Program-made: the position numbers and the translations under genes
The notes under the pieces: generated by a model
Told to the model about the DNA's origin: nothing
The model's input: the letters and a program-made list of their open reading frames with translations, nothing else
The model's database searches: none
Shown here: positions 1 to 64,000 of the stretch, piece after piece
Layout of the letters: each line of letters starts with the position of its first letter
Numbering within the stretch: position 1 is the stretch's first letter
Assembly: GCA_947643165.1 (NCBI GenBank)
Contig: CANRVB010000005.1
Location: 1-64,000, forward strand
DNA length: 64,000 bases
Direction: 5' to 3'
Source of the DNA: an uncultured Porphyromonadaceae bacterium
Lineage (GTDB): Bacteria; Bacteroidota; Bacteroidia; Bacteroidales; Muribaculaceae

Positions 1-123
1 TCGAATGCGAATAACGATGCTTCGAACTCGAACGCGAATGTCGGCTCGCGGCTGGCCTTCCGCGGACTTCTCGTCAGAGCGCAAAGCGTGGCCGCGTACA
101 AGGCGTTGAGCGAGGTCGCGTAA
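1..123 (+). CDS. C-terminal fragment of a protein with a DGR-like Asn-rich variable tail
   Basis: The window opens inside a reading frame in frame 1 that runs to a TAA at 121-123 (40 residues visible). The first 13 residues are mostly Asn, Ser and Ala with AAC/AAT codons, followed by VGSRLAFRG and a short acidic/hydrophobic tail. An Asn-rich block ending in a GSRLAFRG-type motif is what I know from the C-terminal variable regions of C-type-lectin-fold target proteins of diversity-generating retroelements; the family call is inference. The AAC/AAT codons are the kind that adenine mutagenesis would diversify. No template repeat or reverse transcriptase is visible, but these could lie upstream of the window. 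It could also be an ordinary FGE/C-type-lectin-fold surface protein. Confidence 0.55.
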   Translation, partial: SNANNDASNSNANVGSRLAFRGLLVRAQSVAAYKALSEVA

Positions 124-132
124 GCGGAAAGC

Positions 133-147
133 GGTCGCGCAGCGACC
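133..147 (+). other. Short hairpin just after the DGR-like gene
   Basis: GGTCGC (133-138) and GCGACC (142-147) form a 6-bp stem with a 3-nt loop, 9 bases past the stop codon. Hairpins just downstream of the variable repeat are known to help target recognition in the Bordetella phage DGR; assigning that role here is speculative. Confidence 0.4.
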
Positions 148-174
148 CAAAGCGAAAAAGCGATAAAACAAAAA

Positions 175-207
175 GAATGGCCTTCGGACAGTGTTCGGAG
201 GCCATTC
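175..207. terminator. Strong hairpin, probable terminator
   Basis: A 14-bp stem including G-U pairs (175-188 with 194-207) encloses a 5-nt loop. A T-run follows it only on the minus strand, yet the only nearby gene that would need it is the partial plus-strand gene ending at 123. A second small hairpin (CCCGGC 246-251 / GCCGGG 255-260), followed on the plus strand by an A/T-rich run ending in six T, lies 40 bases on. Confidence 0.55.
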
Positions 208-412
208 AAATATAGTGGAGGAGGTGCGCCGGGAGGCTTTCAGACCCCGGCGAAGCCGGGCGAAAATTTTTTGATTTTGGGGTACGTTTCGTTTTTCAGC
301 AATGAACGGTTCGTTTCAAAAGCGGCGAACATTTCGTTTTGCGGATTATATATTTTTTCTCCAATCATAAATCCTGTTACACACATTTTTAGCCACTTTA
401 CCCACCCTTTGG

Positions 413-445
413 TTGATATCAATTGCAGGTTTATTGCTATCTTTG
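413..445 (+). promoter_or_regulatory. Bacteroidota-type promoter of the GH95-like gene
   Basis: TATCTTTG at 438-445 matches the -7 consensus TAnnTTTG, with a TTG at 413-415 in the -33 area (22-nt spacing). Transcription would start near 450, ahead of the ATG at 486. This argues against an upstream in-frame ATG at 423, which lies inside the promoter. The rest of 208-412 shows no gene. Confidence 0.5.
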
Positions 446-485
446 TTACCCGAAACCGTCACATACCGGTTTTACACGATTATCA

Positions 486-2780
486 ATGAAGCACCTTCTA
501 TCTTCTGCCATCTTTATACTGCTCTCATGTGTCATTGCTGAGGCCGCACGGACCTACAGTACTGAACCCGATGATAATGAGTTCTTTCAACGGCACAGGC
601 AAGCCATATCTCCTCGGTGGACAAGCCCTGTTGAACGGAAAAATGCAATTTCGCGCCATGCTCCCCTCGGACCATATATAGGCAACGGAGATGTCGGTGC
701 CGTGGCCTACTCCACATTCAACTCACAGACCTTGCGTATTGGAAAAGTTGATTTTGTCACCGATGCCTGGAGCGATTGGGCAGGCGACGGCGCTGCTTCG
801 ATTCCTGTAGGTGGGGTGGAAATCGAGATCCAATCGCCCGGATCCGACGGATTCCTGTTTCAGATGGACCAATACGATGCCGAGCTGTTCATGAGGTCTG
901 CTACAGAGACACCCGTCGAGATGACATCATGGATCTCGACCGACCGTAATCTTATTTTTACAAAACTCAATTCCCCGGCCGGCCGCTCGGTCCGGATCAA
1001 TGTCAGCACATTTGCCGCCTCAGGCGAACCGGTCTACAAAAAAGAAGTGAGCGTCAACGACCGGATCGCACGTGCGGTCCGTATCACCAATTCCTCTCCA
1101 TCGGCGGCATGGGTCAGCAAAGGTGCCATATCGACACGCATCCTCGGAGCGGACCCCGTCGTTAGTGTTGTCAACGATTCAACCGTCCGCTCCGTTTTCA
1201 CCCTCTCTCCCCAAAATCCTGTATGGGTTGTCAGCTGCATATCCGGAGGTGGAACCTCAGGTCTCGATGGTCTCGGTGAGGCCGACAGTCTGCTCCGCTC
1301 TCTTTCGCTCGCCGCCATCGATACCCTCTGCCGTGAAAAGAATGAATGGTGGCGCGACATGTGGCATAGATCCTATGTCGACACCGGCGATTCTATTCTC
1401 AACCGTCAGTATCTCACGTCTATTTATCTGCTCGCGTCCGCCTGCAATCCTCATGCCTCATCCGGATGCGGAATGTACGGACCGTGGAATCTTGACGACA
1501 ACATGATGTATCATGGGGATATACATCTTAACTATAATTCGCAGGCCGGATTCTACAGTGTTTTTTCCGCCAATCGTCCCGAACTCTCCATACGATATCT
1601 CGAACTGATCGAAAGGCTTGTCCCTGAGGGTATTAGACGCGCTAAAAGCGATGCCGGCCAAGTCCACCCTTCACTTCAGGGGCGGGAACTCCGAGGTATC
1701 TTGTTTCCTGTCAGCGCGTTACCCTCCGCAACTTTCTATGGATCCTACTGGCAGCAGACAATGAATGCCCCTTTCAACGTGCCCTTGTTTGCCTGGATGA
1801 CCGATTATACCGCCGATACTACCTATCTGCGCGACCATGCTTACCCCTATATTCGTCTGTGTGGCGATTTTTATGAGGATTACCTTCAGCGTCAGGATAT
1901 TAACGACACTGTTTACGTTTACAATGTCACTACCGGAGCACACGAAGACTCGTGGGATCTCAACCCGCCATCCGAGCTCGGTTTGATTCAGTCCACATTC
2001 TCTTTGTTGCTCAGATACAGCCGTTTACTTGATGTGGATAGCGCCCGGCGCCCTCTCTGGCAGGATATCCTGACCCACATGCCGTCATATCCCGTCACCC
2101 TCCCTACCCGTACGCCAAACACCGGACGCCCCATCATGGCCAAAAACGCTGATGGATGGGATCTTCCGGCCCATGTCATACAACTTCATCCCGTATATCC
2201 ATGTGAGGTTCTGACACTTGCATCTGACTCTGCTCTGGTCGAGCTGGCACGCAATACCATCCAGTACTATTCCGTTGATCAGCGGGGTTTTACTGACACC
2301 ATGAACGAACTTGGACTGAGCGCGTTCGTAATGGCCGCAAGAGTAGGTTTCGACCCCGATACAATACTTTCCCGTCTACGTACGCTTGCTTTGGGCGCAG
2401 CTCCAAATCTGCTCATAGTCGATGGTCATCATTGTCTTGAGAAAACAACTGTGATTGAGACTATTAACTCCATGATGCTGCAGACTATCGATGGCATCAT
2501 GACGTTTTTCCCCTGCTGGCCCGACCGGCCGGCATCTTTCACACGTCTTCTTGCAAAAGGGGCTTTTCAGGTGTCGGCCTCAACTGATGGTGCTGATGTA
2601 CAGAATGTTACAGTGACCTCGCTTGCCGGACGCCCGTGTACAGTGAGAAGCCCGTGGACGTGCCGTAGTATAGCTGTGATACATGACGACGGATCCCGTC
2701 GGGAGTTGCCGGTTAGCAATGGCGTCGTGTCATTCCCTACGGAGTCTGGCAATGAATATGCCTTATATCCAATGTATTGA
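486..2780 (+). CDS. Secreted GH95-like (six-hairpin) glycoside hydrolase
   Basis: 764 residues from the chosen ATG, with a signal peptide (MKHLLSSAIFILLSCVIAEA) that an upstream in-frame start at 423 would bury. After an N-terminal beta-rich part containing GPYIGNGDVGA (about 60-70), a middle region around GPWNLDDNMMYHGDIHLNYN resembles the (alpha/alpha)6 barrel of GH95/GH65-type enzymes, and the C-terminus resembles the GH95 beta domain. The substrate is unknown; GH95 members act on alpha-L-fucosides or galactosides of plant and host glycans. It is most likely periplasmic or surface exposed. It stands alone, and its stop codon directly abuts the stop of the convergent U32 gene. I am confident it is a glycosidase-like protein, less so of the exact family. 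Confidence 0.7.
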   Translation: MKHLLSSAIFILLSCVIAEAARTYSTEPDDNEFFQRHRQAISPRWTSPVERKNAISRHAPLGPYIGNGDVGAVAYSTFNSQTLRIGKVDFVTDAWSDWAGDGAASIPVGGVEIEIQSPGSDGFLFQMDQYDAELFMRSATETPVEMTSWISTDRNLIFTKLNSPAGRSVRINVSTFAASGEPVYKKEVSVNDRIARAVRITNSSPSAAWVSKGAISTRILGADPVVSVVNDSTVRSVFTLSPQNPVWVVSCISGGGTSGLDGLGEADSLLRSLSLAAIDTLCREKNEWWRDMWHRSYVDTGDSILNRQYLTSIYLLASACNPHASSGCGMYGPWNLDDNMMYHGDIHLNYNSQAGFYSVFSANRPELSIRYLELIERLVPEGIRRAKSDAGQVHPSLQGRELRGILFPVSALPSATFYGSYWQQTMNAPFNVPLFAWMTDYTADTTYLRDHAYPYIRLCGDFYEDYLQRQDINDTVYVYNVTTGAHEDSWDLNPPSELGLIQSTFSLLLRYSRLLDVDSARRPLWQDILTHMPSYPVTLPTRTPNTGRPIMAKNADGWDLPAHVIQLHPVYPCEVLTLASDSALVELARNTIQYYSVDQRGFTDTMNELGLSAFVMAARVGFDPDTILSRLRTLALGAAPNLLIVDGHHCLEKTTVIETINSMMLQTIDGIMTFFPCWPDRPASFTRLLAKGAFQVSASTDGADVQNVTVTSLAGRPCTVRSPWTCRSIAVIHDDGSRRELPVSNGVVSFPTESGNEYALYPMY

Positions 2781-4646
2781 CTACTTGTTCTTACGGCATG
2801 TATACAGGTTCATCTCACACTTGCGGCAGTCAAACTCAACTCTCATACGTGCACCGGAGGCGTCGGCAAGATACAGTGGACCTGTCCATTTCCGGCCTTC
2901 CGGAGTCCGTAGGCATCTGCCGAGTTCACGGCGTAGGCAGTAACGCGTATTCATCACTTTGGTGTCACCGAAAGTGCTGGTGCTCTGCTCTATAGCATCA
3001 TTTATGGTTGATGCTCCGTGCGCAAGGTATATTTCGCGGGCTATATCGTTGGCCACATTCTCTACGCTCATACCCTGCGGGATATCAAGCGATTCTCTTT
3101 TGCCCGGTACAGGGTAGCGGTAGGTAGCCTCGGCCGTGGTGTCGAGCGCCTGTAGTGCGTCACGTCTCAGTTTCGACAGAAATGATGCCGGTATGAAGAG
3201 ATTGCCTACTAAGTCTTTAAGATCGTTTATTCTATAAATGCTGTCACCTGTCTTGACGAGAGCCTTGCGCCGTTGTTCTTCCTGAGGGCGCTGTGCAGTC
3301 TCAGGCTCCGGGATCTCTATTGATGCCGATGCCCGGTGACCCCGTTCACACTCAAGATCAAGAATCAGTAACTTGTTGGATGTGAGACGTAAAGTGGCGT
3401 TTACCGCTATCGTACGTATGGCGGCATCAGCTCGCTCGAGCATTCTTTCACGTCCGATGTCGGCAGTTCTCCTCAGTTCTGTGCCGGGTCGCGGAACGTT
3501 TTTTGTGCCAGGCGCCGGGTAAATCACGTTGCCTTCCACTCTGTTAACCCTCATACCGGCGTGTTCGCCTGTCGATTGATCAGTCCAAGCCAATCCGTCA
3601 CCGTTTTTCAGTGTTATTCCATTGTCAAGTGATACTGAAATACTGCCGTTTCGCCTGATTTCCACGACTTTACCGATGGGTTGGCCTATGCGTCCCGTCG
3701 TGTCGAGCGTAGCCATCTTCAAATTGCCTCCATGTGTATGACCTTTAGTGAAATAGCTTGTGAATCCACGGTTGAAGGCGGCATTTATATCGGGTGTGAA
3801 ATTGAGTTTTGATCTGCCATACGACGAACGGCGGTAAACTCCTGGGTTGTTGGCGATTATCCGGTCGAGTTCACGTGAATAATATCCGACTGTCTCCATG
3901 ACATACGACGCATCTTTCAGGCGACCTTCTATTTTCAGCGATGTCACTCCGGCCTGCAGCATTTGTTCAAGTTGGGCAGAGCGGTTGAGATCGCGTAGCG
4001 ACAGGAGGTGTTTGTCTTTTATAAGTATCTTACCGTCACCATCATACAGGCTGAACCGATGGCGGCATATCTGAGAGCATTCGCCCCGGTTGGCGCTGCG
4101 GCCTGTCAGTGCGAAACTCGCCCGGCAGTCACCGCTGTAACTGACGCATAACGCACCATGGACAAACGCTTCTATCTCAAGATCAGGGAGTTCGCGGTGT
4201 ATAGCCTCAGTCTCCTGAAGGGTCAGTTCACGAGCTGGTACGATTCTGCTGAATCCCAGCGATTTAAGCCAACGTGCCTTCTCGATTCCGCGTATATCGC
4301 ATTGGGTGCTTGCATGGAGAGCTAAAGGTGGTATATCCATCTCTGTAACAGCCATATCCTGAACGATAAGCGCGTCGATGCCGGTCTTGGCAAGGTCATG
4401 TACCATGTCGTTTACCGACTCGAGTTCATCGTTGTAAATCAAGGTGTTGAGGGCAACATACACGCGCACGCCGAATGGATGTGCGGCTTTCACAACCTCG
4501 CGTATGTCGTTGAGTGACACGCTTGCACCGGCGCGGGCGCTATGTTTCGGGCCTCCGATGTATATGGCATCGGCACCACATGCTATGGCGGCAAGTGCAA
4601 CTTCCTTATCGCGAGCCGGTGCCAGTAATTCAATTTCACGTTCCAT
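2781..4646 (-). CDS. rlhA: Peptidase U32 family / RlhA-like 23S rRNA hydroxylase
   Basis: 621 residues. The N-terminus MEREIELLAPARDKEVA, followed by GADAIYIGG, is the classic U32 start, so I use the ATG at 4646 rather than one 60 bases upstream; a -7 box at 4651-4658 would lie inside the longer form. A Cys-rich block (GECSQICRHRF) and C-terminal cysteines in the last 60 residues match the cluster-binding cysteines of the family. The length and the C-terminal DUF3656-like part resemble E. coli RlhA (YdcP), which hydroxylates C2501 of 23S rRNA, more than the shorter TrhP (YegQ). The old protease label is probably misleading. It is transcribed divergently from bioA. Confidence 0.75.
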   Translation of the reverse strand: MEREIELLAPARDKEVALAAIACGADAIYIGGPKHSARAGASVSLNDIREVVKAAHPFGVRVYVALNTLIYNDELESVNDMVHDLAKTGIDALIVQDMAVTEMDIPPLALHASTQCDIRGIEKARWLKSLGFSRIVPARELTLQETEAIHRELPDLEIEAFVHGALCVSYSGDCRASFALTGRSANRGECSQICRHRFSLYDGDGKILIKDKHLLSLRDLNRSAQLEQMLQAGVTSLKIEGRLKDASYVMETVGYYSRELDRIIANNPGVYRRSSYGRSKLNFTPDINAAFNRGFTSYFTKGHTHGGNLKMATLDTTGRIGQPIGKVVEIRRNGSISVSLDNGITLKNGDGLAWTDQSTGEHAGMRVNRVEGNVIYPAPGTKNVPRPGTELRRTADIGRERMLERADAAIRTIAVNATLRLTSNKLLILDLECERGHRASASIEIPEPETAQRPQEEQRRKALVKTGDSIYRINDLKDLVGNLFIPASFLSKLRRDALQALDTTAEATYRYPVPGKRESLDIPQGMSVENVANDIAREIYLAHGASTINDAIEQSTSTFGDTKVMNTRYCLRRELGRCLRTPEGRKWTGPLYLADASGARMRVEFDCRKCEMNLYTCRKNK

Positions 4647-4650
4647 TCTG

Positions 4651-4658
4651 CAAATATA
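4651..4658 (-). promoter_or_regulatory. -7 promoter box of the U32 gene, nearly leaderless
   Basis: On the minus strand TATATTTG fits TAnnTTTG exactly and is followed by only CAGA before the ATG. If initiation follows the usual Bacteroidota spacing, the mRNA would have almost no 5' leader. Confidence 0.5.
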
Positions 4659-4709
4659 CGGAAAAATGGGTGAATTTTGCTGATCGGAGGGGTTGTAAAG
4701 GTTCATGGT

Positions 4710-4741
4710 TTTGGAAAGTTGGAGGGGAATAGGTAATTTTG
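4710..4741 (+). promoter_or_regulatory. Promoter of the biotin operon
   Basis: TTTG at 4710-4713 and TAATTTTG at 4734-4741 are separated by 20 nt, an exact fit to the Bacteroidota -33/-7 promoter. Transcription would begin near 4747, about 15 nt before the bioA ATG at 4763. I see no BirA-type palindrome or riboswitch. Confidence 0.7.
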
Positions 4742-4762
4742 CAGTATAAAATACAACACTCG

Positions 4763-6061
4763 ATGACAGAACAGAATCAATCAGATACCTCTCTCTTTAA
4801 TACGTTTGACCACAATCACTTATGGCATCCGTACACATCGACGGTGTCGCCTCTGCCCACCTATATGGTGGATAGCGCGGACGGTGTGCGCATACGTCTG
4901 GCAGACGGCAGAGAGCTTGTAGACGGCATGTCATCATGGTGGTGCGTCATACATGGATACAATCATCCCGCTTTAAATGAGGCAGTTACGTCGCAGATCG
5001 GAAAGATGAGCCACGTGATGTTCGGCGGACTGACGCATAAACCGGCTGTCGAACTCGGTGAATTGCTGCTGTCAATGGTTTGTCCATCAATGGATTGTAT
5101 ATTCTATGCAGACTCCGGATCGGTGGCAACAGAGGTTGCCATGAAGATGGCGGTTCAAGGTGCGGTTTCGCGCTACAAAGATCATCGCCGGACAAACTTC
5201 GTGACCATACGTTCGGGGTATCATGGAGACACCTGGAATGCCATGAGTGTATGCGATCCGGTGACTGGAATGCACGGCGCATTCGGACCGGCACTGCCGA
5301 TACGATTTTTTGTGCCGCAGCCGCGCAGCCGTTTTGACGGGGAGTGGAATCCTGAAGATATCGAGCCGCTCCGTGAGTTGCTTGCCCAACACTCGGACGA
5401 GATAGCGGCGATGATACTCGAGCCGGTGGTCCAGGGTGCAGGTGGCATGTGGTTCTATCATCCGCAATATTTGCGTGAGGTGCGCCGGCTGTGTGATGAA
5501 TACGGGATCTATCTTATATTTGACGAAATAGCGACAGGCTTCTGGCGCACGGGTAAACTTTTCGCCTGGGAGCATGCGGGAGTCGAGCCTGACATAATGT
5601 GTGTAGGCAAGGGGCTGACGGGTGGCTACATGACTCTGAGCGCAGTCCTGACAACGCGTGCGGTGGCCGATGACATAGCATATGGAGAGGCCGGAGTGAT
5701 GATGCACGGACCTACGTTCATGGCCAATCCGCTTGCATGCAGTGTGGCTGCCGCGTCGCTGAAGCTTCTCCAGAGCCAGGATATGGCCAGCCGTCTGGCG
5801 CATCTGGAGTCGCGGATCCGCGAACTTCTCGCTCCGGCGGCAGCATTTGAGACTGTAGCCGATGTGCGTGTACTCGGATCGATCGGTGTCATCGAGATGA
5901 AGGAGCCGGTGAATGTCGGCGAATTCCAGAAACTGTGTGTCGAGGAAGGGATATGGGTGCGTCCTTTCGGCCGCAATGTCTATATCATGCCTCCTTATGT
6001 GATCAGCGATGAGGATCTTGCATTCCTATGCGAAAAACTCATCAAGATATTGCCACGATGA
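4763..6061 (+). CDS. bioA: Adenosylmethionine-8-amino-7-oxononanoate aminotransferase
   Basis: 432-residue PLP enzyme that aminates 8-amino-7-oxononanoate (KAPA) to 7,8-diaminopelargonate using S-adenosylmethionine, the antepenultimate step of biotin synthesis. Near the N-terminus HLWHPYTS and [13 protein letters not shown] are BioA signatures; the PLP lysine is Lys283 in [10 protein letters not shown], and DEIATGF precedes it. The ATG at 4763 is chosen because an in-frame ATG at 4739 falls in the -7 promoter box. It overlaps bioF by ATGA at 6058-6061, so the two are probably translationally coupled. Length is normal and all key motifs are present. Confidence 0.95.
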
Positions 6062-7167
6062 TCAATTTAGCATCAAGTCTTGAGAATCTGAAGGTAGCCG
6101 GCAACCTCAGATCTATTCCAGCCGACAGCACGGGCGAAGCCGGTGTGATAGATTTTTCGACCAACGATTATCTCGGGCTGGCCGAGCGGACGGAATTTCA
6201 GGAAGAGTTCATGGCCGATATGCGCAACCGCATGGTTCCGATGACTTCGTCAGCCTCGCGCCTGCTGGCCTCGCGCCAGAATGACTATCACAATCTGGAG
6301 ACAACCCTCGAATCGCTTTATCCAGGCCGCAAGGTGCTTCTGATGGGTAGCGGATATCATGCCAATACGGGCATGATATCGGCGATAGCGCGTGCGGGGC
6401 GCATACTGATTCTTGCCGACAAACTTGTGCATGCCAGCATAATCGACGGGATAATGCTCGGAAAGTCGGATTTCAGCCGTTTCCCACACAATGATTTCGA
6501 CCGACTGGAGGCTATGCTTGCCAAGAAAGCCGCTGATTATCCCGACGGGGTGCTGGTGGTAGTGGAGAGTGTCTACAGTATGGATGGCGATTGTGCGGAC
6601 ATAGACCGTCTGATAGATATAAAACGGAAGTATCCGTCGGTAATACTGTATGTGGATGAGGCTCATGCGCTCGGAGTAGACGGGCCCCGCGGACTCGGCC
6701 TTGTTATGGCTTCGAAAGCTCCGGAGGAGGTCGATGTGACAGTGGGGACTTTCGGCAAGGCATTGGCATCGGCAGGTGCCTTTGTGGCTGCCAGGGATGA
6801 GATAATATCGTGGGCTGTGAATTCGGCAAGAAGCTTCATATTCAGCACGGCTCTACCACCCATGACCGCGCGGTGGACCCAGTTCATGATTGAAAAGATG
6901 CTTGATATGGATGCTGAGCGCGAGCATCTGAAGCAGAACGGGCGCGTGTTTTTTGAAGACGGACGCCACATAGCTCCTGTGATAATCGGTGATGCCAGCC
7001 GCACAGTCAGTATCTCGAAGATGCTGCTTGAGGAGGGCTTCAAGGTTCTACCTATACGCACACCAACAGTTCCGCCGGGTACGGAGCGTCTGCGTATCAG
7101 TCTGAGCGCGGCGCATAGCACAGAGAGCGTGAGGGATCTTTCGTCAGCAATAAAGCGTCTACTGTAA
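6058..7167 (+). CDS. bioF: 8-amino-7-oxononanoate synthase
   Basis: 369-residue PLP-dependent acyl transferase that condenses pimeloyl-ACP (or CoA) with alanine to give KAPA. The motifs are typical of the alpha-oxoamine synthase family: STNDYLGL near the N-terminus, [19 protein letters not shown], and the PLP lysine Lys234 in [10 protein letters not shown]. The ATG at 6058 overlaps the bioA stop (ATGA); an alternative in-frame ATG at 6028 would lie deeper inside bioA and adds residues not needed by the family. The gene is joined to the next by a TAATG overlap at 7165-7169, so bioA, bioF and bioGC form one tightly packed operon. Confidence 0.95.
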
Positions 7168-8558
7168 TGAAGCATGAACTGGTGTATCGCGGCAGTGGCG
7201 AAGGGGCTTCACGGCTGATACTGTTTTTTGCCGGGTGGGGCATGGATAGCCGTCCATTCGGCGGCTTGCGGCGTGATGGATATGATGTGATGGTGGTGTG
7301 GGACTACCGGACTCTTGATTTCGACCAGTTGCCGTTGTCGGGCTATGGCGAGATCTGTGTGTTCGGTTGGTCGTTCGGTGTCATTGCAGCCGCAGAGTTC
7401 ATCCATTCATACCGTGAAAGGCTTCACGTGACACGTTGTGTCGCGATAAGCGGGACGCTGTGCCCGGTAGATGATGAGCGCGGCATACCTGAAAGTATTT
7501 TCAAGGGAACTCTCGAGGGGCTTGACGAATCGTCATTATCACGGTTTTACCGCCGGATGTGTGGTGGAGCAGCCGGATACAAGGCGTTTTCGGAGGTAGC
7601 TCCACGCCGCGATATAGAAGAACTGAAGGATGAGCTAAGAGCTATAGCTGCCAGAGGAGAGTATCCGGCCGGCGGGGAGCCGCAGCTGTTTGATGCGGTT
7701 TACATATCAGGTTCGGACCGGATCATACCGACAGCCAATCAGCATCTGGCCTGGAAGGGGCATTGTAATGTCAATGAGATAGATGCTCCGCATATTCCTG
7801 ATTTTTCGATGATAACAGGGCGTGAAACAGTGCCGAAGGACACTATGGCATGTATGTTCTCGGACCGGGCATCGACTTACGATGAGAATGCGTGTGCGCA
7901 GCACCGCATATCCAGGCATCTGGTAGATATGTGGTGTGATGCGGCGGGGAGTGATAGAAACGCAGGCCGTGTGCTCGAGATAGGTGTCGGCACAGGGGCG
8001 TATACCCGTATGTATCTGGAACGGTTCGCAGTATCGTCGCTTGAACTATGGGATATAGCTCCGGGGGTAGGAAGCGGATTGCCAGTGGCGGTCGACTGTG
8101 TGGATGCGGAGCCGGCCATCGCCGAGGTGGAGGCGGAATCGTATGATGTGATAACGTCGGCATCGGCCATGCAGTGGTTTAATTCGCCGATGCGGTTCAT
8201 GTGGCACATGATGCGAGCTCTTGCGCCGGGAGGGCTTGCGGTCGTGTCGACGTTCGGTCCTGCAACGTTGGGTGAGCTGAGCGCATACAGAGAGTCGGCG
8301 CTCCGTTATCCTGATGTACGGTCAATAGAGCGTATGGCAAAAATGGTTGCCGGAACCGGTGATGAGATCCGTGTAGCTACGGAGGAGATTGTCGTGAATT
8401 TTGCGGATACACGAGCACTTGTGGATCATTTGCGCCTGACGGGTGTGAATGCCGGGGCTCAACCATCGGGAGTGCCGGCGATGCGCAGGCTCATGACATC
8501 GGGTCTGCGGAAGCTGACGTATCAGCCGATATATGTATTGATGCGTAAGCGCAAATAG
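7167..8558 (+). CDS. bioGC: BioG-BioC fusion: pimeloyl-ACP methyl esterase / malonyl-ACP methyltransferase
   Basis: 463 residues with two enzymes on one chain. Residues 1 to about 215 are BioG (DUF452), an alpha/beta hydrolase that demethylates pimeloyl-ACP methyl ester: AGWGMD near 22-27, nucleophile Ser69 in GWSFG, and probable Asp184 (SGSD) and His209 (PHIPDF) completing the triad. Residues from about 228 on are BioC, which methylates malonyl-ACP to start pimelate synthesis; the SAM motif is VLEIGVGTG at 269-277. The fusion puts the enzyme that opens the BioC pathway and the one that closes it on one polypeptide; such fusions are known in Bacteroidota. bioB and bioD are not in the window. 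Confidence 0.9.
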   Translation: MKHELVYRGSGEGASRLILFFAGWGMDSRPFGGLRRDGYDVMVVWDYRTLDFDQLPLSGYGEICVFGWSFGVIAAAEFIHSYRERLHVTRCVAISGTLCPVDDERGIPESIFKGTLEGLDESSLSRFYRRMCGGAAGYKAFSEVAPRRDIEELKDELRAIAARGEYPAGGEPQLFDAVYISGSDRIIPTANQHLAWKGHCNVNEIDAPHIPDFSMITGRETVPKDTMACMFSDRASTYDENACAQHRISRHLVDMWCDAAGSDRNAGRVLEIGVGTGAYTRMYLERFAVSSLELWDIAPGVGSGLPVAVDCVDAEPAIAEVEAESYDVITSASAMQWFNSPMRFMWHMMRALAPGGLAVVSTFGPATLGELSAYRESALRYPDVRSIERMAKMVAGTGDEIRVATEEIVVNFADTRALVDHLRLTGVNAGAQPSGVPAMRRLMTSGLRKLTYQPIYVLMRKRK

Positions 8559-8579
8559 TACAGAATCAAACAGTCGGAT

Positions 8580-8948
8580 ATGAATATATTGCTTAATGTG
8601 ATCTGGGTTGTGTTCGGTGGCGTGATGATAGCTGTCGAATATGCAGTGTCGAGTGTGCTGATGATGGTGACGATAGTCGGTATACCATTCGGTCTTCAGA
8701 CGCTCAAGCTCGCAGGCCTTGCGTTGTGGCCATTCGGAACGAAGATAACCAATGAGTCGTGGCCATCGGGATGTCTTGCCGGTATAATGAACGTGATATG
8801 GTGGTTTGTGGGTGGATTTCTGATAGCGCTGACCCATCTGGGATGGGGATTGCTGTTCTGTATCACCATAGTTGGTATACCTTTTGGCGTGCAGCACTTC
8901 AAGCTGATGAAGCTGGCACTCCTGCCTTTCGGCAAGTCGATAGGCTAA
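8580..8948 (+). CDS. YccF family (DUF307) inner-membrane protein
   Basis: 122-residue hydrophobic protein containing two copies of a similar segment, each with a TIVGIPFG(L/V)Q core (near residues 34-42 and 98-106), the hallmark of the YccF domain. Two to four membrane helices are predicted by eye. The function of the family is unknown. It starts 21 nt after the bioGC stop with no terminator between, so it may be read through from the biotin operon, although no link to biotin is established. It ends 16 nt from the convergent gene at 8965. Confidence 0.8.
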   Translation: MNILLNVIWVVFGGVMIAVEYAVSSVLMMVTIVGIPFGLQTLKLAGLALWPFGTKITNESWPSGCLAGIMNVIWWFVGGFLIALTHLGWGLLFCITIVGIPFGVQHFKLMKLALLPFGKSIG

Positions 8949-8964
8949 GAGGTTGAATCCGCGG

Positions 8965-10083
8965 CTAATTGTCACGGCTGTTGTCGTTGCGGCGCATGCG
9001 TTCCTTGCGGAAATCTTTCCACTGTCTGTTCCATTTGCGGTTTGCGTTGACGTAGTCGAGCCCGAACATGCTCTTGAGACGCTGGAGGATCTGCTGTCCG
9101 GCATTGCGCTTGACAACAGGCCTGTGTCCGATGTGCTTGTCGGTCGGTAAACCGAGCCGGATACTGTCATGGTCGATGTGGTTGACCCGTTCGACCAACA
9201 TGGCTATATCGGGATCCAAGTCGGGAGCAGAGGCTGGTTCGTAGATGTCGACAGGCAGCCCGGAGGATGCTATGTGCTCCCATTTTTTAGCGTCCTTGGT
9301 TGAAAGGAACTCTTTGTCGAGGATGTAGACTTCGGCAGTAGTGCTCACATCGAAGCTCTGACCATTGCGATGGAACATGAACATGTTGTGTCCGCGTCCT
9401 TTGGTCTGAATCTCGAATGAATAGGCATTGAGGTCGAGGGGCTGCAAAATGTTGCCGAGCACGTTGCGGTAGTCGAATCTCAAGATGAACCGTCCGAAGT
9501 CGATGTCGTCGCTAAAGAAGTTGGAGATGCCCGGCGCCCATTTCCGGGCGGTGGTATCGGCGAGCACGTTGACACTCAGCTGAACATGGTCGTTATCGCG
9601 AAACCATGTCTCAGTAGCCTCGTAGCGGCCCATTACGGTCTCATTGGAACTGCCGTCGGGCAACAGAGCATCGGGCACAGGGGATGTCGGAGGAATTCCT
9701 ATCCAGTCGGACCAGGAAAAGTGGTGGTTGCAGCGGTCGCTGACGCTGTCGAGCCCGTTGTGATCGGTGAACCGGTAGTAGGAGCGGGAAGAAATGAGGC
9801 GAGGGGTCCTCCAACCTCGGTAGCGGAACTTACTGTCGGGCGGGAGCATATAGTCGACCATTTTCTCGCGAAACATGAAGACCGTGTCGGAATAGTTGGT
9901 AAGAGTGGAGTACTCTCGTACGTAGGCAAGTATGTGGAGGAGGTTGCGTTTGTTGGCACTGATCATGACCTCGGGAAGCTCCCGGTGGTTGGAGGAGCCG
10001 GCAACCGCAGTCTTCCGGTCTCTTCCCTGAGCTATGGCAGAGAAGAGCAGCAACAAAGATACTGACAGGGTTCTGACTAACAC
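8965..10083 (-). CDS. Secreted Bacteroidota protein of unknown function
   Basis: 372 residues beginning with a clear signal peptide (MLVRTLSVSLLLLFSAIAQG). The mature protein starts with a short segment ending LPEVMISANKR, reminiscent of the linker before plug domains in TonB-linked proteins. Aromatic-rich stretches follow (FRYRGWRTP, RSYYRF, IETW-like patches), and the C-terminal tail is very basic. I do not recognise a catalytic motif. It could be an outer-membrane or periplasmic beta-rich protein. It is convergent with yccF, and a -7 box on the minus strand at 10155-10162 (TATCTTTG) would give a leader of roughly 65 nt. Confidence 0.6.
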   Translation of the reverse strand: MLVRTLSVSLLLLFSAIAQGRDRKTAVAGSSNHRELPEVMISANKRNLLHILAYVREYSTLTNYSDTVFMFREKMVDYMLPPDSKFRYRGWRTPRLISSRSYYRFTDHNGLDSVSDRCNHHFSWSDWIGIPPTSPVPDALLPDGSSNETVMGRYEATETWFRDNDHVQLSVNVLADTTARKWAPGISNFFSDDIDFGRFILRFDYRNVLGNILQPLDLNAYSFEIQTKGRGHNMFMFHRNGQSFDVSTTAEVYILDKEFLSTKDAKKWEHIASSGLPVDIYEPASAPDLDPDIAMLVERVNHIDHDSIRLGLPTDKHIGHRPVVKRNAGQQILQRLKSMFGLDYVNANRKWNRQWKDFRKERMRRNDNSRDN

Positions 10084-10154
10084 GACCGAAACAACTTGAA
10101 GAGTAGAGATACTTATGATAATGAGACATTATCCGCTTAAGGATGAGATGTGGG

Positions 10155-10162
10155 CAAAGATA
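10155..10162 (-). promoter_or_regulatory. -7 box of the secreted unknown
   Basis: The minus strand reads TATCTTTG, an exact TAnnTTTG match, 71 nt before the start codon. No convincing -33 element is seen. Confidence 0.4.
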
Positions 10163-10234
10163 GGCTTTTTTTGTAAACGTAGGTTTGTTTTTAAGTATTT
10201 TAAGAGAGAGGGGGATGATAACAAATGTATTCGG

Positions 10235-11239
10235 TTAAGGAATATCGACAATCTGCCATTCGCCTCCTTTGTCGGATCCGATTCGGTGAAGGATACCTTC
10301 GGATTTCAGGATGGCGAGGTGACGCTCCACACCTTTGGAGGTTATGCCGATTTCTTCCGCGAGGGTGCGGGCGGTGTGCTTTGGATTTTCGCGGAGGAGT
10401 TCTATTATTCTATCGCGGGTCTTGACCTTTTTCTTTGGTTGTCCGACAGGGGCATCTTCTCCGATTGATTCCAGATAGGAAGATATATCACGGTTGAGGT
10501 GCGTAATCATCGTGTCGGTCATGAAATGGCGGAATATGCCCAAGTCCTCGCTTTCGCGGGTCGCAACCAAAGCCTTGATATATTCCTCCTTGTCATCGCT
10601 GAATATGCGTGAGGGGATAAGTCCGAATTCAAATTGCAGCCAGTTCATCAGCAGACGAGCCATGCGTCCGTTGCCATCTGCCCACGGGTGGATTGTCACA
10701 AGGTTATAATGCGCGTCAAAACTCATTTCATATAGCTCCTGCATTGACATTGAGCTGTGTTTGCGTCGCAAAGCATTGAGCGTATCGCAGAACTCTTTCA
10801 ACTTTTGCGGCACTTTGTTGAACGCCATATAGGAACGCCCACCAACCCCTGCTGTGACATTCACAAGGCGTATATCTCCGTTGGCAGAAGAAAAATCGCC
10901 CAATGCTGTATGGTACTCCGAACCTGTATTTTTCATTGTCAACGCCGACAACTCTTTCAGACGGTCAACAGTGACATCAGCATGTTCTCGGGCAAAAACC
11001 AATGTCCGTTCGTATGCCGCTTTAAGGTCGAGGTTCATGTTCTGCTCGACAAGGCTCTTGCCTTTCAAAGCAATGCCGTTGTCAAACATTATCTGATTTT
11101 CAAGCTCCGTAATGGTAGATCCTTCAATCGCCGTTGAGTGCGTGATAATGGAGTAGAGGTAAAACTTGTCATAATCCAACTGACGGTCTATGCCAAGTTC
11201 GCGGTATCTTCCTACTAATTTTTCTAATTCCGGTTTCAT
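10235..11239 (-). CDS. Fic family protein with C-terminal winged-helix domain
   Basis: 334 residues. The Fic core motif is H184 to R195, HPWADGNGRMAR, which matches HxFx(D/E)GNGRxxR except that Trp replaces the Phe. An inhibitory-helix motif (S/T)xxxE(G/N) is present at the N-terminus as Ser35-Glu39-Gly40, so this is a class II, self-inhibited Fic enzyme, expected to transfer AMP to a target hydroxyl. From about residue 270 a winged-helix module (TRDRIIELLRENPKHTARTLAEEIGI) suggests DNA binding. The protein probably acts in the cytoplasm, perhaps regulating itself. It has no antitoxin-like partner; the neighbour across its promoter is an orphan gene transcribed the other way. Confidence 0.85.
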   Translation of the reverse strand: MKPELEKLVGRYRELGIDRQLDYDKFYLYSIITHSTAIEGSTITELENQIMFDNGIALKGKSLVEQNMNLDLKAAYERTLVFAREHADVTVDRLKELSALTMKNTGSEYHTALGDFSSANGDIRLVNVTAGVGGRSYMAFNKVPQKLKEFCDTLNALRRKHSSMSMQELYEMSFDAHYNLVTIHPWADGNGRMARLLMNWLQFEFGLIPSRIFSDDKEEYIKALVATRESEDLGIFRHFMTDTMITHLNRDISSYLESIGEDAPVGQPKKKVKTRDRIIELLRENPKHTARTLAEEIGITSKGVERHLAILKSEGILHRIGSDKGGEWQIVDIP

Positions 11240-11244
11240 AGGAA

Positions 11245-11252
11245 CAAAATTA
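11245..11252 (-). promoter_or_regulatory. -7 box of the fic gene, nearly leaderless
   Basis: TAATTTTG on the minus strand ends five bases before the start codon (TTCCT between), so the transcript should carry little or no 5' leader. Confidence 0.45.
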
Positions 11253-11317
11253 GGATTTTCTTCCTACATTTGAAAATGGAACATAACATTTATTATGCGT
11301 AGGGAATTAATTGTTTG

Positions 11318-11325
11318 TATCTTTG
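11318..11325 (+). promoter_or_regulatory. -7 box of the orphan gene at 11365
   Basis: TATCTTTG matches TAnnTTTG, about 40 nt before the ATG. It lies back to back with the fic promoter. Confidence 0.45.
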
Positions 11326-11364
11326 CGCAGAGGCTGTGAATGAGAAACGGCTGTCGGGAAAAAT

Positions 11365-12342
11365 ATGATAGAAGAGGCTTGCATAGATAGGGTTTTCGAG
11401 ATAGATGATCTCGTGGAACTGGAGAACTACCTGAACAGGGTGGGGGACAGGGATTGTGTACGTGAGATGCTGTACCGGCGTTTTATGGGATACGCAAACT
11501 ACTCGACGGCAATGGAGTGGAACAGGGCCGTGAGGCTGTGCGAATGTCTGGCTATAACTGGCTGGGGCGAGCATGAGGGCGTAGAGGCGATGGCGTATAC
11601 CTTTGCCAACGGTTCGCCCTGCTCGCTGTTTGTGACGACTGACCGGCAGTCGCGCTATCTGGACGCGATGTGGAGACAAAAGGACGGCGGGATGATAATA
11701 GATGTGGCCCGGAGCCGTCTGAGCATGATGGATGGTTGTGAGATAAGGGCGGAGGTGTGTGAGAAGACAAAGCTGCAGTCGCAGCGCAACTGGCTACCTA
11801 AAACGCCTATACTGGTGTACAGGGCGTTGGGAAACTGCTACAGTTCGAGCCGGGCTGTCGTAGAAAGTCTGGATACACAACTGAATCCGCTTCTGGAGCG
11901 GGAGATGCGTCCGGAGGTATATGGGAATGTCATAAACCGGATAAGTATAAATTGCTCCATGAGCTTTGATGACAATGAGCATTGCCGGAGCAATTATGTA
12001 ATAGCTGACGAGGGTCTGCGGAAGGGGGAGTATGAGGCGGTGTTGCTGTCGATGTATACTCCAGAGGAGATAAGCCGCAACTGGTACTACATGTGTCCGA
12101 GATATGAGATAGGGCCGTTCAGGAAGAAGTCGGGACGGGCGGAGATAAGAATCAGTTTTGAGAAGGAGTTCAGTCTTCTGCCGCATGGCGAGCAGAAGCG
12201 GATAATGGGTGAATATATTCTCGAGGGGGTGAAGCGGTTTGCGATGAGGCAGAAGAAGCTGGACTATGATTTTGAGTCGATGATAGAGGATCTTGGCCGG
12301 GCGGTAGACAGATGGACAAGGATGGAAGCAAGCGATGAGTGA
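11365..12342 (+). CDS. Protein of unknown function, divergent from fic
   Basis: 325 residues, no signal peptide or membrane segment, rich in Cys, Met, Arg and Glu. I recognise no domain. An earlier ATG at 11340 is out of frame and stops after 16 codons, so 11365 is the start. Notable segments are an N-terminal acidic helix (EIDDLVELENYLNRVG), a central ILVYRALGNCYSSSRAVVESL, and a basic, helical C-terminus. The length and sustained codon structure support a real gene. It shares a divergent promoter region with the Fic protein, which could mean a functional link or simple adjacency. Confidence 0.6.
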   Translation: MIEEACIDRVFEIDDLVELENYLNRVGDRDCVREMLYRRFMGYANYSTAMEWNRAVRLCECLAITGWGEHEGVEAMAYTFANGSPCSLFVTTDRQSRYLDAMWRQKDGGMIIDVARSRLSMMDGCEIRAEVCEKTKLQSQRNWLPKTPILVYRALGNCYSSSRAVVESLDTQLNPLLEREMRPEVYGNVINRISINCSMSFDDNEHCRSNYVIADEGLRKGEYEAVLLSMYTPEEISRNWYYMCPRYEIGPFRKKSGRAEIRISFEKEFSLLPHGEQKRIMGEYILEGVKRFAMRQKKLDYDFESMIEDLGRAVDRWTRMEASDE

Positions 12343-12370
12343 AGGGATGGCGAAATATCCGTAACAAAAG

Positions 12371-12412
12371 GGATATTTCGCAAGAAAAGGGTAGCGCTGG
12401 GTGGTAACTTTG
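12371..12412 (+). promoter_or_regulatory. Promoter-like element with GGATATTTCGCAA upstream box (copy 1)
   Basis: GGATATTTCGCAA (12371-12383), 21 nt, then TAACTTTG (12405-12412). The same arrangement occurs at 38834-38875 and, inverted, at 52315-52355. Downstream on this strand there is no protein gene: only a small inverted repeat (GGCTAC/GTAGCC), the hairpin at 12462 and a 9-codon frame at 12507-12536 preceded by AAAGGAG. It could drive a small RNA. Confidence 0.45.
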
Positions 12413-12461
12413 CGAAAGGAACGGCTACAGGATGGGGCGGGTAGCCGCCGGGTAGAAAAAA

Positions 12462-12482
12462 GGCCCGGATCTGATCCGGGCC
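12462..12482 (-). terminator. Terminator of cysK
   Basis: A perfect 9-bp GC-rich stem (12462-12470 / 12474-12482) with a 3-nt loop is followed on the minus strand by six T. It sits about 60 nt past the cysK stop. Confidence 0.8.
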
Positions 12483-12539
12483 GGATAAGCTAAAGGAGTG
12501 TGTTCAATGACTAAACACGCTATAGAATATGGCTAATTG

Positions 12540-13478
12540 TCATGGTTTGGCGTCGAAGAGGTCGGTAGAGAGGTATCGGTCGCCAGTGTCGGGAATAAGG
12601 GCGACAATGGTCTTGCCTTTGTTGTCAGGCTGTTTGGCCAGCTGGGATGCGGCAAAGAGGGCTGCACCGCCAGAAATTCCGCAGAGGACACCTTCGGTGC
12701 GGGCGAGACAGCGTGCGGCAAGGGCGGCTTTGGCGGCTTCGACGGGCATGATGCGGTCGACAACAGACTGGTGGTAGGTGGTCGGAACAAAACCGGCTCC
12801 GATGCCTTGAATTTTGTGGGGGCCGGGTTTGCCGCCACTAAGGACGGGGCTTTCGGCCGGTTCGACAGCGACGATCTGAACAGCAGGTTTTTTGGATTTG
12901 AGGAAACGTCCGACGCCGCTGATAGTGCCTCCGGTACCTACTCCAGCCACGAAGATGTCGATTCGGCCGGAAGTGTCGCGCCAGATCTCGTGTCCGGTAG
13001 AAATGAAGTGGGCCTGTGGATTGGCGGGGTTGTTGAACTGGTCGAGGATTACGGATCCCTCGATTTCGTTGCGCAGTTCTTCGGCCCTGGCAACGGCTCC
13101 GGCCATACCGAGCTTACCAGGAGTAAGGACGATTTCGGCGCCATAGGCCAGGAGCAGTTTGCGGCGCTCGATGCTCATGCTGTCGGGCATAGTGAGGATA
13201 AGCCTGTATCCGCGAATAGCGCAGATCCAAGCGAGCCCTATGCCTGTGTTTCCGGATGTCGGCTCGATAATAGTAGCTCCGGGCCTGAGGATGCCTTGCA
13301 ACTCGGCCTGATAGATCATATTCTTGGCCACACGGTCTTTAACGCTGCCACCCGGATTGAAAGCTTCGAGTTTGAGCAGCAGTTGGGCGGCTGCATCAAT
13401 GTCCTTGTTGTAGCGTACGGGTTCGAGCAGGGGAGTGTTGCCGATAATGTCGGCAAGATTTTTGACTATCTTCTTCAT
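12540..13478 (-). CDS. cysK: Cysteine synthase A (O-acetylserine sulfhydrylase)
   Basis: 312-residue PLP enzyme that makes cysteine from O-acetylserine and sulfide in the cytoplasm. The PLP lysine is Lys47 in NPGGSVKDR; PTSGNTG (substrate loop), GTGGTISG (phosphate-binding loop) and a C-terminal IPDTGDRYLST complete the family signature. Length is normal. It is a single-gene unit with its own terminator and lies divergent from uvrD. I see no cysteine-responsive leader in the 180 nt upstream. CysM/CBS-like paralogues are the main alternative, but overall similarity favours CysK. Confidence 0.93.
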   Translation of the reverse strand: MKKIVKNLADIIGNTPLLEPVRYNKDIDAAAQLLLKLEAFNPGGSVKDRVAKNMIYQAELQGILRPGATIIEPTSGNTGIGLAWICAIRGYRLILTMPDSMSIERRKLLLAYGAEIVLTPGKLGMAGAVARAEELRNEIEGSVILDQFNNPANPQAHFISTGHEIWRDTSGRIDIFVAGVGTGGTISGVGRFLKSKKPAVQIVAVEPAESPVLSGGKPGPHKIQGIGAGFVPTTYHQSVVDRIMPVEAAKAALAARCLARTEGVLCGISGGAALFAASQLAKQPDNKGKTIVALIPDTGDRYLSTDLFDAKP

Positions 13479-13646
13479 CGTGATAATAAGCTCTATGTAT
13501 GAATGCCTTAAAAAGAGGTTGAAAAACAGTGAGCATCCGGAGATTGAAGCGGAGTCATAAGTGGAACTGATTTTTTCAACGACACCATATCAACAAGCGT
13601 AGAGCGGGATTTGTTCGGAACTACGTACGCATAGGAAAAAAAGTGC

Positions 13647-13654
13647 TAACTTTG
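13647..13654 (+). promoter_or_regulatory. -7 box of the uvrD/pcrA gene
   Basis: TAACTTTG is seven bases before the ATG at 13662; the predicted leader is 0-3 nt. Confidence 0.5.
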
Positions 13655-13661
13655 CATGTAA

Positions 13662-16022
13662 ATGGAAGAAGATTATCTATCAAAGCTAAATGCCCAGCAG
13701 CAGGATGCTGTGAGCTATCTGGACGGACCGTCGCTGGTGATAGCCGGAGCGGGTTCGGGCAAGACACGTACGCTGACGTACAAGATAGTCCATCTGTTGC
13801 GTAACGGTTTCGAGCCACACCGAATAATGGCGTTGACCTTTACGAACAAGGCGGCCCGCGAAATGCGAGAGCGCATAGAGGAGCTTGTGGGTCCGTATGT
13901 TGCCGGGAGGATATGGATGGGTACGTTTCACAGCATATTCTCACGGTTGCTACGCAGTAATTCGGAGAGAATAGGCTACAAAAGTTCGTTTACGATATAT
14001 GATACGTCGGACTCGCGGTCGCTGGTGAAGCAGATAGTGAAGGATATGGGTCTGGATGACAAGATCTATAAGCCGGCGTCAGTGCTGAGCTCGATCTCGA
14101 CGGCCAAGAATGCGCTTGTGTCGCCGGAGCGATATGCGACTCTGCCGGATGTGATGAGGGCGGATGCCGATGCTCGCCGTCCGGAGACATATGCGATATA
14201 CCGCGCATACAGGGACAGGTGTTTCAAGGCGGGAGCGATGGATTTTGATGATCTGCTGTATTATATGAACGTGCTGCTGCGAGATAACGCCGACATACTT
14301 CACCACTACCAGGAATTCTTCAGGTATGTGCTTGTGGATGAGTATCAGGATACGAATTTCGCCCAGCACGTGATAGTGTCGCAACTGTGCAGCGAGCATC
14401 ACAATCTGTGTGTGGTGGGCGATGATGCTCAGTCGATATATTCGTTCAGAGGGGCGAATATCCGCAATATACTCAATCTGAAGAAGGCATATCCGGAGCT
14501 GCGGACATTCAAGCTTGAACAGAACTACCGTTCGACCCAGAATATAGTCGGGGCAGCCAATTCGCTGATACAACATAATCTGGAGCAGATAAAGAAGACG
14601 GTTGTGTCGATGGGTGATCCGGGTCAGAAAATAGAGGTGGTGAGCAGCTACAGCGACTATGAGGAGAGCTTTCTGGTGGCCAACCGTCTGGCACAACTTC
14701 ACACCCGGGCCGGAGATTCGTTTCAGGAGTATGCCATACTGTACAGGACGAACGCTCAGAGCCGCATACTTGAGGAGAGTTTGAGAAAGCGGAACATACC
14801 CTACAGAATATATGGGGGACTGTCGTTTTATCAGCGCAAGGAGGTGAGGGATGCGATAGCATACTTCAGGGTAGTTGTGAATCCTGATGATGACGAGGCT
14901 CTGAGGCGAATAATAAATTATCCGGCCCGTGGAATAGGGGAGACAACGCTGAACAGGCTGTCGCAGGCGGCAGTGCATGCCGGCGTGAGCATGTGGACTG
15001 TTCTTGCGGACCCACAGCTGTTTGATACGGGCATAAAGGCGGGTCCATTGCGGAAGCTCGCTGAATTCAAGGCTCTGATAGATACGTTCATAAGCCTTGA
15101 CAGCAGCGGGGCGGACGCATTTGAGGTGGCGAAGAGCATCATAGACAGAACCCGGATGATAGCGGATCTGATAAGCGACAGGACTCCGGAGTCGATATCG
15201 CGCCGAGAGAATCTGGAGGAGCTGATGGCGGGTATATCGCAATTTGTGGAGAGCCGCGCGGAGGAGGATGATCAACCGAGGCGATTGTCGGACTTTCTTG
15301 CTGAGATATCGCTTGCGACGGATCAGGATAGTGATGATACGGGAGGCGAGGAACGAGTGACACTGATGACTGTGCATGCGTCGAAGGGCCTGGAGTTCAA
15401 GAATATCTTTGTGGTAGGAGTAGAGGAGGATCTGTTTCCATCATCAATGTCGCAGGGATCGAACGCAGAGATAGAGGAGGAAAGGCGCCTGCTGTATGTA
15501 GCACTGACGCGGGCGAAGGAATTCTGTATGCTCAGTTATGCCACGACCCGTTTCCGCAACGGTCAGACAACATTCACCCGCCCATCGCGCTTTATAAGCG
15601 AGATAGACGCGCGTTATCTGAAGCCGATGAACGGCACCACGCTCACGTCGGGCCGGAAGCCAGTGAATCCGGCAGAGAGATACCGGGAGTCGTTTCACAC
15701 ACAGGATGTGTCGCCGGCGATCGTGTCGCAGCGGCGTGTGCGCCCACAGCCGGAGCGACGTCTTGGTGCTCCGACGATGCCGATTGTGCGAAACACGGTA
15801 TCGCCAAGGACAACTGCACCGGGGGGAAGTGTGGCCGGGGCGCGGTTGCATGAGGCTCATGAACTGAGCGAGGGAATGCAGATAGAACATAACCTGCTTG
15901 GAACGGGCATAATATTGTCGATAGACACGTCGCAGGCGGATGCTCGTATCAAGGTGGAGTTTGAGAATACGGGGGAGAAGAATCTTCTCCTGAAGTTTGC
16001 TAAATTCAGAATAATAGAGTAG
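13662..16022 (+). CDS. uvrD: UvrD/PcrA-type 3'-5' DNA helicase
   Basis: 786-residue superfamily 1 helicase used in nucleotide excision and replication-fork repair. Visible motifs are the Q-motif (LNAQQQDAV), Walker A GAGSGKT at 29-35, motif Ia LTFTNKAAREM, Walker B DEYQDT near 226, motif III GDDAQSIYSFRGA, motif IV-type QNYRS, motif V TVHASKGLEF and motif VI YVALTRA. The last 130 residues are a low-complexity, basic tail ending in a small domain (MQIEHNLLGTGII), as in PcrA, where this region binds RNA polymerase. nspC follows 41 nt downstream. Confidence 0.93.
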   Translation: MEEDYLSKLNAQQQDAVSYLDGPSLVIAGAGSGKTRTLTYKIVHLLRNGFEPHRIMALTFTNKAAREMRERIEELVGPYVAGRIWMGTFHSIFSRLLRSNSERIGYKSSFTIYDTSDSRSLVKQIVKDMGLDDKIYKPASVLSSISTAKNALVSPERYATLPDVMRADADARRPETYAIYRAYRDRCFKAGAMDFDDLLYYMNVLLRDNADILHHYQEFFRYVLVDEYQDTNFAQHVIVSQLCSEHHNLCVVGDDAQSIYSFRGANIRNILNLKKAYPELRTFKLEQNYRSTQNIVGAANSLIQHNLEQIKKTVVSMGDPGQKIEVVSSYSDYEESFLVANRLAQLHTRAGDSFQEYAILYRTNAQSRILEESLRKRNIPYRIYGGLSFYQRKEVRDAIAYFRVVVNPDDDEALRRIINYPARGIGETTLNRLSQAAVHAGVSMWTVLADPQLFDTGIKAGPLRKLAEFKALIDTFISLDSSGADAFEVAKSIIDRTRMIADLISDRTPESISRRENLEELMAGISQFVESRAEEDDQPRRLSDFLAEISLATDQDSDDTGGEERVTLMTVHASKGLEFKNIFVVGVEEDLFPSSMSQGSNAEIEEERRLLYVALTRAKEFCMLSYATTRFRNGQTTFTRPSRFISEIDARYLKPMNGTTLTSGRKPVNPAERYRESFHTQDVSPAIVSQRRVRPQPERRLGAPTMPIVRNTVSPRTTAPGGSVAGARLHEAHELSEGMQIEHNLLGTGIILSIDTSQADARIKVEFENTGEKNLLLKFAKFRIIE

Positions 16023-16063
16023 TAGTCGCATGAATGACTGCCAACAAAAATAGAGGAAAAAGA

Positions 16064-17185
16064 ATGAAACCAGCCACTCCTTGTTATATAGTGTATGAAG
16101 ACAGGCTCCGCAGTAATCTGGAGCTGATAGACTCTGTGCGCAAGCGTGCAGGGGTAGATATTATCATGGCGTTCAAAGCGAATGCGCTGTGGCGTACGTT
16201 TCCGATAATCCGGGAGTATGGGTTCGGTTTTACCGCGTCGTCGCTCAATGAGCTCCGGCTGGGTTATGAGGAGCTTGGAGTGAAGGGGCACAGCTACTGT
16301 CCGGCATACACAGAGTCGACAATCGGCGACTATATAGCGATGTCGAGCCATATAACCTTCAACAGCATACCGCAGCTTGAGCGATTTGGCAGGAGGGTGT
16401 GTGAAGCCGGAGTCTCGGCGGGTCTGCGTGTGAATCCGGAGTGCTCGGTGATAGAGACGGACATATATAATCCGGCTTTACCGGGATCGCGCTTCGGAGT
16501 GACGGCCCCGATGCTGCCGGATGAACTTCCGGAGAGTCTGGAAGGTCTACACTTTCATGCATTGTGCGAAAGCGACAGCCATGATCTTGAGCGGGTGCTT
16601 GAGGCGTTCGAGCGTCAGTTCGGGCACTTGCTGCCGCGAATGAAGTGGGTCAATATGGGTGGCGGACACCTGATGACCCGGTCGGGGTATGACATAGATC
16701 ATCTGATAGGATTGTTGCGCGGATTCAAGGAGCGTTATCCGCACATAGAGGTGTATCTTGAGCCGGGTTCGGCATTTACGTGGCGGACGGGCGATCTGGA
16801 GGTGTCGGTGGTTGACGTGGTGGATAACCAGAATGTCAAGACTGCCATAATAGATGCTTCGTTTGCCTGTCATATGCCTGACTGTCTGGAAATGCCATAT
16901 AAGCCGGCGATAAGCGAGAGTGTAGATCAGGCACCGGGTCGTCCGGTATACAGGATGGGTGGTAATTCGTGTCTGTCGGGGGACTTCGTAGGTGACTGGG
17001 CGTTTGAGCATGAACTGAAAGAGGGCGATAGACTGACATTTGAGGATATGAATCACTATACGACGGTGAAGACCAATATGTTTAACGGGATAGCGCATCC
17101 GTCGATATATCTGTGCCGTAAGGATGGCAGCTATGAGCTGTTGCGTAAGTTTGACTATGATGATTATAAAAACCGGATGTCGTAG
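16064..17185 (+). CDS. nspC: Carboxynorspermidine/carboxyspermidine decarboxylase
   Basis: 373 residues from the ATG at 16064, which has AGAGGAAAAAG just upstream; an in-frame ATG at 16034 would add 10 residues. The protein is a fold-III PLP decarboxylase of the alanine racemase/ODC family: Lys38 in MAFKAN binds PLP, NMGGGHLMT binds phosphate, and LEPGSAF and MGGNSCLSGD are NspC signatures. It makes norspermidine or spermidine from the carboxy precursor, the usual polyamine route in Bacteroidota. The partner carboxynorspermidine synthase is not in the window. Confidence 0.92.
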   Translation: MKPATPCYIVYEDRLRSNLELIDSVRKRAGVDIIMAFKANALWRTFPIIREYGFGFTASSLNELRLGYEELGVKGHSYCPAYTESTIGDYIAMSSHITFNSIPQLERFGRRVCEAGVSAGLRVNPECSVIETDIYNPALPGSRFGVTAPMLPDELPESLEGLHFHALCESDSHDLERVLEAFERQFGHLLPRMKWVNMGGGHLMTRSGYDIDHLIGLLRGFKERYPHIEVYLEPGSAFTWRTGDLEVSVVDVVDNQNVKTAIIDASFACHMPDCLEMPYKPAISESVDQAPGRPVYRMGGNSCLSGDFVGDWAFEHELKEGDRLTFEDMNHYTTVKTNMFNGIAHPSIYLCRKDGSYELLRKFDYDDYKNRMS

Positions 17186-17242
17186 TGCGGCAAAAATATG
17201 TATAGAATATAAATCAAGAGGATCTTAAAATAGACTATTGCC

Positions 17243-18256
17243 ATGGATCAGACCAAAACCCCACGTTTCTCAATAATCGTGCCGGTATATAACCGGCGTG
17301 ATGAGGTAGAAGACTTGCTGCGTTCGCTGTCGAGCCAGACGGTGAAGAATTTTGAGACTATCATAGTGGAGGATGGGTCGACAGATCCGTGCGAGGATAT
17401 AGTGAGAAGATATGCGCCGGATTCGAACAGCCGCTATATAGGGCGCCGTAACGAGGGCCGGTCGTATGCTCGGAATGCCGGTATAGATGATGCCAGTGGG
17501 GAGTATCTGGTGTTTTTTGACAGTGATTGCGTGATTCCTGACAATTATTTCGAAATACTGTCGGATAGCCTCGACAAGAGGTATGTAGACTGTTTCGGGG
17601 GGCCTGATTCGGCGCATGAGTCGTTTACGGCGGTGCAGCGAGCTATAAATTTCGCCATGACGTCGTTTCTGACCACCGGGGGGATACGCGGAGGAAAGCG
17701 GTCGCTGGAGAAGTTTACTCCGCGTTCGTTCAATATGGGATTCTCGCGCAAGGTTGCCGAGAGGATCGGCGGTTTCAGGGAGATGTTCAGCGAGGATATC
17801 GACATAAGCACCCGGATAAAGGAGGCTGGTTTTACAATAGCGCTGATACCGGAAGCGAAGGTATGGCACAAGCGGAGGGTCGATTTCAGAAAATTCTTCC
17901 GTCAGGTGCATGTGTTCGGGATGTCGCGTATAACGCTTAAGGAACTCTATCCGGGGTCTCTGAAGGTGGTGCATACGTTGCCGGCTGTGGCGGTTGTTAT
18001 AGGAGTGATGCTTTTACTGCTCGGAATATTTGTATCGCCATGGTGGCTACTGCCAATAGGTGTATATTTCGCGGCAATATTGATTGCGGCGTATGTGTCG
18101 ACACGGTCTGTGCGGATAGCGGTATTGTCGCTTCCGGCGTCGTTCATACAGATAGCAGGCTATGGAACCGGTTTCCTGAGGGCATGGTTTACCAATATAG
18201 TGCTCGGCCGAGGCAGGGATGTGTCGCGTGAAATATCAATGCGTCGTGGAAAATGA
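17243..18256 (+). CDS. Family 2 glycosyltransferase with C-terminal membrane helices
   Basis: 337 residues. The N-terminal GT-A domain begins FSIIVPVYNRRDEVEDLL, with EDGST and the metal-binding DSDC motif near residue 94. An acidic EDID patch near residue 176 is the probable catalytic base region. From about residue 235 two or three hydrophobic helices anchor it in the inner membrane. It probably adds a sugar to a lipid-linked intermediate of an envelope glycan; donor and acceptor are unknown. Its stop overlaps the radC start by ATGA (18253-18256), a coupling without obvious functional logic. Confidence 0.88.
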   Translation: MDQTKTPRFSIIVPVYNRRDEVEDLLRSLSSQTVKNFETIIVEDGSTDPCEDIVRRYAPDSNSRYIGRRNEGRSYARNAGIDDASGEYLVFFDSDCVIPDNYFEILSDSLDKRYVDCFGGPDSAHESFTAVQRAINFAMTSFLTTGGIRGGKRSLEKFTPRSFNMGFSRKVAERIGGFREMFSEDIDISTRIKEAGFTIALIPEAKVWHKRRVDFRKFFRQVHVFGMSRITLKELYPGSLKVVHTLPAVAVVIGVMLLLLGIFVSPWWLLPIGVYFAAILIAAYVSTRSVRIAVLSLPASFIQIAGYGTGFLRAWFTNIVLGRGRDVSREISMRRGK

Positions 18257-18963
18257 CTATGGACGATAGCAAGCGAGGGGTGCGGATGTCTGATCTGGAT
18301 GATTCGGACAAGCCGAGAGAGAAGGCGCTGAAGAACGGTATAGGTTCGTTGAGCAATACAGAGCTTCTGGCGATAGTGATAGGTTCTGGTCTGCCGGGTA
18401 TGCCTGTGACGGAGCTGAGCCGGAGTATACTTGCTTCGGTGTCGAACAGACTGTCGGCTCTGGCGTCGCAGACTATACACGAGATAGCGAGAGGGAACAA
18501 GGGTATAGGTCCGGCAAAGGCCGTAGCGATAGCGGCAGCTTTTGAACTTGGCCGGAGGTGTGCGGCCGAGATGCCGAGGGAGGACCTGCAGGTAAGAACT
18601 TCGTCGGAGTTGGATTCGTATATAAGGCACAATACGAATCTTGAGACTATAAGGCACGAGGAGTTCTGGGTGTTGCTGATGTCGAGATCGAACCGGATAA
18701 AGTCGGCTCATTGTATAAGTAAGGGAGGCACGATGGCTACAGTGGTCGATGTTAAGTTGATAATGAAACTGGCCGTAGATCTTCTGGCGGATGGAATTGT
18801 GGTGGTGCATAACCATCCTTCAGGCAATGCGAAGCCTTCGCTTGAGGATAAGATTCTGACCGACAAAATAAAAAAGGCTTGTGATATATTTTCGATCCGC
18901 CTGATCGACCATATAATAATAGCAGGCAAAAGGTATTATTCGTTCAACGATGAGGGCAAGTAG
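18253..18963 (+). CDS. radC: RadC family JAB-domain protein
   Basis: 236 residues. The N-terminal helix-hairpin-helix-like region (LLAIVIGSGLPGMPV, GNKGIGPAKAVAIAAAFELG) is followed by a JAB/MPN domain with the metal motif HNHPSGNAKPSLED near residue 195, preceded by a conserved Glu in RHEEFWVLL. The name suggests DNA repair but the biochemical role of the family is not settled. The chromosomal setting after a glycosyltransferase, not in a plasmid or phage, suggests the housekeeping copy. It ends 3 nt from the convergent DUF3037 gene. Confidence 0.9.
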   Translation: MTMDDSKRGVRMSDLDDSDKPREKALKNGIGSLSNTELLAIVIGSGLPGMPVTELSRSILASVSNRLSALASQTIHEIARGNKGIGPAKAVAIAAAFELGRRCAAEMPREDLQVRTSSELDSYIRHNTNLETIRHEEFWVLLMSRSNRIKSAHCISKGGTMATVVDVKLIMKLAVDLLADGIVVVHNHPSGNAKPSLEDKILTDKIKKACDIFSIRLIDHIIIAGKRYYSFNDEGK

Positions 18964-18966
18964 GTA

Positions 18967-19356
18967 TCAGTAGACCAGTTCTTGAGAGAGGCGCAAGAAT
19001 GTCTGCTCAAGATCGTCGGTGATTCCGGGATGTACGGCTGATGTGCGTATGGATGCGCTACGTACGGCTGTCAGCCAACGGAAGCGTTCTTCGACCGGCA
19101 GCATAGCAATTTCGCCGGCTTCACGGGTTCCGGCGCAGATAGATTCGAACTGCCGGAGTTGGTGACGGAGCGTGGCCGGGTCGTGAGGAGGCTTCATGAG
19201 TTCTATTCGATCGACAGGTATGTGTATGATGCTTTTGATCCATCGGCATCGTTTGCACATCATGATCAAGCCGACATTGACAAATTCGCCACGCTCGATG
19301 TGTGGCACATAGCGGATGACTGCATATTCGTAGAGGTGGGTGTCGTGTTGGCTCAT
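18967..19356 (-). CDS. DUF3037 protein, partner of the HipA-like kinase
   Basis: 129 residues. The N-terminal YEYAVIRYVPHIERGEFVNVGLIM is the DUF3037 signature. It has no signal peptide or transmembrane segment and ends in an amphipathic helix. The gene start overlaps the stop of the HipA-like gene by ATGA at 19353-19356, so the two are co-transcribed with the kinase first. DUF3037 next to a HipA-like gene is a recurrent pair; the biochemical role of DUF3037 is not known to me. Confidence 0.85.
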   Translation of the reverse strand: MSQHDTHLYEYAVIRYVPHIERGEFVNVGLIMMCKRCRWIKSIIHIPVDRIELMKPPHDPATLRHQLRQFESICAGTREAGEIAMLPVEERFRWLTAVRSASIRTSAVHPGITDDLEQTFLRLSQELVY

Positions 19357-20147
19357 CTCATTATGTTTTTGCGTGTTTGTATGGCTTCGTCAGTAAAGCG
19401 GTCGCTGTTGTCGAGACGTATCGTAAGAAAGCTACGGTATGCTTCGCGTAGCTCGGATGGAGATATCGAGATATCGTCTCTAACAAGCCATTCGTCGGGA
19501 ATAGCATCGGTTATGCCGGTGATGAGGGAGGGTGTGATAATGGAACGTAGTCTGATATTTGCCTCATCAAGGCGTTCGGCCTTGCGCAGCAATGCATGAT
19601 CCTTTATGTAGGGGAAAGGTGAAACGGCGGCTTCGTGAGGGGATTTGCTCCAGGAGTGGTGGAAAAACAGGGAAGCTCCGTGATCAATGAGCCAAGTTTC
19701 GGATGAATGCCAGACTAGCATATTCGTATTGCGGACTGTGCGGTCGACATTTGTGATCAGAGCGTCGACCCATACAATGGCTGAGGCCTCATCCGTACTG
19801 ACGGGGTTGACGTAAGGATCGAGTGTAAGCGTTCCGGAAAGAAAATGTAGCCCGAGGTTTAGTCCACGGCTTGATTTGAGCAGATCCTGCACTTCGGGGT
19901 CGGGTTCGGTGCGGCCAAACTGCTCGTCGGTGTCAAGCAGGACAAGTTCGGGCACACGCAGGCCGGCTGCGCGTGCAATCTCTCCTCCGATCAGCTCTGC
20001 TATGAGAGCCTTGGGTCCGTGGCCTCCTCCATGCCATTTCACGGCATATTTGAAACCGTCGGAAGCTTCGGCGAGAGCCGGGAGGGATCCGCCTTCTCTA
20101 AGTGGCTCTATGTAGCGCGTGAGCCGTTCGCGTCGTAAATCGAGCAT
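19353..20147 (-). CDS. HipA-like kinase-fold protein
   Basis: 264 residues resembling the HipA_2 group: a phosphoinositide-kinase-like fold with YAVKWHGGGHGPKALIAELIGGEIA (lysine and nucleotide-loop region) near residues 33-57, the catalytic-loop-like ALITNVDRTVRNTNML, and the metal-binding LIDHGASL near residue 175. True HipA toxins phosphorylate glutamyl-tRNA synthetase and come with HipB; there is no HipB-type DNA-binding protein here, only DUF3037. The shorter length and lack of a HipA N-terminal domain suggest a different role. A -7 box sits seven bases before the ATG. Confidence 0.8.
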   Translation of the reverse strand: MLDLRRERLTRYIEPLREGGSLPALAEASDGFKYAVKWHGGGHGPKALIAELIGGEIARAAGLRVPELVLLDTDEQFGRTEPDPEVQDLLKSSRGLNLGLHFLSGTLTLDPYVNPVSTDEASAIVWVDALITNVDRTVRNTNMLVWHSSETWLIDHGASLFFHHSWSKSPHEAAVSPFPYIKDHALLRKAERLDEANIRLRSIITPSLITGITDAIPDEWLVRDDISISPSELREAYRSFLTIRLDNSDRFTDEAIQTRKNIMR

Positions 20148-20154
20148 GGTGTGG

Positions 20155-20162
20155 CAAAATTA
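20155..20162 (-). promoter_or_regulatory. -7 box of the HipA-like/DUF3037 operon
   Basis: TAATTTTG on the minus strand, seven bases before the start codon; a near-leaderless transcript is predicted. Confidence 0.45.
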
Positions 20163-20215
20163 TGCAATAATATCAACAATGACAACAGCAGGAAAGTGCG
20201 AATCGGGAAAAAATG

Positions 20216-20253
20216 AAATGCGTTCCGCTCATGATTATGATGGGAACGCATTT
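20216..20253 (-). terminator. Terminator of the NlpC/P60 gene
   Basis: An 11-bp stem (20216-20226 / 20243-20253) with a 16-nt loop is followed on the minus strand by a T-rich run. It lies about 70 nt past the stop codon. Confidence 0.7.
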
Positions 20254-20322
20254 CTGAAAAACTGAATCGCTATGTTTCTTTATCTATGTCGGAGGGGGAG
20301 GGGAATGAGTTGCGGCAGGAGA

Positions 20323-20925
20323 TCAGGAGGGAAGAACCCTCTGAATGTGCATGAAGCGCTTGCTATAATATCCGCCATCGGGATATGTGTCGATCGAGAC
20401 GCCTTTAGATGTGGCTGCGTGGATGAATTTTACTTTTCCGGTGGTCTGGTCTACGTCGACTACGATACCTACGTGTCCGACGGATTTGCTGTTGCGTCGG
20501 CCTGAGAAGAACATCAGGTCGCCAGGCTTAGCTTCGGTGAGGCTGATGCGTTCGCCCTGATTAGCCTGGGCGCGAGACGAAGATGCCAGCGAAAGGTCGA
20601 ACTTACGGAATACGTAACTTGTGAAGCCTGAGCAATCGAATGCGGAGGGTCCTTTGGCACCTGAGCGGTAGCGTGTGCCTAAAAATTGCTTGGCGTAGTC
20701 GATGATCTCGAACTGAATGCCGGATCCGTCGCCGATACCCTGCATATCGTTTACGTTACCTCCGAGGAGCTCTTCGAGAGTCGGTACGTATATGTCGGCA
20801 TCATCAAGCTTGTAAGGAGAGGGGTTGGTCTGAATAGTAAGGTCTGATATATTGTGTGCACTGGCTGTAGTCGGCACCATCGAGAGCACCGCTCCAATTG
20901 TCATTATGACTATCCAATGTATCAT
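20323..20925 (-). CDS. Secreted NlpC/P60 (C40) peptidoglycan endopeptidase
   Basis: 200 residues from the ATG at 20925, which gives a clean signal peptide (MIHWIVIMTIGAVLSMVPTTASA); an upstream in-frame ATG at 20976 overlaps the promoter. The catalytic domain covers residues 75-200: nucleophile Cys98 in FDCSGF, His151 in GHVGIVVD and His169 in FIHAA form the usual triad. It is expected to cut gamma-D-Glu/diamino-acid bonds in cell-wall stem peptides in the periplasm. A short linker rather than an SH3 or LysM domain precedes the catalytic part. Confidence 0.9.
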   Translation of the reverse strand: MIHWIVIMTIGAVLSMVPTTASAHNISDLTIQTNPSPYKLDDADIYVPTLEELLGGNVNDMQGIGDGSGIQFEIIDYAKQFLGTRYRSGAKGPSAFDCSGFTSYVFRKFDLSLASSSRAQANQGERISLTEAKPGDLMFFSGRRNSKSVGHVGIVVDVDQTTGKVKFIHAATSKGVSIDTYPDGGYYSKRFMHIQRVLPS

Positions 20926-20973
20926 ATTTGGTAAGTTGTGTCTAAGTGATTGAAGAGTAATTTTTTGACAATG

Positions 20974-20981
20974 CAAAGGTA
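20974..20981 (-). promoter_or_regulatory. -7 box of the NlpC/P60 gene
   Basis: TACCTTTG on the minus strand. The leader to the ATG at 20925 would be about 45 nt. Confidence 0.45.
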
Positions 20982-21110
20982 GGCCATTTAAGCGGGACGG
21001 GAGTAATGATGGGTGTTAAAATCTACCAAAATTAGTATATTTGAAGTGTGTAAAATTAACATTTAGGCTTGTTTTGCACAAAAAAATAGCATGGTGTGCA
21101 AAAAATGAAC

Positions 21111-21118
21111 TATTTTTG
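21111..21118 (+). promoter_or_regulatory. -7 box of dusB
   Basis: TATTTTTG, 28 nt before the ATG, preceded by an A/T-rich stretch with repeated TTTTGCACA-like words. Confidence 0.45.
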
Positions 21119-21145
21119 CACATCATAATACTTTAGCCCTTTAAG

Positions 21146-22129
21146 ATGAAGATTGGAAATATCGACCTTGGCGAACGTCCGGTCATGCTGGCACCTATGG
21201 AGGATGTCACAGATGTGTCGTTCCGTTTGATATGTAAGGAGCAAGGTGCCGACATGACTTACAGTGAATTTGTGTCGGCGGATGCGCTTATACGTAGCAT
21301 ATCGGCCACAACTCGTAAGCTTGAGATCAATCCCGGCGAGCGTCCGACGGCAATACAGATATACGGGCGCGATGTAGAGTCGATGGTCGAGGCTGCAAAA
21401 ATTGTCGAGGCTGCGGGACCGGATATACTCGATATCAATTTCGGATGTCCGGTGAAAAAGGTCGCCGGCAAGGGCGGTGGTGCCGGAATGCTGCGCGACA
21501 TACCCAAGATGCTTGAGATAACGTCGGCTGTAGTGCGGGCTGTGAATATTCCGGTAACAGTGAAGACGCGTCTTGGCTGGGATCATGAGAACAGGATAAT
21601 AGTAGAACTCGCCGAGAAGCTTCAGGACTGCGGCATACAAGCTCTTACTGTGCATGGACGGACGCGCTCGCAGATGTATACCGGTCAGGCCGATTGGGAA
21701 ATGATAGCGAGAGTGAAGGAGAATCCCCGTCTGACGATTCCCCTTATCGGGAACGGCGATATAACTACCCCCGAAAAGGCTGAGGAAGCATTCAGACACT
21801 ATGGTGTCGACGGAGTGATGGTAGGTAGGGCATCGATTGGCGCTCCATGGATATTCCGCGGCATCAAGGCTGCGGTAGAGGGGCGCGAGGTAGTCGCTGT
21901 ACCGTTTGCAGAGCAGTTTGCTATACTCCGGCGTCAGATATCGGAAAGCGTGGAGCGTATAGATGAGTACAGGGGTATACTACATATAAGGCGTCATCTG
22001 GCGGCCTCACCGTTGTTCAAGGGCATTCCTAATTTCAGGGACACGCGTATACGGATGCTTCGGGCTGACACTCTGAATGAGCTGAACGAGATACTCGACC
22101 ATGTGCAGAATAACATATTCGGAGGATAG
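21146..22129 (+). CDS. dusB: tRNA-dihydrouridine synthase
   Basis: 327-residue FMN-dependent TIM-barrel enzyme that reduces uridines in tRNA. It begins with the flavin-binding LAPMEDVTDVSFR, carries DINFGCPVKKV with the catalytic Cys101, KTRLGWD, TVHGRTR and the phosphate-binding GNGDI and DGVMVGRA motifs. The C-terminal helical domain (about residues 245-327) is the tRNA-binding part. The overall pattern fits the DusB group, the commonest one in Bacteroidota. It is a stand-alone gene. Confidence 0.92.
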   Translation: MKIGNIDLGERPVMLAPMEDVTDVSFRLICKEQGADMTYSEFVSADALIRSISATTRKLEINPGERPTAIQIYGRDVESMVEAAKIVEAAGPDILDINFGCPVKKVAGKGGGAGMLRDIPKMLEITSAVVRAVNIPVTVKTRLGWDHENRIIVELAEKLQDCGIQALTVHGRTRSQMYTGQADWEMIARVKENPRLTIPLIGNGDITTPEKAEEAFRHYGVDGVMVGRASIGAPWIFRGIKAAVEGREVVAVPFAEQFAILRRQISESVERIDEYRGILHIRRHLAASPLFKGIPNFRDTRIRMLRADTLNELNEILDHVQNNIFGG

Positions 22130-22199
22130 AGTATTGTCCGGTTTGGAGCATAAAGTGGCGAGTAGTTCAAAATAATTTTCAGTTGAGGAATTATAGCTG

Positions 22200-22207
22200 T
22201 AAATTTG
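22200..22207 (+). promoter_or_regulatory. -7 box of the DUF2807 gene
   Basis: TAAATTTG, exact TAnnTTTG, 19 nt before the ATG at 22227. Confidence 0.5.
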
Positions 22208-22226
22208 CATAAAAATTAGAGTTGGA

Positions 22227-22925
22227 ATGAATATCAGAATAGTATCACTGTTTGCCATGCTTATGGCATCGGCCCTGTCGATCGTAGCCAAAACCACCAA
22301 ATATGAGTTGAAGGTGAATAATTTCACTGAGCTTAAGGTAGTGGATGATATTGACGTAATATATCGCTGTAATCCGGATTCAGCCGGCCTGGCTGTTTTT
22401 GAAGCGGCCGCCGAACAGGCTTCGGGCATACTCTTTCAGGCAACTGGAACGAAACTTCATATAGAGTTGTCGCCTGATGCTCCCCGTCAGGGTCTTCCGG
22501 TTATTACAGTCTATTCGACTTATCTGAATAAGGTCGAGAATGCAGGAAAGGGCAGACTGACTGTTTATAGTCCGGCACCGGGCGCTAAACTCAAGGCCCG
22601 TCTTATAGGCAACGGCCGCATGACTGTGACAGGTATAGAAAATCAGGCTCTCGAGGCATCGATTGACACTGGAAACGGGACGCTTGTCGTGAAGGGTAAG
22701 TGTGAAGTGGCCAAACTGAGCAATACAGGCTCCGGACAGCTTCAGGCCGATGAGTTGACAGCACGCCAGGTGAAGTGCAGCGTATGGGGTACGGGTTCGA
22801 TTGGTTGCAGCGCCTCGGAGACATTATCGGTGTTAGGTGCCGGTTCGGGTCAGGTGTACTATCTTGGTAGCCCTTCGATCAAAAACCGGTCGATAGGGGT
22901 GAAGACCTTACCACTTAATCAGTAA
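22227..22925 (+). CDS. DUF2807 (GIN/head domain) secreted protein
   Basis: 232 residues with a signal peptide (MNIRIVSLFAMLMASALSIVA). The mature part is a right-handed beta-helix type repeat: periodic short strands with Gly/Asn turns such as NAGKGRLTV, GNGRMTV, DTGNGTLVV, TGSGQL, GTGSIG, GAGSGQVYYLG. This is the DUF2807 or putative auto-transporter adhesin head family, common and of unknown role in Bacteroidota envelopes. It precedes the flippase by about 18 nt and probably shares a transcript. Confidence 0.85.
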   Translation: MNIRIVSLFAMLMASALSIVAKTTKYELKVNNFTELKVVDDIDVIYRCNPDSAGLAVFEAAAEQASGILFQATGTKLHIELSPDAPRQGLPVITVYSTYLNKVENAGKGRLTVYSPAPGAKLKARLIGNGRMTVTGIENQALEASIDTGNGTLVVKGKCEVAKLSNTGSGQLQADELTARQVKCSVWGTGSIGCSASETLSVLGAGSGQVYYLGSPSIKNRSIGVKTLPLNQ

Positions 22926-22943
22926 GCGGGTCAGTGGGTGTCT

Positions 22944-24470
22944 ATGGGCGAAAATATCGGCAAGGATGGAATTGATGACAGCGCGGATTCACGAAAGTCA
23001 ACGCTAAAGCTTCAGGTTGCACATTCAATAAAGTGGAATCTTGTAGACAAGGTGCTGTCGCAGTTGCTATATGCTGTGACCGGTATAGTGCTTGCCCGAG
23101 AAGTGAGCCAGTATGATTTCGGTCTGATAGGCGCCATACTTGTATTTCAGGCTTTCGCATCGTTGTTTGTTGACAGCGGTTTCTCGTTTGCGTTGCTGCA
23201 ACGCAAGCAACCGAGCAAGACGGACTACAGCACGGTGCTGTGGTTCAATATCGGTGTGGCTGTCGCGGTATACTGTGTTCTGTATGTCCTGGCCCCGTGG
23301 ATAGCCGAGATATATAACGGGGAGGAACGGTTGATAGCGTTGTCGCGTGTGATGTTTCTTACATTTATCATAAATGCGACATCTATAGTGCAGACCAATA
23401 TACTGATGAAGAGCATGGAGGTCAAGATGGTGGCCGTGAGCAACAGTCTGGGCCTTTTTGCCGGATCTGTGATAGGAATATGGATGGCATTGGAGGGTTA
23501 TGGTGCGTGGGCGCTGGTTGCCCAGTCGATAATGCTTGCATCTGTACGGTCTGTGATATTGTGGACAACGGGACACTGGTGGCCTTCGTTTGTATTTTCA
23601 TGGAGTTCGCTAAAGTCGTTTATGTCTGTAGGTATAGGTGTCGCCACAAGTTCGTTTCTCAACACACTGTTTCAGAATATATATAGTTTCTTCATAGGAA
23701 AGCAGAGGGGTATGGTGTCGCTGGGTTATTACACTCAGGCAGACAAATGGAGCAAAATGGGCATATCCTCGATATCCCAGGTCCTCACATCTTCGTTTCT
23801 GCCGTTGTTGGCCCGATATCAGGATGACAAGACGCAGTTTGCTGCTGTGACGGCCAAGACCAATCGCTTCACGAGCTATGTGCTTCTACCGGCCATAGGA
23901 ATGCTGATTGTCATGGCAACGCCCATATTTCACTCTCTGTTCCAAACGAAATGGGATGACTCGATCGTGCTGTTTCAGCTGCTTCTGCTTCGTGGAGTCT
24001 TTACTGTATACTCATCGCTCTACAATAATTATATCATAGCTCTCGGCCGGTCGAAGCTTATGGTATATACGGAGCTGCTCAGGGATGTCGCTGCGCTGAT
24101 AGCCATATTTATCACAATCCCGTTCATGACGATAGAGATGCCCGATGACTATGTGTACGGACTCAAGATATTTGTGTGGGGACAGGTTGCAGCGTCGGCG
24201 GTGACATGGATCGCTACATTGGTCGTTGCTGCCCGGATATCCTGCCGACCATGGATTCAGTATATAATGGACGCTGTGCCATATATGGCAATGACTGCTG
24301 TATCAATGACCGTGATGTGGAGTCTGGGTCTGGTAATAGCTAATTCGTGGATACTGATATTTGCAGAGTTGGTGGCCGGAGCCGGTCTGTATATGGCTAT
24401 GAATGCTGTCGGTCACTCCAAAATCCAGAGTGATGCCATAAACTATTTTCTTCACCGTAAATCTTTATAA
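22944..24470 (+). CDS. Polysaccharide flippase of the MOP superfamily (Wzx-like)
   Basis: 508 residues with an N-terminal soluble stretch followed by about 12-14 membrane helices in the MOP/Wzx pattern, beginning HSIKWNLVDKVLSQLLYAVTG. It should move undecaprenyl-linked oligosaccharides across the inner membrane. I use ATG 22944; a GTG two codons upstream at 22938 is also possible. There is no surrounding capsule or O-antigen cluster, so its glycan is unknown. The WzxC/TuaB-like subgroup is the most likely. Confidence 0.85.
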   Translation: MGENIGKDGIDDSADSRKSTLKLQVAHSIKWNLVDKVLSQLLYAVTGIVLAREVSQYDFGLIGAILVFQAFASLFVDSGFSFALLQRKQPSKTDYSTVLWFNIGVAVAVYCVLYVLAPWIAEIYNGEERLIALSRVMFLTFIINATSIVQTNILMKSMEVKMVAVSNSLGLFAGSVIGIWMALEGYGAWALVAQSIMLASVRSVILWTTGHWWPSFVFSWSSLKSFMSVGIGVATSSFLNTLFQNIYSFFIGKQRGMVSLGYYTQADKWSKMGISSISQVLTSSFLPLLARYQDDKTQFAAVTAKTNRFTSYVLLPAIGMLIVMATPIFHSLFQTKWDDSIVLFQLLLLRGVFTVYSSLYNNYIIALGRSKLMVYTELLRDVAALIAIFITIPFMTIEMPDDYVYGLKIFVWGQVAASAVTWIATLVVAARISCRPWIQYIMDAVPYMAMTAVSMTVMWSLGLVIANSWILIFAELVAGAGLYMAMNAVGHSKIQSDAINYFLHRKSL

Positions 24471-24486
24471 ACGTCGGTTGAATAAT

Positions 24487-24522
24487 AAAAAATAAGCCCG
24501 GACAGATCCGGGCTTATTTTTT
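24487..24522. terminator. Bidirectional terminator between the flippase and ilvA
   Basis: A perfect 16-bp inverted repeat (24487-24502 / 24507-24522) with a CAGA loop and A-run/T-run on both sides. It terminates both convergent genes. Confidence 0.9.
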
Positions 24523-24540
24523 ATTCATGCGTTTGGATTA

Positions 24541-25740
24541 TCAGGCGATTGTGAACCCAGCCTCGCGGAGAGTGTCTTTTATAGACTCAATATGCGCATG
24601 ATCGCGGGTTTCAAGCTCAATATGTAGTTTGCAGCCGTTGATCTGGGTGTTCTGGGTATTACGCTCGTGGTTTACGCTCAGGATGTTTGCACCGGTCTTA
24701 CCGATGATCTCACAGATTTCGGCGAGCTGTCCGGGTTTATCGGCTGTGATGAGAGTCAGAGTGCAATCGCGGCCGGTCTTGACAAGTCCACGTGTGATAA
24801 CACGGTTGAGCGATGTAACGTCGATGTTTCCTCCCGAAACTGTGCATACAACTTTTTTGCCCTTGAGCGGCAGTTTGTCGAAGAGGACGGCAGCCATGGG
24901 AACTGCTCCGGCGCCTTCAGAAACGATTTTCTGCTTTTCGATAAGGTAGAGGATGGCAGCGGCAATCTCATCATCGTTTACGGTGACGATCTTGTCGACA
25001 TACTTCTGGACCATCTCAAATGTGTTGACTCCGGGTTCTTTTACGGCGATACCGTCGGCAATGGTGCTGACGCTGTTGAGACGTATGCGCTCGTTCTTGG
25101 CTATGGATTCTTCCATAGAGGGTGCGCCTTCGGCTTGTACACCATATACCTCGATGTCGGGTTTGAGTGTCTTGAGGGCAAAGGCTACGCCAGAGATAAG
25201 GCCACCACCACCGATGGGAACTACAACGGCGTCGACGTCGGGCATTTCCTGAAGGATTTCAAGGCCGATTGTGCCCTGACCGGCTATTACCAGAGGATCA
25301 TCGAAAGGATGAACGAATGTATAGCCGTGCTCATGCTGGAGCTCGATAGCCTTTGCATAGGCATCGTCGTATACGCCGGGAACCAGACATACCTCAGCGC
25401 CGAGAGCCTTGGTCGCTTCGATCTTGCTGATGGGTGCGCCTGCAGGCAGACAGATCAGAGCTTTGATACCTGCATGTGCGGCACCGAGAGCCACACCCTG
25501 GGCATGGTTGCCGGCCGAGCATGCTATCACACCCTTCGACTTCTCTTCTTCGCTCAGTTGCGATATCTTGTAGTATGCGCCACGAAGCTTAAAGCTGCCG
25601 GTGTGCTGAAGATTTTCAGGTTTCAGATACACTTCTTCATCGGTGATGCCTTTGACCGGGCCGATGAGACGGGGATGACGGGCTACGTTCTCCAATACCT
25701 TTGAGGCGTTAAACACCTCGGCTATGTCGAGTTCTGCCAT
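24541..25740 (-). CDS. ilvA: Threonine ammonia-lyase with ACT domain
   Basis: 399 residues from the ATG at 25740; an upstream in-frame ATG at 25818 overlaps a -7 box and is rejected. It is a PLP enzyme that converts threonine to 2-oxobutyrate, the entry to isoleucine. Lys51 in GSFKLRGA binds PLP, with SAGNHAQG and the phosphate loop GGGGLISG. The last 75 residues (from CTLTLITADKPGQLAEI) form a single ACT domain, giving the TdcB-plus-ACT arrangement common outside enterobacteria, so the biosynthetic versus catabolic assignment is open. Confidence 0.9.
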   Translation of the reverse strand: MAELDIAEVFNASKVLENVARHPRLIGPVKGITDEEVYLKPENLQHTGSFKLRGAYYKISQLSEEEKSKGVIACSAGNHAQGVALGAAHAGIKALICLPAGAPISKIEATKALGAEVCLVPGVYDDAYAKAIELQHEHGYTFVHPFDDPLVIAGQGTIGLEILQEMPDVDAVVVPIGGGGLISGVAFALKTLKPDIEVYGVQAEGAPSMEESIAKNERIRLNSVSTIADGIAVKEPGVNTFEMVQKYVDKIVTVNDDEIAAAILYLIEKQKIVSEGAGAVPMAAVLFDKLPLKGKKVVCTVSGGNIDVTSLNRVITRGLVKTGRDCTLTLITADKPGQLAEICEIIGKTGANILSVNHERNTQNTQINGCKLHIELETRDHAHIESIKDTLREAGFTIA

Positions 25741-25815
25741 AACGTTATGATTGGTTAGATTGATTATGTTTGGTTTTATCCTTGATAATTGAGGGCAGTC
25801 ATCAGGCTGCAACCG

Positions 25816-25823
25816 CAAAATTA
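25816..25823 (-). promoter_or_regulatory. -7 box of ilvA
   Basis: TAATTTTG on the minus strand; the leader would be about 70 nt. I see no leader peptide rich in branched-chain codons. Confidence 0.45.
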
Positions 25824-25846
25824 CTTATTCTATCTGAATATGTAAT

Positions 25847-25889
25847 GCGGGCGCTCCAATTTTTTTGTCAAAAAAGTTGGAGCGCCCGC
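25847..25889 (-). terminator. Long hairpin downstream of the PBP gene
   Basis: GCGGGCGCTCCAA at 25847-25859 pairs perfectly with 25877-25889, and the loop itself is a T-run facing an A-run that can pair. It lies 20 nt past the PBP stop and just upstream of the ilvA promoter, insulating one from the other. Confidence 0.65.
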
Positions 25890-25908
25890 ATGTATCGTCA
25901 ACAAGCTA

Positions 25909-28278
25909 TCAGTCGAAGACTCCTTCTATCGATGCGTCTTCGGCTGTACTGTCGGGGTCTTCATCGCCTGTGTACAGACCTCCACCTTCGCACAGATCAA
26001 TTCCGCCAGGAAAGTCGAATGATGAATTCTGACTGTAGGGTAGCGATTTGTCGGCGTAGACTTTGCTCATGAACTTGCCGTAGATCGGTAGTGCCATTGA
26101 TGCGCCTTGTCCCATTGCCATTCCGTTGAAGTGGATGTATCGTTCCTCGCCGCCTACCCAGGTTCCGGCTACAAGATCGGGCGTGAAGGCCATGAACCAT
26201 CCGTCGCTGTTGCTGTTGGTGGTTCCGGTCTTGCCGCCGGTGGGCGCGGTGATATTGTATGGCGGACGGCGTATTCGGTTACCCGTACCATAATCTACCA
26301 CACCTTGCAGCATCGACAGCATCTTGTAGTATGCCTTTTCGGAAATTACCTCGGTAGAACGCGGTGAGAATTCCGATATGACGTTGCCCGATGCGTCAGT
26401 TATTGCTGTGACAAAGAGCGGATCTGTCCGCATGCCTTTGTTGGCAAATGCAGTGTAGGCTGTCACCATTTCCTTTACCGATACATCTGCCGGGCCGAGG
26501 CATAGCGACATTACCGGGTCGAGATGGGAGGTGATGCCGAAGTTGTGCATGGTCCTTACCAGTTCGGCCGGCGACAGTGCGCTTATAAGTCGCGCGGAGA
26601 TCCAGTTGTTTGAGTTGGTGAGTGCCCATCGCAGATCTACCATTTCGCCTACGCGGGCTGAGCTGCTGTTGCGCGGAGCCCACATTTTGCCCGTTTCGTC
26701 ATACAGAACAGGCTGGGTGTTGCTCATCTCATCGCAAGGAGTAAATCCTTCTTCCATCGCATATGTGTAGAGGAATGGCTTGACTGTCGATCCTATCTGA
26801 CGGCGGCCTGTCGAAACCATGTCATACTGGAAATGTGCGAAATCCGGGCCACCCACATAGGCCTTGACCTGGCCGGTCATCGGATCCATGGCCATGAAGC
26901 CGGCACGCAGGAAACTCTTGTGATAGAGCAGTGAGTCGAGTGGCGTCATGACAGTATCGACAACTCCGCGATAAGTGAATACCTTCATGTCGGTCTTGGT
27001 CTTGAAGGCAGCCTCGATATCGGCATCGCTTATCCCGGCCTTGTGCATTGCACGGTAGCGGTCGGTCTGTTTCATAGCACGGGCAATCAGGGTCTTGACC
27101 GTGCTTTCGCTTATCTCGTTGCGGTCAGTTGAGTACGGGGCATACTTTGTGCCGCGTTTCTCTCTGAAGAATGCAGGCTGGAGCGTCTGCGACATATGTT
27201 CTTTTACAGCTTCTTCGGCATATCGCTGCATTCGCGAGTCGATGGTGGTATATATTTTCAGACCGTCGGAATATATGTCATATTTGCTACCGTCGGGTTT
27301 CGGATTCTTTTCTATCCATCCGTAAAGCGGGTTTGTGGCCCATGCTATCGAGTCGGATACATATTGGTCGGTCTCCCATGATTTGTATGCGCTCTTGGTA
27401 GGCTTCTTAGCGCGGAGCATACGGCGCAGTTCTTCCCTGAAGTATGGTGCCGGACCCTCTTTGTGATCCACACGGTGGAAGTTGAGGTTCATCGGCAGGT
27501 TTTTCAGCGAGTCTGCTTCGGCTTCTGTGATCTTACCGGCCTTGGCCATTTGGTCGATCACGACGTTGCGTCGTCCGAGCGTGCGCTCGGGGTGTCTTAC
27601 CGGATTGTAGTAGGATGGATTTTTCACCATGCCAACCAGCATGGCAGCCTCTTCTACATTCAGATCTTTGGCTTCCTTGCCGAAGTATACGAATGCAGCG
27701 CTCTTTATACCTACGGCGTTATACAGGAAGTCAAACTGATTGAGATACATTTTGAGAATCTCGTCTTTCGAGTAGAATCGTTCGAGCTTTACGGCTATCA
27801 TCCACTCTATCGGCTTCTGAAGCGCACGGCTTATCAGGCCATCGCTCTCCGGCGAATAGAGCTGCTTGGCGAGCTGCTGTGTGAGGGTAGAGCCACCTCC
27901 GGCATTCTTTTGTCCGAGCAGCACTCGCTTGAACAGTACTCGGCCGAGAGCCTGGACATCTATGCCCGAATGATCCATAAAGCGGGAATCTTCGGTAGCT
28001 ATGAGTGCGTTGACCACATTTTCCGATATCTCATCAATATCGGCATATACGCGGTTTCCTGTGCCACGGAAGTAGCGTCCGAGCTCCTCTCCATCGCTGG
28101 TATAAAGCACGGATGCAAATCTGTCATTGGGGTTTTTCAGGTCCTCGACAGGTGGCATATATCCTACTACGCCATTGTAGATCAAATAGAAAAATAGCGC
28201 CGACACTACAACGAGCGCTCCAAAAATCACCCATATAGTGCGGATCACCTTTTTCTGTCCGGATGTCAGTTGTGCCAT
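25909..28278 (-). CDS. mrcA: Class A penicillin-binding protein (PBP1A-like)
   Basis: 789 residues with a short cytoplasmic start, one membrane helix (about 12-34), a GT51 glycosyltransferase domain and a transpeptidase domain. The catalytic Glu96 lies in TEDSRFMDHSG, and GGSTLTQQLAKQL is motif 2. In the transpeptidase, the SxxK serine is in GSTVKPF, SxN is in the NSNNW stretch, and KTG in GGKTGTTNSNSDGWF. It polymerises and crosslinks peptidoglycan in the periplasm. The tail is acidic (EDPDSTAEDASIEG). A monocistronic unit with its own promoter and a hairpin after it. Confidence 0.92.
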   Translation of the reverse strand: MAQLTSGQKKVIRTIWVIFGALVVVSALFFYLIYNGVVGYMPPVEDLKNPNDRFASVLYTSDGEELGRYFRGTGNRVYADIDEISENVVNALIATEDSRFMDHSGIDVQALGRVLFKRVLLGQKNAGGGSTLTQQLAKQLYSPESDGLISRALQKPIEWMIAVKLERFYSKDEILKMYLNQFDFLYNAVGIKSAAFVYFGKEAKDLNVEEAAMLVGMVKNPSYYNPVRHPERTLGRRNVVIDQMAKAGKITEAEADSLKNLPMNLNFHRVDHKEGPAPYFREELRRMLRAKKPTKSAYKSWETDQYVSDSIAWATNPLYGWIEKNPKPDGSKYDIYSDGLKIYTTIDSRMQRYAEEAVKEHMSQTLQPAFFREKRGTKYAPYSTDRNEISESTVKTLIARAMKQTDRYRAMHKAGISDADIEAAFKTKTDMKVFTYRGVVDTVMTPLDSLLYHKSFLRAGFMAMDPMTGQVKAYVGGPDFAHFQYDMVSTGRRQIGSTVKPFLYTYAMEEGFTPCDEMSNTQPVLYDETGKMWAPRNSSSARVGEMVDLRWALTNSNNWISARLISALSPAELVRTMHNFGITSHLDPVMSLCLGPADVSVKEMVTAYTAFANKGMRTDPLFVTAITDASGNVISEFSPRSTEVISEKAYYKMLSMLQGVVDYGTGNRIRRPPYNITAPTGGKTGTTNSNSDGWFMAFTPDLVAGTWVGGEERYIHFNGMAMGQGASMALPIYGKFMSKVYADKSLPYSQNSSFDFPGGIDLCEGGGLYTGDEDPDSTAEDASIEGVFD

Positions 28279-28331
28279 TCTTTTGATTTTCGTCTTGTTG
28301 GTAAGTCCGTATATCGGACATTGTCAGTCTG

Positions 28332-28364
28332 CAAAGATACGAATAAGTAGGTTGTATCGCCAAA
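28332..28364 (-). promoter_or_regulatory. Promoter of the PBP1A gene
   Basis: On the minus strand TTTG (28364-28361), 21 nt, TATCTTTG (28339-28332): a full consensus match 53 nt before the ATG. Confidence 0.65.
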
Positions 28365-28428
28365 TTTTTTTGATCAGTGACCATGCAGCGTCTGCCGCTG
28401 GATATTTATGCGATAGGCGTGGAGCGGT

Positions 28429-31400
28429 TCAGATGATCGAGTTCAGAATATGGAGTTTGCCATCGGCTATAAGTTTTATGATAAGTTCGCCGAACAGGGA
28501 GTTCTGCCATGCGAACCAGGGCCGTGTGAAGTTTGAGGCATCGTTGCGCGAGAATGATTCGTGCATGAATCCTGTGCCGCTGTCGGTATTCATCAGTTGG
28601 ATTATGCAATCTCTTATCTCATTGTCATCGGTCGATGTGAATGCTCTCATCATTATGCTCATCGGCCATATCATCTCCACTCCTATATGTGGTCCACCGA
28701 TACCTTCGCCGGCGATTCCCCGCCAGAACCAGGGATTGCTGTCGCTTAGCACAAAACGGCGTGTGTTGCGGTATATCGGGTCATCTATATCCACGTCACC
28801 AAGATAGGGTATCGCAAGCAACGATGGAACGTTGGCATCATCCATAAGCAGATTGCTGCCGAAACCATCTACCTCGTAGGCATAGATCTTGCCGAATTCG
28901 GGATGATTGACCACGGCATGCTTCTTTATGGCTGTCTCGACCTCATCGGCCAGGCTGAGGCACTCTTCGCTGAGTTTCTTGTTGCCGTTTACTTTATCGA
29001 GTATTTCGGCAGCTTTGCGTAGAGAGGATACAGCCATGAAGTTGGAGGGTATGAGAAATCCGAAAGTCGTTGCATCGTCAGAAGGCCGGAATGCACTTGC
29101 TATCAGTCCTACCGGACGTACGGGACTGCCGTGGCCTACATGGCTGCGGGTGTCGAGCTGACGGTCGGTGACGCGCAGAAATATGTAGTCGTCTGGACCA
29201 TCCTTCATCTGTTGGCGTTTCATAGTGGTGAGCATCTTGCCTATGGCCGATTCCCACTCTGGTCCGAACACCGATGTGTCGCCGGTGGTTTTCCAATATT
29301 CATGAGCCAGACGGATAGGGTAACAGTGGGAGTCGAGTTCCCACTTGCGTTCGAACACCCATGGATCTTGTCGCATGCCCGGATAGTTTACATCCTCTCC
29401 CATTCCGGTAGGTCCATCGTTGAAAGCGTTGGCATATGGGTCGATATTGATAAGCTGAAACTGTTTGCCGATAAGACCCGCAATCATTCGGCGCAGTTTC
29501 TCGTCCTTACCGCATAGTGACATGTAAGGCCATACCTGAGCGCTTGAGTCGCGGAGCCACATGGCCGGTATATCGCCGGTATATACGTATGTCTCCACAC
29601 TGTCGCCCGATTCACGGAAATGCACGGTTGTGTCAAGTGTGTTGGGATAGCAGTTGGTAAACATCCATTGCAGTCGCGGGTTGGTCAGCAGTCCGGTTAT
29701 GCTGTCGATCATGTTTTCAACTGCCTGTGAATAAAACAACCGGCTTTTTTCAGCCGGTCGTTCGTTATTGTAAGCTTCTGGTTCATCAGCGTTGTACCAG
29801 AGTTTAGGTTCACTGCCCATTTCAAACTTAAGTTCGCCACCCGACATCAGGTCTTCGTGCGTTATATAAGGTTTGGTATAGGCTTTGCCGTTTAGCCATA
29901 CACGTTGTATGTATCGGTTGTCGGGCGAGTTGTTCTCAGCTATTATCTTCATTGTGCCTCCGGGCAACTTTATCTCAGCTTCGTTGAACAGCGGGCTTCC
30001 GAACCAATACCGTCCGCCGGCGGGTTCCACTTCATAGAATCCCATGGCCGACATGATGTACCATGCCGACATCTGGCCTACATCCTCATTGCCCGACAGT
30101 CCGTCGGGAGCTGCATGATACAGGTCGGTCAGTACGGTTCTTATCTTGTCGGCAGCTTTCCATGGCTGACCGAGCATGGTGTACATATACAGGATATGGT
30201 GGCTCGGCTCATTGCCGTGGGCATACTGACCTATGAAACCGGATATGTCGGGAGAAGCATCGCCATCGACCTGCGAGCTTACTATGAACAGTGAGTCGAG
30301 TTTCTCAATCATGGCTTCACGCGAACCGAAGCATTCTGTCAGGCCCTTCACATCGTGAGGAACGAGCCATGTGTACTGCCAGGCATTACCCTCACAATAG
30401 TCATCGGCACGGTGTGACGATGAATAAGGATTGAACGGTGTACGCCATCCGCCTTTGCTGTCTCGTCCGCGTATAAATCCGGTTGTCGGGTCGAAATAGT
30501 TACGGTAAGAATGGCTGCGGTTTCTGAAATATTCCTCATCGGCTGTTTTGCCAAGAACTTTTGCAGCGTTGGCTGCTGCGCCGTCTGCCAATGCATATTC
30601 CATGTCGAAGGCAACCGCCTCGTTGAAGCTGTCGCATGGTATGTATCCTCGGTCAATACGGAATCCGTTGCCACGGCCACGGTTCATCGCTGTGTTCTTG
30701 ATGGCTTCGAAAGCACGCTCTTTATCCACGCCTTCGATATTCTTCACAATTGCATCGGCAACTGCTGGAATACCGGGATTGCCCACCATACAGTCGGTCT
30801 CGTTGCCCCAGAGATGCCATACAGGGAGACGTCCCTGTTTGTCATTTATGTCGAGCATGGTGTTGATGACGTCCGGAGTCATTTCTGGCTGTATGATAGT
30901 CATGAGAGGCATAGCCGCACGATAGGTATCCCATAGCGAGAACGTTGTGTAGCGCGGATCCTCGTTCACATCGCTGAACAGCGAGGGTGCCACCATCGTG
31001 TGGTAGAGAGCGGTGTAGAACACCTTGCGGGCGTCTTCGTCATCAGTGTCGATATTGATCTTCGAGAGCTGGGAATTCCACAGATCCTTGGCATCTGCAC
31101 GTACCTTGTCGAAATTCCAGCCGGGCAATTCCGCGGCAAGATTCTTCTCTGCGCCCTCTATGCTGTTGGCCGACAGTGCGACCTTCATCATCACTTCCTC
31201 GCCTTCGGTTGTCGTGAAGTTGAGTCGGCCGTACTTGTCGTTGATCACCTCCAGTTGCATTGGCTTGGAGAATTCGGCGCAGAAGTACACGCGCTGGTCG
31301 TTTGCCCATCCCTTTGAATGACGCCAACCTATCACGGTGCTGTCGTTTTTCTGCTCTATGTGAGTGTCGGTTGCTTTGTCCCAGCAGCCGCCGTTCTCAA

Positions 31401-31929
31401 GATCGAATATAATCGCAGCCTCATCTGATGCCGGGAATGTATATCTGTGCATGCCTACACGTGGGGTTGCTGTAAGTTCGGCATTTATGCCATATCTAAG
31501 CAGCGGAGCCGAATAATAGCCTGGTTCGACTATCTCTTTGGCGCGGCTTGTATATGACCACAGACCCGATTCCTGATCGCTTTCTTCTCCGCGGCTATAG
31601 GTCACCTTGCCGATAACCGGCATGACTGTTATGTCAAACAGATCGCCGATGCCGGTGCCCGACAGGTGGGTATGCGAGAACCCTATCACTGTGGAATCGC
31701 CTTCGTGATAGCCGGAACACCAGTCCCATGTCTGCGGTATGCTGGTAGGGCCGAGTTGTACCATGCCGAATGGCACATTGGCTCCCACAAACACATGCCC
31801 GTGACCGCCACTGCCTATGAGCGGATCTACATATTGGGTGTAGTCCTTGCTTTCAGAAGAGCTTTTGTCGGCTGTGGCACAAGCAGTAGCCATAAGTGCC
31901 AGGGCCGGTATCAATAACTTGCCTTTCAT
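28429..31929 (-). CDS. GH92-GH125 fusion: two alpha-mannosidases on one chain
   Basis: 1166 residues beginning with a probable lipoprotein signal (Cys17 in MATAC). Residues 20 to about 715 are a full GH92 exo-alpha-mannosidase: YVDPLIGSGGHGH, the acid motif GNEPSHH and the base motif GNEDVGQMSAW. After a short linker (about 715-735), residues 735-1166 are a full-length GH125 exo-alpha-1,6-mannosidase: GDIPAMWLRDSSAQVWPY, a tract holding FERKWELDSHCYP, and GGPHIGVEMIWPMS. Both halves keep their signature residues. As last gene of the operon it overlaps the upstream GH92 by ATGA. A surface or periplasmic enzyme that clears alpha-1,2/1,3 and alpha-1,6 branches from N-glycan or mannan is the natural reading. 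Confidence 0.9.
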   Translation of the reverse strand: MKGKLLIPALALMATACATADKSSSESKDYTQYVDPLIGSGGHGHVFVGANVPFGMVQLGPTSIPQTWDWCSGYHEGDSTVIGFSHTHLSGTGIGDLFDITVMPVIGKVTYSRGEESDQESGLWSYTSRAKEIVEPGYYSAPLLRYGINAELTATPRVGMHRYTFPASDEAAIIFDLENGGCWDKATDTHIEQKNDSTVIGWRHSKGWANDQRVYFCAEFSKPMQLEVINDKYGRLNFTTTEGEEVMMKVALSANSIEGAEKNLAAELPGWNFDKVRADAKDLWNSQLSKINIDTDDEDARKVFYTALYHTMVAPSLFSDVNEDPRYTTFSLWDTYRAAMPLMTIIQPEMTPDVINTMLDINDKQGRLPVWHLWGNETDCMVGNPGIPAVADAIVKNIEGVDKERAFEAIKNTAMNRGRGNGFRIDRGYIPCDSFNEAVAFDMEYALADGAAANAAKVLGKTADEEYFRNRSHSYRNYFDPTTGFIRGRDSKGGWRTPFNPYSSSHRADDYCEGNAWQYTWLVPHDVKGLTECFGSREAMIEKLDSLFIVSSQVDGDASPDISGFIGQYAHGNEPSHHILYMYTMLGQPWKAADKIRTVLTDLYHAAPDGLSGNEDVGQMSAWYIMSAMGFYEVEPAGGRYWFGSPLFNEAEIKLPGGTMKIIAENNSPDNRYIQRVWLNGKAYTKPYITHEDLMSGGELKFEMGSEPKLWYNADEPEAYNNERPAEKSRLFYSQAVENMIDSITGLLTNPRLQWMFTNCYPNTLDTTVHFRESGDSVETYVYTGDIPAMWLRDSSAQVWPYMSLCGKDEKLRRMIAGLIGKQFQLINIDPYANAFNDGPTGMGEDVNYPGMRQDPWVFERKWELDSHCYPIRLAHEYWKTTGDTSVFGPEWESAIGKMLTTMKRQQMKDGPDDYIFLRVTDRQLDTRSHVGHGSPVRPVGLIASAFRPSDDATTFGFLIPSNFMAVSSLRKAAEILDKVNGNKKLSEECLSLADEVETAIKKHAVVNHPEFGKIYAYEVDGFGSNLLMDDANVPSLLAIPYLGDVDIDDPIYRNTRRFVLSDSNPWFWRGIAGEGIGGPHIGVEMIWPMSIMMRAFTSTDDNEIRDCIIQLMNTDSGTGFMHESFSRNDASNFTRPWFAWQNSLFGELIIKLIADGKLHILNSII

Positions 31930-34172
31930 TTTTCTTCAAGTTCAAAATCCAGTGAGCCGCTGTTAATCAATTCATCATGACTTACACGGAACTTGGAGTA
32001 TGGTTTATTATTCAGTTTTATTTGCTTGATGTATCCGTTGCCCGATTTCGATATATGGAGAGTGCCGTCGGCTGTATCTACCTCGATCTCATCGAACACC
32101 GGGGTCGTGAGTGTGTAGTATGGTTCACCCGGGCAGTCGGGATACAGTCCCATCATCGAGAATACCGCCCATGCCGACATTGTACCAGTATCGTCATTTC
32201 CCGGAATGCCATCGGGCTTTGTTGTGAAATACTTGTCAAGCAATTGGGCCACGGTCTTCTGTGTGCGCCATTCTTCACCCTTGAACCGGCTGAACAGATA
32301 GGGATATGCTATGTCGGGTTCGTTGGCTGGATCATAAAGTCCATCATCGAATACCATCTGCAGCTTGTCGACAAACTTGCGTTTGCCACCCATCAGTTTG
32401 CTGAGACCTTCTACATCGTGTGGTACATAGAATGTATAGTTCCAGGCCGATCCTTCGTGAAATCCTGGTACGGGTTCGAAGTTCTCACCTTGGCGTGGGT
32501 CGAATGGAGTAAGGAACTTTCCGTCCGGAGTGATAGGACGCAGGGTTCCGCTCTCCTTGCTGTAGTAATGCTTGTAGCCGGCAGCGCGCTTTTTGAGAGT
32601 GTCGGCAAAGGCTATATCGCCGCGTTCGCGTGCCAAAGCCTCAAGGGCATTGTCGGCAACGTAATATTCCAATGCGTGTGATACGGAGTTGTCACCGGAA
32701 TTGTCGCCGGCATAGAATCCCAGAGGAATATATCCGAGATTCACGTACGGATCTATATCCGGACGCATCACATTATCCTTGCCCGGAGTAGTGGCCGATT
32801 TTTTCATACCCTCGTATGCGGCATCAATGTCGAAATCGCGTATGCCCTTTCGCCATGTGTCTACTATGACAGGTATGGCAGGATCACCCTCCATAGTGAA
32901 TGTCTCGCGGCCATAAAGTTCCCATTTGGGCAGCCAGCCCCATTCCTTATACATATCGACCATTGTCCGTACCATGTCGCGCTGCTTCTCAGGATATACC
33001 AGAGTGAGCAGTTGATGCAGGTTGCGGTATGTGTCCCAAAGGGAGTATACAGTATAGTGGTCGTAGTCAGACTTGCCTACGGCTCCGCTGCGTTCCATTA
33101 TAGGATACTCACCGTTCACGTCGCTTATAAGATTCGGGTGTATAAGTGCGTGGTAAAGACCGGTATAGAAAACAGTCTTCTGGTCGTCGGTCCCTCCTTT
33201 CACGCGTATGCGCGACAGGGCATCCTTCCATGATCCGCGGGCGCTGTCATATACGCTCTTGAATGTTGATCCGGCGGGTTGCTCCTTGTCGAGGTTCATA
33301 CGGGCGTTTTCAATCGACACATACGAGATGCCTACGCTTACGTCGACGCTCTCACCGGCAGCCAGATTGTCGAAGGTATACCAGTAACCTATATCATCAC
33401 CCGACATTTCGCGTCCGTACGAAGTGTAAAGTTTGTAGGAAGCGTTATCAGGTGTCCATTCGGCTTCAACACCGGTCATGGGACGCTGATATTTGTAGTA
33501 ACCTTGCGATGATGGAGCTTTCGACACCCGCATTACGAAGTATACGGGAAATACAGCCTGAGGGTTGTAGCAGAACGTGCCAAGCAGCTTGACACCCTCG
33601 ATCTCGGTAGCGCTCACTTTGTGGACCATCGCGCCGGTCTCGTTGGTAAGACCCTCGCCAAGATTGAGGATAATATTGCCTGTACCGCCTTTGGTAAAGG
33701 TGTACTGCTCTACGGAGCTGCGGGGAGTGGCTGTAGCCTCGGCCTTTATGCCATATTTGTCGAGCATCAGCGAGTAGTAGCCCGGCGACGCTGTCTCATC
33801 CGAATAGCGGCTGCCGTAGTTGTGGTAGTCAACATCGAGTTTGCCCGATGTCGCTATGGTGAGCAACGAACCCATATCAGGACAGCCCACACCGCTCAAG
33901 GCGCCATGGGCAAATCCTGTGAAGAATGAGTTGGTATTGTCGTATGGAGTCGACCACCATCTTGCATCCTTGTCATAGGTGTTGTCGTCAGAACCCATTA
34001 CATTGAACGGAACCACCGACATCATGCCGTTTGGCGTCACGGCTCCAGGATTGCAAGTGCCGAAATTTGTGGTTCCGATAAATGGATTGACATAAGTGGT
34101 TACATCTTGGGCAACCGATGTGCCGGCTGTCAGAATGGTGCAGATAGCCAATGCGTTGACCGCTATTCTCAT
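31926..34172 (-). CDS. GH92 alpha-mannosidase
   Basis: 748 residues with a signal peptide (MRIAVNALAICTILTAGTSVAQ). The N-terminal YVNPFIGT and the C-terminal GNDDTGTMSAWAVFSMMG mark GH92, a calcium-dependent inverting exo-alpha-mannosidase family. The acid motif reads NEPDIAYPYLF, different from the GNEPSHH of the neighbouring fusion, so the two GH92 domains probably cut different linkages or flanking sugars. It starts 4 nt after manA and overlaps the fusion gene by 4 nt, so it is firmly inside the operon. Confidence 0.9.
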   Translation of the reverse strand: MRIAVNALAICTILTAGTSVAQDVTTYVNPFIGTTNFGTCNPGAVTPNGMMSVVPFNVMGSDDNTYDKDARWWSTPYDNTNSFFTGFAHGALSGVGCPDMGSLLTIATSGKLDVDYHNYGSRYSDETASPGYYSLMLDKYGIKAEATATPRSSVEQYTFTKGGTGNIILNLGEGLTNETGAMVHKVSATEIEGVKLLGTFCYNPQAVFPVYFVMRVSKAPSSQGYYKYQRPMTGVEAEWTPDNASYKLYTSYGREMSGDDIGYWYTFDNLAAGESVDVSVGISYVSIENARMNLDKEQPAGSTFKSVYDSARGSWKDALSRIRVKGGTDDQKTVFYTGLYHALIHPNLISDVNGEYPIMERSGAVGKSDYDHYTVYSLWDTYRNLHQLLTLVYPEKQRDMVRTMVDMYKEWGWLPKWELYGRETFTMEGDPAIPVIVDTWRKGIRDFDIDAAYEGMKKSATTPGKDNVMRPDIDPYVNLGYIPLGFYAGDNSGDNSVSHALEYYVADNALEALARERGDIAFADTLKKRAAGYKHYYSKESGTLRPITPDGKFLTPFDPRQGENFEPVPGFHEGSAWNYTFYVPHDVEGLSKLMGGKRKFVDKLQMVFDDGLYDPANEPDIAYPYLFSRFKGEEWRTQKTVAQLLDKYFTTKPDGIPGNDDTGTMSAWAVFSMMGLYPDCPGEPYYTLTTPVFDEIEVDTADGTLHISKSGNGYIKQIKLNNKPYSKFRVSHDELINSGSLDFELEEK

Positions 34173-34176
34173 GATC

Positions 34177-35148
34177 TTACTTTATGTAGCTTAACAGTAG
34201 TTTGGCTTTGCCGTCCGGACAGATGCTGTAGCCCTGCGATATGGCTGGGATAAGGATTGTCTCACCGCGCTTCACTACAGTGGTATCACCGTCTTTGCCC
34301 GTAAGGGTGGCGCTGCCTTCAAGGCACATCATCACTACAAACGATTCAACTCCGCTCAGATCAAGATTATATTGTTTGTCGAGCTCCAGCAGATCGGTCG
34401 TGAAGTAGCGGCAGCTTACCAGATTTACAGCCTCGTCGGTCTGTGGGGTGTAATGAGTGCGGTAGTCAGGTTGGACACTGTAGTCGATAGCCGACTTTGC
34501 CAGTTCGGTATGCAGTTCGCGTGGCTTGCCGTCAAGACCGTTGCGGCCATAGTCGTATATACGGTAGGTCACATCAGATGTCTGCTGGATCTCGGCTACA
34601 AACGAGCCGGCACCTATGGCGTGTATACGTCCGGCAGGCAGGAAGAACACATCGCCCGGATGTACCTCATAGTTGTGGAGAACATCGGTGATCTTGCCGG
34701 CCTCGACAAGTTCGCAATACTGATCGGGGGTGATCTTCTCGGTAAGACCTGAGCGCAGATGTGCATCATTGTCAGCATCAACCACATACCACATTTCAGT
34801 CTTGCCGTTCTTGCCGTGACGGGCTTTGGAGAGTTCGTCGTCAGGATGTACCTGTATCGACAGGTCGCTCTTTGCGTCGATAAACTTTATGAGCAATGGA
34901 AACTCATTGCCGTGGGCCGCGTATACTTTTTCGCCCACGAGGCTGCCTTTCAGAGTGTCGATCAGCGCGGGCAGTGTCATTCCGGCGTACTCGCCATCGG
35001 CCACTACCGACTCATCGCCTTTGACGCCTGACAATTCCCAGCTCTCGCCTATGTTCTGCTGTGTGGTGGTTATTCCCTTGTATGGTGCTATTTTGTCGCC
35101 ACCCCATACGAGGGTCTTCAGTATCGGTTTGAACTTAAATGGTTTCAT
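34177..35148 (-). CDS. manA: Mannose-6-phosphate isomerase, class I
   Basis: 323 residues from the ATG at 35148 (an earlier in-frame ATG at 35199 lies inside the kinase gene). A cupin enzyme interconverting mannose-6-phosphate and fructose-6-phosphate. Zinc ligands are in SIQVHPDD and in the EMWYV region, with EVHPGDVFFLPAGRIHAIGAG carrying conserved residues. It overlaps the ROK gene by 14 nt and is followed 4 nt later by GH92. In this operon it passes mannose released by the glycosidases into glycolysis. Housekeeping sugar-nucleotide supply is the alternative role. Confidence 0.92.
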   Translation of the reverse strand: MKPFKFKPILKTLVWGGDKIAPYKGITTTQQNIGESWELSGVKGDESVVADGEYAGMTLPALIDTLKGSLVGEKVYAAHGNEFPLLIKFIDAKSDLSIQVHPDDELSKARHGKNGKTEMWYVVDADNDAHLRSGLTEKITPDQYCELVEAGKITDVLHNYEVHPGDVFFLPAGRIHAIGAGSFVAEIQQTSDVTYRIYDYGRNGLDGKPRELHTELAKSAIDYSVQPDYRTHYTPQTDEAVNLVSCRYFTTDLLELDKQYNLDLSGVESFVVMMCLEGSATLTGKDGDTTVVKRGETILIPAISQGYSICPDGKAKLLLSYIK

Positions 35149-36256
35149 TGGCTTTTTCTTTTTTATCAAGTTCCGATAGAGCGAAGGCGTATGCGCCAAG
35201 CGAGATTGCCTTGCTTGCGCCGAGCTTTGATATGGCCACGCCTATGCGCTTCTGCGGATCATAGCTAACGTAATTGTCTGTCCCATAGATTTTGAGCGGA
35301 CGCATCTCTCCGTGTGCGAACTGGTCGAACTCTTCTTCCGAATCGAGGTCGTAAACTTTCATCTGCATCCGGTCGATTTTGTCGCCGGAGCCGGTGTATA
35401 TCGATGAACGGAGTTCTTCGAAGAGAGCCGGCATGATCCACTTGCGTGCGGCAGTGATTCCACCGCCTATCACGATCAGTCCGTCGACAAGCGTGGCGGC
35501 CGTGGCCATGGCATCGCCCGCTATCTCACCCATCTCGGCAAAAGCGCTGCGTGCGGCTTCGGTGTCGCCGGGACGCTCACCTTCAGCTATATCATAGATG
35601 TCTTTGGGCTCAAGATTGTGATCGGTATCGCCCGACAACTCTCCGTAGACGCGTTTGATGGCACGTGCCGACACTCCTTCCTCCACTATCAGGCGGTGGT
35701 TCTTCTTGTGACGCAGACAATATGTCTCCACACATGAATTGTCGCCACGGTTCAGGGTGCCGTCTATCACCATGCCTATGCCGAAGCCTGTGCCAAATGT
35801 GTAGCCCAGCAGGTTGCGGTATCTCTTCGGGCTACCCTTGGCCTCGAGCTTGGCATTGATCTCGGGGAGCACGCCGCATAGTGCCTCACCATACGCAAAC
35901 AGGTCGCCGTCGTTATTGATGTAGACAGGCAGTCCGAGTTCACGCTCCAGATATGGTCCGAGGGCTACGCCATCACGGAATGAGGGGAAGTTGGGCAGAT
36001 ATCCTCCGATTATGCCGCGGGGATAGTCGGCGGGACCGGGAAAGGCGAAGCTTATCGCAACAGGTTTGCTGTCGAGCTTGGCTATCACTTCCTTGAATCC
36101 TTCGGCCATGGTAGTGAGACACTTGTCGAGGTTGTCGGCGCACGATGGGCGCACTATCGGATCAACGATGAATTCGTTGGCCTGCATGGCGCCGAACACA
36201 AAGTTTGTGCCGCCGGCGTCGAGTGTTATTACGATTCTGTTGTCGTGACGGTACAT
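35135..36256 (-). CDS. ROK-type sugar kinase, probable mannokinase
   Basis: 373 residues. The ATP-binding DAGGTN at 14-19, FAFPGPADY, NNDGDLFAYGE (catalytic Asp) and FGTGFGIGMVIDG are kinase signatures. The usual ROK zinc motif CxCGxxGCxE is absent; the corresponding region reads DNSCVETYCLRHKKNH, so this belongs to a divergent ROK group. Its place between GH130 and manA implies phosphorylation of free mannose to mannose-6-phosphate, but glucose or N-acetylglucosamine, both released by the pathway, are possible substrates. No DNA-binding domain is present, so it is not a ROK repressor. Confidence 0.82.
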   Translation of the reverse strand: MYRHDNRIVITLDAGGTNFVFGAMQANEFIVDPIVRPSCADNLDKCLTTMAEGFKEVIAKLDSKPVAISFAFPGPADYPRGIIGGYLPNFPSFRDGVALGPYLERELGLPVYINNDGDLFAYGEALCGVLPEINAKLEAKGSPKRYRNLLGYTFGTGFGIGMVIDGTLNRGDNSCVETYCLRHKKNHRLIVEEGVSARAIKRVYGELSGDTDHNLEPKDIYDIAEGERPGDTEAARSAFAEMGEIAGDAMATAATLVDGLIVIGGGITAARKWIMPALFEELRSSIYTGSGDKIDRMQMKVYDLDSEEEFDQFAHGEMRPLKIYGTDNYVSYDPQKRIGVAISKLGASKAISLGAYAFALSELDKKEKANETI

Positions 36257-36263
36257 GGCCGGA

Positions 36264-37235
36264 TCAGATATAGGAATTTTCTTTGGTAAATTTGATTATC
36301 TCCGAGATGCGGCCGAAGGCAAGGCCAACGACTGTGTCGGCGGCGCCGTAGTATACGGCTACTTTGTCGCCGTCGGTCAGGGCGGCGCAGGGGAACACTA
36401 CGTTGGGTACGTCGCCCTGAAGTTCGTAGGGGGCTGCGGGCGCCAGGAGATAGGGGCGGGTGCGATAGAGCACTTTGGCGGGGTTCTCGCGGTCGAGTAT
36501 GGCGGCTCCCATTGAGTAACGGAATCCGTTACAGGTAGTTATGACTCCGTGATAGAAGAGGAGCCATCCTTCGTCGGTGAGGATAGGTACGGGGCCGGCG
36601 CCTATTTTGGTGCACTGCCATGCGCTTTCGGCGAAGGGGGTGACTTTCATTACGCAGCGGTGCTCGCCCCAGTACTTCATATCGGGGCTGTAGCTGAGGT
36701 AGATATCGCCGAAAGGTGTGTGGCCGTTGTCGCTGGGGCGGCTGAGCATGGCATATTTGCCGTCGATCTTCTCGGGGAGCAACACGCCGTTGCGGTTGAA
36801 GGGGAGGAATGCGTTCTCACACTGGTAGAACTCCTTGAAATCGAAGGTGTAACCTATTCCGATGGTGGGACCGTCGCAGCCGTTGCACCAGGTGATCCAG
36901 TAGCGGTCTTCTATCCAAACGACTCTGGGGTCGTATTTGTAGTCGGAGCGGATCATGTCGGTGTTGCCGGGTTTGAACTTTATGGGTTCGTGCTCTATCT
37001 GCCAGTTTATGCCGTCTTTGCTGAATCCGGCGAATATGTTCATCTGTACGGCTTTGTTGTCGCAGCGGAATACTCCGGCGAATCCGTCGCCAAAGGGTAC
37101 TACCGCGCTGTTAAACACGCTGTTGGATGTGGGGATGGCGTAGCGTCCTATGACGGGGTTCTTGGAGTAGCGCCACATTACGTCGCTGCATCCTTCGGGT
37201 CTTTCTTCCCAGGGTATTTCAACGTGACTGTTCAT
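36264..37235 (-). CDS. GH130 mannoside phosphorylase, probably Man-GlcNAc phosphorylase
   Basis: 323-residue five-bladed beta-propeller enzyme without a signal peptide, so cytoplasmic. [20 protein letters not shown] and the catalytic aspartate in YDPRVVW are GH130 features, as are FPCAALTDG and [15 protein letters not shown] near the end. The length and these motifs fit GH130_2, which includes the Bacteroides enzyme that phosphorolyses beta-1,4-mannosyl-GlcNAc, the core disaccharide of N-glycans, into mannose-1-phosphate and GlcNAc. Neighbouring alpha-mannosidases and a transporter support that. Mannosyl-glucose or mannan-derived disaccharides are alternatives. Confidence 0.88.
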
Positions 37236-37273
37236 CGTAATATATCTGTGTTGATTGTTTTTGTTGTTGTATA

Positions 37274-38629
37274 TCAGTTGGTTATCTTGTTTCCGTCGTT
37301 ATCATAGCTGAATGGTACGAACCATGTGATGAGGAGGGAGGGGATTGTGGCGAAGAGGACGAAGATGAAAAATGGTGCGAAACCGCCTGGTGCGTTGAAC
37401 CATACGCCGAATTTTTCGCAGAGTGCGCCGCTCATCATTCCGGGCAGCATGACGCCCAGATTCATTATTCCGGAGGCGAAAGCGTAGTGTGCCATCTGGT
37501 GTTTTCCGGGTGCGATCTGTTGCATCATGAAGAGTGTAAGTCCCACGAAGCCAAAGCCGTAGCCGAAGTATTCGAGGGCTATGCCGCCGCATATGAGCCA
37601 GGACTGTGTGGGCTGGAGGAGTGCGAAGGCGGTGTAGACGGCGAAGGGGAGGTTGAAGCAGATGCAGAGGCGGAAGAGGGCTTTGCGGAGGCCGATGCGT
37701 TTGATGTAGTAGCCGGCGAGGATGCTGCCGGTGACGAATGCGGCGGCTCCGACGACGCCGTAGTATATGCCAATTGTCTCAACATCAAGGCCGAGGCCTC
37801 CGTCGGCGCGGTCGGCTTTGAGGAGGAGGGGGACGATTTTCATGACGAATCCTTCGGCGAAGCGGTAGAGGATTATGAAGACGATATAGTAGGCTATGTG
37901 CCTCTTAGAGAAGAAGGTAGTGAGGACGGCGACGAGCTCGCGACGGATGTCGGCCATGGTCTTGCGGCCCTGGGTGGCTGTGCGGGGGCATGCGGGGAGT
38001 GAGCGGATGTGGTAGAGGGAGAGGATGACCATGAGGATTCCGAGGGCGGCGATTACTTCGGACCAGGAGTAGATATTTGCCTGATGGACAGCGGTTCCGG
38101 ATGCTATCTGGCGGTTGATGAGCCAGCCGACGATGAATACGAGTCCGCCCTGGACGGCGATCTTGGCGATGTTGTAGAATGCGCCTTGCCAACCTATGTA
38201 AGCTGACTGATTCTCAGGGGTTAAGGCGGACATGTAGACGCCGTCGCAGGCTATGTCGTGGGTTGCGCCGCTGAATCCGATGAGCGCGAGGAGTGCGATG
38301 GAGACGGGGAAAAAGGATGGGAGGAAGAGGGAGAGGGCTACGAGAATGAAGAGTAAACCGCTGATACACTGGGTAGAAACGACCCAGAATTTTTTGGTTT
38401 TCCAGAGTTCGAGGAACGGACTCCAGAGGGGCTTGAGGGTGTATGGGAGGATGATGAGGGAAGTCCAGAGGGTTATCATTGCCATGTCGACTCCGAGTCC
38501 GTCGTACATGAGTACTGTGACCATGTTGAGGGCTATAAATGGCAGTCCCATAGCGAAATAGGCTGATGGTACCCAGGTGACCGGATTTTTGTCCGAGGTG
38601 ATTTTGGTGGATGACGCTTCTGCTTCCAT
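37274..38629 (-). CDS. MFS sugar transporter of the operon
   Basis: 451 residues, about 12 membrane helices, with an N-terminal polar stretch. [13 protein letters not shown] resembles the loop 2-3 signature of AmpG-type transporters, and ATHDIACDG follows later. First gene of the six-gene unit and 38 nt from GH130, it probably brings the beta-mannosyl-GlcNAc disaccharide into the cytoplasm for phosphorolysis. Similar MFS genes sit next to GH130 in Bacteroides. I see no exact TAnnTTTG promoter within 200 nt upstream. Confidence 0.83.
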
Positions 38630-38778
38630 TGGTTAATCGATTGGGATAGAGATGGTTATAAGGCGAAAATTTGGCATTTTCAGGTAGATTTGAGGTTGCC
38701 GAGGGTCGGGAGGGGTGTCCGAGGGGTAAAAATGGGGGTACGGACGGGCGCTCGGCAACTGCAATATTAGCGAAAATG

Positions 38779-38812
38779 TTTGAGATAAGGAAGCGGGCGG
38801 GGTGTAAATTTG
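38779..38812 (+). promoter_or_regulatory. Plus-strand promoter, no gene downstream
   Basis: TTTG (38779-38782), 22 nt, TAAATTTG (38805-38812). It would transcribe rightwards into the region convergent with the pilus operon. Confidence 0.4.
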
Positions 38813-38833
38813 CAATTTTTATTTGATGAAAGG

Positions 38834-38875
38834 GGATATTTCGCAAAAAATGGGGTGCGGGTGGCAGTAATTTTG
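38834..38875 (+). promoter_or_regulatory. Promoter-like element with GGATATTTCGCAA box (copy 2)
   Basis: GGATATTTCGCAA (38834-38846), exactly 21 nt, then TAATTTTG (38868-38875). The spacer composition also resembles copy 1 at 12371. Confidence 0.45.
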
Positions 38876-38912
38876 TGTCGTGACAGAAAGAGAACATTGA
38901 CGTTTTGGTTAA

Positions 38913-38977
38913 TAGTGGAGAGTGGAGGGTGGAGAGGGAGGGGGAGGAGAGGAGAGAGGAAGGGGGAAGGGGCGGGA
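38913..38977. repeat. GA-rich tract with GTGGAGR heptamers
   Basis: Three heptamers (38915-38935) after TTAATA, then a purine-only run. The same TTAATAGTGGAG-type words recur at 44536-44566 between the pilus genes. Confidence 0.65.
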
Positions 38978-38984
38978 AAAGACG

Positions 38985-39018
38985 CCGCCCGTCGGGTATT
39001 CACATACGCGACGGGCGG
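38985..39018 (-). terminator. Terminator of the pilus operon
   Basis: CCGCCCGTCG at 38985-38994 pairs with 39009-39018; the minus-strand 3' flank contains TTTT. It is 47 nt past the last pilus gene. Confidence 0.75.
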
Positions 39019-39064
39019 TCTGCACAAGATGATTGTATTTATATCAGCTATTAAAATTACCTGC

Positions 39065-42000
39065 TTAATCTTCTACCATACGTATCTGAAGGGCATCGCT
39101 ACCTGACGGGTCAGGAGCAGAACCCCAAACTATACCAGCATTGGTTACATCTGTTAAAGCGAAGTCGAAAGTATAGTAATTGATGTCGAGTATCGGTTTA
39201 GTACCGTCGGCTTCTCTTAGCCAATAGAGAGCTCCTTGGCGGCGGTATAGATCCCAAAACAGCGGTTTGTATTTTACACCATAACTTCCTACGCTTGATC
39301 CGCTCTCGGGCATTGCTGAATAGCGATTGGCGTATTGCAGCACACCTTCGTATCCATTCGCCTGCCTGTTGTATGCGCCATTCGCCAGTTGTTTGAAGCG
39401 TCCGTAACCGCTGTTGCCTATAGGCAGGAAAATGTTCATTCCCGAGATTGAGTCGCAGATGAATACGCCTCTCATGCCTTTGCCTACAGCACTGCCATCA
39501 GGATTGTAGCCATAGACTTTTGAAACAGAAGTAGGGGTTTCAGTCGTACCATCGGTAAAGATGACGCCATAGCCATAGATAGTATTGGGTTGATTGATTA
39601 TGCCTTCCAAATCTGCTTTGCCGGCCATGCGGCACGTTTTTTTATTTATAGTAGTAGTTCCGTTCCAGATGGCTTTGATGGCAGAACTTACTTTGATGTT
39701 TTTCCAAAGTTTGGTTTCGGAGGATCCGGCAATTGCGAAATTTCTTGAAGATGCATTCTTGTCGAACCATGAGCGGTCATTGTTGCTCGCAGCAACAGGG
39801 TAGGTAGGGTTGTACTGGCGGAAGTAGGAACCTTCGAGAGCCGGATCGGAGGCTTCGGTTGTCGCTGTCACAAGGTTGGTGCTATGCCACTTGGCTGATG
39901 ATCCGGGCAGAGGGACAGGATCGTAGCCCTGACGGACAAAGATTCGGTGAATGCAGGAATAGTTGTTGTAATAAATCTTGATGATACCGCCACGGGGGGT
40001 GGATGTAGTACCCTTGGGGCGGAAAGTGAAGTCGATTATAGATCCGGGATTCTTCTCATCGAACGGATCGCCCATGCCTGATACTGTTCCATCAGGATTT
40101 TTTTGCGATATGCCATCGGTCGGCTCGATGTCGAACCAATCGCCCTGTTGAATCACCGCCAACCAGGGACCATCGGAAACGAGGGGCTCAAAATCGGTAG
40201 CGGATTCATAGGGGAGAATCATCATCTTGACATGGAACGGATCGGTACAACCAGCACTGCGCCATATACCCTTAGGATTGACCACACGGCGCATCTGCTC
40301 AATAATGATGTCTTTCTCAACTGTTTGTGCTTCTGTTTTGCCATAAGGACGTATTTTGGCAGTGATATGAACAGACGCACGACGCCGATAGGCTACGTAG
40401 GGGTTGTTTCCGGTATATCCAGTCTGGGCGACCATAACACGGGCACGGGTATAGAACGGAATGTTGGCTATCCACTCACCGTTGCCGTTGTTTATGATGT
40501 CATAGGTACCTTCCGCATCATTTCCTTTATCTATACCGGGAGTAACATCATAGACTCTTTCACCACGTGGCAGTCCTGGATATTTGGTTGAAGTCCCATT
40601 CCAATAGTTGTAATTTTCAGTATAAGTTATAGCGGATCCACTTCCAAAGCCATCTGCTATACTACCGAACTCAGCTCTTGTGGTCTTGACCAGCGATAGG
40701 AAGCCGTTCCATGGGCCGGGATTGTTCGGAACGTTAGCCGAATTATCCCATCCCCAGTAGGGAGCAACAGTCTCCGCCTCCGAAACATCGATGGCGTGCC
40801 AACTGTTGCGGTTGATATCATTGTCGGGTATGGTAGCTTCAAGCGATATGAGTTCGCCTCCCTGTATCTTGATAGGGTATTTCATAGTCTCATCGTAGAC
40901 ATACGAAATATAGTAGGGGCTACGCGCTATGATCTCAGGCTTCATGTCGTAGACGATATGCCAGTCGTGATCGTTAGCATAGCCACGGAGTCTGAGGGTA
41001 AGCTTGAAGTGGTAGTTGCGCTCGGCATCGAAGTTGGTGTCAACATCCTTGCCAAGCATGAAGCGGTAGATGATAGGACCTTCGCCCTCTTTAGAGTTGT
41101 CAGACTTGTAGTAGCCAATTACCTCGATATAGGTACCCGCCACCTGATGGTCTTTGTAGCCCTGGCTGATAGGGCTATTTCCGTCGGGAAATTTGATAGT
41201 ATCACCTTCCCAAACCTGATGTTTGGACTGACCCTCGCCCTGCATATTCTCGTAGAAATAGTATGCGTTGGCGGTCTCGGTGTGAGCGGACTGCATATCA
41301 AGAGGCCATGACCGCTGTTTGGTGACAAGTTCGCCACTCTCGTTGACGCCCTCGGTGCCAAAGGTGGTCTTCTCGCCATCGGAGAGCAGATAGTGGGGCG
41401 AGGGGTGGTGCTCCTTGCCAAGCCAGCAGTAGCGGGGAATGTCGCGTATCTGGATGGATTTGATCCATACCTTCACACCATTGTAGAGGCCAGAACCGTC
41501 GACAGCAACGGTGACCTTGGAGGCAGCACGCTTGACCCAAGCGTGAAGCTTGGTGAGGGTCTTGCCGACAGTAATGAGCGGGGCGTCGAAACCTTGGCTC
41601 TTCTGCTCATCGTAGGCGGTGAAGTAGCCGAACATCTGATCGTTGGCAGATATGTTGTCCTCGTTCCAAGTGAGTTTGACCTCCTTGAGCTTGTCGGGGG
41701 TGTCGAGGTCGGCGTCGGTATATTCGGTGAGATCGCCCATATTTGCCACGGCATAGATATGATATTTGCCGAAGGGGATATTGCCGATGGAAAAGGTGGC
41801 TTTGGGAGTGATGGACTCGGCCTGATGCTCGCCGTGGTCGGTATTTATATCGTCGGGAAGCTGCTTGTTGTTGTTTTCAATCTTAAGGTCCTGCAACTCG
41901 GCGTTTGTGACACGGCGAATGAGCTTGTTGTCGGAACCGTAGATGAAGAGGCAGAGCGACTTGATATGCTTCAAGGCCTCGCCATCGGTGCGTGAGGCGG

Positions 42001-42175
42001 GTCCATCGAGAGGATCGAGCACGGGGCTGAATGTAACTTCAGCCGAGAGTGTGGCCTCGCCCTCGCCGGGATCGTCGTAGAAACTGAAATCATCCTTACA
42101 TCCGGCAAGCACAGCCGCTGTAGCAACGACAGCCGCGGTAAGCAGAAATTTTGTTATGTGCGAAAGAAAAGACAT
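39065..42175 (-). CDS. DUF4906-type lipoprotein, probable pilus tip protein
   Basis: 1036 residues with a lipoprotein signal (LAGC, Cys26). The N-terminal third resembles Mfa/FimB-type folds (KHIKSLCLFIYGSDNKLIRRV); the middle, with KDIIIEQMRRVVNPKGIWRS and an IIKIYYNNYSCIHRIFVRQGYDP block, matches DUF4906 proteins; the C-terminus (IFLPIGNSGYGRF) resembles the fold used by Fibrobacter-paralogous-domain surface proteins. Last gene of the type V pilus operon, where large accessory proteins form the pilus tip. Its ligand is unknown. A 48-nt gap separates it from the FimB-family gene. Confidence 0.75.
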   Translation of the reverse strand: MSFLSHITKFLLTAAVVATAAVLAGCKDDFSFYDDPGEGEATLSAEVTFSPVLDPLDGPASRTDGEALKHIKSLCLFIYGSDNKLIRRVTNAELQDLKIENNNKQLPDDINTDHGEHQAESITPKATFSIGNIPFGKYHIYAVANMGDLTEYTDADLDTPDKLKEVKLTWNEDNISANDQMFGYFTAYDEQKSQGFDAPLITVGKTLTKLHAWVKRAASKVTVAVDGSGLYNGVKVWIKSIQIRDIPRYCWLGKEHHPSPHYLLSDGEKTTFGTEGVNESGELVTKQRSWPLDMQSAHTETANAYYFYENMQGEGQSKHQVWEGDTIKFPDGNSPISQGYKDHQVAGTYIEVIGYYKSDNSKEGEGPIIYRFMLGKDVDTNFDAERNYHFKLTLRLRGYANDHDWHIVYDMKPEIIARSPYYISYVYDETMKYPIKIQGGELISLEATIPDNDINRNSWHAIDVSEAETVAPYWGWDNSANVPNNPGPWNGFLSLVKTTRAEFGSIADGFGSGSAITYTENYNYWNGTSTKYPGLPRGERVYDVTPGIDKGNDAEGTYDIINNGNGEWIANIPFYTRARVMVAQTGYTGNNPYVAYRRRASVHITAKIRPYGKTEAQTVEKDIIIEQMRRVVNPKGIWRSAGCTDPFHVKMMILPYESATDFEPLVSDGPWLAVIQQGDWFDIEPTDGISQKNPDGTVSGMGDPFDEKNPGSIIDFTFRPKGTTSTPRGGIIKIYYNNYSCIHRIFVRQGYDPVPLPGSSAKWHSTNLVTATTEASDPALEGSYFRQYNPTYPVAASNNDRSWFDKNASSRNFAIAGSSETKLWKNIKVSSAIKAIWNGTTTINKKTCRMAGKADLEGIINQPNTIYGYGVIFTDGTTETPTSVSKVYGYNPDGSAVGKGMRGVFICDSISGMNIFLPIGNSGYGRFKQLANGAYNRQANGYEGVLQYANRYSAMPESGSSVGSYGVKYKPLFWDLYRRQGALYWLREADGTKPILDINYYTFDFALTDVTNAGIVWGSAPDPSGSDALQIRMVED

Positions 42176-42223
42176 GGTTTACTGAAGGATTGTTACATTC
42201 TACTCATCTGACTCCGTCAGATA

Positions 42224-43378
42224 TCAATATTCGGGTCGGTTGAGTCCGAAATCGGGGTTAAGAACAACTCCAATATAAGGAACAAGATCGACTTCGCAAT
42301 AGACGCGCGGTCCATGAACGGTGAGGTTTACCTTGACGTGGGTGTTTCGCGGAAGCGAGGGCAGATCGGGGAGGGCTGCGGACAGCTCCACGTCGTCGAC
42401 CTTGAAATTTATGCTATATGGTGTATTGCCTGTGCCGAATGCAGTTTCGGGCAGGTAGACGGTTCCGGTGGAGTAGTGCAGGCGGTCGGTGGTCTGATGC
42501 CATTGCAGAGTGAAGGGGGCTGTCGAGGCCTGCGAGGGGGTGGTGTACTGAGTGATTATGCGGTTCTCGGTAGAAACCGGGGTCTTGGCAGGACGGTACT
42601 CGGTGTCGCGAGGGAAGAGGTACTCCATGTCGGCGATCTCGTTGATGCTGACGGGCTGGACTACCGGGGTCACATCGGCGGGGAGAGTGACATTGCCGTC
42701 GAGCTTGATCTCGAGGTTGAAGGTGAATTTGACGGCGGCGCGGGTGACGAAGAGGTTGAATGTCTGGGGGATGGGGTCGCCGGCGTCGTTGTAGCGTGGG
42801 GTGTTGTCGACGTAGATGTCGTGGAATTCGGTCATGGGGATGGGGTCGGCGTCGGTGAGGAGGGGGGTGTCGGCGTCGGCGCGGGAGAGGGTGTAGGAGA
42901 GGTCGGCGTCGGTGGGGAAGGTGTCGCCGTAGGTGAGGGAGGTGAGGCGCTGCTGATAGTCGGTGGGGAGGGAGGCTTCGTTGCCGATGAGCCAGATGGT
43001 CTTGATCTCGTCTCCGTGGACGCGGTAGCGGTCGGTGGTGGCTGTGGTGGCGGGGGTTGTGGCGTTGTTGACGAGGATGTTGTGCTCGACATGGCCATTG
43101 GGGCGTACGACTATGAAGCGCATGGTGTGGATGAGTTCGTTGGTGCCGTCGGCGCCTTCGAAGCCGTAGTCGTAGCCGTCGGGGTATTGCCCGGCGGGAT
43201 ATTGCTGGTCGGCGCGCGATGCGGGTCCCTGGGCTTCGGTTGTGGCAACGGACAGCTGCAGGTAGACGTCGGGGTCGGGTCGCCCGGGGTCGGGCAGCGG
43301 CTCGTTGCCACTGCATCCGCAGAGGGCCACCACTGCCGATAGCACGGTGAGCAGGTATGTCAGTCGGCGCAGTATCAT
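42224..43378 (-). CDS. FimB/Mfa2-like accessory fimbrial lipoprotein
   Basis: 384 residues with a lipoprotein-like N-terminus (CGC near residue 20-22). The N-terminal domain has the fimbrillin pattern of strands (YLQLSVATTEA, ELIHTMRFIVVRPNG, IKTIWLIGNEA), and the remainder is a second beta domain ending VYCEVDLVPYIGVVLNPDFG. It overlaps the next gene in the operon by ATGA at 43375-43378. It is probably a minor subunit or adaptor between the anchor and the tip. The GC content and the Pro/Thr content are higher than in its neighbours, with long non-coding open frames opposite. Confidence 0.72.
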   Translation of the reverse strand: MILRRLTYLLTVLSAVVALCGCSGNEPLPDPGRPDPDVYLQLSVATTEAQGPASRADQQYPAGQYPDGYDYGFEGADGTNELIHTMRFIVVRPNGHVEHNILVNNATTPATTATTDRYRVHGDEIKTIWLIGNEASLPTDYQQRLTSLTYGDTFPTDADLSYTLSRADADTPLLTDADPIPMTEFHDIYVDNTPRYNDAGDPIPQTFNLFVTRAAVKFTFNLEIKLDGNVTLPADVTPVVQPVSINEIADMEYLFPRDTEYRPAKTPVSTENRIITQYTTPSQASTAPFTLQWHQTTDRLHYSTGTVYLPETAFGTGNTPYSINFKVDDVELSAALPDLPSLPRNTHVKVNLTVHGPRVYCEVDLVPYIGVVLNPDFGLNRPEY

Positions 43379-44397
43379 AGGTCGATGTCGTTAATGCGTA
43401 CTACCCAGTCGTTGATGATGATTGAGGTGTTGATCCAGTGGTCGGCGGAGTCGAGGAAGAATATGAGGTTCCAGCGGCTTTCGCGGTCGAGGAATTCCTG
43501 GCTTCCCATCTGTGCGAATTCCTGGCTCTTGAGGAGGAGGAGGTAGCGGATGAGGGGTATGGAGAGGACGGTTTGGCCGTCGGATGCGCGGGTGATTGTG
43601 AGGGTGAGGGGTGAGCCGTCGACGAAGCGGCTTGAGCTGAACTCGGCGTAGGCGAGGAGATTGGGCGCTGTGCCGTCGATGGTTCCGGCTTCGGCCTGTC
43701 CGCGTGCCCAGGGCATGTAGGTGACTGTGGGGACTGGGAGGAGGTTGTTCTGCCAGTCGAGGTGGGTGTTTTTGGCGGTGAGGGTGTAGTTATAGTCGGT
43801 GTCGATGACGGGGGTTCCGTCGATGTTCTGGAGGAGTATGCGGAGGTTGTTGGTGTCTTTGAGCATGGGGACTGTTGCCTGGCGGTATTCGGTGTCGCTT
43901 TCGAGGACTTCGATGTCGAGGCGTCCGTAGAAGAGGTGGTGGAGGGGTTGTCCGAGTGGCTGTGTGAGGAGCTCGGGCTTGAGGACGAGGCTGAGGTCGG
44001 TGAGGGTTGAGGATGGTGAGGGGGTGGATGTGTAGGCGAATGAGGCTTGGTCGCACTGGATTCCGCCGTATGCGATGATGGTGTATTGTCCGGGGTCGAG
44101 GTCGACGGTCATGCGCCAGTTTTCGTCGGCGAGGACTGAGGATGTTTCGGTGCGTGTGGTGACGTAGCGGCCCTGTGCGTCGTAGAAGTTGACGGTGAGG
44201 CAGCTGACTTGAGAGGGGAATGCGTTGGCAAACTCCATGTTGTAGTCGTAGACGAACCGGAGGACGAGTCCCTGCGGGCAGGGGTCGAGGTCGTCGTAGA
44301 TGACGGAGTCGCATGCGGTGAGTGAGACCGCTGCTATCAGGGCGGCGGCTATGTTGATGATGGAGAGTCGGAGTTTTGAGAGTGATAGTGATATCAT
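43375..44397 (-). CDS. FimB/Mfa2 family fimbrial anchor lipoprotein
   Basis: 340 residues, lipobox LTAC (Cys29), followed by DSVIYDDLDPCPQGLVLRF, the best-known start of Mfa2/FimB proteins, which anchor the fimbria in the outer membrane and limit its length. Two beta-sandwich domains follow. The C-terminus DWVVRINDIDL closely resembles the C-terminus of the major subunit in this operon (DWVVRLNNIEF). The long leader between it and the major subunit gene carries heptamer repeats and a strong hairpin, which may lower its expression relative to the shaft protein. Confidence 0.85.
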   Translation of the reverse strand: MISLSLSKLRLSIINIAAALIAAVSLTACDSVIYDDLDPCPQGLVLRFVYDYNMEFANAFPSQVSCLTVNFYDAQGRYVTTRTETSSVLADENWRMTVDLDPGQYTIIAYGGIQCDQASFAYTSTPSPSSTLTDLSLVLKPELLTQPLGQPLHHLFYGRLDIEVLESDTEYRQATVPMLKDTNNLRILLQNIDGTPVIDTDYNYTLTAKNTHLDWQNNLLPVPTVTYMPWARGQAEAGTIDGTAPNLLAYAEFSSSRFVDGSPLTLTITRASDGQTVLSIPLIRYLLLLKSQEFAQMGSQEFLDRESRWNLIFFLDSADHWINTSIIINDWVVRINDIDL

Positions 44398-44491
44398 AGG
44401 TCTCTGTTGGTGGTGGGGTGGGGGTGTGATATATGTTGTCGTGTTATGCCGTGGTGTGGCATACGGGGATTGTCAAGTTTAGTGGAGGGTT

Positions 44492-44566
44492 GAGAGTGGA
44501 GAGTGGAGAGTGGAGAGTGGAGGGTGGAGAGATAGTTAATAGTGGAGGGTGGAGGGTGGAGAGGGG
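44492..44566. repeat. Tandem GAGAGTG heptamers in the pilus operon
   Basis: Four perfect GAGAGTG units (44492-44519) and one GAGGGTG (44520-44526), then a second cluster of GAGGGTG-like units after TTAATA (44536-44566). The tract lies 95-170 nt upstream of the anchor gene start, on the strand opposite to the mRNA. Confidence 0.85.
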
Positions 44567-44598
44567 TTTGGGGATTTGAGGGAGAGCTTTGGCGGAGG

Positions 44599-44623
44599 GT
44601 TGCCCCGCGGGGCGCGGGGCAAC
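44599..44623 (-). other. Very stable hairpin between the major subunit and anchor genes
   Basis: A perfect 10-bp stem (GTTGCCCCGC / GCGGGGCAAC) with a 5-nt loop, 25 nt after the major subunit stop. No T-run follows on the mRNA strand, so it is more likely an mRNA-stabilising or attenuating structure than a full terminator. Confidence 0.65.
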
Positions 44624-44647
44624 TCCGTCAATAGCTATAAGTGGGGT

Positions 44648-46582
44648 TTAGAATTCGATGTTGTTGAGACGAACTACCCAGTCGAGTACTTCACAAGTAA
44701 CCTTGAAGTAAACTTGAGGAGTCTCATCAGGAGTCCAGGGATCGGGAGGTGTGTCGGTGGGAAGACCGAATGCGCTGATGTTGTCAACCTTGAGCTTGTA
44801 GATGTTGTTGCGAACGGTAGCAAACTCCATCGCACCCATTTCTGCGGGTCGGTTGTTGTTGTTGTGACGGTTGTAGTAGTAGTAGTAACAGTAGTAGTGA
44901 TTTTTGCCATCAGTACCAACGGTCGGCTGATATGCAATGAGGTCGAACTCCTTAAGTTCAGCATTGGTCAGACCGTCCTTAACTGTTACTGTTACACTTT
45001 CAGCTGTGAACATGTTTTCAGCTGTAGTTGGATTACCGTCGCCGTCTGTAACAGTGAAGATGCCCTTGGCGGCAGCTTCTACAAACTTAGTGCGAATCTC
45101 AGAAGCCTCATGGCTCTTGGCGTAGTTATAGAGAGCTGTAGCGTTGCCAAATGTCATGACAAGGTTTGAGTTGCTGCTCTGAGTGTTGTCGCTTTCGCGG
45201 AAAGCAAAGATAGCATCGCCAGCAGTCATGGCTGTGCGGAGAGCTGTTGAGAGAGCATCATTGTTGACATTTTCTTCAACAGCCAGAATCTCAGCCTTGA
45301 ACGCGATACCTGTTGTTACACCCTGTACCTGACTGTTGATTGAGGGCAGGGGATTTTCTGTAGCGTAGCGCCAGATCTTGTAGTCGGCAACGTCGAGATC
45401 GCTGTTATTCGGCCAAAGAGGCTTCTGTACGCTCTCATGGATGTCATCAACCGAAGGAGTAGTGATCGGAGTAAATGTGATGTTATAGGGGATACCCTGA
45501 TTCTCGCCATTGTACAGCGGAATGAAATACTTGGCGATGAGGTCAGCAGAAGGTACAGCCTTGGATGCAGCAGCGCTTTCAGCATAGGTCTTGATCAGTT
45601 GTGCATTAGGACCTACCACATAGTTGGTGCTTGTTTCCTTACCACAAAGAACCATATTTTCTGGCATACCATCGGTTGAGGCATTTCTGAACAGATAGAA
45701 CTCTTTGGCTTCGTTGAAGAGTCCGAGCTCCTGAACTTCTACGTAGGCATATGTCTTGTTCTGACCGCTGGTTGTCTCCTTGATGGGATAACGGTTTTTG
45801 CCGTCAACACCCTCAATCTGAGTCTGCTTGAAGTCGAAGCGGCAAGATGTACGCTCAACTCTTACCTTACCAAGGTCAAAGGCTTTTGCTTTGGTGTTAT
45901 TGTTGGCAAGGAGGTTTTCCCATGTGTCAAGCACGCATGAATGTGTCTCTGCGTTGGTCATCAGGAAGTTCTGAGACTGGGCAATCTCAACAGTCACGGG
46001 ATTGGCGCTATAGTTTCCTTCTGTTGCGATAGATGCGATCAGAGCGTTGATAGAAGCACCTGATGACAGACCGCTTATTGTTGAGGCGATACCGCTTGTC
46101 GGGTTACAAATAGTGAATACATAAACTGTACGGTCTGCCTCACTTGCTCCTTTTGCGATCTCTTCGATTGCTGTAGACTGGAACTGCATCACGAACGTAG
46201 GTTCAGCTGCAGTGCCGGTATTTGATGCATCAGAGTTGGGAGTACCAGCGCTCTGCTGATCGGCAATAGCGTTTGTCGATGTTACATACTTGTAGGTATA
46301 AGGCTCGGCATTGCCGTCGCGGGTAGCGAGAATCACTGTGATGTTGTTCACATTGTTCTCATAATCCTGACCAAATTCGTAGCCATTGTTTGATTCAGGA
46401 GGATCACCATTATCGGTAGTCTCCGAACGCGAACCCATAGAGCTTGGGAGCTGTAGGGTGATTCGTGTATAGAAATCACCTGTAGCATCCTGACCGCCCT
46501 GCTCGTTGCCGGGCATGTCGTCGGAGCATGACCATAGGCTTGCGACCATGGCCAGTGCTGTGAATTTAGCTAAATGTTTCAT
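44648..46582 (-). CDS. Mfa1-family major fimbrial subunit
   Basis: 644 residues with a lipoprotein signal (SLWSC, Cys19), as expected for type V pilins that are lipidated, exported and then cut by a gingipain-like protease. The N-terminal domain (FYTRITLQLPSS, NNITVILATRDG, YVFTICNP) and the larger C-terminal domain, ending PQVYFKVTCEVLDWVVRLNNIEF-type strands, match the Mfa1 family layout. A tract of His, Asn and Tyr repeats (YYCYYYYYNRHNNNN, near residue 575) is unusual. Gene order DUF3575, DUF3868, this protein, FimB-like supports a shaft-forming role. At 644 residues it is longer than Mfa1. Confidence 0.83.
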   Translation of the reverse strand: MKHLAKFTALAMVASLWSCSDDMPGNEQGGQDATGDFYTRITLQLPSSMGSRSETTDNGDPPESNNGYEFGQDYENNVNNITVILATRDGNAEPYTYKYVTSTNAIADQQSAGTPNSDASNTGTAAEPTFVMQFQSTAIEEIAKGASEADRTVYVFTICNPTSGIASTISGLSSGASINALIASIATEGNYSANPVTVEIAQSQNFLMTNAETHSCVLDTWENLLANNNTKAKAFDLGKVRVERTSCRFDFKQTQIEGVDGKNRYPIKETTSGQNKTYAYVEVQELGLFNEAKEFYLFRNASTDGMPENMVLCGKETSTNYVVGPNAQLIKTYAESAAASKAVPSADLIAKYFIPLYNGENQGIPYNITFTPITTPSVDDIHESVQKPLWPNNSDLDVADYKIWRYATENPLPSINSQVQGVTTGIAFKAEILAVEENVNNDALSTALRTAMTAGDAIFAFRESDNTQSSNSNLVMTFGNATALYNYAKSHEASEIRTKFVEAAAKGIFTVTDGDGNPTTAENMFTAESVTVTVKDGLTNAELKEFDLIAYQPTVGTDGKNHYYCYYYYYNRHNNNNRPAEMGAMEFATVRNNIYKLKVDNISAFGLPTDTPPDPWTPDETPQVYFKVTCEVLDWVVRLNNIEF

Positions 46583-46652
46583 TGTGTTGAAAGTGATTGA
46601 TTGTATTTAATATAGATGTTGTTTCGGATGGATGGGGGAGAGGAGGAGGGGA

Positions 46653-48092
46653 TCAGTTTTGCTGCCCGCTGAGGCGCTGTATGCGCTCGATCTGGCTGAT
46701 GGCTTCGGGGGCGTCGCTGATGTGGAGGCGGGCTGCCTGGCGGAGGTAGTCGAGGGCGCGGTCGTTGTCGCCCTGGAGGGCGGCGAGGATGCCTCGGGCG
46801 TAGATTGCCTCGGGGGAGTCGCCGGCTTTGGCGAGGTAGGAGGCTGCGGTGGAGAGGTCGCGCCGCTGCATGGCTGTGTTTGCGGCGTTGAGGTTGGCTA
46901 TCTCGCTGTCGGGGTACATGCGCACGGCGGTCTCGAAGATCTGGTTGAATTCGTCGCTACCGGGCTGGCATGACTGTGCGGCGAGGTAGAATTCGTTTAG
47001 GCTGAGCTTCTGTGGCTCTGTGCGGACGAGGCGCTTGATCTCGTTGACGTCGGTGAAGCTGCGTATGTCGAAGTCGATTGTGTAATCGGAGTGACGGAGG
47101 GCGGGGTAGACGTTCTGGAGGATGTAGCTGTATTGCTGGGGGTAGTCGGTGCGAATCTTGCGGTCGCGAGCGTCGGGCTCGATGGATTCGTTGTCGGCGA
47201 TCGCGAGGATGGCCTGGCTGTTGTCGATGGTAGCTGTTGAGAGCCAGTTGCGTAGCCCCTGCCAGTCTTCGGGCTCGAAGCTGGTGTGGAAGAGGGTGGG
47301 GCTGAAGTTGTAGAGGCGGATGACGTAGTCCTTGAGGGCCTCTGTGCGTCCCTTAGCAAGGCGGGTGTTGTTGGCGTAGGATCCTTCGGGTGAGGCGTAG
47401 CCTTTGATGGAGATGGAGCGTACGGTTATGTCGGGGTCGCCGGCCACGGAGTCGATGGTGGCTCGGATCTTGGCGAGCTCGGTGGTGTTGCGGCGGTAGT
47501 CGGGGTAGATCTCGGTGCGGTTGACGGGGAAGTCGATGAATGCGCGCCCTGTGACGCTGCGGCTCTTGACGGCTTCGGCGTTGGGGCGGATGAACTGGAA
47601 GTGAGGCTGGAAGGGGCGCGGCATCTCGAAGGTGGAGAGGGTGAGGAGATCGCGTCCGATGACATTGGAGCAGCATCCGTAGTCGGTGCGCTCGATTGAG
47701 AGGGTTGATCCGTCCATCCAGTCCTGCCAGGGGATGAGGGCCTGGTAGGCGTAGGTAGCGGGTGCCTGTGCGGTGGTGTACATCTGGTCGGCGCGGGCCT
47801 GAGAGGCGGAGAATTCGTTGCGCTGGTAGTAGATGTAGCGGTTGCGTCCGTAGATGCCTATGCTGGAGAGGTTGATGGAGTCGTTGAGGTTGGAGAGGCG
47901 GGGGGTGATGACGGCGGCGGTGTTAGATCCGACGGTCATCTGGTGGAGGGGTATGTTGATTTGTACCTGCAGGAAGTTGCCTTGGCGGGTGATCGATGCT
48001 CCGTTGACCTGAGGCATTGTGACCTTGTCGGCCGCGAGGATGGCTGGTGCGAGGGCTGACATGGCGAGCAGGATGGTGATGGATGGTTTCAT
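46653..48092 (-). CDS. DUF3868 protein with OmpA-like and TPR-like parts
   Basis: 479 residues with a signal peptide (MKPSITILLAMSALAPAILA). The first 150 residues are DUF3868 (beta-rich, IPLHQMTVGSNTAAVITPRL); the middle SISIKGYASPEGSYANNTRLAKGRTEAL is an OmpA-like peptidoglycan-binding motif; the last 110 residues are helical repeats of TPR type (NLNAANTAMQRRDLSTAASYLAKAG). It recurs upstream of type V pilin genes, where it probably helps assembly or links the pilus base to the cell wall. Eighteen bases separate it from the DUF3575 gene. Confidence 0.85.
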   Translation of the reverse strand: MKPSITILLAMSALAPAILAADKVTMPQVNGASITRQGNFLQVQINIPLHQMTVGSNTAAVITPRLSNLNDSINLSSIGIYGRNRYIYYQRNEFSASQARADQMYTTAQAPATYAYQALIPWQDWMDGSTLSIERTDYGCCSNVIGRDLLTLSTFEMPRPFQPHFQFIRPNAEAVKSRSVTGRAFIDFPVNRTEIYPDYRRNTTELAKIRATIDSVAGDPDITVRSISIKGYASPEGSYANNTRLAKGRTEALKDYVIRLYNFSPTLFHTSFEPEDWQGLRNWLSTATIDNSQAILAIADNESIEPDARDRKIRTDYPQQYSYILQNVYPALRHSDYTIDFDIRSFTDVNEIKRLVRTEPQKLSLNEFYLAAQSCQPGSDEFNQIFETAVRMYPDSEIANLNAANTAMQRRDLSTAASYLAKAGDSPEAIYARGILAALQGDNDRALDYLRQAARLHISDAPEAISQIERIQRLSGQQN

Positions 48093-48111
48093 GATGGTGT
48101 GCTGTTTCCGG

Positions 48112-48702
48112 TTAGAATACGTAAACGAGGTTTAGGGCTGCTTTGGTAGGTCCTACGTAGTTGTGGGGCTTGTTGCTGTCGACTTTTTTGCCGCAAGAGG
48201 CGCAGCGGTAAGTGCTGTAGCGTGTGTAGGCCCATCCGATGCCGATCTCAGCTTCGAGGTTCCAGTGGCGGCTGAGCATCCAGGCGTAGCCGTAGCCGAT
48301 ACCGGCTCCGGCGTACCATCCCTGATAGCGGAGGTCGCGGAGCTTTCGTGCGTCGGTGCCGAGCATGTTCCAGTGTCCGTTGAATCCTCCGATGTTGTAT
48401 TGTCCACCCATTATGTGGAGGGCGAAGAAGTGTCCGCCCATTCTCTCGCAGAGCCAGTAGCGTGCTTCGGGCATTGCGTACCAGTGCTTCCAGCGCCGAC
48501 CGTGGGAAAGGGTCCATGCATTGAGCTCGCCTGTGAGGTCGATTGTCCATTTGGGTGCGAGACCAATCTCGATGCCTGCGTTGGGGTTGAGCAGGCCGTC
48601 GGCTATAGCGTTGGTTTTGATGGCGACTTCCTGTGCGGAGATGCGCGCAGGGAGGCAGATGGAGAAACCGAGCAGGAGGCCGATGAAAAGTTTACGTATC
48701 AT
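48112..48702 (-). CDS. DUF3575 outer-membrane protein of the pilus operon
   Basis: 196 residues with a signal peptide (MIRKLFIGLLLGFSICLPARISA). VAIKTNAIADGLLNPNAGIEIGL is the DUF3575 signature, and alternating aromatic strands to a terminal Phe (NLVYVF) indicate a small beta-barrel. A CASCGKK pair of cysteines could bind metal or form a disulfide. First gene of the pilus operon; its exact part in pilus biogenesis is not known. Confidence 0.88.
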   Translation of the reverse strand: MIRKLFIGLLLGFSICLPARISAQEVAIKTNAIADGLLNPNAGIEIGLAPKWTIDLTGELNAWTLSHGRRWKHWYAMPEARYWLCERMGGHFFALHIMGGQYNIGGFNGHWNMLGTDARKLRDLRYQGWYAGAGIGYGYAWMLSRHWNLEAEIGIGWAYTRYSTYRCASCGKKVDSNKPHNYVGPTKAALNLVYVF

Positions 48703-48762
48703 GACGTTGAGATGTTGTCGAATCCATCCCTTTATCCCTGAAATGTGTGTCCGCCGGGGGCT

Positions 48763-48835
48763 TGGCTGCTTGGGGCCGTTTGTGGCTTTGGCTGCCGGGG
48801 CTGCGTGGGCTGCCTTTGTGGCTGCTTGGGGCCGT
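48763..48835. repeat. 17-nt direct repeat in the pilus operon leader
   Basis: TGGCTGCTTGGGGCCGT occurs at 48763-48779 and again at 48819-48835, 56 nt apart, with further GGCTGC words between. Confidence 0.8.
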
Positions 48836-48954
48836 ATCCCTGGGGTAATCCCGATGAGGTTTTGCCGTCCGGGACCGTTGCGGACAGTGGCAGAGCTAAA
48901 AGTTGGATTAAATCAGCTATTTAAATTGATCCCGTCAGTTGCGGGACTTTGCCG

Positions 48955-48962
48955 CAAAATTA
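48955..48962 (-). promoter_or_regulatory. -7 box of the pilus operon
   Basis: TAATTTTG on the minus strand, about 250 nt before the DUF3575 start. The -33 area (about 48983) has no clear TTTG, and a G10 run begins 37 nt upstream of the box. Confidence 0.45.
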
Positions 48963-48998
48963 CTAAAAATTTCGTATGTGAAAAAAGACTAAGATTTA

Positions 48999-49008
48999 CC
49001 CCCCCCCC
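48999..49008 (-). repeat. Homopolymer of ten G next to the pilus promoter
   Basis: Ten consecutive C on the plus strand (G10 on the transcribed orientation), placed around -42 to -51 relative to the predicted start. Confidence 0.85.
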
Positions 49009-49089
49009 GTTAATTAACCATAATTAACAGATGGTGGTGAACAACCGGGCGTGGAGGGCGTCAGGCGGGGGTGCGGGCGATAAAAAGAT

Positions 49090-49121
49090 GGCCCCTTGTA
49101 ACGATGGTGTTACAAGGGGCC
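49090..49121 (-). terminator. Terminator of tRNA-Leu
   Basis: A perfect 13-bp stem (49090-49102 / 49109-49121) with a 6-nt loop, followed on the minus strand by CATCTTTTTA. Confidence 0.85.
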
Positions 49122-49126
49122 TGGTG

Positions 49127-49207
49127 TGCGCATGGGGGGACTCGAACCCCCACGTCGTGAGACACCAGATCCTAAGTCTGGCGCGGCTGCCATTACGCCA
49201 CATGCGC
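49127..49207 (-). tRNA. tRNA-Leu (anticodon TAG)
   Basis: On the minus strand a 7-bp acceptor stem (GCGCATG with CATGCGC), the anticodon arm CCAGA-CTTAGGA-TCTGG giving TAG, a long variable arm, and the T arm GGGGGTTCGAGTCCCCC are all present. Length is 81 nt and the discriminator base is A. The 3' CCA is not encoded. Confidence 0.93.
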
Positions 49208-49360
49208 AAACGTGGTGCAAAGGTAGGGATAATTTCCGGGATATGCAAACTTTTCGGCGGGAGAGGTGGCGGGCAGGGTGGTGATGAGGGGGTAAAAGCA
49301 TACCCGGCGCTGACGGGGAGGGTGGCGCCGGGTATGGTGGATATAGTGGGATGTAGGGGG

Positions 49361-50998
49361 TCAGAACTTGAATCCTAAGGAGAGGACGAGCTCGGAGTCG
49401 GTGTTGTCGATTTTGGACTGTACGGGGAGCGGGGTGTAGTCGTTGGCTGTGTAGGGCTGGAATTCGCTCTGGCGGTAGCGGTTTACGTATGCCATGTCGG
49501 CATAGAACGACTGGTAGCGGTAGCCGATGCCGCAGGTGATGTAGCGGGTGTCGCGGTCCATTGTGAATGATGGGGTAGTTCCGCAGTCCTGCGGGCCTTC
49601 AGTGTAGACGTCGTTACGGCCGTCGCGCATGTAGCTGGTTGTCGGTGTGCTCTCATATGAGAAACCGGCACGCAGGCTCCAGTGGCGGTCGAGGCGGTAT
49701 TCGGCTCCGATGCGGATGATGTTTGTCGACTGGTAGTAGTCTTTGACGTCCTGGTTCATGTAGACGTATTCGTTGCCCTGGGTGTTGCGGATCGACATGT
49801 TCTGGTAGGGGCGGTATTCATAGTCGAAGCTGATGATTGCTTGTCCGCCGAGGACTGTGGCCGCCGAGGCGATGAGTCGCCAGGGTGTGCGTAGCTTGTA
49901 GTCGATCTCGTAGTTCCAGCCGTCGTTTGTCTCGGCGTAGCTGTTGTAGCCTGATGAGTAGTCGTAGGCTACCTGCGCCCATGATTGCTGGGTGAGGTTG
50001 CAGTAGGTGGGGGTGTGGACGGCAAGGCCGAGGCGGAGTTCGTTGATGGGGCGGACTATGACGCCGGCTTTGAAGTTGAATCCCGATCCGGAGATGTGCT
50101 TCCATGAGTCGAGGTCGTAACCGGCGGTGCCTGTCTCGACGCCGTTGCCGGCGTTGTTGACTATGAGGGCGTTGTTGATGTCCTCCTTGTAGTAGGTGTT
50201 CGAGGTGTAGCTGATGTCGGTTATTCCGAAGCCTACGCCCCAGTAGAGTACGTCCATCACGTTTCCGCCGAAATCGATGTTGTATTCGTCGATGTAGCCC
50301 GATTCGCGGGTCTCAAAGGAGTTGAAGCCTGATGAACCGTTCTGCCATAGGCCCTGATAGGAGTTGTCGTCGTTGAATGTTCCGTCGGGGTTTACGGTAG
50401 GATTGATGAGGTAGGAGTTGTAGGCGAGGATGCTCATCCAGGGAGCCTGGCTCTGGGTGTATGGGTTGTAGTTTTCGCCGAAGGCTGTCAGGTCGGCCTG
50501 GCTCCAACCGGCATATCCGTTGTTGTTGGCCGATGTCACACCGGCTATGAAGTTTGAGAATGAACCCTGCATGCTGCGCTCGCCGCCGGCATATACGCGG
50601 TCGAATGAGTTGGTGCGGTTGTATGTCGCGCCGAAGTTGAGGAACGGCATGACGTCGCTTCCGGTGAATATTGAGCCGATGTAGCCGAAGTTGTTGCAGG
50701 CAAACTTGGTCTGGTTTCCGGAGTATGATGCGCCGGCGGTGTTTGTCTTGTAGTGCTGCATATTTAGATCGAGCGTGACGCCGACTTCGCTGCTGCGGTA
50801 AACGCCTATGCCTCCGGGGTTCTGTCCGAGAGTGGATAGATCGCCTCCGAGAGCGCCGAAAGCGCCGCCCATCGACATGAATCGAGCTGTGCCTCTCAGG
50901 TCGCTCTGCGATATGGAGTAAGCATCGAGAGCCGATTGTGCATTGGCCCCGAGTGTGGCGACTGCCGCTGTTGATGCTGCGAGCAATAACTTTTTCAT
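49361..50998 (-). CDS. FadL/OmpP1-like outer-membrane transport protein
   Basis: 545 residues with a signal peptide (MKKLLLAASTAAVATLGANAQ). The mature N-terminus RGTARFMSMGGAFGALGGD followed by LSTLGQNPGGIGVYRSSE is the FadL/TodX-type hatch signature (NPG motif). The remainder is a long run of alternating aromatic beta-strands ending in a terminal Phe (LSLGFKF), as needed for BamA-dependent insertion. It probably forms a channel for hydrophobic compounds; the substrate is unknown. It lies 84 nt downstream of the GPSWGW-repeat protein gene with no terminator between, so the two probably form an operon. Confidence 0.82.
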   Translation of the reverse strand: MKKLLLAASTAAVATLGANAQSALDAYSISQSDLRGTARFMSMGGAFGALGGDLSTLGQNPGGIGVYRSSEVGVTLDLNMQHYKTNTAGASYSGNQTKFACNNFGYIGSIFTGSDVMPFLNFGATYNRTNSFDRVYAGGERSMQGSFSNFIAGVTSANNNGYAGWSQADLTAFGENYNPYTQSQAPWMSILAYNSYLINPTVNPDGTFNDDNSYQGLWQNGSSGFNSFETRESGYIDEYNIDFGGNVMDVLYWGVGFGITDISYTSNTYYKEDINNALIVNNAGNGVETGTAGYDLDSWKHISGSGFNFKAGVIVRPINELRLGLAVHTPTYCNLTQQSWAQVAYDYSSGYNSYAETNDGWNYEIDYKLRTPWRLIASAATVLGGQAIISFDYEYRPYQNMSIRNTQGNEYVYMNQDVKDYYQSTNIIRIGAEYRLDRHWSLRAGFSYESTPTTSYMRDGRNDVYTEGPQDCGTTPSFTMDRDTRYITCGIGYRYQSFYADMAYVNRYRQSEFQPYTANDYTPLPVQSKIDNTDSELVLSLGFKF

Positions 50999-51082
50999 AA
51001 ATAGGTCGTTGAAAGGTTTGTGAGGTTGTCAAGATATGGATCGGGTGGCCGAGTTTGCGGCCACCCGGTTCTGATTAACACA

Positions 51083-52231
51083 TTATCGGCGTCCACCGCC
51101 ACGCGAACCGCCGCCGCTGCTGCGCATTGAACCGCCTCCGGCGCTGCCGCGGAATGATCCGCCCGACGAGCCGCTGCGGAAACTTCCGGTATTGCTGTTG
51201 CGGTAGGTGTTGTTGCTACGGTTCAAGTTGCTGTTGTTGTTATTGTTTGAACGACGGTAGCTGTTGTTCTGTTCGTTGCGGTTGGTAGTATTTCCATTGC
51301 CACGGTAGGATGATCCGCCTGCGCCGGGACGATACTGTGTGCCGCTCTGGTTGTTGGTGTTGCCTGGACGCAATGCGCTTCCTGCAGCCGGACGGTTGCC
51401 TACATTGTTTATGTTCCAGTTCGAGCCGCTGGGTCCGCGGTTGGTTGAACCCGGACGGCGGTAGCTTCCGGCATAGTGGGTGTTTCCGGCTCCGGGACGC
51501 ACGCCGTTGGGATGTCCGCCCATAGGTGGACGCGGTGCGGGATTCCAGCCCCAGGCAGGTCCGCCCCAGCCCCAACTCGGTCCCCAGGCCCAACTCGGAC
51601 CCCAACCCCAGCTTGGGCCCCAGCCCCAACTCGGTCCCCAGGCCCAACTCGGACCCCAACCCCAGCTTGGGCCCCAGCCCCAGCCGAAACTCCAGCTCGG
51701 TCCCCAGGCCCAGCTCGGACCCCAGCCCCAGTTCCATGCCCACGACGGGCCGTTATACCAGAACGGATCGGCGTAGTATGGGTAACCCCAACCCCAATAG
51801 CCGGGATTGTTGACGTAGATATTTACGTTGACGGGATTCTCGGCTGTAGAGTAGTACATCTCCACAAGGTTGTCATCGGGATATTCAACCACAACGTCCG
51901 GGTTGTGGAAACGCTCTATGCGGCGTGTGTAGCTGAAATTGCCCAGAGCCGCCAGCGAGTCGACGGAAATCGAGTCGGTGACGGTGGCCGGTGCGAATAT
52001 GCCTCGGCGGTTGTATTCATCCACAGAGCGCGTGGATGTTCCCGTAGGGGTGTAAGTGTCGGCTGCTGCAAACGAAGCATACTCTGTCTGGCCGGCTGCA
52101 GACCGCTTGATGGTCTTGGCCGTCTTCTTGGCTTTGGAGGCGTCGAAGTAGATATCGTCGTCGTAGTAGCCTTGTGCAGCGACAGTGGCGGTGCCGAGCA
52201 GTGCTGCGAGCATTAATGTTGTAAGCTTCAT
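51083..52231 (-). CDS. Secreted protein with GPSWGW hexapeptide repeats and a low-complexity tail
   Basis: 382 residues. A signal peptide (MKLTTLMLAALLGTATVAAQ) is followed by GYYDDDIYFDASKAKK and a small folded region with VDVVEYPDD-like strands up to about residue 145. Residues 160-225 are repeats of GPSW(G/A)W. The last 150 residues are Gly/Asn/Ser/Arg-rich, ending SRGGGRR, and very basic. I do not recognise a family. The Trp/Gly repeats suggest a surface or periplasmic adhesive or glycan-binding protein. It precedes a FadL-like porin gene. The repeat DNA is nearly perfect and could change copy number. Confidence 0.7.
   Translation of the reverse strand: MKLTTLMLAALLGTATVAAQGYYDDDIYFDASKAKKTAKTIKRSAAGQTEYASFAAADTYTPTGTSTRSVDEYNRRGIFAPATVTDSISVDSLAALGNFSYTRRIERFHNPDVVVEYPDDNLVEMYYSTAENPVNVNIYVNNPGYWGWGYPYYADPFWYNGPSWAWNWGWGPSWAWGPSWSFGWGWGPSWGWGPSWAWGPSWGWGPSWGWGPSWAWGPSWGWGGPAWGWNPAPRPPMGGHPNGVRPGAGNTHYAGSYRRPGSTNRGPSGSNWNINNVGNRPAAGSALRPGNTNNQSGTQYRPGAGGSSYRGNGNTTNRNEQNNSYRRSNNNNNSNLNRSNNTYRNSNTGSFRSGSSGGSFRGSAGGGSMRSSGGGSRGGGRR
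51558..51735. repeat. Tandem 54-bp/18-bp coding repeats
   Basis: Units of 18 bp encode GPSWGW or GPSWAW, and a 54-bp super-unit is repeated about twice with nearly identical sequence, then a degenerate third copy. All lie in frame within the secreted repeat protein. Confidence 0.85.
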
Positions 52232-52314
52232 GTTATGTGAGTGTTAAGTTTGTTCTCGCGTTGGAGTTTTCCGCGATTCTCTGTCTCCCGGATACTTCTA
52301 CGCTTAACTTAACA

Positions 52315-52355
52315 CAAATATAACGCTTATTTTCGGCATTTTGTGCGAAACATCC
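52315..52355 (-). promoter_or_regulatory. Promoter of the GPSWGW-repeat gene, GGATGTTTCGCAC box (copy 3)
   Basis: On the minus strand GGATGTTTCGCAC (52355-52343), 20 nt, TATATTTG (52322-52315). It is the third member of the element seen at 12371 and 38834, and here it precedes a real gene by about 83 nt. Confidence 0.55.
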
Positions 52356-52394
52356 CCTTTTGTTTGCTTTTATATATTTTTTTAACAACAAATA

Positions 52395-52442
52395 GGACAT
52401 CGGACCCGTGTGGCTATGTTCGCCGTCACAGGCCCGGTGTCC
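52395..52442 (-). terminator. Terminator of the HdeD-like gene
   Basis: A 12-bp stem with one mismatch (52395-52406 / 52431-52442) and a 24-nt loop, followed on the minus strand by a TATTTGTTGTT run. Confidence 0.6.
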
Positions 52443-52473
52443 CAGGTCGGATAAGACAAGTGTTATATCTCGT

Positions 52474-53025
52474 TTATTTTGTCAGCGGGCGCATGTCATA
52501 GCTGAACATAGCTATCGAGAAGCCCCAGTAGATGAAAGCAAGTGAGGTGAGGAAACTTGTCATCAGCATATCCTGTACCCATCCGGCTTCAACAAAGAAG
52601 AAGCCTATCACAGTGAGCAGGATGCCGTTTATCAGATATAGCCACCAATACTTGCGGCCGCTGTTTATCACCGCGCTGCATATGGCGCTGATGCCCCAAT
52701 ATACAAAAATCAATGCTATGAAGTAGGGGAAGACAGCCTCCGACAGGACGATGGATCTTACAAGCATGAAACCTATGAACAGGTCGAGAATGCCGCCCGC
52801 AAGCCACCATCCCCAGCCTTTGCCGCGATGTGGGCCGGAGGCTACAAGCAGCTGTACTATACCTGTTAGTACAAGCAGCCATCCGAATATCTGCGAGGCC
52901 ACGGCATAACCGGCTACTGGCCAGAACCAGTAGGAAAATCCGCCGAGAACCATCAATATCCCGACTATCAGTACTACCCACCACGCCTTGGTGCGTCCGA
53001 AGTAGTTCAAATTTAATGCTTTCAT
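52474..53025 (-). CDS. HdeD family (DUF308) membrane protein
   Basis: 183 residues made of six hydrophobic helices in three hairpin pairs, with the repeated pattern GILMVLGGFSYWFWP and GILLTVIGFFFVEAG that marks DUF308. E. coli HdeD helps acid resistance at high cell density; other members are of unknown role, so stress tolerance is only a guess. It is a monocistronic unit divergent from mutS2. Confidence 0.85.
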   Translation of the reverse strand: MKALNLNYFGRTKAWWVVLIVGILMVLGGFSYWFWPVAGYAVASQIFGWLLVLTGIVQLLVASGPHRGKGWGWWLAGGILDLFIGFMLVRSIVLSEAVFPYFIALIFVYWGISAICSAVINSGRKYWWLYLINGILLTVIGFFFVEAGWVQDMLMTSFLTSLAFIYWGFSIAMFSYDMRPLTK

Positions 53026-53161
53026 GAATTTTTTGTTTAGTTGAGTGTGATTTTTATGTACGTTTATAACAAGGACTTAACAAAATTTGTTTAATTTTTT
53101 TGCTGTTATTTGCGCAAAAAACGCCAACTTTGCTGAATATTTTACAGTTTAGTAGCGCACA

Positions 53162-55630
53162 ATGATTTATCCTGACAGTTTTGAACGAAAAACCGGCTTC
53201 GATGCCGTGCGCCGTGAGGTAATGGCTCTCTGTATGTCGGCAATGGGATGCGATGAGGCCCGCGATATGTCGTTTTCATCCGATCCCGATGTTGTGGGAC
53301 ATCGTCTTAGAGCTGTGGCTCAGATGCTTGGCGTGATCAGCGGAGAGGAAGGATTTCCACTGACCTCGGTCGACAATATCGAGCCGCTCCTGGCTTCCAT
53401 ACGTGTGCCGGGCACTTTCCTTCAGGCTCAGGAACTCCACCGGGTCGGTAGGGCGCTCTCTCTCATGGCCGAGCTGAGCGCATTCTTTGCGCGTCGCCGT
53501 GATGAGAATGGTGTGAGCCGTTATCCCGATCTCGACAGTGAGGCTCAGGGGCTCGCTCCGATCCCCGCTGTCACGGCTATGATCGACCGGCTCCTCGACA
53601 AGTATGCCAATGTCCGCGATAATGCCTCTCCGGAGCTGGCCGCCATACGTTCGCGTCTGCTATCCATGAGCGGAACTGTCAATTCGGTTATGCGGCGCGT
53701 CATGAGTCAGGCTCTGGCCGATGGCCTCATAGATCAGGATGCCGCTCCGACTATGCGCGACGGACGTCTGGTTCTCCCGGTGGCACCCATGAACAAACGT
53801 CGCATCAACGGTATCGTACACGATGAGTCGGCATCCGGTAAGACTGTATTCATCGAGCCGGCCGAAGTGGTTGAGGTCAACAACCGCATCCGCGAGCTGC
53901 AGATGGAAGAACGTCGTGAGATCATACGTATCCTTACAGCCGCAGCCGACACTCTCCGTCCGCATATCAGCGAGATGAACAGCATGTCGGTCATTGTCGG
54001 CCGTATAGATTTCATTCATGCCAAAGCACAGTATGCTGTACGCGTCGGTGGTGTTATGCCACATCTGTCAATCTCGCCGGAACTCGAATGGTATCACGCT
54101 TGCCATCCTGTGTTGCTCGAATCGCTTGAGCGTCAAGGTAAAGAGATAGTCCCGATCGACATAACACTCAGCCCCTCCGCCAGGTTGCTCGTTATATCAG
54201 GTCCCAATGCTGGAGGTAAGTCGGTGTGTCTCAAGACGGTAGGCGTGCTTCAGTACATGGCGCAGTGTGGTCTGCTACCTCCTGTATACGAAAATTCACA
54301 CTTCGGCATCTTCGATGACATATTCATCGATATAGGTGATGATCAGTCGATTGAGAACGATTTGTCGACCTATTCTTCCCATTTGCGTAACATGCGCCGG
54401 TTCCTTTCCGATGGCCGTTCATCCTCCCTTATTCTCATTGACGAATTCGGTGCAGGCACTGAACCTCAGATAGGTGGAGCCATTGCGCAGGCCATACTGC
54501 ATCGCTTCAATGATCGTGGTATGTGGGGCGTTATAACTACTCATTTCCAGAACCTTAAGCACTTTGCGGAGGATACCGACGGCTTGGTAAACGGCTCCAT
54601 GCTCTACGACCGTCAGAAGATGCAGCCGCTATTCAAGCTCTCCATCGGCAATGCCGGAAGTTCGTTCGCGCTCGAGATTGCCCGCAAGATCGGTATGCCT
54701 TCCGATATAATCGATGAGGCTCAGGAGATAGTCGGCAGCGATTATGTGAAGATGGACCGTTATCTGCTCGACATAGCCCGCGATCGCCGCTATTGGGACA
54801 ATAAGCGCCAGGCTATCAAGCTTAAAGAAAAGAAGGTGCAGGAGGCTCTTGACCGATATGAGGCTGATGCCGCAACTTTGCGCGAGAAGCGACGTGAGAT
54901 CATAGAGGATGCACGAGCTGAGGCCCGCCGTATAATTGATTCGGGTAATGCCGGAATTGAACGTACCATACGCGAGATCCGGACGGCTCAGGCTGAGAGA
55001 GAGCGTACTATCGCAGCGCGAGAGAAGCTGCGCGAGGAGCGTCGAGGCCTCGATGGGGAGTTTGCCGACAGCAATGCACCCGAGATACTGCGCAAGGCTC
55101 CGAAGCCCAAGAACAAAAAGCAGCTGCAACGTTCTGTTGCCAGAGAAGCAGCCGAACCGCAGATTGCCGTAGGATCGGCAGTGAAACTTGATGGAGAAGG
55201 CTCAGCCGGACGTGTGGTGGAGCTGTCGGGCAAGAATGCTACGGTGGTATTCGGTATGATCAAGACCACTGTGCCTGTGAGCCGATTGCGTCTGACAATG
55301 GCTTCGCCGGACAAGAGTTCACCCCGCCAGACATCATCGTTTGTCAGTGCATCCACTACCAACGATATGCGTTCGCGTCAGCTATCCTTTAAGCCGGAGA
55401 TCGATGTCCGCGGTATGCGTGTAGACGAAGCTGTCCAGGCTGTGACTTATTTTATTGATGATGCTGTGCAGTTCGGTTCATCGCGTGTCCGCATTCTTCA
55501 TGGCACCGGCACGGGTGCTCTGCGTCAGTATATACGCGCCTATCTGAAGACCGTTTCGGGTGTAAAAGAAGCCCACGACGAGGATGTGCGCTTCGGTGGC
55601 GCCGGCATCACTGTCGTGGAGCTTGATTGA
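53162..55630 (+). CDS. mutS2: MutS2 family DNA/ribosome-associated ATPase with Smr domain
   Basis: 822 residues. The MutS core helices are followed by the ATPase with Walker A GPNAGGKSVCLK at 347-358, Walker B-type LILIDEFGAGTEPQ and a switch THFQNLKHFA. A long coiled coil (about 545-640) leads to a KOW-like segment and a C-terminal Smr nuclease domain (about 743-822: DVRGMRVDEAV, HGTGTGALR). MutS2 lacks the mismatch-recognition domain; members suppress recombination or split collided ribosomes. The initiator ATG follows a weak promoter (CAACTTTG at 53129-53136). Normal length for the family. Confidence 0.92.
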   Translation: MIYPDSFERKTGFDAVRREVMALCMSAMGCDEARDMSFSSDPDVVGHRLRAVAQMLGVISGEEGFPLTSVDNIEPLLASIRVPGTFLQAQELHRVGRALSLMAELSAFFARRRDENGVSRYPDLDSEAQGLAPIPAVTAMIDRLLDKYANVRDNASPELAAIRSRLLSMSGTVNSVMRRVMSQALADGLIDQDAAPTMRDGRLVLPVAPMNKRRINGIVHDESASGKTVFIEPAEVVEVNNRIRELQMEERREIIRILTAAADTLRPHISEMNSMSVIVGRIDFIHAKAQYAVRVGGVMPHLSISPELEWYHACHPVLLESLERQGKEIVPIDITLSPSARLLVISGPNAGGKSVCLKTVGVLQYMAQCGLLPPVYENSHFGIFDDIFIDIGDDQSIENDLSTYSSHLRNMRRFLSDGRSSSLILIDEFGAGTEPQIGGAIAQAILHRFNDRGMWGVITTHFQNLKHFAEDTDGLVNGSMLYDRQKMQPLFKLSIGNAGSSFALEIARKIGMPSDIIDEAQEIVGSDYVKMDRYLLDIARDRRYWDNKRQAIKLKEKKVQEALDRYEADAATLREKRREIIEDARAEARRIIDSGNAGIERTIREIRTAQAERERTIAAREKLREERRGLDGEFADSNAPEILRKAPKPKNKKQLQRSVAREAAEPQIAVGSAVKLDGEGSAGRVVELSGKNATVVFGMIKTTVPVSRLRLTMASPDKSSPRQTSSFVSASTTNDMRSRQLSFKPEIDVRGMRVDEAVQAVTYFIDDAVQFGSSRVRILHGTGTGALRQYIRAYLKTVSGVKEAHDEDVRFGGAGITVVELD

Positions 55631-55646
55631 TAAGTGGTCGTATGCG

Positions 55647-58067
55647 TCAGAACAGTAGCGCAATGCGATATACGGCAAACGCTACTATCCAGGCGATCAC
55701 AGTGCTGTAGATTGCTGAGAACGCGCCATAGCGCCAAGATCCGGTTTCGCGTACGATGGCGGTGAGTGTTGCGATGCAAGGGCAGAACAGCAATACGAAT
55801 ATCATGAAACTGAGTGCTGATGCCGGTGTGAAGTCAGGCCGACCGGTAGATGGATTGAGTGCGGTTATGCGTTCCGAAAGGGTATCGTCGCTTGCTTCCT
55901 CATCGCCGGTGTAAAGTACTCCGAGGGTGGATACAACGATCTCTTTGGCCGGAATACCTGCTACTGTGGCTACTGTGGCTCTCCAATGCATGCCGAGCGG
56001 CTCCATGATCGGGTTGATAGCTTTGCCTATCATTTCGAGATAAGAGTCGCGGTCAGGGTTTATTGCGGCATCATCGGTCATTGTTATCGCTTCCTGCTCT
56101 GTGACTTCATCGTGTAGGGGAAAATAGTTGAGCGCCCACACACAAATGCTGGCTATCAGGATTATGCCACCCATTTTGCGCAGATATTGCTCGCCCTTTG
56201 CCCACATGTGGCGAAGGGATGCTTTCATTGTCGGAAGTCTGTAGGGAGGCAATTCCATGACAAACGGAGTCACATCGGTCTTGAAGTAGAATCTGCGCAG
56301 CAACCGTGCCGTCATGATTGCAACAAGTACTCCCATAAGATATATGCCGGTGAACACCAGTGCCGCATGGGCCGAGAAGAATGTGCCTATCAGCAGTACG
56401 TAGATGGGCAGTCGTGCAGAGCATGACATGAAGGGTGTGATCAATATAGTGATCAGCCGGCTCGAGCGGCTCTCGATTGTACGTGTGGCCATGATGGATG
56501 GAACGGAGCAGCCGAATCCCATAAGCATAGGTATGAATGATTTGCCATGCAGTCCTATCTTATGCATCATTCTGTCCATTATGAAGGCTGCACGCGCCAT
56601 ATAGCCGGAATCTTCCATGAACGATATACAGAAGTACAGTATGAGGATGTTTGGCAGGAATACTATCACGCCACCGACACCACCGAGGATACCGTCGGCT
56701 ATAAGGCTCTTCAGCGGTCCGTCGGCCATATTGTCGTTTACCAATCCGGATAGCCATGATATGAGGCTTTCTATCCATTCCATGGGGTAGCTGCCTATGG
56801 CAAACGTGGCCCAGAATATGAATATCATTATGGCCAGGAATATCGGGAATCCGAACAGTGGACTTGTTACCAGTGTGTCGATTATGGAGGTACGCGCCTG
56901 GGTATCTATGTTGCCTTTCTCATAGGTCTCGGCAAGAGCTCCGGCTATGAATCCGTATTTTTCGGCGGCGATGAGCGATGTGATGTCTTCGCCGGTGGCT
57001 TTTTCGATGCGTGCCACCTCACGGTCGCGCAGATCAAGATATTCGCGTTCTTTTTGCTGTCCGACACTGTGTCGCAGCCATTCTTCGGCTTCCTTGTCGC
57101 GTTCGAGCAACTTGATGGCTATGTGGCGTGGTGAAAATTTCTGTTCCAGTTTCGGCTCGTTCTTCAGAGCATCGTTTATGGCGGTCACGGCGGGTTCGAT
57201 GTCGTTGCCGAGAGCTACGTGTACATGGCGTACGCTCGCCTCGTTGTCTTCGAAGACATCGATAATGGTGTCGAAGAGCTGGCTTACGCCATAGCCCGAG
57301 CGCGAGACAGTAGGAACTATGGGCACACCTATCATCTCGCCGAGCAGTTTGTAATCGAGTCTGTCGCCGCGAGCCTCGAGTTCATCATACATGTTCAGGT
57401 CGATCACCATAGGCCTGTTCATGTCGATAAGTTCGGTTGTGAGATACAGATTGCGTTCCAGATTTGACGATACGACGACGTTGACTATGACATCGGGTGT
57501 CTGTTCACGCAGATAGCGGCGGACATACAGCTCTTCAGGCGAGTAACAGGCCAAAGAGTATGTGCCGGGCAGGTCAATTATGTTGAACGTATATCCTTTG
57601 TGCTGGAAAGTGCCTACTTTTGCATCGACGGTAACGCCACTGTAGTTGCCTACATGTTCGTGAGCGCCAGATGCAACGTTGAACAGAGATGTCTTTCCGC
57701 AGTTAGGGTTGCCTATCAGGGCTATATTGATAGTGCGTCGTCTGCGCTCGAAGTCTTCGTTGGTGGTGCGCCCGGTCCGTTGTGTTGATCCATGTTGATC
57801 AGGCACTCCGCTTTCACGGTCGGTTGCTGCCTCGATGGTGTCGCCAATGGGCATTACTTCCACAAGATGAGCCTCGGCAAGACGGAGCGACACTTCATAC
57901 CCCATTATCGAGTATTTTACGGGGTCGTGAAGGGGTGCGTGCAGCAGCACTTTTATTTCTCGGCCTTTTATAAAGCCCATCTCTATCAGGCGCTTTCTGA
58001 AGGCGCCATGTCCAAGTATCTTTACGATTCTTGCTTCCTGTCCGGAGTGAAGTTGGTCAAGTCTCAT
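55647..58067 (-). CDS. feoB: FeoA-FeoB fusion, ferrous iron transporter
   Basis: 806 residues. Residues 1-75 are a FeoA SH3-like domain ([17 protein letters not shown]), joined by a polar linker to FeoB. The G domain has G1 GNPNCGKT at 119-126, G3 DLPGTYSL, G4 NMYDE and G5 SRSGYG; the membrane part has about eight to ten helices with the Gate motifs around [18 protein letters not shown] and [16 protein letters not shown]. It imports Fe2+ across the inner membrane under low oxygen, as expected in a gut anaerobe. FeoA-FeoB fusions are common in Bacteroidota. It lies 16 nt from the convergent mutS2 stop. Confidence 0.93.
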
Positions 58068-58241
58068 TGTCTGTCAGATATGGGTTGGAGGAGTCGAGGC
58101 ATTTTTCCGAGTGCAAATATCTGAAAAATGGCCGTGATTACAAAACTTCATTAATTTAAATTGATTTCAAATTGAGTGACAAGCACCTAATAGACTGGCA
58201 AAAAATGTGATGGGAGATTGTGAATGTCGTTGAAATTTTGT

Positions 58242-58249
58242 AATTTTGT
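58242..58249 (+). promoter_or_regulatory. -7 box of rpsO
   Basis: TAATTTTG, with ATTG 20 nt upstream (58218-58221) as a weak -33. The leader is about 70 nt, long enough for S15 autoregulation, though I cannot see a specific pseudoknot. The divergent feoB start has only a weak box (GATATTTG on the minus strand, near 58117). Confidence 0.5.
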
Positions 58250-58323
58250 GCCCGGAATCAGGACAGTCAAGATTTGTCATGTTCCATTTATTTCATTATT
58301 AACTCTATAACCACTTCGAAAGA

Positions 58324-58599
58324 ATGCACTTGAATTCTGAAGAAAAGACGGAAATCTTTGAGAAGTACGGTAAGGGCAAGACTGATACTGGCTCCCCCGA
58401 AGCTCAGATAGCATTATTCTCAGTCCGTATTGCTCATTTGACTCAGCACCTGAAGTCAAATCACAAAGATTATACCACTGCCCGCGCTCTGAAGGCTCTC
58501 GTAGGTAAGCGTCGTCGTCTGCTGGATTATCTGATCCGCAAGGACATCAACCGCTACCGTGCCATCATCGCACAGAAGGAACTGGGTATCCGCAAGTAA
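58324..58599 (+). CDS. rpsO: 30S ribosomal protein S15
   Basis: 91 residues. TDTGSPEAQIALFSVRIAHLTQHLK, followed by HSNH-type DYTTARALKALVGKRRRLLDYL, is the complete S15 signature; it binds the 16S rRNA central domain early in 30S assembly. The N-terminal MHLNSEEK is the normal Bacteroidota start. It is a single-gene unit with a strong terminator. Confidence 0.97.
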   Translation: MHLNSEEKTEIFEKYGKGKTDTGSPEAQIALFSVRIAHLTQHLKSNHKDYTTARALKALVGKRRRLLDYLIRKDINRYRAIIAQKELGIRK

Positions 58600-58621
58600 T
58601 ATTGCGACAATCCTTTTCCAT

Positions 58622-58678
58622 CAAAGAAAACAGAACACGACCGGAGTCAAAGATTCCGGTCGTGTTCTGTTTTCTTTG
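58622..58678 (+). terminator. Terminator of rpsO: perfect 24-bp hairpin
   Basis: 58622-58645 is the exact reverse complement of 58655-58678, with a 9-nt loop. The A-rich 5' arm and T-rich 3' arm provide the U-run within the stem. Confidence 0.9.
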
Positions 58679-58698
58679 ATTCATTGATATGAAATTTC

Positions 58699-58741
58699 AG
58701 CGGCCTCGATGCATCGCGCATTGAGGCCGCTTTCTTAAAAA
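58699..58741 (+). terminator. Second hairpin behind rpsO
   Basis: A 13-bp stem with one G-U pair (58699-58711 / 58729-58741), followed by TTCTT. It is either a back-up terminator or the end of a small transcript. Confidence 0.55.
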
Positions 58742-58976
58742 GTTCTATCAATCTATCTTTATACCAATCATTTTGTGTTGTGTCAGATAAAGGAAGAGGG
58801 AGAAGAGGAAACGTGAGTTTATCTCAGGTAGCACATGTGTGATGTGTGTTTCCTTTGACATTGCAAATGTACGGTTCTTTCAGCTTATAGAAATATTGAT
58901 AATGTTATAAGAAGTTAAAATGGTTACAGCGGTGTTACGTGTCAGGTTAATATGTTGGTGCTGAGCGATATAAAAA

Positions 58977-59002
58977 CTCCCGTGCGGTGATAAGCACGGG
59001 AG
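58977..59002 (-). terminator. Terminator of the GH36 gene
   Basis: A 9-bp stem (CTCCCGTGC / GCACGGGAG) with an 8-nt loop, followed on the minus strand by TTTTT, 30 nt past the stop. Confidence 0.85.
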
Positions 59003-59031
59003 CAGATTGTAGAGCCGGAGGCAATGATCAG

Positions 59032-61224
59032 TTATTCGGCGGTAAGTTCGATCACTCGGCTATTGTAGTCGCCGCCTGTCAGCGCGTTTATGCCGACTTT
59101 CATAAGGTAGTCGCCTGAGAGGACTTTGCCGTTTTCCTTAAGGCTTGATTTTTTGCCGGGCATAAGGTTGATCTCATCAACGCGGTAGTTTTTGTCGGGA
59201 TCAAGTCCGCGCAGGCGTACTGGTAGTTTCTTTTCGCCCAGGCGTGGATGTATGTCGAATGTGTAGAGAACCGCTTTGTTGCGATCTTTTGCTACGTAGG
59301 CCATAGCTGCATGATTGCTCTTGTAGGGTGATACGAGCCGGTATTGGTCGCCATCCATTGCGGTTGAGTAGAGGCGGCGCCAGTTGGCAACGGCTTCACG
59401 GCAGTATGCAAGTTCATCGGCGGTGAGATCCTGCAGTCCGATGTCGAACCCGAGTTTGCCCATCGATGCCACATCGCAGCGGAACTTTACAGGAGTATTG
59501 CGGTTCCAGCTTGTGACGTGGGCGCTTGTGGCTTTCGCCGGAAGAAAATGAGAGAATCCCCACTGTATGAATATGCGTTCGGCCGGGTCGGTGTCATCGC
59601 TTGCCCAAAACTCAGTGAATGATTCCAGGGCCTTGTAGTCGCAGCGGGCGCCTCCACCCGAACACAACATCATCGGGGTGTCAGGATATTTGGCCTTGAT
59701 CCTATCGAGAACATTGTACAGGCCCTTCACGTGGTCTACATATAGATTGCCCTGACGATCCTTGAGGTAGGGTGAGTAGATGTTGGTGATGGGGCTGTTG
59801 CAGTCCCATTTGAAGTATGCAACGTCGGGATTGTCGGTCAGGATACGATCGACTATAGAGTAGACGTAGTCCTGCACCTTTGGATTGCTAAGGTCGAGCA
59901 CCATCTGTCCGCGGTAGTAATATGGCTGGCGGTTGGTCTGCTGTATAACCCATTCAGGATGTTTTTCATATAGCTCGCTCTTCGGATTGACCATCTCAGG
60001 CTCTATCCAGATGCCGAATTTCACACCAGCGGCTTTTGCCGAGTCGACAAGGGCGCTGACACCTCCAGGGAGTTTGGCCTTATTGGCATCCCAATCGCCC
60101 AGACCGGCGCCAGCATTGTTGCGCGGATACTTGTTTCCGAACCATCCGTCGTCGAGCAGAAACATATCCACACCAAGTGCTTTCGCTTCGTGCATCAGTT
60201 GTCCCAGTTTGTCCTGATCGAATGTGAAGTATGTGTTTTCCCAATTGTTGAGAAGGGTCAGGCGGTCGCCGTCGCCATCTTTCAGTCCATATTTCCGAGA
60301 CCAGTCGTGTAGATCTCTGGAGCCCTGACCGGTGCCATGCTGGCTGAGTGTGAACACGAATTCAGGGGTGGTGAGAGTTTCGTTTGCCTTGAGCGTATAG
60401 GTCGATGCATACGGATTGATGCCGGGGATGACGCGCAGGCTACCGTCGTTGTCGATCTCGAATGTCAGTCTGAAATTGCCAGTCCAGGCGATTCCTCCCA
60501 TCAATACTTCTCCGCTATTCTCTTCAGCAGGGCCGTCAATTCCTATGATGAAGTATGGCGAGGCATGCATTGCGGCACGCGATCCAAGATGGGTGTCTAT
60601 TATTTTCTTGCCGAAAAGGAGCGGCTGTGTTGACATTCCAGCTTCTTTTCCCCAGTCGCCGGTGAATTCAGTGAGATAGAATGACTGTGCGTCCTTGTAT
60701 ATCTGCGCTGAGGCATATTGTGTCAGTTGAACTGGTTTTTTCTCGGAGTGGCTTATCTCAGACCATGTCTTTATGACATTTTCGGCCGGATAGGCCATAT
60801 AGTTCAGAGTGACATAGAATGGATACTGATCATCGGCAAGGTGTATTTTGGTGAGCGTTCCTCCGTTGACCTGCGTTGTCTCATGATTTTTGTAATAGAG
60901 ATAGGTAGAGGGGTTGCCATCGGCGTGTAGAGCGCCTATTGCAGGTTCGAAGAATGTCTCGCTCCCGGCGGTGGAGTAGGCTTCCCATGTCACCATCCGG
61001 CTGGCTCCATCGGTACCACCCGGACGGTTTACCGGCAGTAAGGTTGCTTCGGTTGTGTTGGCAAGACGTGGGCCAAGGTATGTCTGATACAGTCGTCCGT
61101 TATCGCCAACGGCATAAATCAGTTGGGTGCTATCAGTGCTGATAGCTATAATCTCCGGCCGGGTAGTATTGGCATGAACTACGAGAGTTCCTGTCAGAAG
61201 CAATAGGGATATGATAGATTTCAT
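59032..61224 (-). CDS. GH36 alpha-galactosidase, secreted
   Basis: 730 residues from the ATG at 61224, which gives a signal peptide (MKSIISLLLLTGTLVVHA); a longer in-frame start at 61293 would run back through the tonB terminator. It has an N-terminal beta-supersandwich, a TIM barrel (LLNNWENTYFTFD onward, with LLDDGWFG) and a C-terminal beta domain. The nucleophile is Asp474 in FKWDCN and the acid/base is Asp543 in WASDDTDP, matching GH36 in motif and spacing. It releases terminal alpha-galactose from raffinose-type or host glycans. A retaining N-acetylgalactosaminidase is an alternative. It stands alone, without a transporter. Confidence 0.88.
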   Translation of the reverse strand: MKSIISLLLLTGTLVVHANTTRPEIIAISTDSTQLIYAVGDNGRLYQTYLGPRLANTTEATLLPVNRPGGTDGASRMVTWEAYSTAGSETFFEPAIGALHADGNPSTYLYYKNHETTQVNGGTLTKIHLADDQYPFYVTLNYMAYPAENVIKTWSEISHSEKKPVQLTQYASAQIYKDAQSFYLTEFTGDWGKEAGMSTQPLLFGKKIIDTHLGSRAAMHASPYFIIGIDGPAEENSGEVLMGGIAWTGNFRLTFEIDNDGSLRVIPGINPYASTYTLKANETLTTPEFVFTLSQHGTGQGSRDLHDWSRKYGLKDGDGDRLTLLNNWENTYFTFDQDKLGQLMHEAKALGVDMFLLDDGWFGNKYPRNNAGAGLGDWDANKAKLPGGVSALVDSAKAAGVKFGIWIEPEMVNPKSELYEKHPEWVIQQTNRQPYYYRGQMVLDLSNPKVQDYVYSIVDRILTDNPDVAYFKWDCNSPITNIYSPYLKDRQGNLYVDHVKGLYNVLDRIKAKYPDTPMMLCSGGGARCDYKALESFTEFWASDDTDPAERIFIQWGFSHFLPAKATSAHVTSWNRNTPVKFRCDVASMGKLGFDIGLQDLTADELAYCREAVANWRRLYSTAMDGDQYRLVSPYKSNHAAMAYVAKDRNKAVLYTFDIHPRLGEKKLPVRLRGLDPDKNYRVDEINLMPGKKSSLKENGKVLSGDYLMKVGINALTGGDYNSRVIELTAE

Positions 61225-61247
61225 GATGTGGGTATCATTATAAAAAA

Positions 61248-61280
61248 TCAGGGCCGACATCATAATTGTGTCGGCCCTGA
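61248..61280 (-). terminator. Terminator of the tonB-exbD cluster
   Basis: A perfect 12-bp stem (61248-61259 / 61269-61280), followed on the minus strand by GATTTTTTA. It separates tonB from the GH36 gene. Confidence 0.88.
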
Positions 61281-61327
61281 GGTTATGATTCAACTTGGAT
61301 CATAAGAGATCCGGTGTTGTTCGCGGT

Positions 61328-62179
61328 TTAGTTGGCAAGCTTGAAGCGGATGGGCACTGTGTACCAAACGTTCACATTGTTACCGTTCTGCTTACCGGGC
61401 TGGAACTTCGGAAGAGTCTTAACCACGCGAACAGCTTCCTTATCGAGGTCGGGGTCCTTAGAGCGAACCACGCGAACTTCACCTACCTGACCGGTCTTGG
61501 TTACAACGAACTGAACCAGTACCTGACCCTGAACGTTGTTTTCGATTGCCAACGGCGGATAGCGGAGGTTGTCGGCGATGTACTTAAGAAGGGCAGCGTC
61601 ACCACCAGGGAACTGAGGGGGCTGTTCAACGGCGTCGAACACCTTGTCGGCCGGGGGTTCCGGAGTCTTCTCTTCAACTACAACGACTTCCTTATGTTCC
61701 TGAGCGTTGATGATGTCGTCAACACCACGGTCTTCATTGATCTGACCCAGTGCGCGGTCGTCGGCCTTGATGTCGTCCTGCGACTTGATCTCCTCGTCGA
61801 CCTGATCATCTTCAACGATGGCAACCTCTGTTACCTTCTGGGTGTTCAGGAGCTCTTCTTGAACAACTTCCTCAAGTTTCTGCTCCTCGAACTTCTGGGG
61901 CTCCTCTTCGGGCTGTTCCTCTACATCCTCGGTAGTGCCCATCTCAACCAGAACCTGCTCGCCTTCGTCTTCGGGGCGCGATTCAGCCTGATTGATAACG
62001 GTGTTTACAAGGAATGCGAGAGCAAACACGATAGCAATAACAATTACGACTACTATCATAGCGCGGTTGTGGCGTTTTACAGAACCGGAGCGGAGTACGT
62101 ATGCACCAAAGTCCTTGTTCTTGCCTTCAAATACTATGTCGCGCCATTCTTTTGATGAAAGATCTACGTCTTTAGCCAT
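61328..62179 (-). CDS. tonB: TonB family energy transducer
   Basis: 283 residues. A cytoplasmic N-terminus of Bacteroidota type (KEWRDIVFEGKNKDFGAYVLR) precedes one membrane helix (41-60), then a long acidic Glu/Gln-rich periplasmic linker instead of the classic Pro-Lys one, then the TonB C-terminal domain (about 190-283: PPQFPGGDAALLKYI, GQVLVQFVVTKTGQ, WYTVPIRFKL). It passes proton-motive energy from ExbB/ExbD to TonB-dependent receptors. Last gene of the cluster, 41 nt after ExbD. Confidence 0.92.
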   Translation of the reverse strand: MAKDVDLSSKEWRDIVFEGKNKDFGAYVLRSGSVKRHNRAMIVVVIVIAIVFALAFLVNTVINQAESRPEDEGEQVLVEMGTTEDVEEQPEEEPQKFEEQKLEEVVQEELLNTQKVTEVAIVEDDQVDEEIKSQDDIKADDRALGQINEDRGVDDIINAQEHKEVVVVEEKTPEPPADKVFDAVEQPPQFPGGDAALLKYIADNLRYPPLAIENNVQGQVLVQFVVTKTGQVGEVRVVRSKDPDLDKEAVRVVKTLPKFQPGKQNGNNVNVWYTVPIRFKLAN

Positions 62180-62220
62180 TTTTTCTTTGCTTTAAAGTTA
62201 ATATATCTATCATCGCGTAA

Positions 62221-62970
62221 TTACTTGCCTGGATTGTTGCGCTTCCACGCATCAATCATGCCTTCGTCAGTCTTGTTGATATTGTCTATCTGGTAGCGCG
62301 AGATCTGGTTGATCTGCATCTCGTCGAGAGCACCGATCACACTTGCCCACGAAGCTCCGGGGGTAGCCTTGATGATGACAACGGGACGTGTCAGTGTAGA
62401 GTCATTACGGATCTCTTTGGCTTTAGCCTGGTAGATCGAATCATTCAGCTCTTTCTTGGAAGCGAATTCTTTGTTACGCCACTGAGCTTTCAGAACGTCG
62501 ATCTTTTCGAGTACCTTCTTGTTGCGGTCATGAAGTATCTTGCGGATACCCTGCTGCACACCGTCGGCGTTTCCTAAGAATTGTTCGCGCTTGAGGTTCG
62601 AGTCCTCGAAGATCGAGTCGTTGTTATCGTCAACTACCATGGGCTTGCCCTCGTAGTAATATACAACGTTTATCGGTTTGCCGTCGCCATCCTTCTTGAT
62701 GGTACCGTCGTCGTTGCGTTCGGTGTCAACAATCAGGGTGATGGCTTCCGATTCCTTTGCCTTGTTCATGTCCTGCTGTTCAACCTTCTCGTTTGTCGGA
62801 AGAGCGATCGAGAGGGTCTGCGATTTGATCATCGTGGTACAGAGCATGAAGAACGTGATCAGAAGCATGTTCATGTCGACCATAGGAGTGAAGTCGACGT
62901 GAATCTGCATCTTCTTCTGGGCGCCTTTTTTCTTCTTGCCGCCCTTGTCGGATTGTTCAATCTGTGCCAT
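62221..62970 (-). CDS. exbD: ExbD biopolymer transport protein (second copy)
   Basis: 249 residues, longer than E. coli ExbD. A Lys-rich start (KGGKKKKGAQKKMQ) precedes the single membrane helix, in which VDFTPMVDMNMLLITFFML carries the essential membrane Asp. The periplasmic part contains an inserted region (residues about 85-150, with TERNDDGTIKKDGDGKP) and ends in an ExbD/TolR domain (RPVVIIKATPGASWASVIGALDEM). It pairs with the first ExbD, 5 nt upstream. Confidence 0.9.
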   Translation of the reverse strand: MAQIEQSDKGGKKKKGAQKKMQIHVDFTPMVDMNMLLITFFMLCTTMIKSQTLSIALPTNEKVEQQDMNKAKESEAITLIVDTERNDDGTIKKDGDGKPINVVYYYEGKPMVVDDNNDSIFEDSNLKREQFLGNADGVQQGIRKILHDRNKKVLEKIDVLKAQWRNKEFASKKELNDSIYQAKAKEIRNDSTLTRPVVIIKATPGASWASVIGALDEMQINQISRYQIDNINKTDEGMIDAWKRNNPGK

Positions 62971-62975
62971 GTCGA

Positions 62976-63692
62976 TTAATCGTTTTCGGTTTTGAGAGCC
63001 GTCATCAGGCTGAACTTGTTCATCTTCAGAGTCTGGAGGTTATCGAGAACGTGGTGGACGGTCTCATAAGGGGTGTCTTGTCCGGCCTTAACAGCGATGC
63101 CTTCTCCCTGCTTCATTGCAGCCTGCAGGTTGTCGTTACCTGAAGAATAGATGGCACGCATCCAGATCTGAAATTCGTTGGGGGTCTCAAGATTCGTGTT
63201 ATCATCAATGGGTATGCCGACGTCAGCACGTGTCATATCCGAGATAACCTTGTCTTGTTCGGTGGGTGACAGTCTTAAGAATGCGGGGAGTGCCTGGAAG
63301 GGTACGCCAAACGCATTTATCTTAGAGAAGGTTTCAACGTCCTTCTCGGTCAATTCTACTTTCTTGGAGGGGTGCAGACGGTTGTACTCTGTCACGGCGT
63401 TGCGGAGAATCTCCTTGCGGATAGGCTCCGATCCCCATGTGTCAGCGTTTGCTGCATCTGCATCACCTGCTACCGAGATGAATACCTTGCCTTCGGGGCT
63501 CACAAGAATCTGTGCCACGTTTGAGGTGCGCACTTTTTCTTCCGATACGGAGCTCGGGGTGATTACGGTCACCGGCTCCTTCTGAAGGAAGGTAGAGGTT
63601 AACATGAAGAAAGTAAGCAAAAGAACGGTCACGTCACTCATCGCCGTCATGTCGATGAGGGTACTCTTTCTTTTAATTTTTACTTTTCCCAT
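62976..63692 (-). CDS. exbD: ExbD biopolymer transport protein (first copy)
   Basis: 238 residues with one membrane helix starting at about residue 15; MSDVTVLLLTFFMLTST holds the proton-relay Asp. The periplasmic part is a TolR-like domain with an insertion (about 90-150, NAVTEYNRLHPSKKVELT) and ends with a conserved HHVLDNLQTLKMNKFSLMTA. Tandem exbD genes of unequal sequence are usual in Bacteroidota and probably form heterodimers in the ExbB channel. It sits 67 nt from exbB. Confidence 0.9.
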   Translation of the reverse strand: MGKVKIKRKSTLIDMTAMSDVTVLLLTFFMLTSTFLQKEPVTVITPSSVSEEKVRTSNVAQILVSPEGKVFISVAGDADAANADTWGSEPIRKEILRNAVTEYNRLHPSKKVELTEKDVETFSKINAFGVPFQALPAFLRLSPTEQDKVISDMTRADVGIPIDDNTNLETPNEFQIWMRAIYSSGNDNLQAAMKQGEGIAVKAGQDTPYETVHHVLDNLQTLKMNKFSLMTALKTEND

Positions 63693-63759
63693 ATTACTCT
63701 TTATTAATTATTTGAGTTATTCGGTTTATAGTTTACTCTATTAATAAGTGTAATAGGGA

Positions 63760-64000
63760 TTAGTGGGTCGAAGCAAATGTTTGCACGATTGAGAAACCGA
63801 TCTCGTCGATAGCGTAGGTCAGGTTGTCGATTTTGTTGGTGTAGTAGTTGTAAGAGATAACGGCGAACGCACCGGTTGCGATACCGAAGGCTGTGTTGAT
63901 AAGAGCCTCAGAGATACCGGTTGACAGTTCGGTCGAGTCAGGAGCACCAGACGAAGCAAGAGCCTGGAACGACTTGATCATACCGATTACAGTACCGAGA
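63760..64000 (-). CDS. exbB: ExbB/MotA/TolQ proton-channel protein, partial
   Basis: Only the last 79 codons or so are inside the window; the frame continues past 64000 on the minus strand. The visible part reads LGTVIG then SGAPDSTELSTGISEALINTAFGIATG, with a following membrane helix, the ExbB C-terminal signature. It forms the proton channel that drives TonB, and it starts the cluster exbB-exbD-exbD-tonB. Confidence 0.9.
   Translation of the reverse strand, partial: LGTVIGMIKSFQALASSGAPDSTELSTGISEALINTAFGIATGAFAVISYNYYTNKIDNLTYAIDEIGFSIVQTFASTH

Follow-up and report, generated by a model that had tools for sequence, protein, structure and literature searches.

A recurrent GH92-GH125 fusion protein in gut bacteria, a likely trimmer of the N-glycan core

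Why would a gut bacterium join two alpha-mannosidases in one polypeptide, and on which glycan would the pair act? The question is raised by an ATG-initiated open reading frame located in the window, as we call the whole 64,000-nucleotide stretch of DNA analysed. The features of the encoded protein and of the putative operon to which its gene belongs are the following.

28429..31929, minus strand: GH92-GH125 fusion protein, 1166 aa (open reading frame list, translation, Pfam)
31879..31929, minus strand: signal sequence, residues 1-17, with probable lipobox Cys17 (sequence, alignment, N-termini of fused relatives)
31171..31833, minus strand: GH92 N-terminal beta-sandwich domain, residues 33-253 (Pfam PF17678, E 2e-74)
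29812..31155, minus strand: GH92 catalytic domain, residues 259-706 (Pfam PF07971, E 1e-167)
29764..29793, minus strand: linker, about residues 713-722 (alignment of fused rows)
28477..29682, minus strand: GH125 domain, residues 750-1151 (Pfam PF06824, E 3e-167)
31926..34172, minus strand: second GH92, 748 aa, with a 4-base overlap with the start of the fusion gene (Pfam)
34177..35199, minus strand: mannose-6-phosphate isomerase-like protein, manA class I (domain matches)
35135..36256, minus strand: ROK-family sugar kinase (domain matches)
36264..37235, minus strand: GH130 mannoside phosphorylase, closest solved relative UhgbMP (Pfam)
37274..38629, minus strand: MFS transporter, first gene of the putative operon (domain matches)

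Both catalytic modules are complete within the single 1166-aa frame, as a sequence-only reading of this DNA had proposed, with matches spanning positions 1-464 of 464 in PF07971 and 1-414 of 414 in PF06824. The fused proteins were compared in a 45-row alignment that included the window's protein, 29 of 32 complete fused loci (excluding L007 and L012, which have over-long starts, and the near-copy L015) and just 13 of the GH92s without GH125. The linker, also predicted to be short, comprises about 10 residues between the end of GH92 (...EPKLWY) and the start of mature GH125 (RPAEKSRLF), with no second signal peptide at the junction in the aligned fused rows. The signature residues reported for both halves proved invariant: the GH92 acid E513 and base D616 are present in 43 of 43 rows containing that half, and the GH125 acid D951 and base E1124 in 32 of 32. 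The former pair was matched to E535/D637 of BT3130, with roles taken from the literature, and the latter to D220/E393 of CpGH125, described as catalytic acid and base, respectively (PMC9425025), in both cases by counting along the alignment. The N-terminus, MKGKLLIPALALMATAC, resembles a lipoprotein signal, and the column of Cys17 is conserved in at least 90% of the 45 rows; the lipobox is weak, with Ala at -3, and the N-terminus of the nearest relative is unlike that of the window's protein. Secretion and lipid anchoring, the latter assumed from the outset, are thus best described as probable. The structure model of the fusion (pLDDT 79.7, pTM 0.73) is weak at active-site loops, e.g. 507-513, 559-575 and 947-955.

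Our favoured answer, which we consider likely, is that the protein belongs to an N-glycan utilisation operon and works as a bifunctional exo-alpha-mannosidase, secreted and probably lipid-anchored, in which GH92 would act first and GH125 second. As families, GH92 comprises Ca2+-dependent inverting alpha-mannosidases and GH125 metal-independent, exo-acting alpha-1,6-mannosidases. The GH92 half would take the alpha-1,3-linked (possibly other) terminal mannose off the core branch, leaving a linear chain open to the branch-intolerant GH125 half, which would then take off the alpha-1,6-linked mannose. The expected product is Man-beta-1,4-GlcNAc, either free or on a longer reducing end. The MFS protein would import this product, GH130 would split it into mannose-1-phosphate and GlcNAc, and the ROK kinase and manA-like isomerase, presumably co-transcribed with the fusion gene, would pass the sugars to metabolism. 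Both halves are under purifying selection in 8 hand-picked pairs, which counts in favour of this reading.

The order of the two steps has a precedent. XmGH125 alone is described as inactive on Man3GlcNAc2 and as cutting it after treatment with an alpha-1-2,3 mannosidase, to yield ManGlcNAc2 (PMC9425025). The activities are sequential, as in our proposal, GH125 being unable to act before the alpha-1,3 mannose has been removed; unlike in the fusion, they reside in two separate enzymes. Such stepwise dependence is of the kind that a fusion would serve. The alpha-1,6 role assigned to the GH125 half is supported by its nearest relatives in sequence and predicted fold, BT3781 (2p0v) and two exo-alpha-1,6-mannosidases of B. 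ovatus (BACOVA_03626/03347; 3on6, 3p2c), which among the matches listed in the fold search share 62-64% identity and the catalytic Asp and Glu with it; their solved chains, in contrast, contain no GH92 half.

On the GH92 side, the fused half most closely resembles, in both sequence and predicted fold, BT3130 and the plant N-glycan alpha-1,3-mannosidase B035DRAFT_03340 (7zgm). The latter is the closest solved GH92 (591 bits; 42% identity in the predicted fold) and has the same catalytic acid and base and, likewise, an N-glycan setting, but is a lone GH92 without GH125. Its residues around the +1 subsite differ from those of the fusion, so that its xylose-tolerant specificity need not apply here. 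The position of D642, which we take to be the second acidic residue of BT3990, is occupied by Asn in the fusion, as in 7zgm, BT3130 and BT3965. Linkage is not reliably readable from such comparisons, because two alpha-1,3 GH92 enzymes are reported to share no conserved +1 residues (PMC9522356) and some B. thetaiotaomicron GH92s to remove an alpha-1,6 mannose too (PMC10154615), which counts against our explanation.

The proposed product is consistent with the neighbouring phosphorylase. GH130 matches UhgbMP (4udg) with 503 bits over residues 1-322, the next-best match, a beta-1,4-mannooligosaccharide phosphorylase, scoring 429 bits; this is similarity only. The literature presents UhgbMP as a phosphorylase of Man-beta-1,4-GlcNAc or N-glycans (PMC10619541, PMC4599007), and the fusion's operon thus has a counterpart of that system, for which the available text of the two sources makes no mention of a GH92-GH125 fusion. 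Of the 32 complete fused loci among the best 80 related loci, 22 have a GH130 in their flanks, and in 21 the fusion is followed by another GH92; flanks were examined up to 6 kb, so that missing neighbours may lie further out.

No SusC/SusD pair was found among the annotated operon genes. GH85 was not detected in the window's genome (88.5% complete), and the single GH18 of that genome resembles a chitinase and matches EndoS below the cut-off, at 21.6 bits; both observations count against an N-glycan substrate. In its favour, by sequence, are endoglycosidase-type neighbours at two related loci: in L010, a BT_3987-like_N gene and a GH18 with a weak match (30.2 bits, cut-off 29.6) adjoin the fused operon on the other strand, and in L022 a GH18_BT1044-like gene lies near an unfused GH92/GH125 pair. 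Among five fused loci with partly scanned outer flanks, L010 is the only one with an endoglycosidase-type gene; those of L007 and L013 have housekeeping genes at their ends.

Does the joining itself matter? The architecture, far from being unique to the window's genome, occurs as a complete single frame in 32 of the best 80 related loci, including those of the strain-named, non-MAG carriers Alistipes sp. An66, Alistipes muris DSM 112343 and Muribaculum sp. An289. In the Alistipes muris family, 200 genomes were sampled and 16 of them carry a fused frame, each one checked individually. Full-length matches were present in at least 2 of 297 genomes at family level, at least 1 of 393 at order level and at least 1 of 395 at phylum level, every count including the window's own genome; two first-look candidates were scored per genome in these samples, so that fused copies could be missed. 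An Alistipes-like donor was probably the source of the operon in the window's genome. The joined form is dispensable, because 42 of the best 80 loci have a GH92 without GH125 in the examined stretch.

We see an even chance that the joining is a convenience of expression or anchoring, with independent halves that gain nothing from sharing one chain. Consistent with this, the linkers are longer in 5 of 30 aligned fused rows, and separate GH92 and GH125 genes lie adjacent elsewhere; in eight checked places (L129-L131, L197-L201) the two share a reading frame and are separated by a stop codon. The fused state also switches repeatedly across GH92 relatives, both in a quick tree and in a clade test. 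The former, of 105 rows, has an untrusted root and two outgroup branches of great length, and counts among its 39 fused rows two with a broken GH125 (L023 and L031) and one truncated at the end of its contig (L028); the latter covered 65 rows (38 fused), after 38 of 103 rows, 37 of them without GH125, had been dropped by hand. Against the convenience reading stands one starred clade of the GH125 tree, which holds 30 of 37 fused rows and no separate GH125, indicating that the joined state was kept over long divergence. The two domains need not cooperate, and it is distinctly unlikely that the GH125 site receives Man-alpha-1,6-Man-beta-1,4-GlcNAc from the GH92 site of the same chain before this intermediate diffuses away. 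Convenience is compatible with an N-glycan substrate and competes only with cooperation between the sites.

The eight adjacent pairs had at first appeared as further fusions, on the basis of open-frame lengths of 1252-1290 aa, a figure that counts through a stop; they proved to be separate neighbouring genes in 8 of 8 places, and the fused counts were re-checked frame by frame.

Fungal alpha-mannan is an unlikely substrate in our estimate. GH92 would then clear alpha-1,2/1,3 side chains and GH125 shorten the exposed alpha-1,6 backbone, which would fit BT3781, closest by sequence to the GH125 half and named, with a second B. thetaiotaomicron GH125, among alpha-mannan enzymes (PMC9213526), a point against an N-glycan substrate, as well as BT3130, described as strongly active on yeast mannan (PMC5930347). 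However, the endo-acting GH76 that marks yeast alpha-mannan loci had no match in the window's genome (88.5% complete), GH130 is closest to UhgbMP and scores only 41 bits against the model of the beta-1,2-mannosidase BT3780, and the endoglycosidase-type neighbours in L010 and L022 also speak against mannan.

It is improbable that alpha-1,2-mannosidase activity resides in the GH92 half and that the fusion strips Man8-9 by itself, even though the GH92 family at large includes alpha-1,2-mannosidases (PMC9522356). A Trp/His/Glu triad at the +1 subsite is reported for alpha-1,2-mannosidase activity (PMC5930347, PMC9522356). In the alignment, the fused GH92 lacks this triad and has a Ser-Gly-Thr-Gly loop and Pro560/Asp561 instead; the second triad loop is aligned beside gaps and contains no His-Glu pair. 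Because the triad is replaced, alpha-1,2 activity is unlikely, and the half appears closest to alpha-1,3-type enzymes. The triad is present in the separate GH92 gene at the relatives' loci (7 checked), and no alpha-1,2-type GH92 was found in the window's genome (88.5% complete); the fusion is therefore unlikely to strip a full Man8-9 branch unaided, Man3-Man5 being a more likely substrate. Of the alpha-1,2/1,3 activity originally ascribed to GH92, only the alpha-1,3 part is thus likely to hold, and the idea that one protein could strip a high-mannose branch to the beta-linked core agrees with the UhgbMP-like neighbour as to the end point and is unlikely to hold for the full Man8-9 branch.

A lost stop codon or assembly error joining two genes, for which the in-frame neighbours with a single stop between them offer a model, is virtually excluded because the complete frame recurs in 32 of the best 80 loci, three of them strain-named and non-MAG, and the junction without a second signal peptide and the GH92 of the same-frame pairs, by its scores a different paralogue (253-293 bits versus at least 560 bits for rows of the fused kind), also argue against it.

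The fusion is a new combination of known families. No characterised GH92-GH125 fusion was found in the literature searched, in agreement with the initial impression (subscription papers, CAZy and UniProt lay outside its scope), and none of the listed matches is a solved chain covering both halves. The Neobacillus novalis GH92 (7nsn) likewise lies within a large multi-domain protein, but its other domains are described as non-catalytic, whereas the partner here is a second glycosidase.

In gut bacteria, the GH92-GH125 architecture recurs and is apparently uncharacterised. A testable point is whether joining alpha-1,3 and alpha-1,6 exo-mannosidases speeds removal of the trimannosyl core, where the branch blocks GH125; related genomes, in which GH125 is fused, adjacent or absent, offer natural comparisons. 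The fusion could also serve as a one-enzyme reagent converting Man3GlcNAc to Man-beta-1,4-GlcNAc; immune-activating properties are ascribed to this disaccharide (PMC10619541). The GH92s of B. thetaiotaomicron PUL72 are reported to stop at a trisaccharide that enzymes from elsewhere degrade (PMC11180146). If hand-over between the two sites were true, the fusion would be a natural one-protein answer to the step that this high-mannose locus leaves to other enzymes, kept together with the phosphorylase and moved between gut bacterial families as a unit.

A single frame on the minus strand of the window (28429-31929) encodes a 1166-residue protein in which three Pfam profiles are each matched over their full length:

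Residues 33-253: GH92N domain
Residues 259-706: GH92 catalytic domain
Residues 750-1151: GH125 domain

The sequence-only reading, which described a complete GH92 and a complete GH125 bearing their signature residues and joined by a short linker in one protein, is borne out in each of these respects. The GH92 part ends in ...MGSEPKLWY, and ~10 residues separate it from the mature GH125 part, which starts near RPAEKSRLF; no second signal peptide remains at the junction. Longer linkers occur in five of the 30 fused rows (relatives' loci L014, L016, L017, L018 and L030) of a 45-protein alignment comprising the window's protein, 29 fused relatives, 2 separate GH125 and 13 separate GH92 proteins. 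All 43 rows with a GH92 half have its acid E513 and base D616, and all 32 rows with a GH125 half have the acid D951 and the base E1124 of that half; the roles are those assigned in excerpts of PMC5930347 and PMC9425025, respectively, and the positions were transferred to the fusion by counting along alignments with Protein Data Bank relatives. Across eight pairs of fused genes chosen by hand, the GH92 half had dN/dS values of 0.06-0.23 and the GH125 half values of 0.05-0.11; the window and its relative L002 gave a ratio of 0.06 for both halves, a rough value with synonymous sites near saturation.

Sequence search of the Protein Data Bank found no chain matching both halves. The top matches of the GH92 half are 7zgm (591 bits), BT3130 (568) and BT3965 (549), with BT2199 and BT3990 further away (333-337 bits), and those of the GH125 half are BT3781 and two enzymes from B. 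ovatus (652-656 bits). Both folds were recovered in the predicted structure (pLDDT 79.7, pTM 0.73; target TM 0.88 for 7zgm and 0.91 for 3on6).

Both modules are well-known families. The earlier remark that no characterised enzyme with this architecture was known to its author agrees with our search, in which the literature covered (without CAZy, UniProt and subscription journals) yielded no mention of a GH92-GH125 fusion. Other arrangements were encountered. GH125 also joins an endo-mannanase-type domain, in a 909-residue GH76-GH125 fusion from a genome of the Alistipes muris family (L142:2949-5678, minus strand), and in L143 (901 residues) and L204 (cut by the contig end) 400-490 residues precede GH125. 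Another double glycosidase built on GH92 is a 1420-residue GH92-GH20 fusion with an F5/8 type C domain from the window's family (L132:3449-7711, plus strand). GH92 proteins of ~1180 residues, with ~450 residues after GH92, adjoin a GH125 gene at L202:382-3930 and L203:3271-6801. In L130, L131 and L197-L200, GH92 and GH125 genes lie adjacent in the same frame, 6-12 bases apart after the stop, a possible route to such fusions; the GH92 paralogue in these pairs is not the one found in the fusion.

Among the best 80 related loci, 32 carry the complete single-frame fusion (three strain-named and not marked as MAGs: L007, L025 and L027), two a fusion cut by the contig end (L028, L033), two a broken GH125 part (L023, L031), two separate adjacent GH92 and GH125 genes (L022, L075), and 42 a GH92 without GH125 in the stretch examined; L014, L015 and L028 are near-copies. 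In the broken copies (L023:5878-9471, L031:8252-11538) the GH125 part is in pieces, through sequencing error or decay. In the Alistipes muris family, GH125 scored over the cut-off in 51/200 genomes and the fusion was found in 16, all 16 confirmed as single frames and five with an additional GH125. Of 249 genomes from the family to which Candidatus Cryptobacteroides excrementavium (G691) belongs, 62 had a GH125 above the cut-off, with seven intact fusions confirmed, one cut by a contig end and two broken. With two candidates scored per genome, only 2/297 genomes of the window's own family have the fusion, the window's and G191, which is record L002. Records L002 and L055 (isolates NALB_7961_12 and _38) bear the titles Paenibacillus sp. 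and Clostridium sp., which look wrong; both match parts of genomes placed in the window's Bacteroidales family with full identity.

In a GH125 tree of 78 rows, 37 of them fused, the window groups with L002 (support 100/100) inside an 18-row fused clade (100/97) whose other members come from Alistipes and its family; a single starred clade takes in 30 of the fused rows, and the other seven lie elsewhere nearby. A single fused clade was not rejected for the GH125 half (p-AU 0.21) and was strongly rejected for the GH92 half (65 rows, p-AU 1e-66), whose tree has starred branches that force at least six changes of fused state, counts that do not separate gain from loss. On the simplest reading, the two modules were fused once, early on, and GH125 was then lost repeatedly, possibly with module swaps besides the losses. 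The PBP1a encoded next to the window's operon shares 68-77% identity with six genomes from the window's own family, compared with 46-48% for four fused-gene genomes from other families, so the contig is native and the fusion operon was apparently imported. The fused gene and PBP1a of G191 are on separate contigs.

The genes of the operon, presumably co-transcribed, follow one another on the minus strand in the order MFS, GH130 (a predicted mannoside phosphorylase), ROK, manA-like, a second GH92 and the fusion, with a 4-base overlap between the second GH92 and the fusion. GH130 lies in the examined flank of 22 of the 32 complete fused loci, and a further GH92 follows the fusion in 21. The operon's GH130 is closest to UhgbMP, described as a Man-beta-1,4-GlcNAc/N-glycan phosphorylase. 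Upstream of the operon (39065-48702) is a fimbrillin-type cluster (Mfa2, fimbrillin C-terminal domain, DUF3575) including proteins of 1036 and 384 residues without a Pfam match over the cut-off, and elsewhere in the window (59032-61293, minus strand) is a GH36-type alpha-galactosidase (melibiase).

The sequence-only reading allowed for removal of alpha-1,2 mannose by the GH92 half, which is unlikely, as this half lacks the PSPW loop and His-Glu of alpha-1,2-mannosidases. Both are likewise absent from the window's second GH92, and profile search of the window's genome found no GH92 beyond these two, and no GH125 beyond the fusion. In the fused loci of relatives, all seven further GH92s checked have these features; six of them follow the fusion, and the seventh, from G191, lies upstream of MFS. 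The linkage cleaved by the fused GH92 cannot be fixed from sequence, since PMC9522356 (excerpt) found no +1 motif shared by alpha-1,3 enzymes and alpha-1,6 mannose, too, is removed by some GH92s (PMC10154615, excerpt).

According to the part of PMC9425025 consulted, XmGH125 is inactive on Man3GlcNAc2 until an alpha-1-2,3 mannosidase removes the branching mannose, and the two enzymes together yield ManGlcNAc2. By analogy, an alpha-1,3-type GH92 half would take off the branching mannose and the GH125 half would then act, the same stepwise trimming proceeding inside one protein instead of two combined enzymes; the product would be the kind of sugar accepted by a UhgbMP-like GH130. These activities and their order, like the location of the fusion and its substrate, are inferred. 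Besides the ambiguity of the GH92 linkage, several points weigh against this scheme: the GH125 half is similar to an enzyme that the excerpt available names with alpha-mannan degradation; no GH85 was found in the window's genome, whose sole GH18 is chitinase-like; and GH92 without GH125 is commoner than the fused form among the best 80 related loci. When selected outer neighbours of five fused loci and the unfused L022 were scanned, only one of the five had an endoglycosidase-type neighbour: L010, where the opposite strand carries a BT_3987-like_N plus laminin-G protein and a weak match to GH18 (30.2 bits against a cut-off of 29.6). The others had a glucosamine-6-phosphate isomerase domain, GH97 and DUF4838 (L025 and L012), GH97 and FtsK (L013), or Rho and an oxidoreductase (L007); L022 has one GH18_BT1044-like and two BT_3987-like_N genes. 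In the Alistipes loci L025 (3786-5981) and L012 (3800-5992), a DUF4838 protein of ~730 residues lies between GH92 and the fusion. The high-mannose locus of B. thetaiotaomicron, as described in an excerpt of PMC11180146, stops at a trisaccharide that enzymes from elsewhere degrade, and stepwise trimming by the fusion would thus have a plausible niche.
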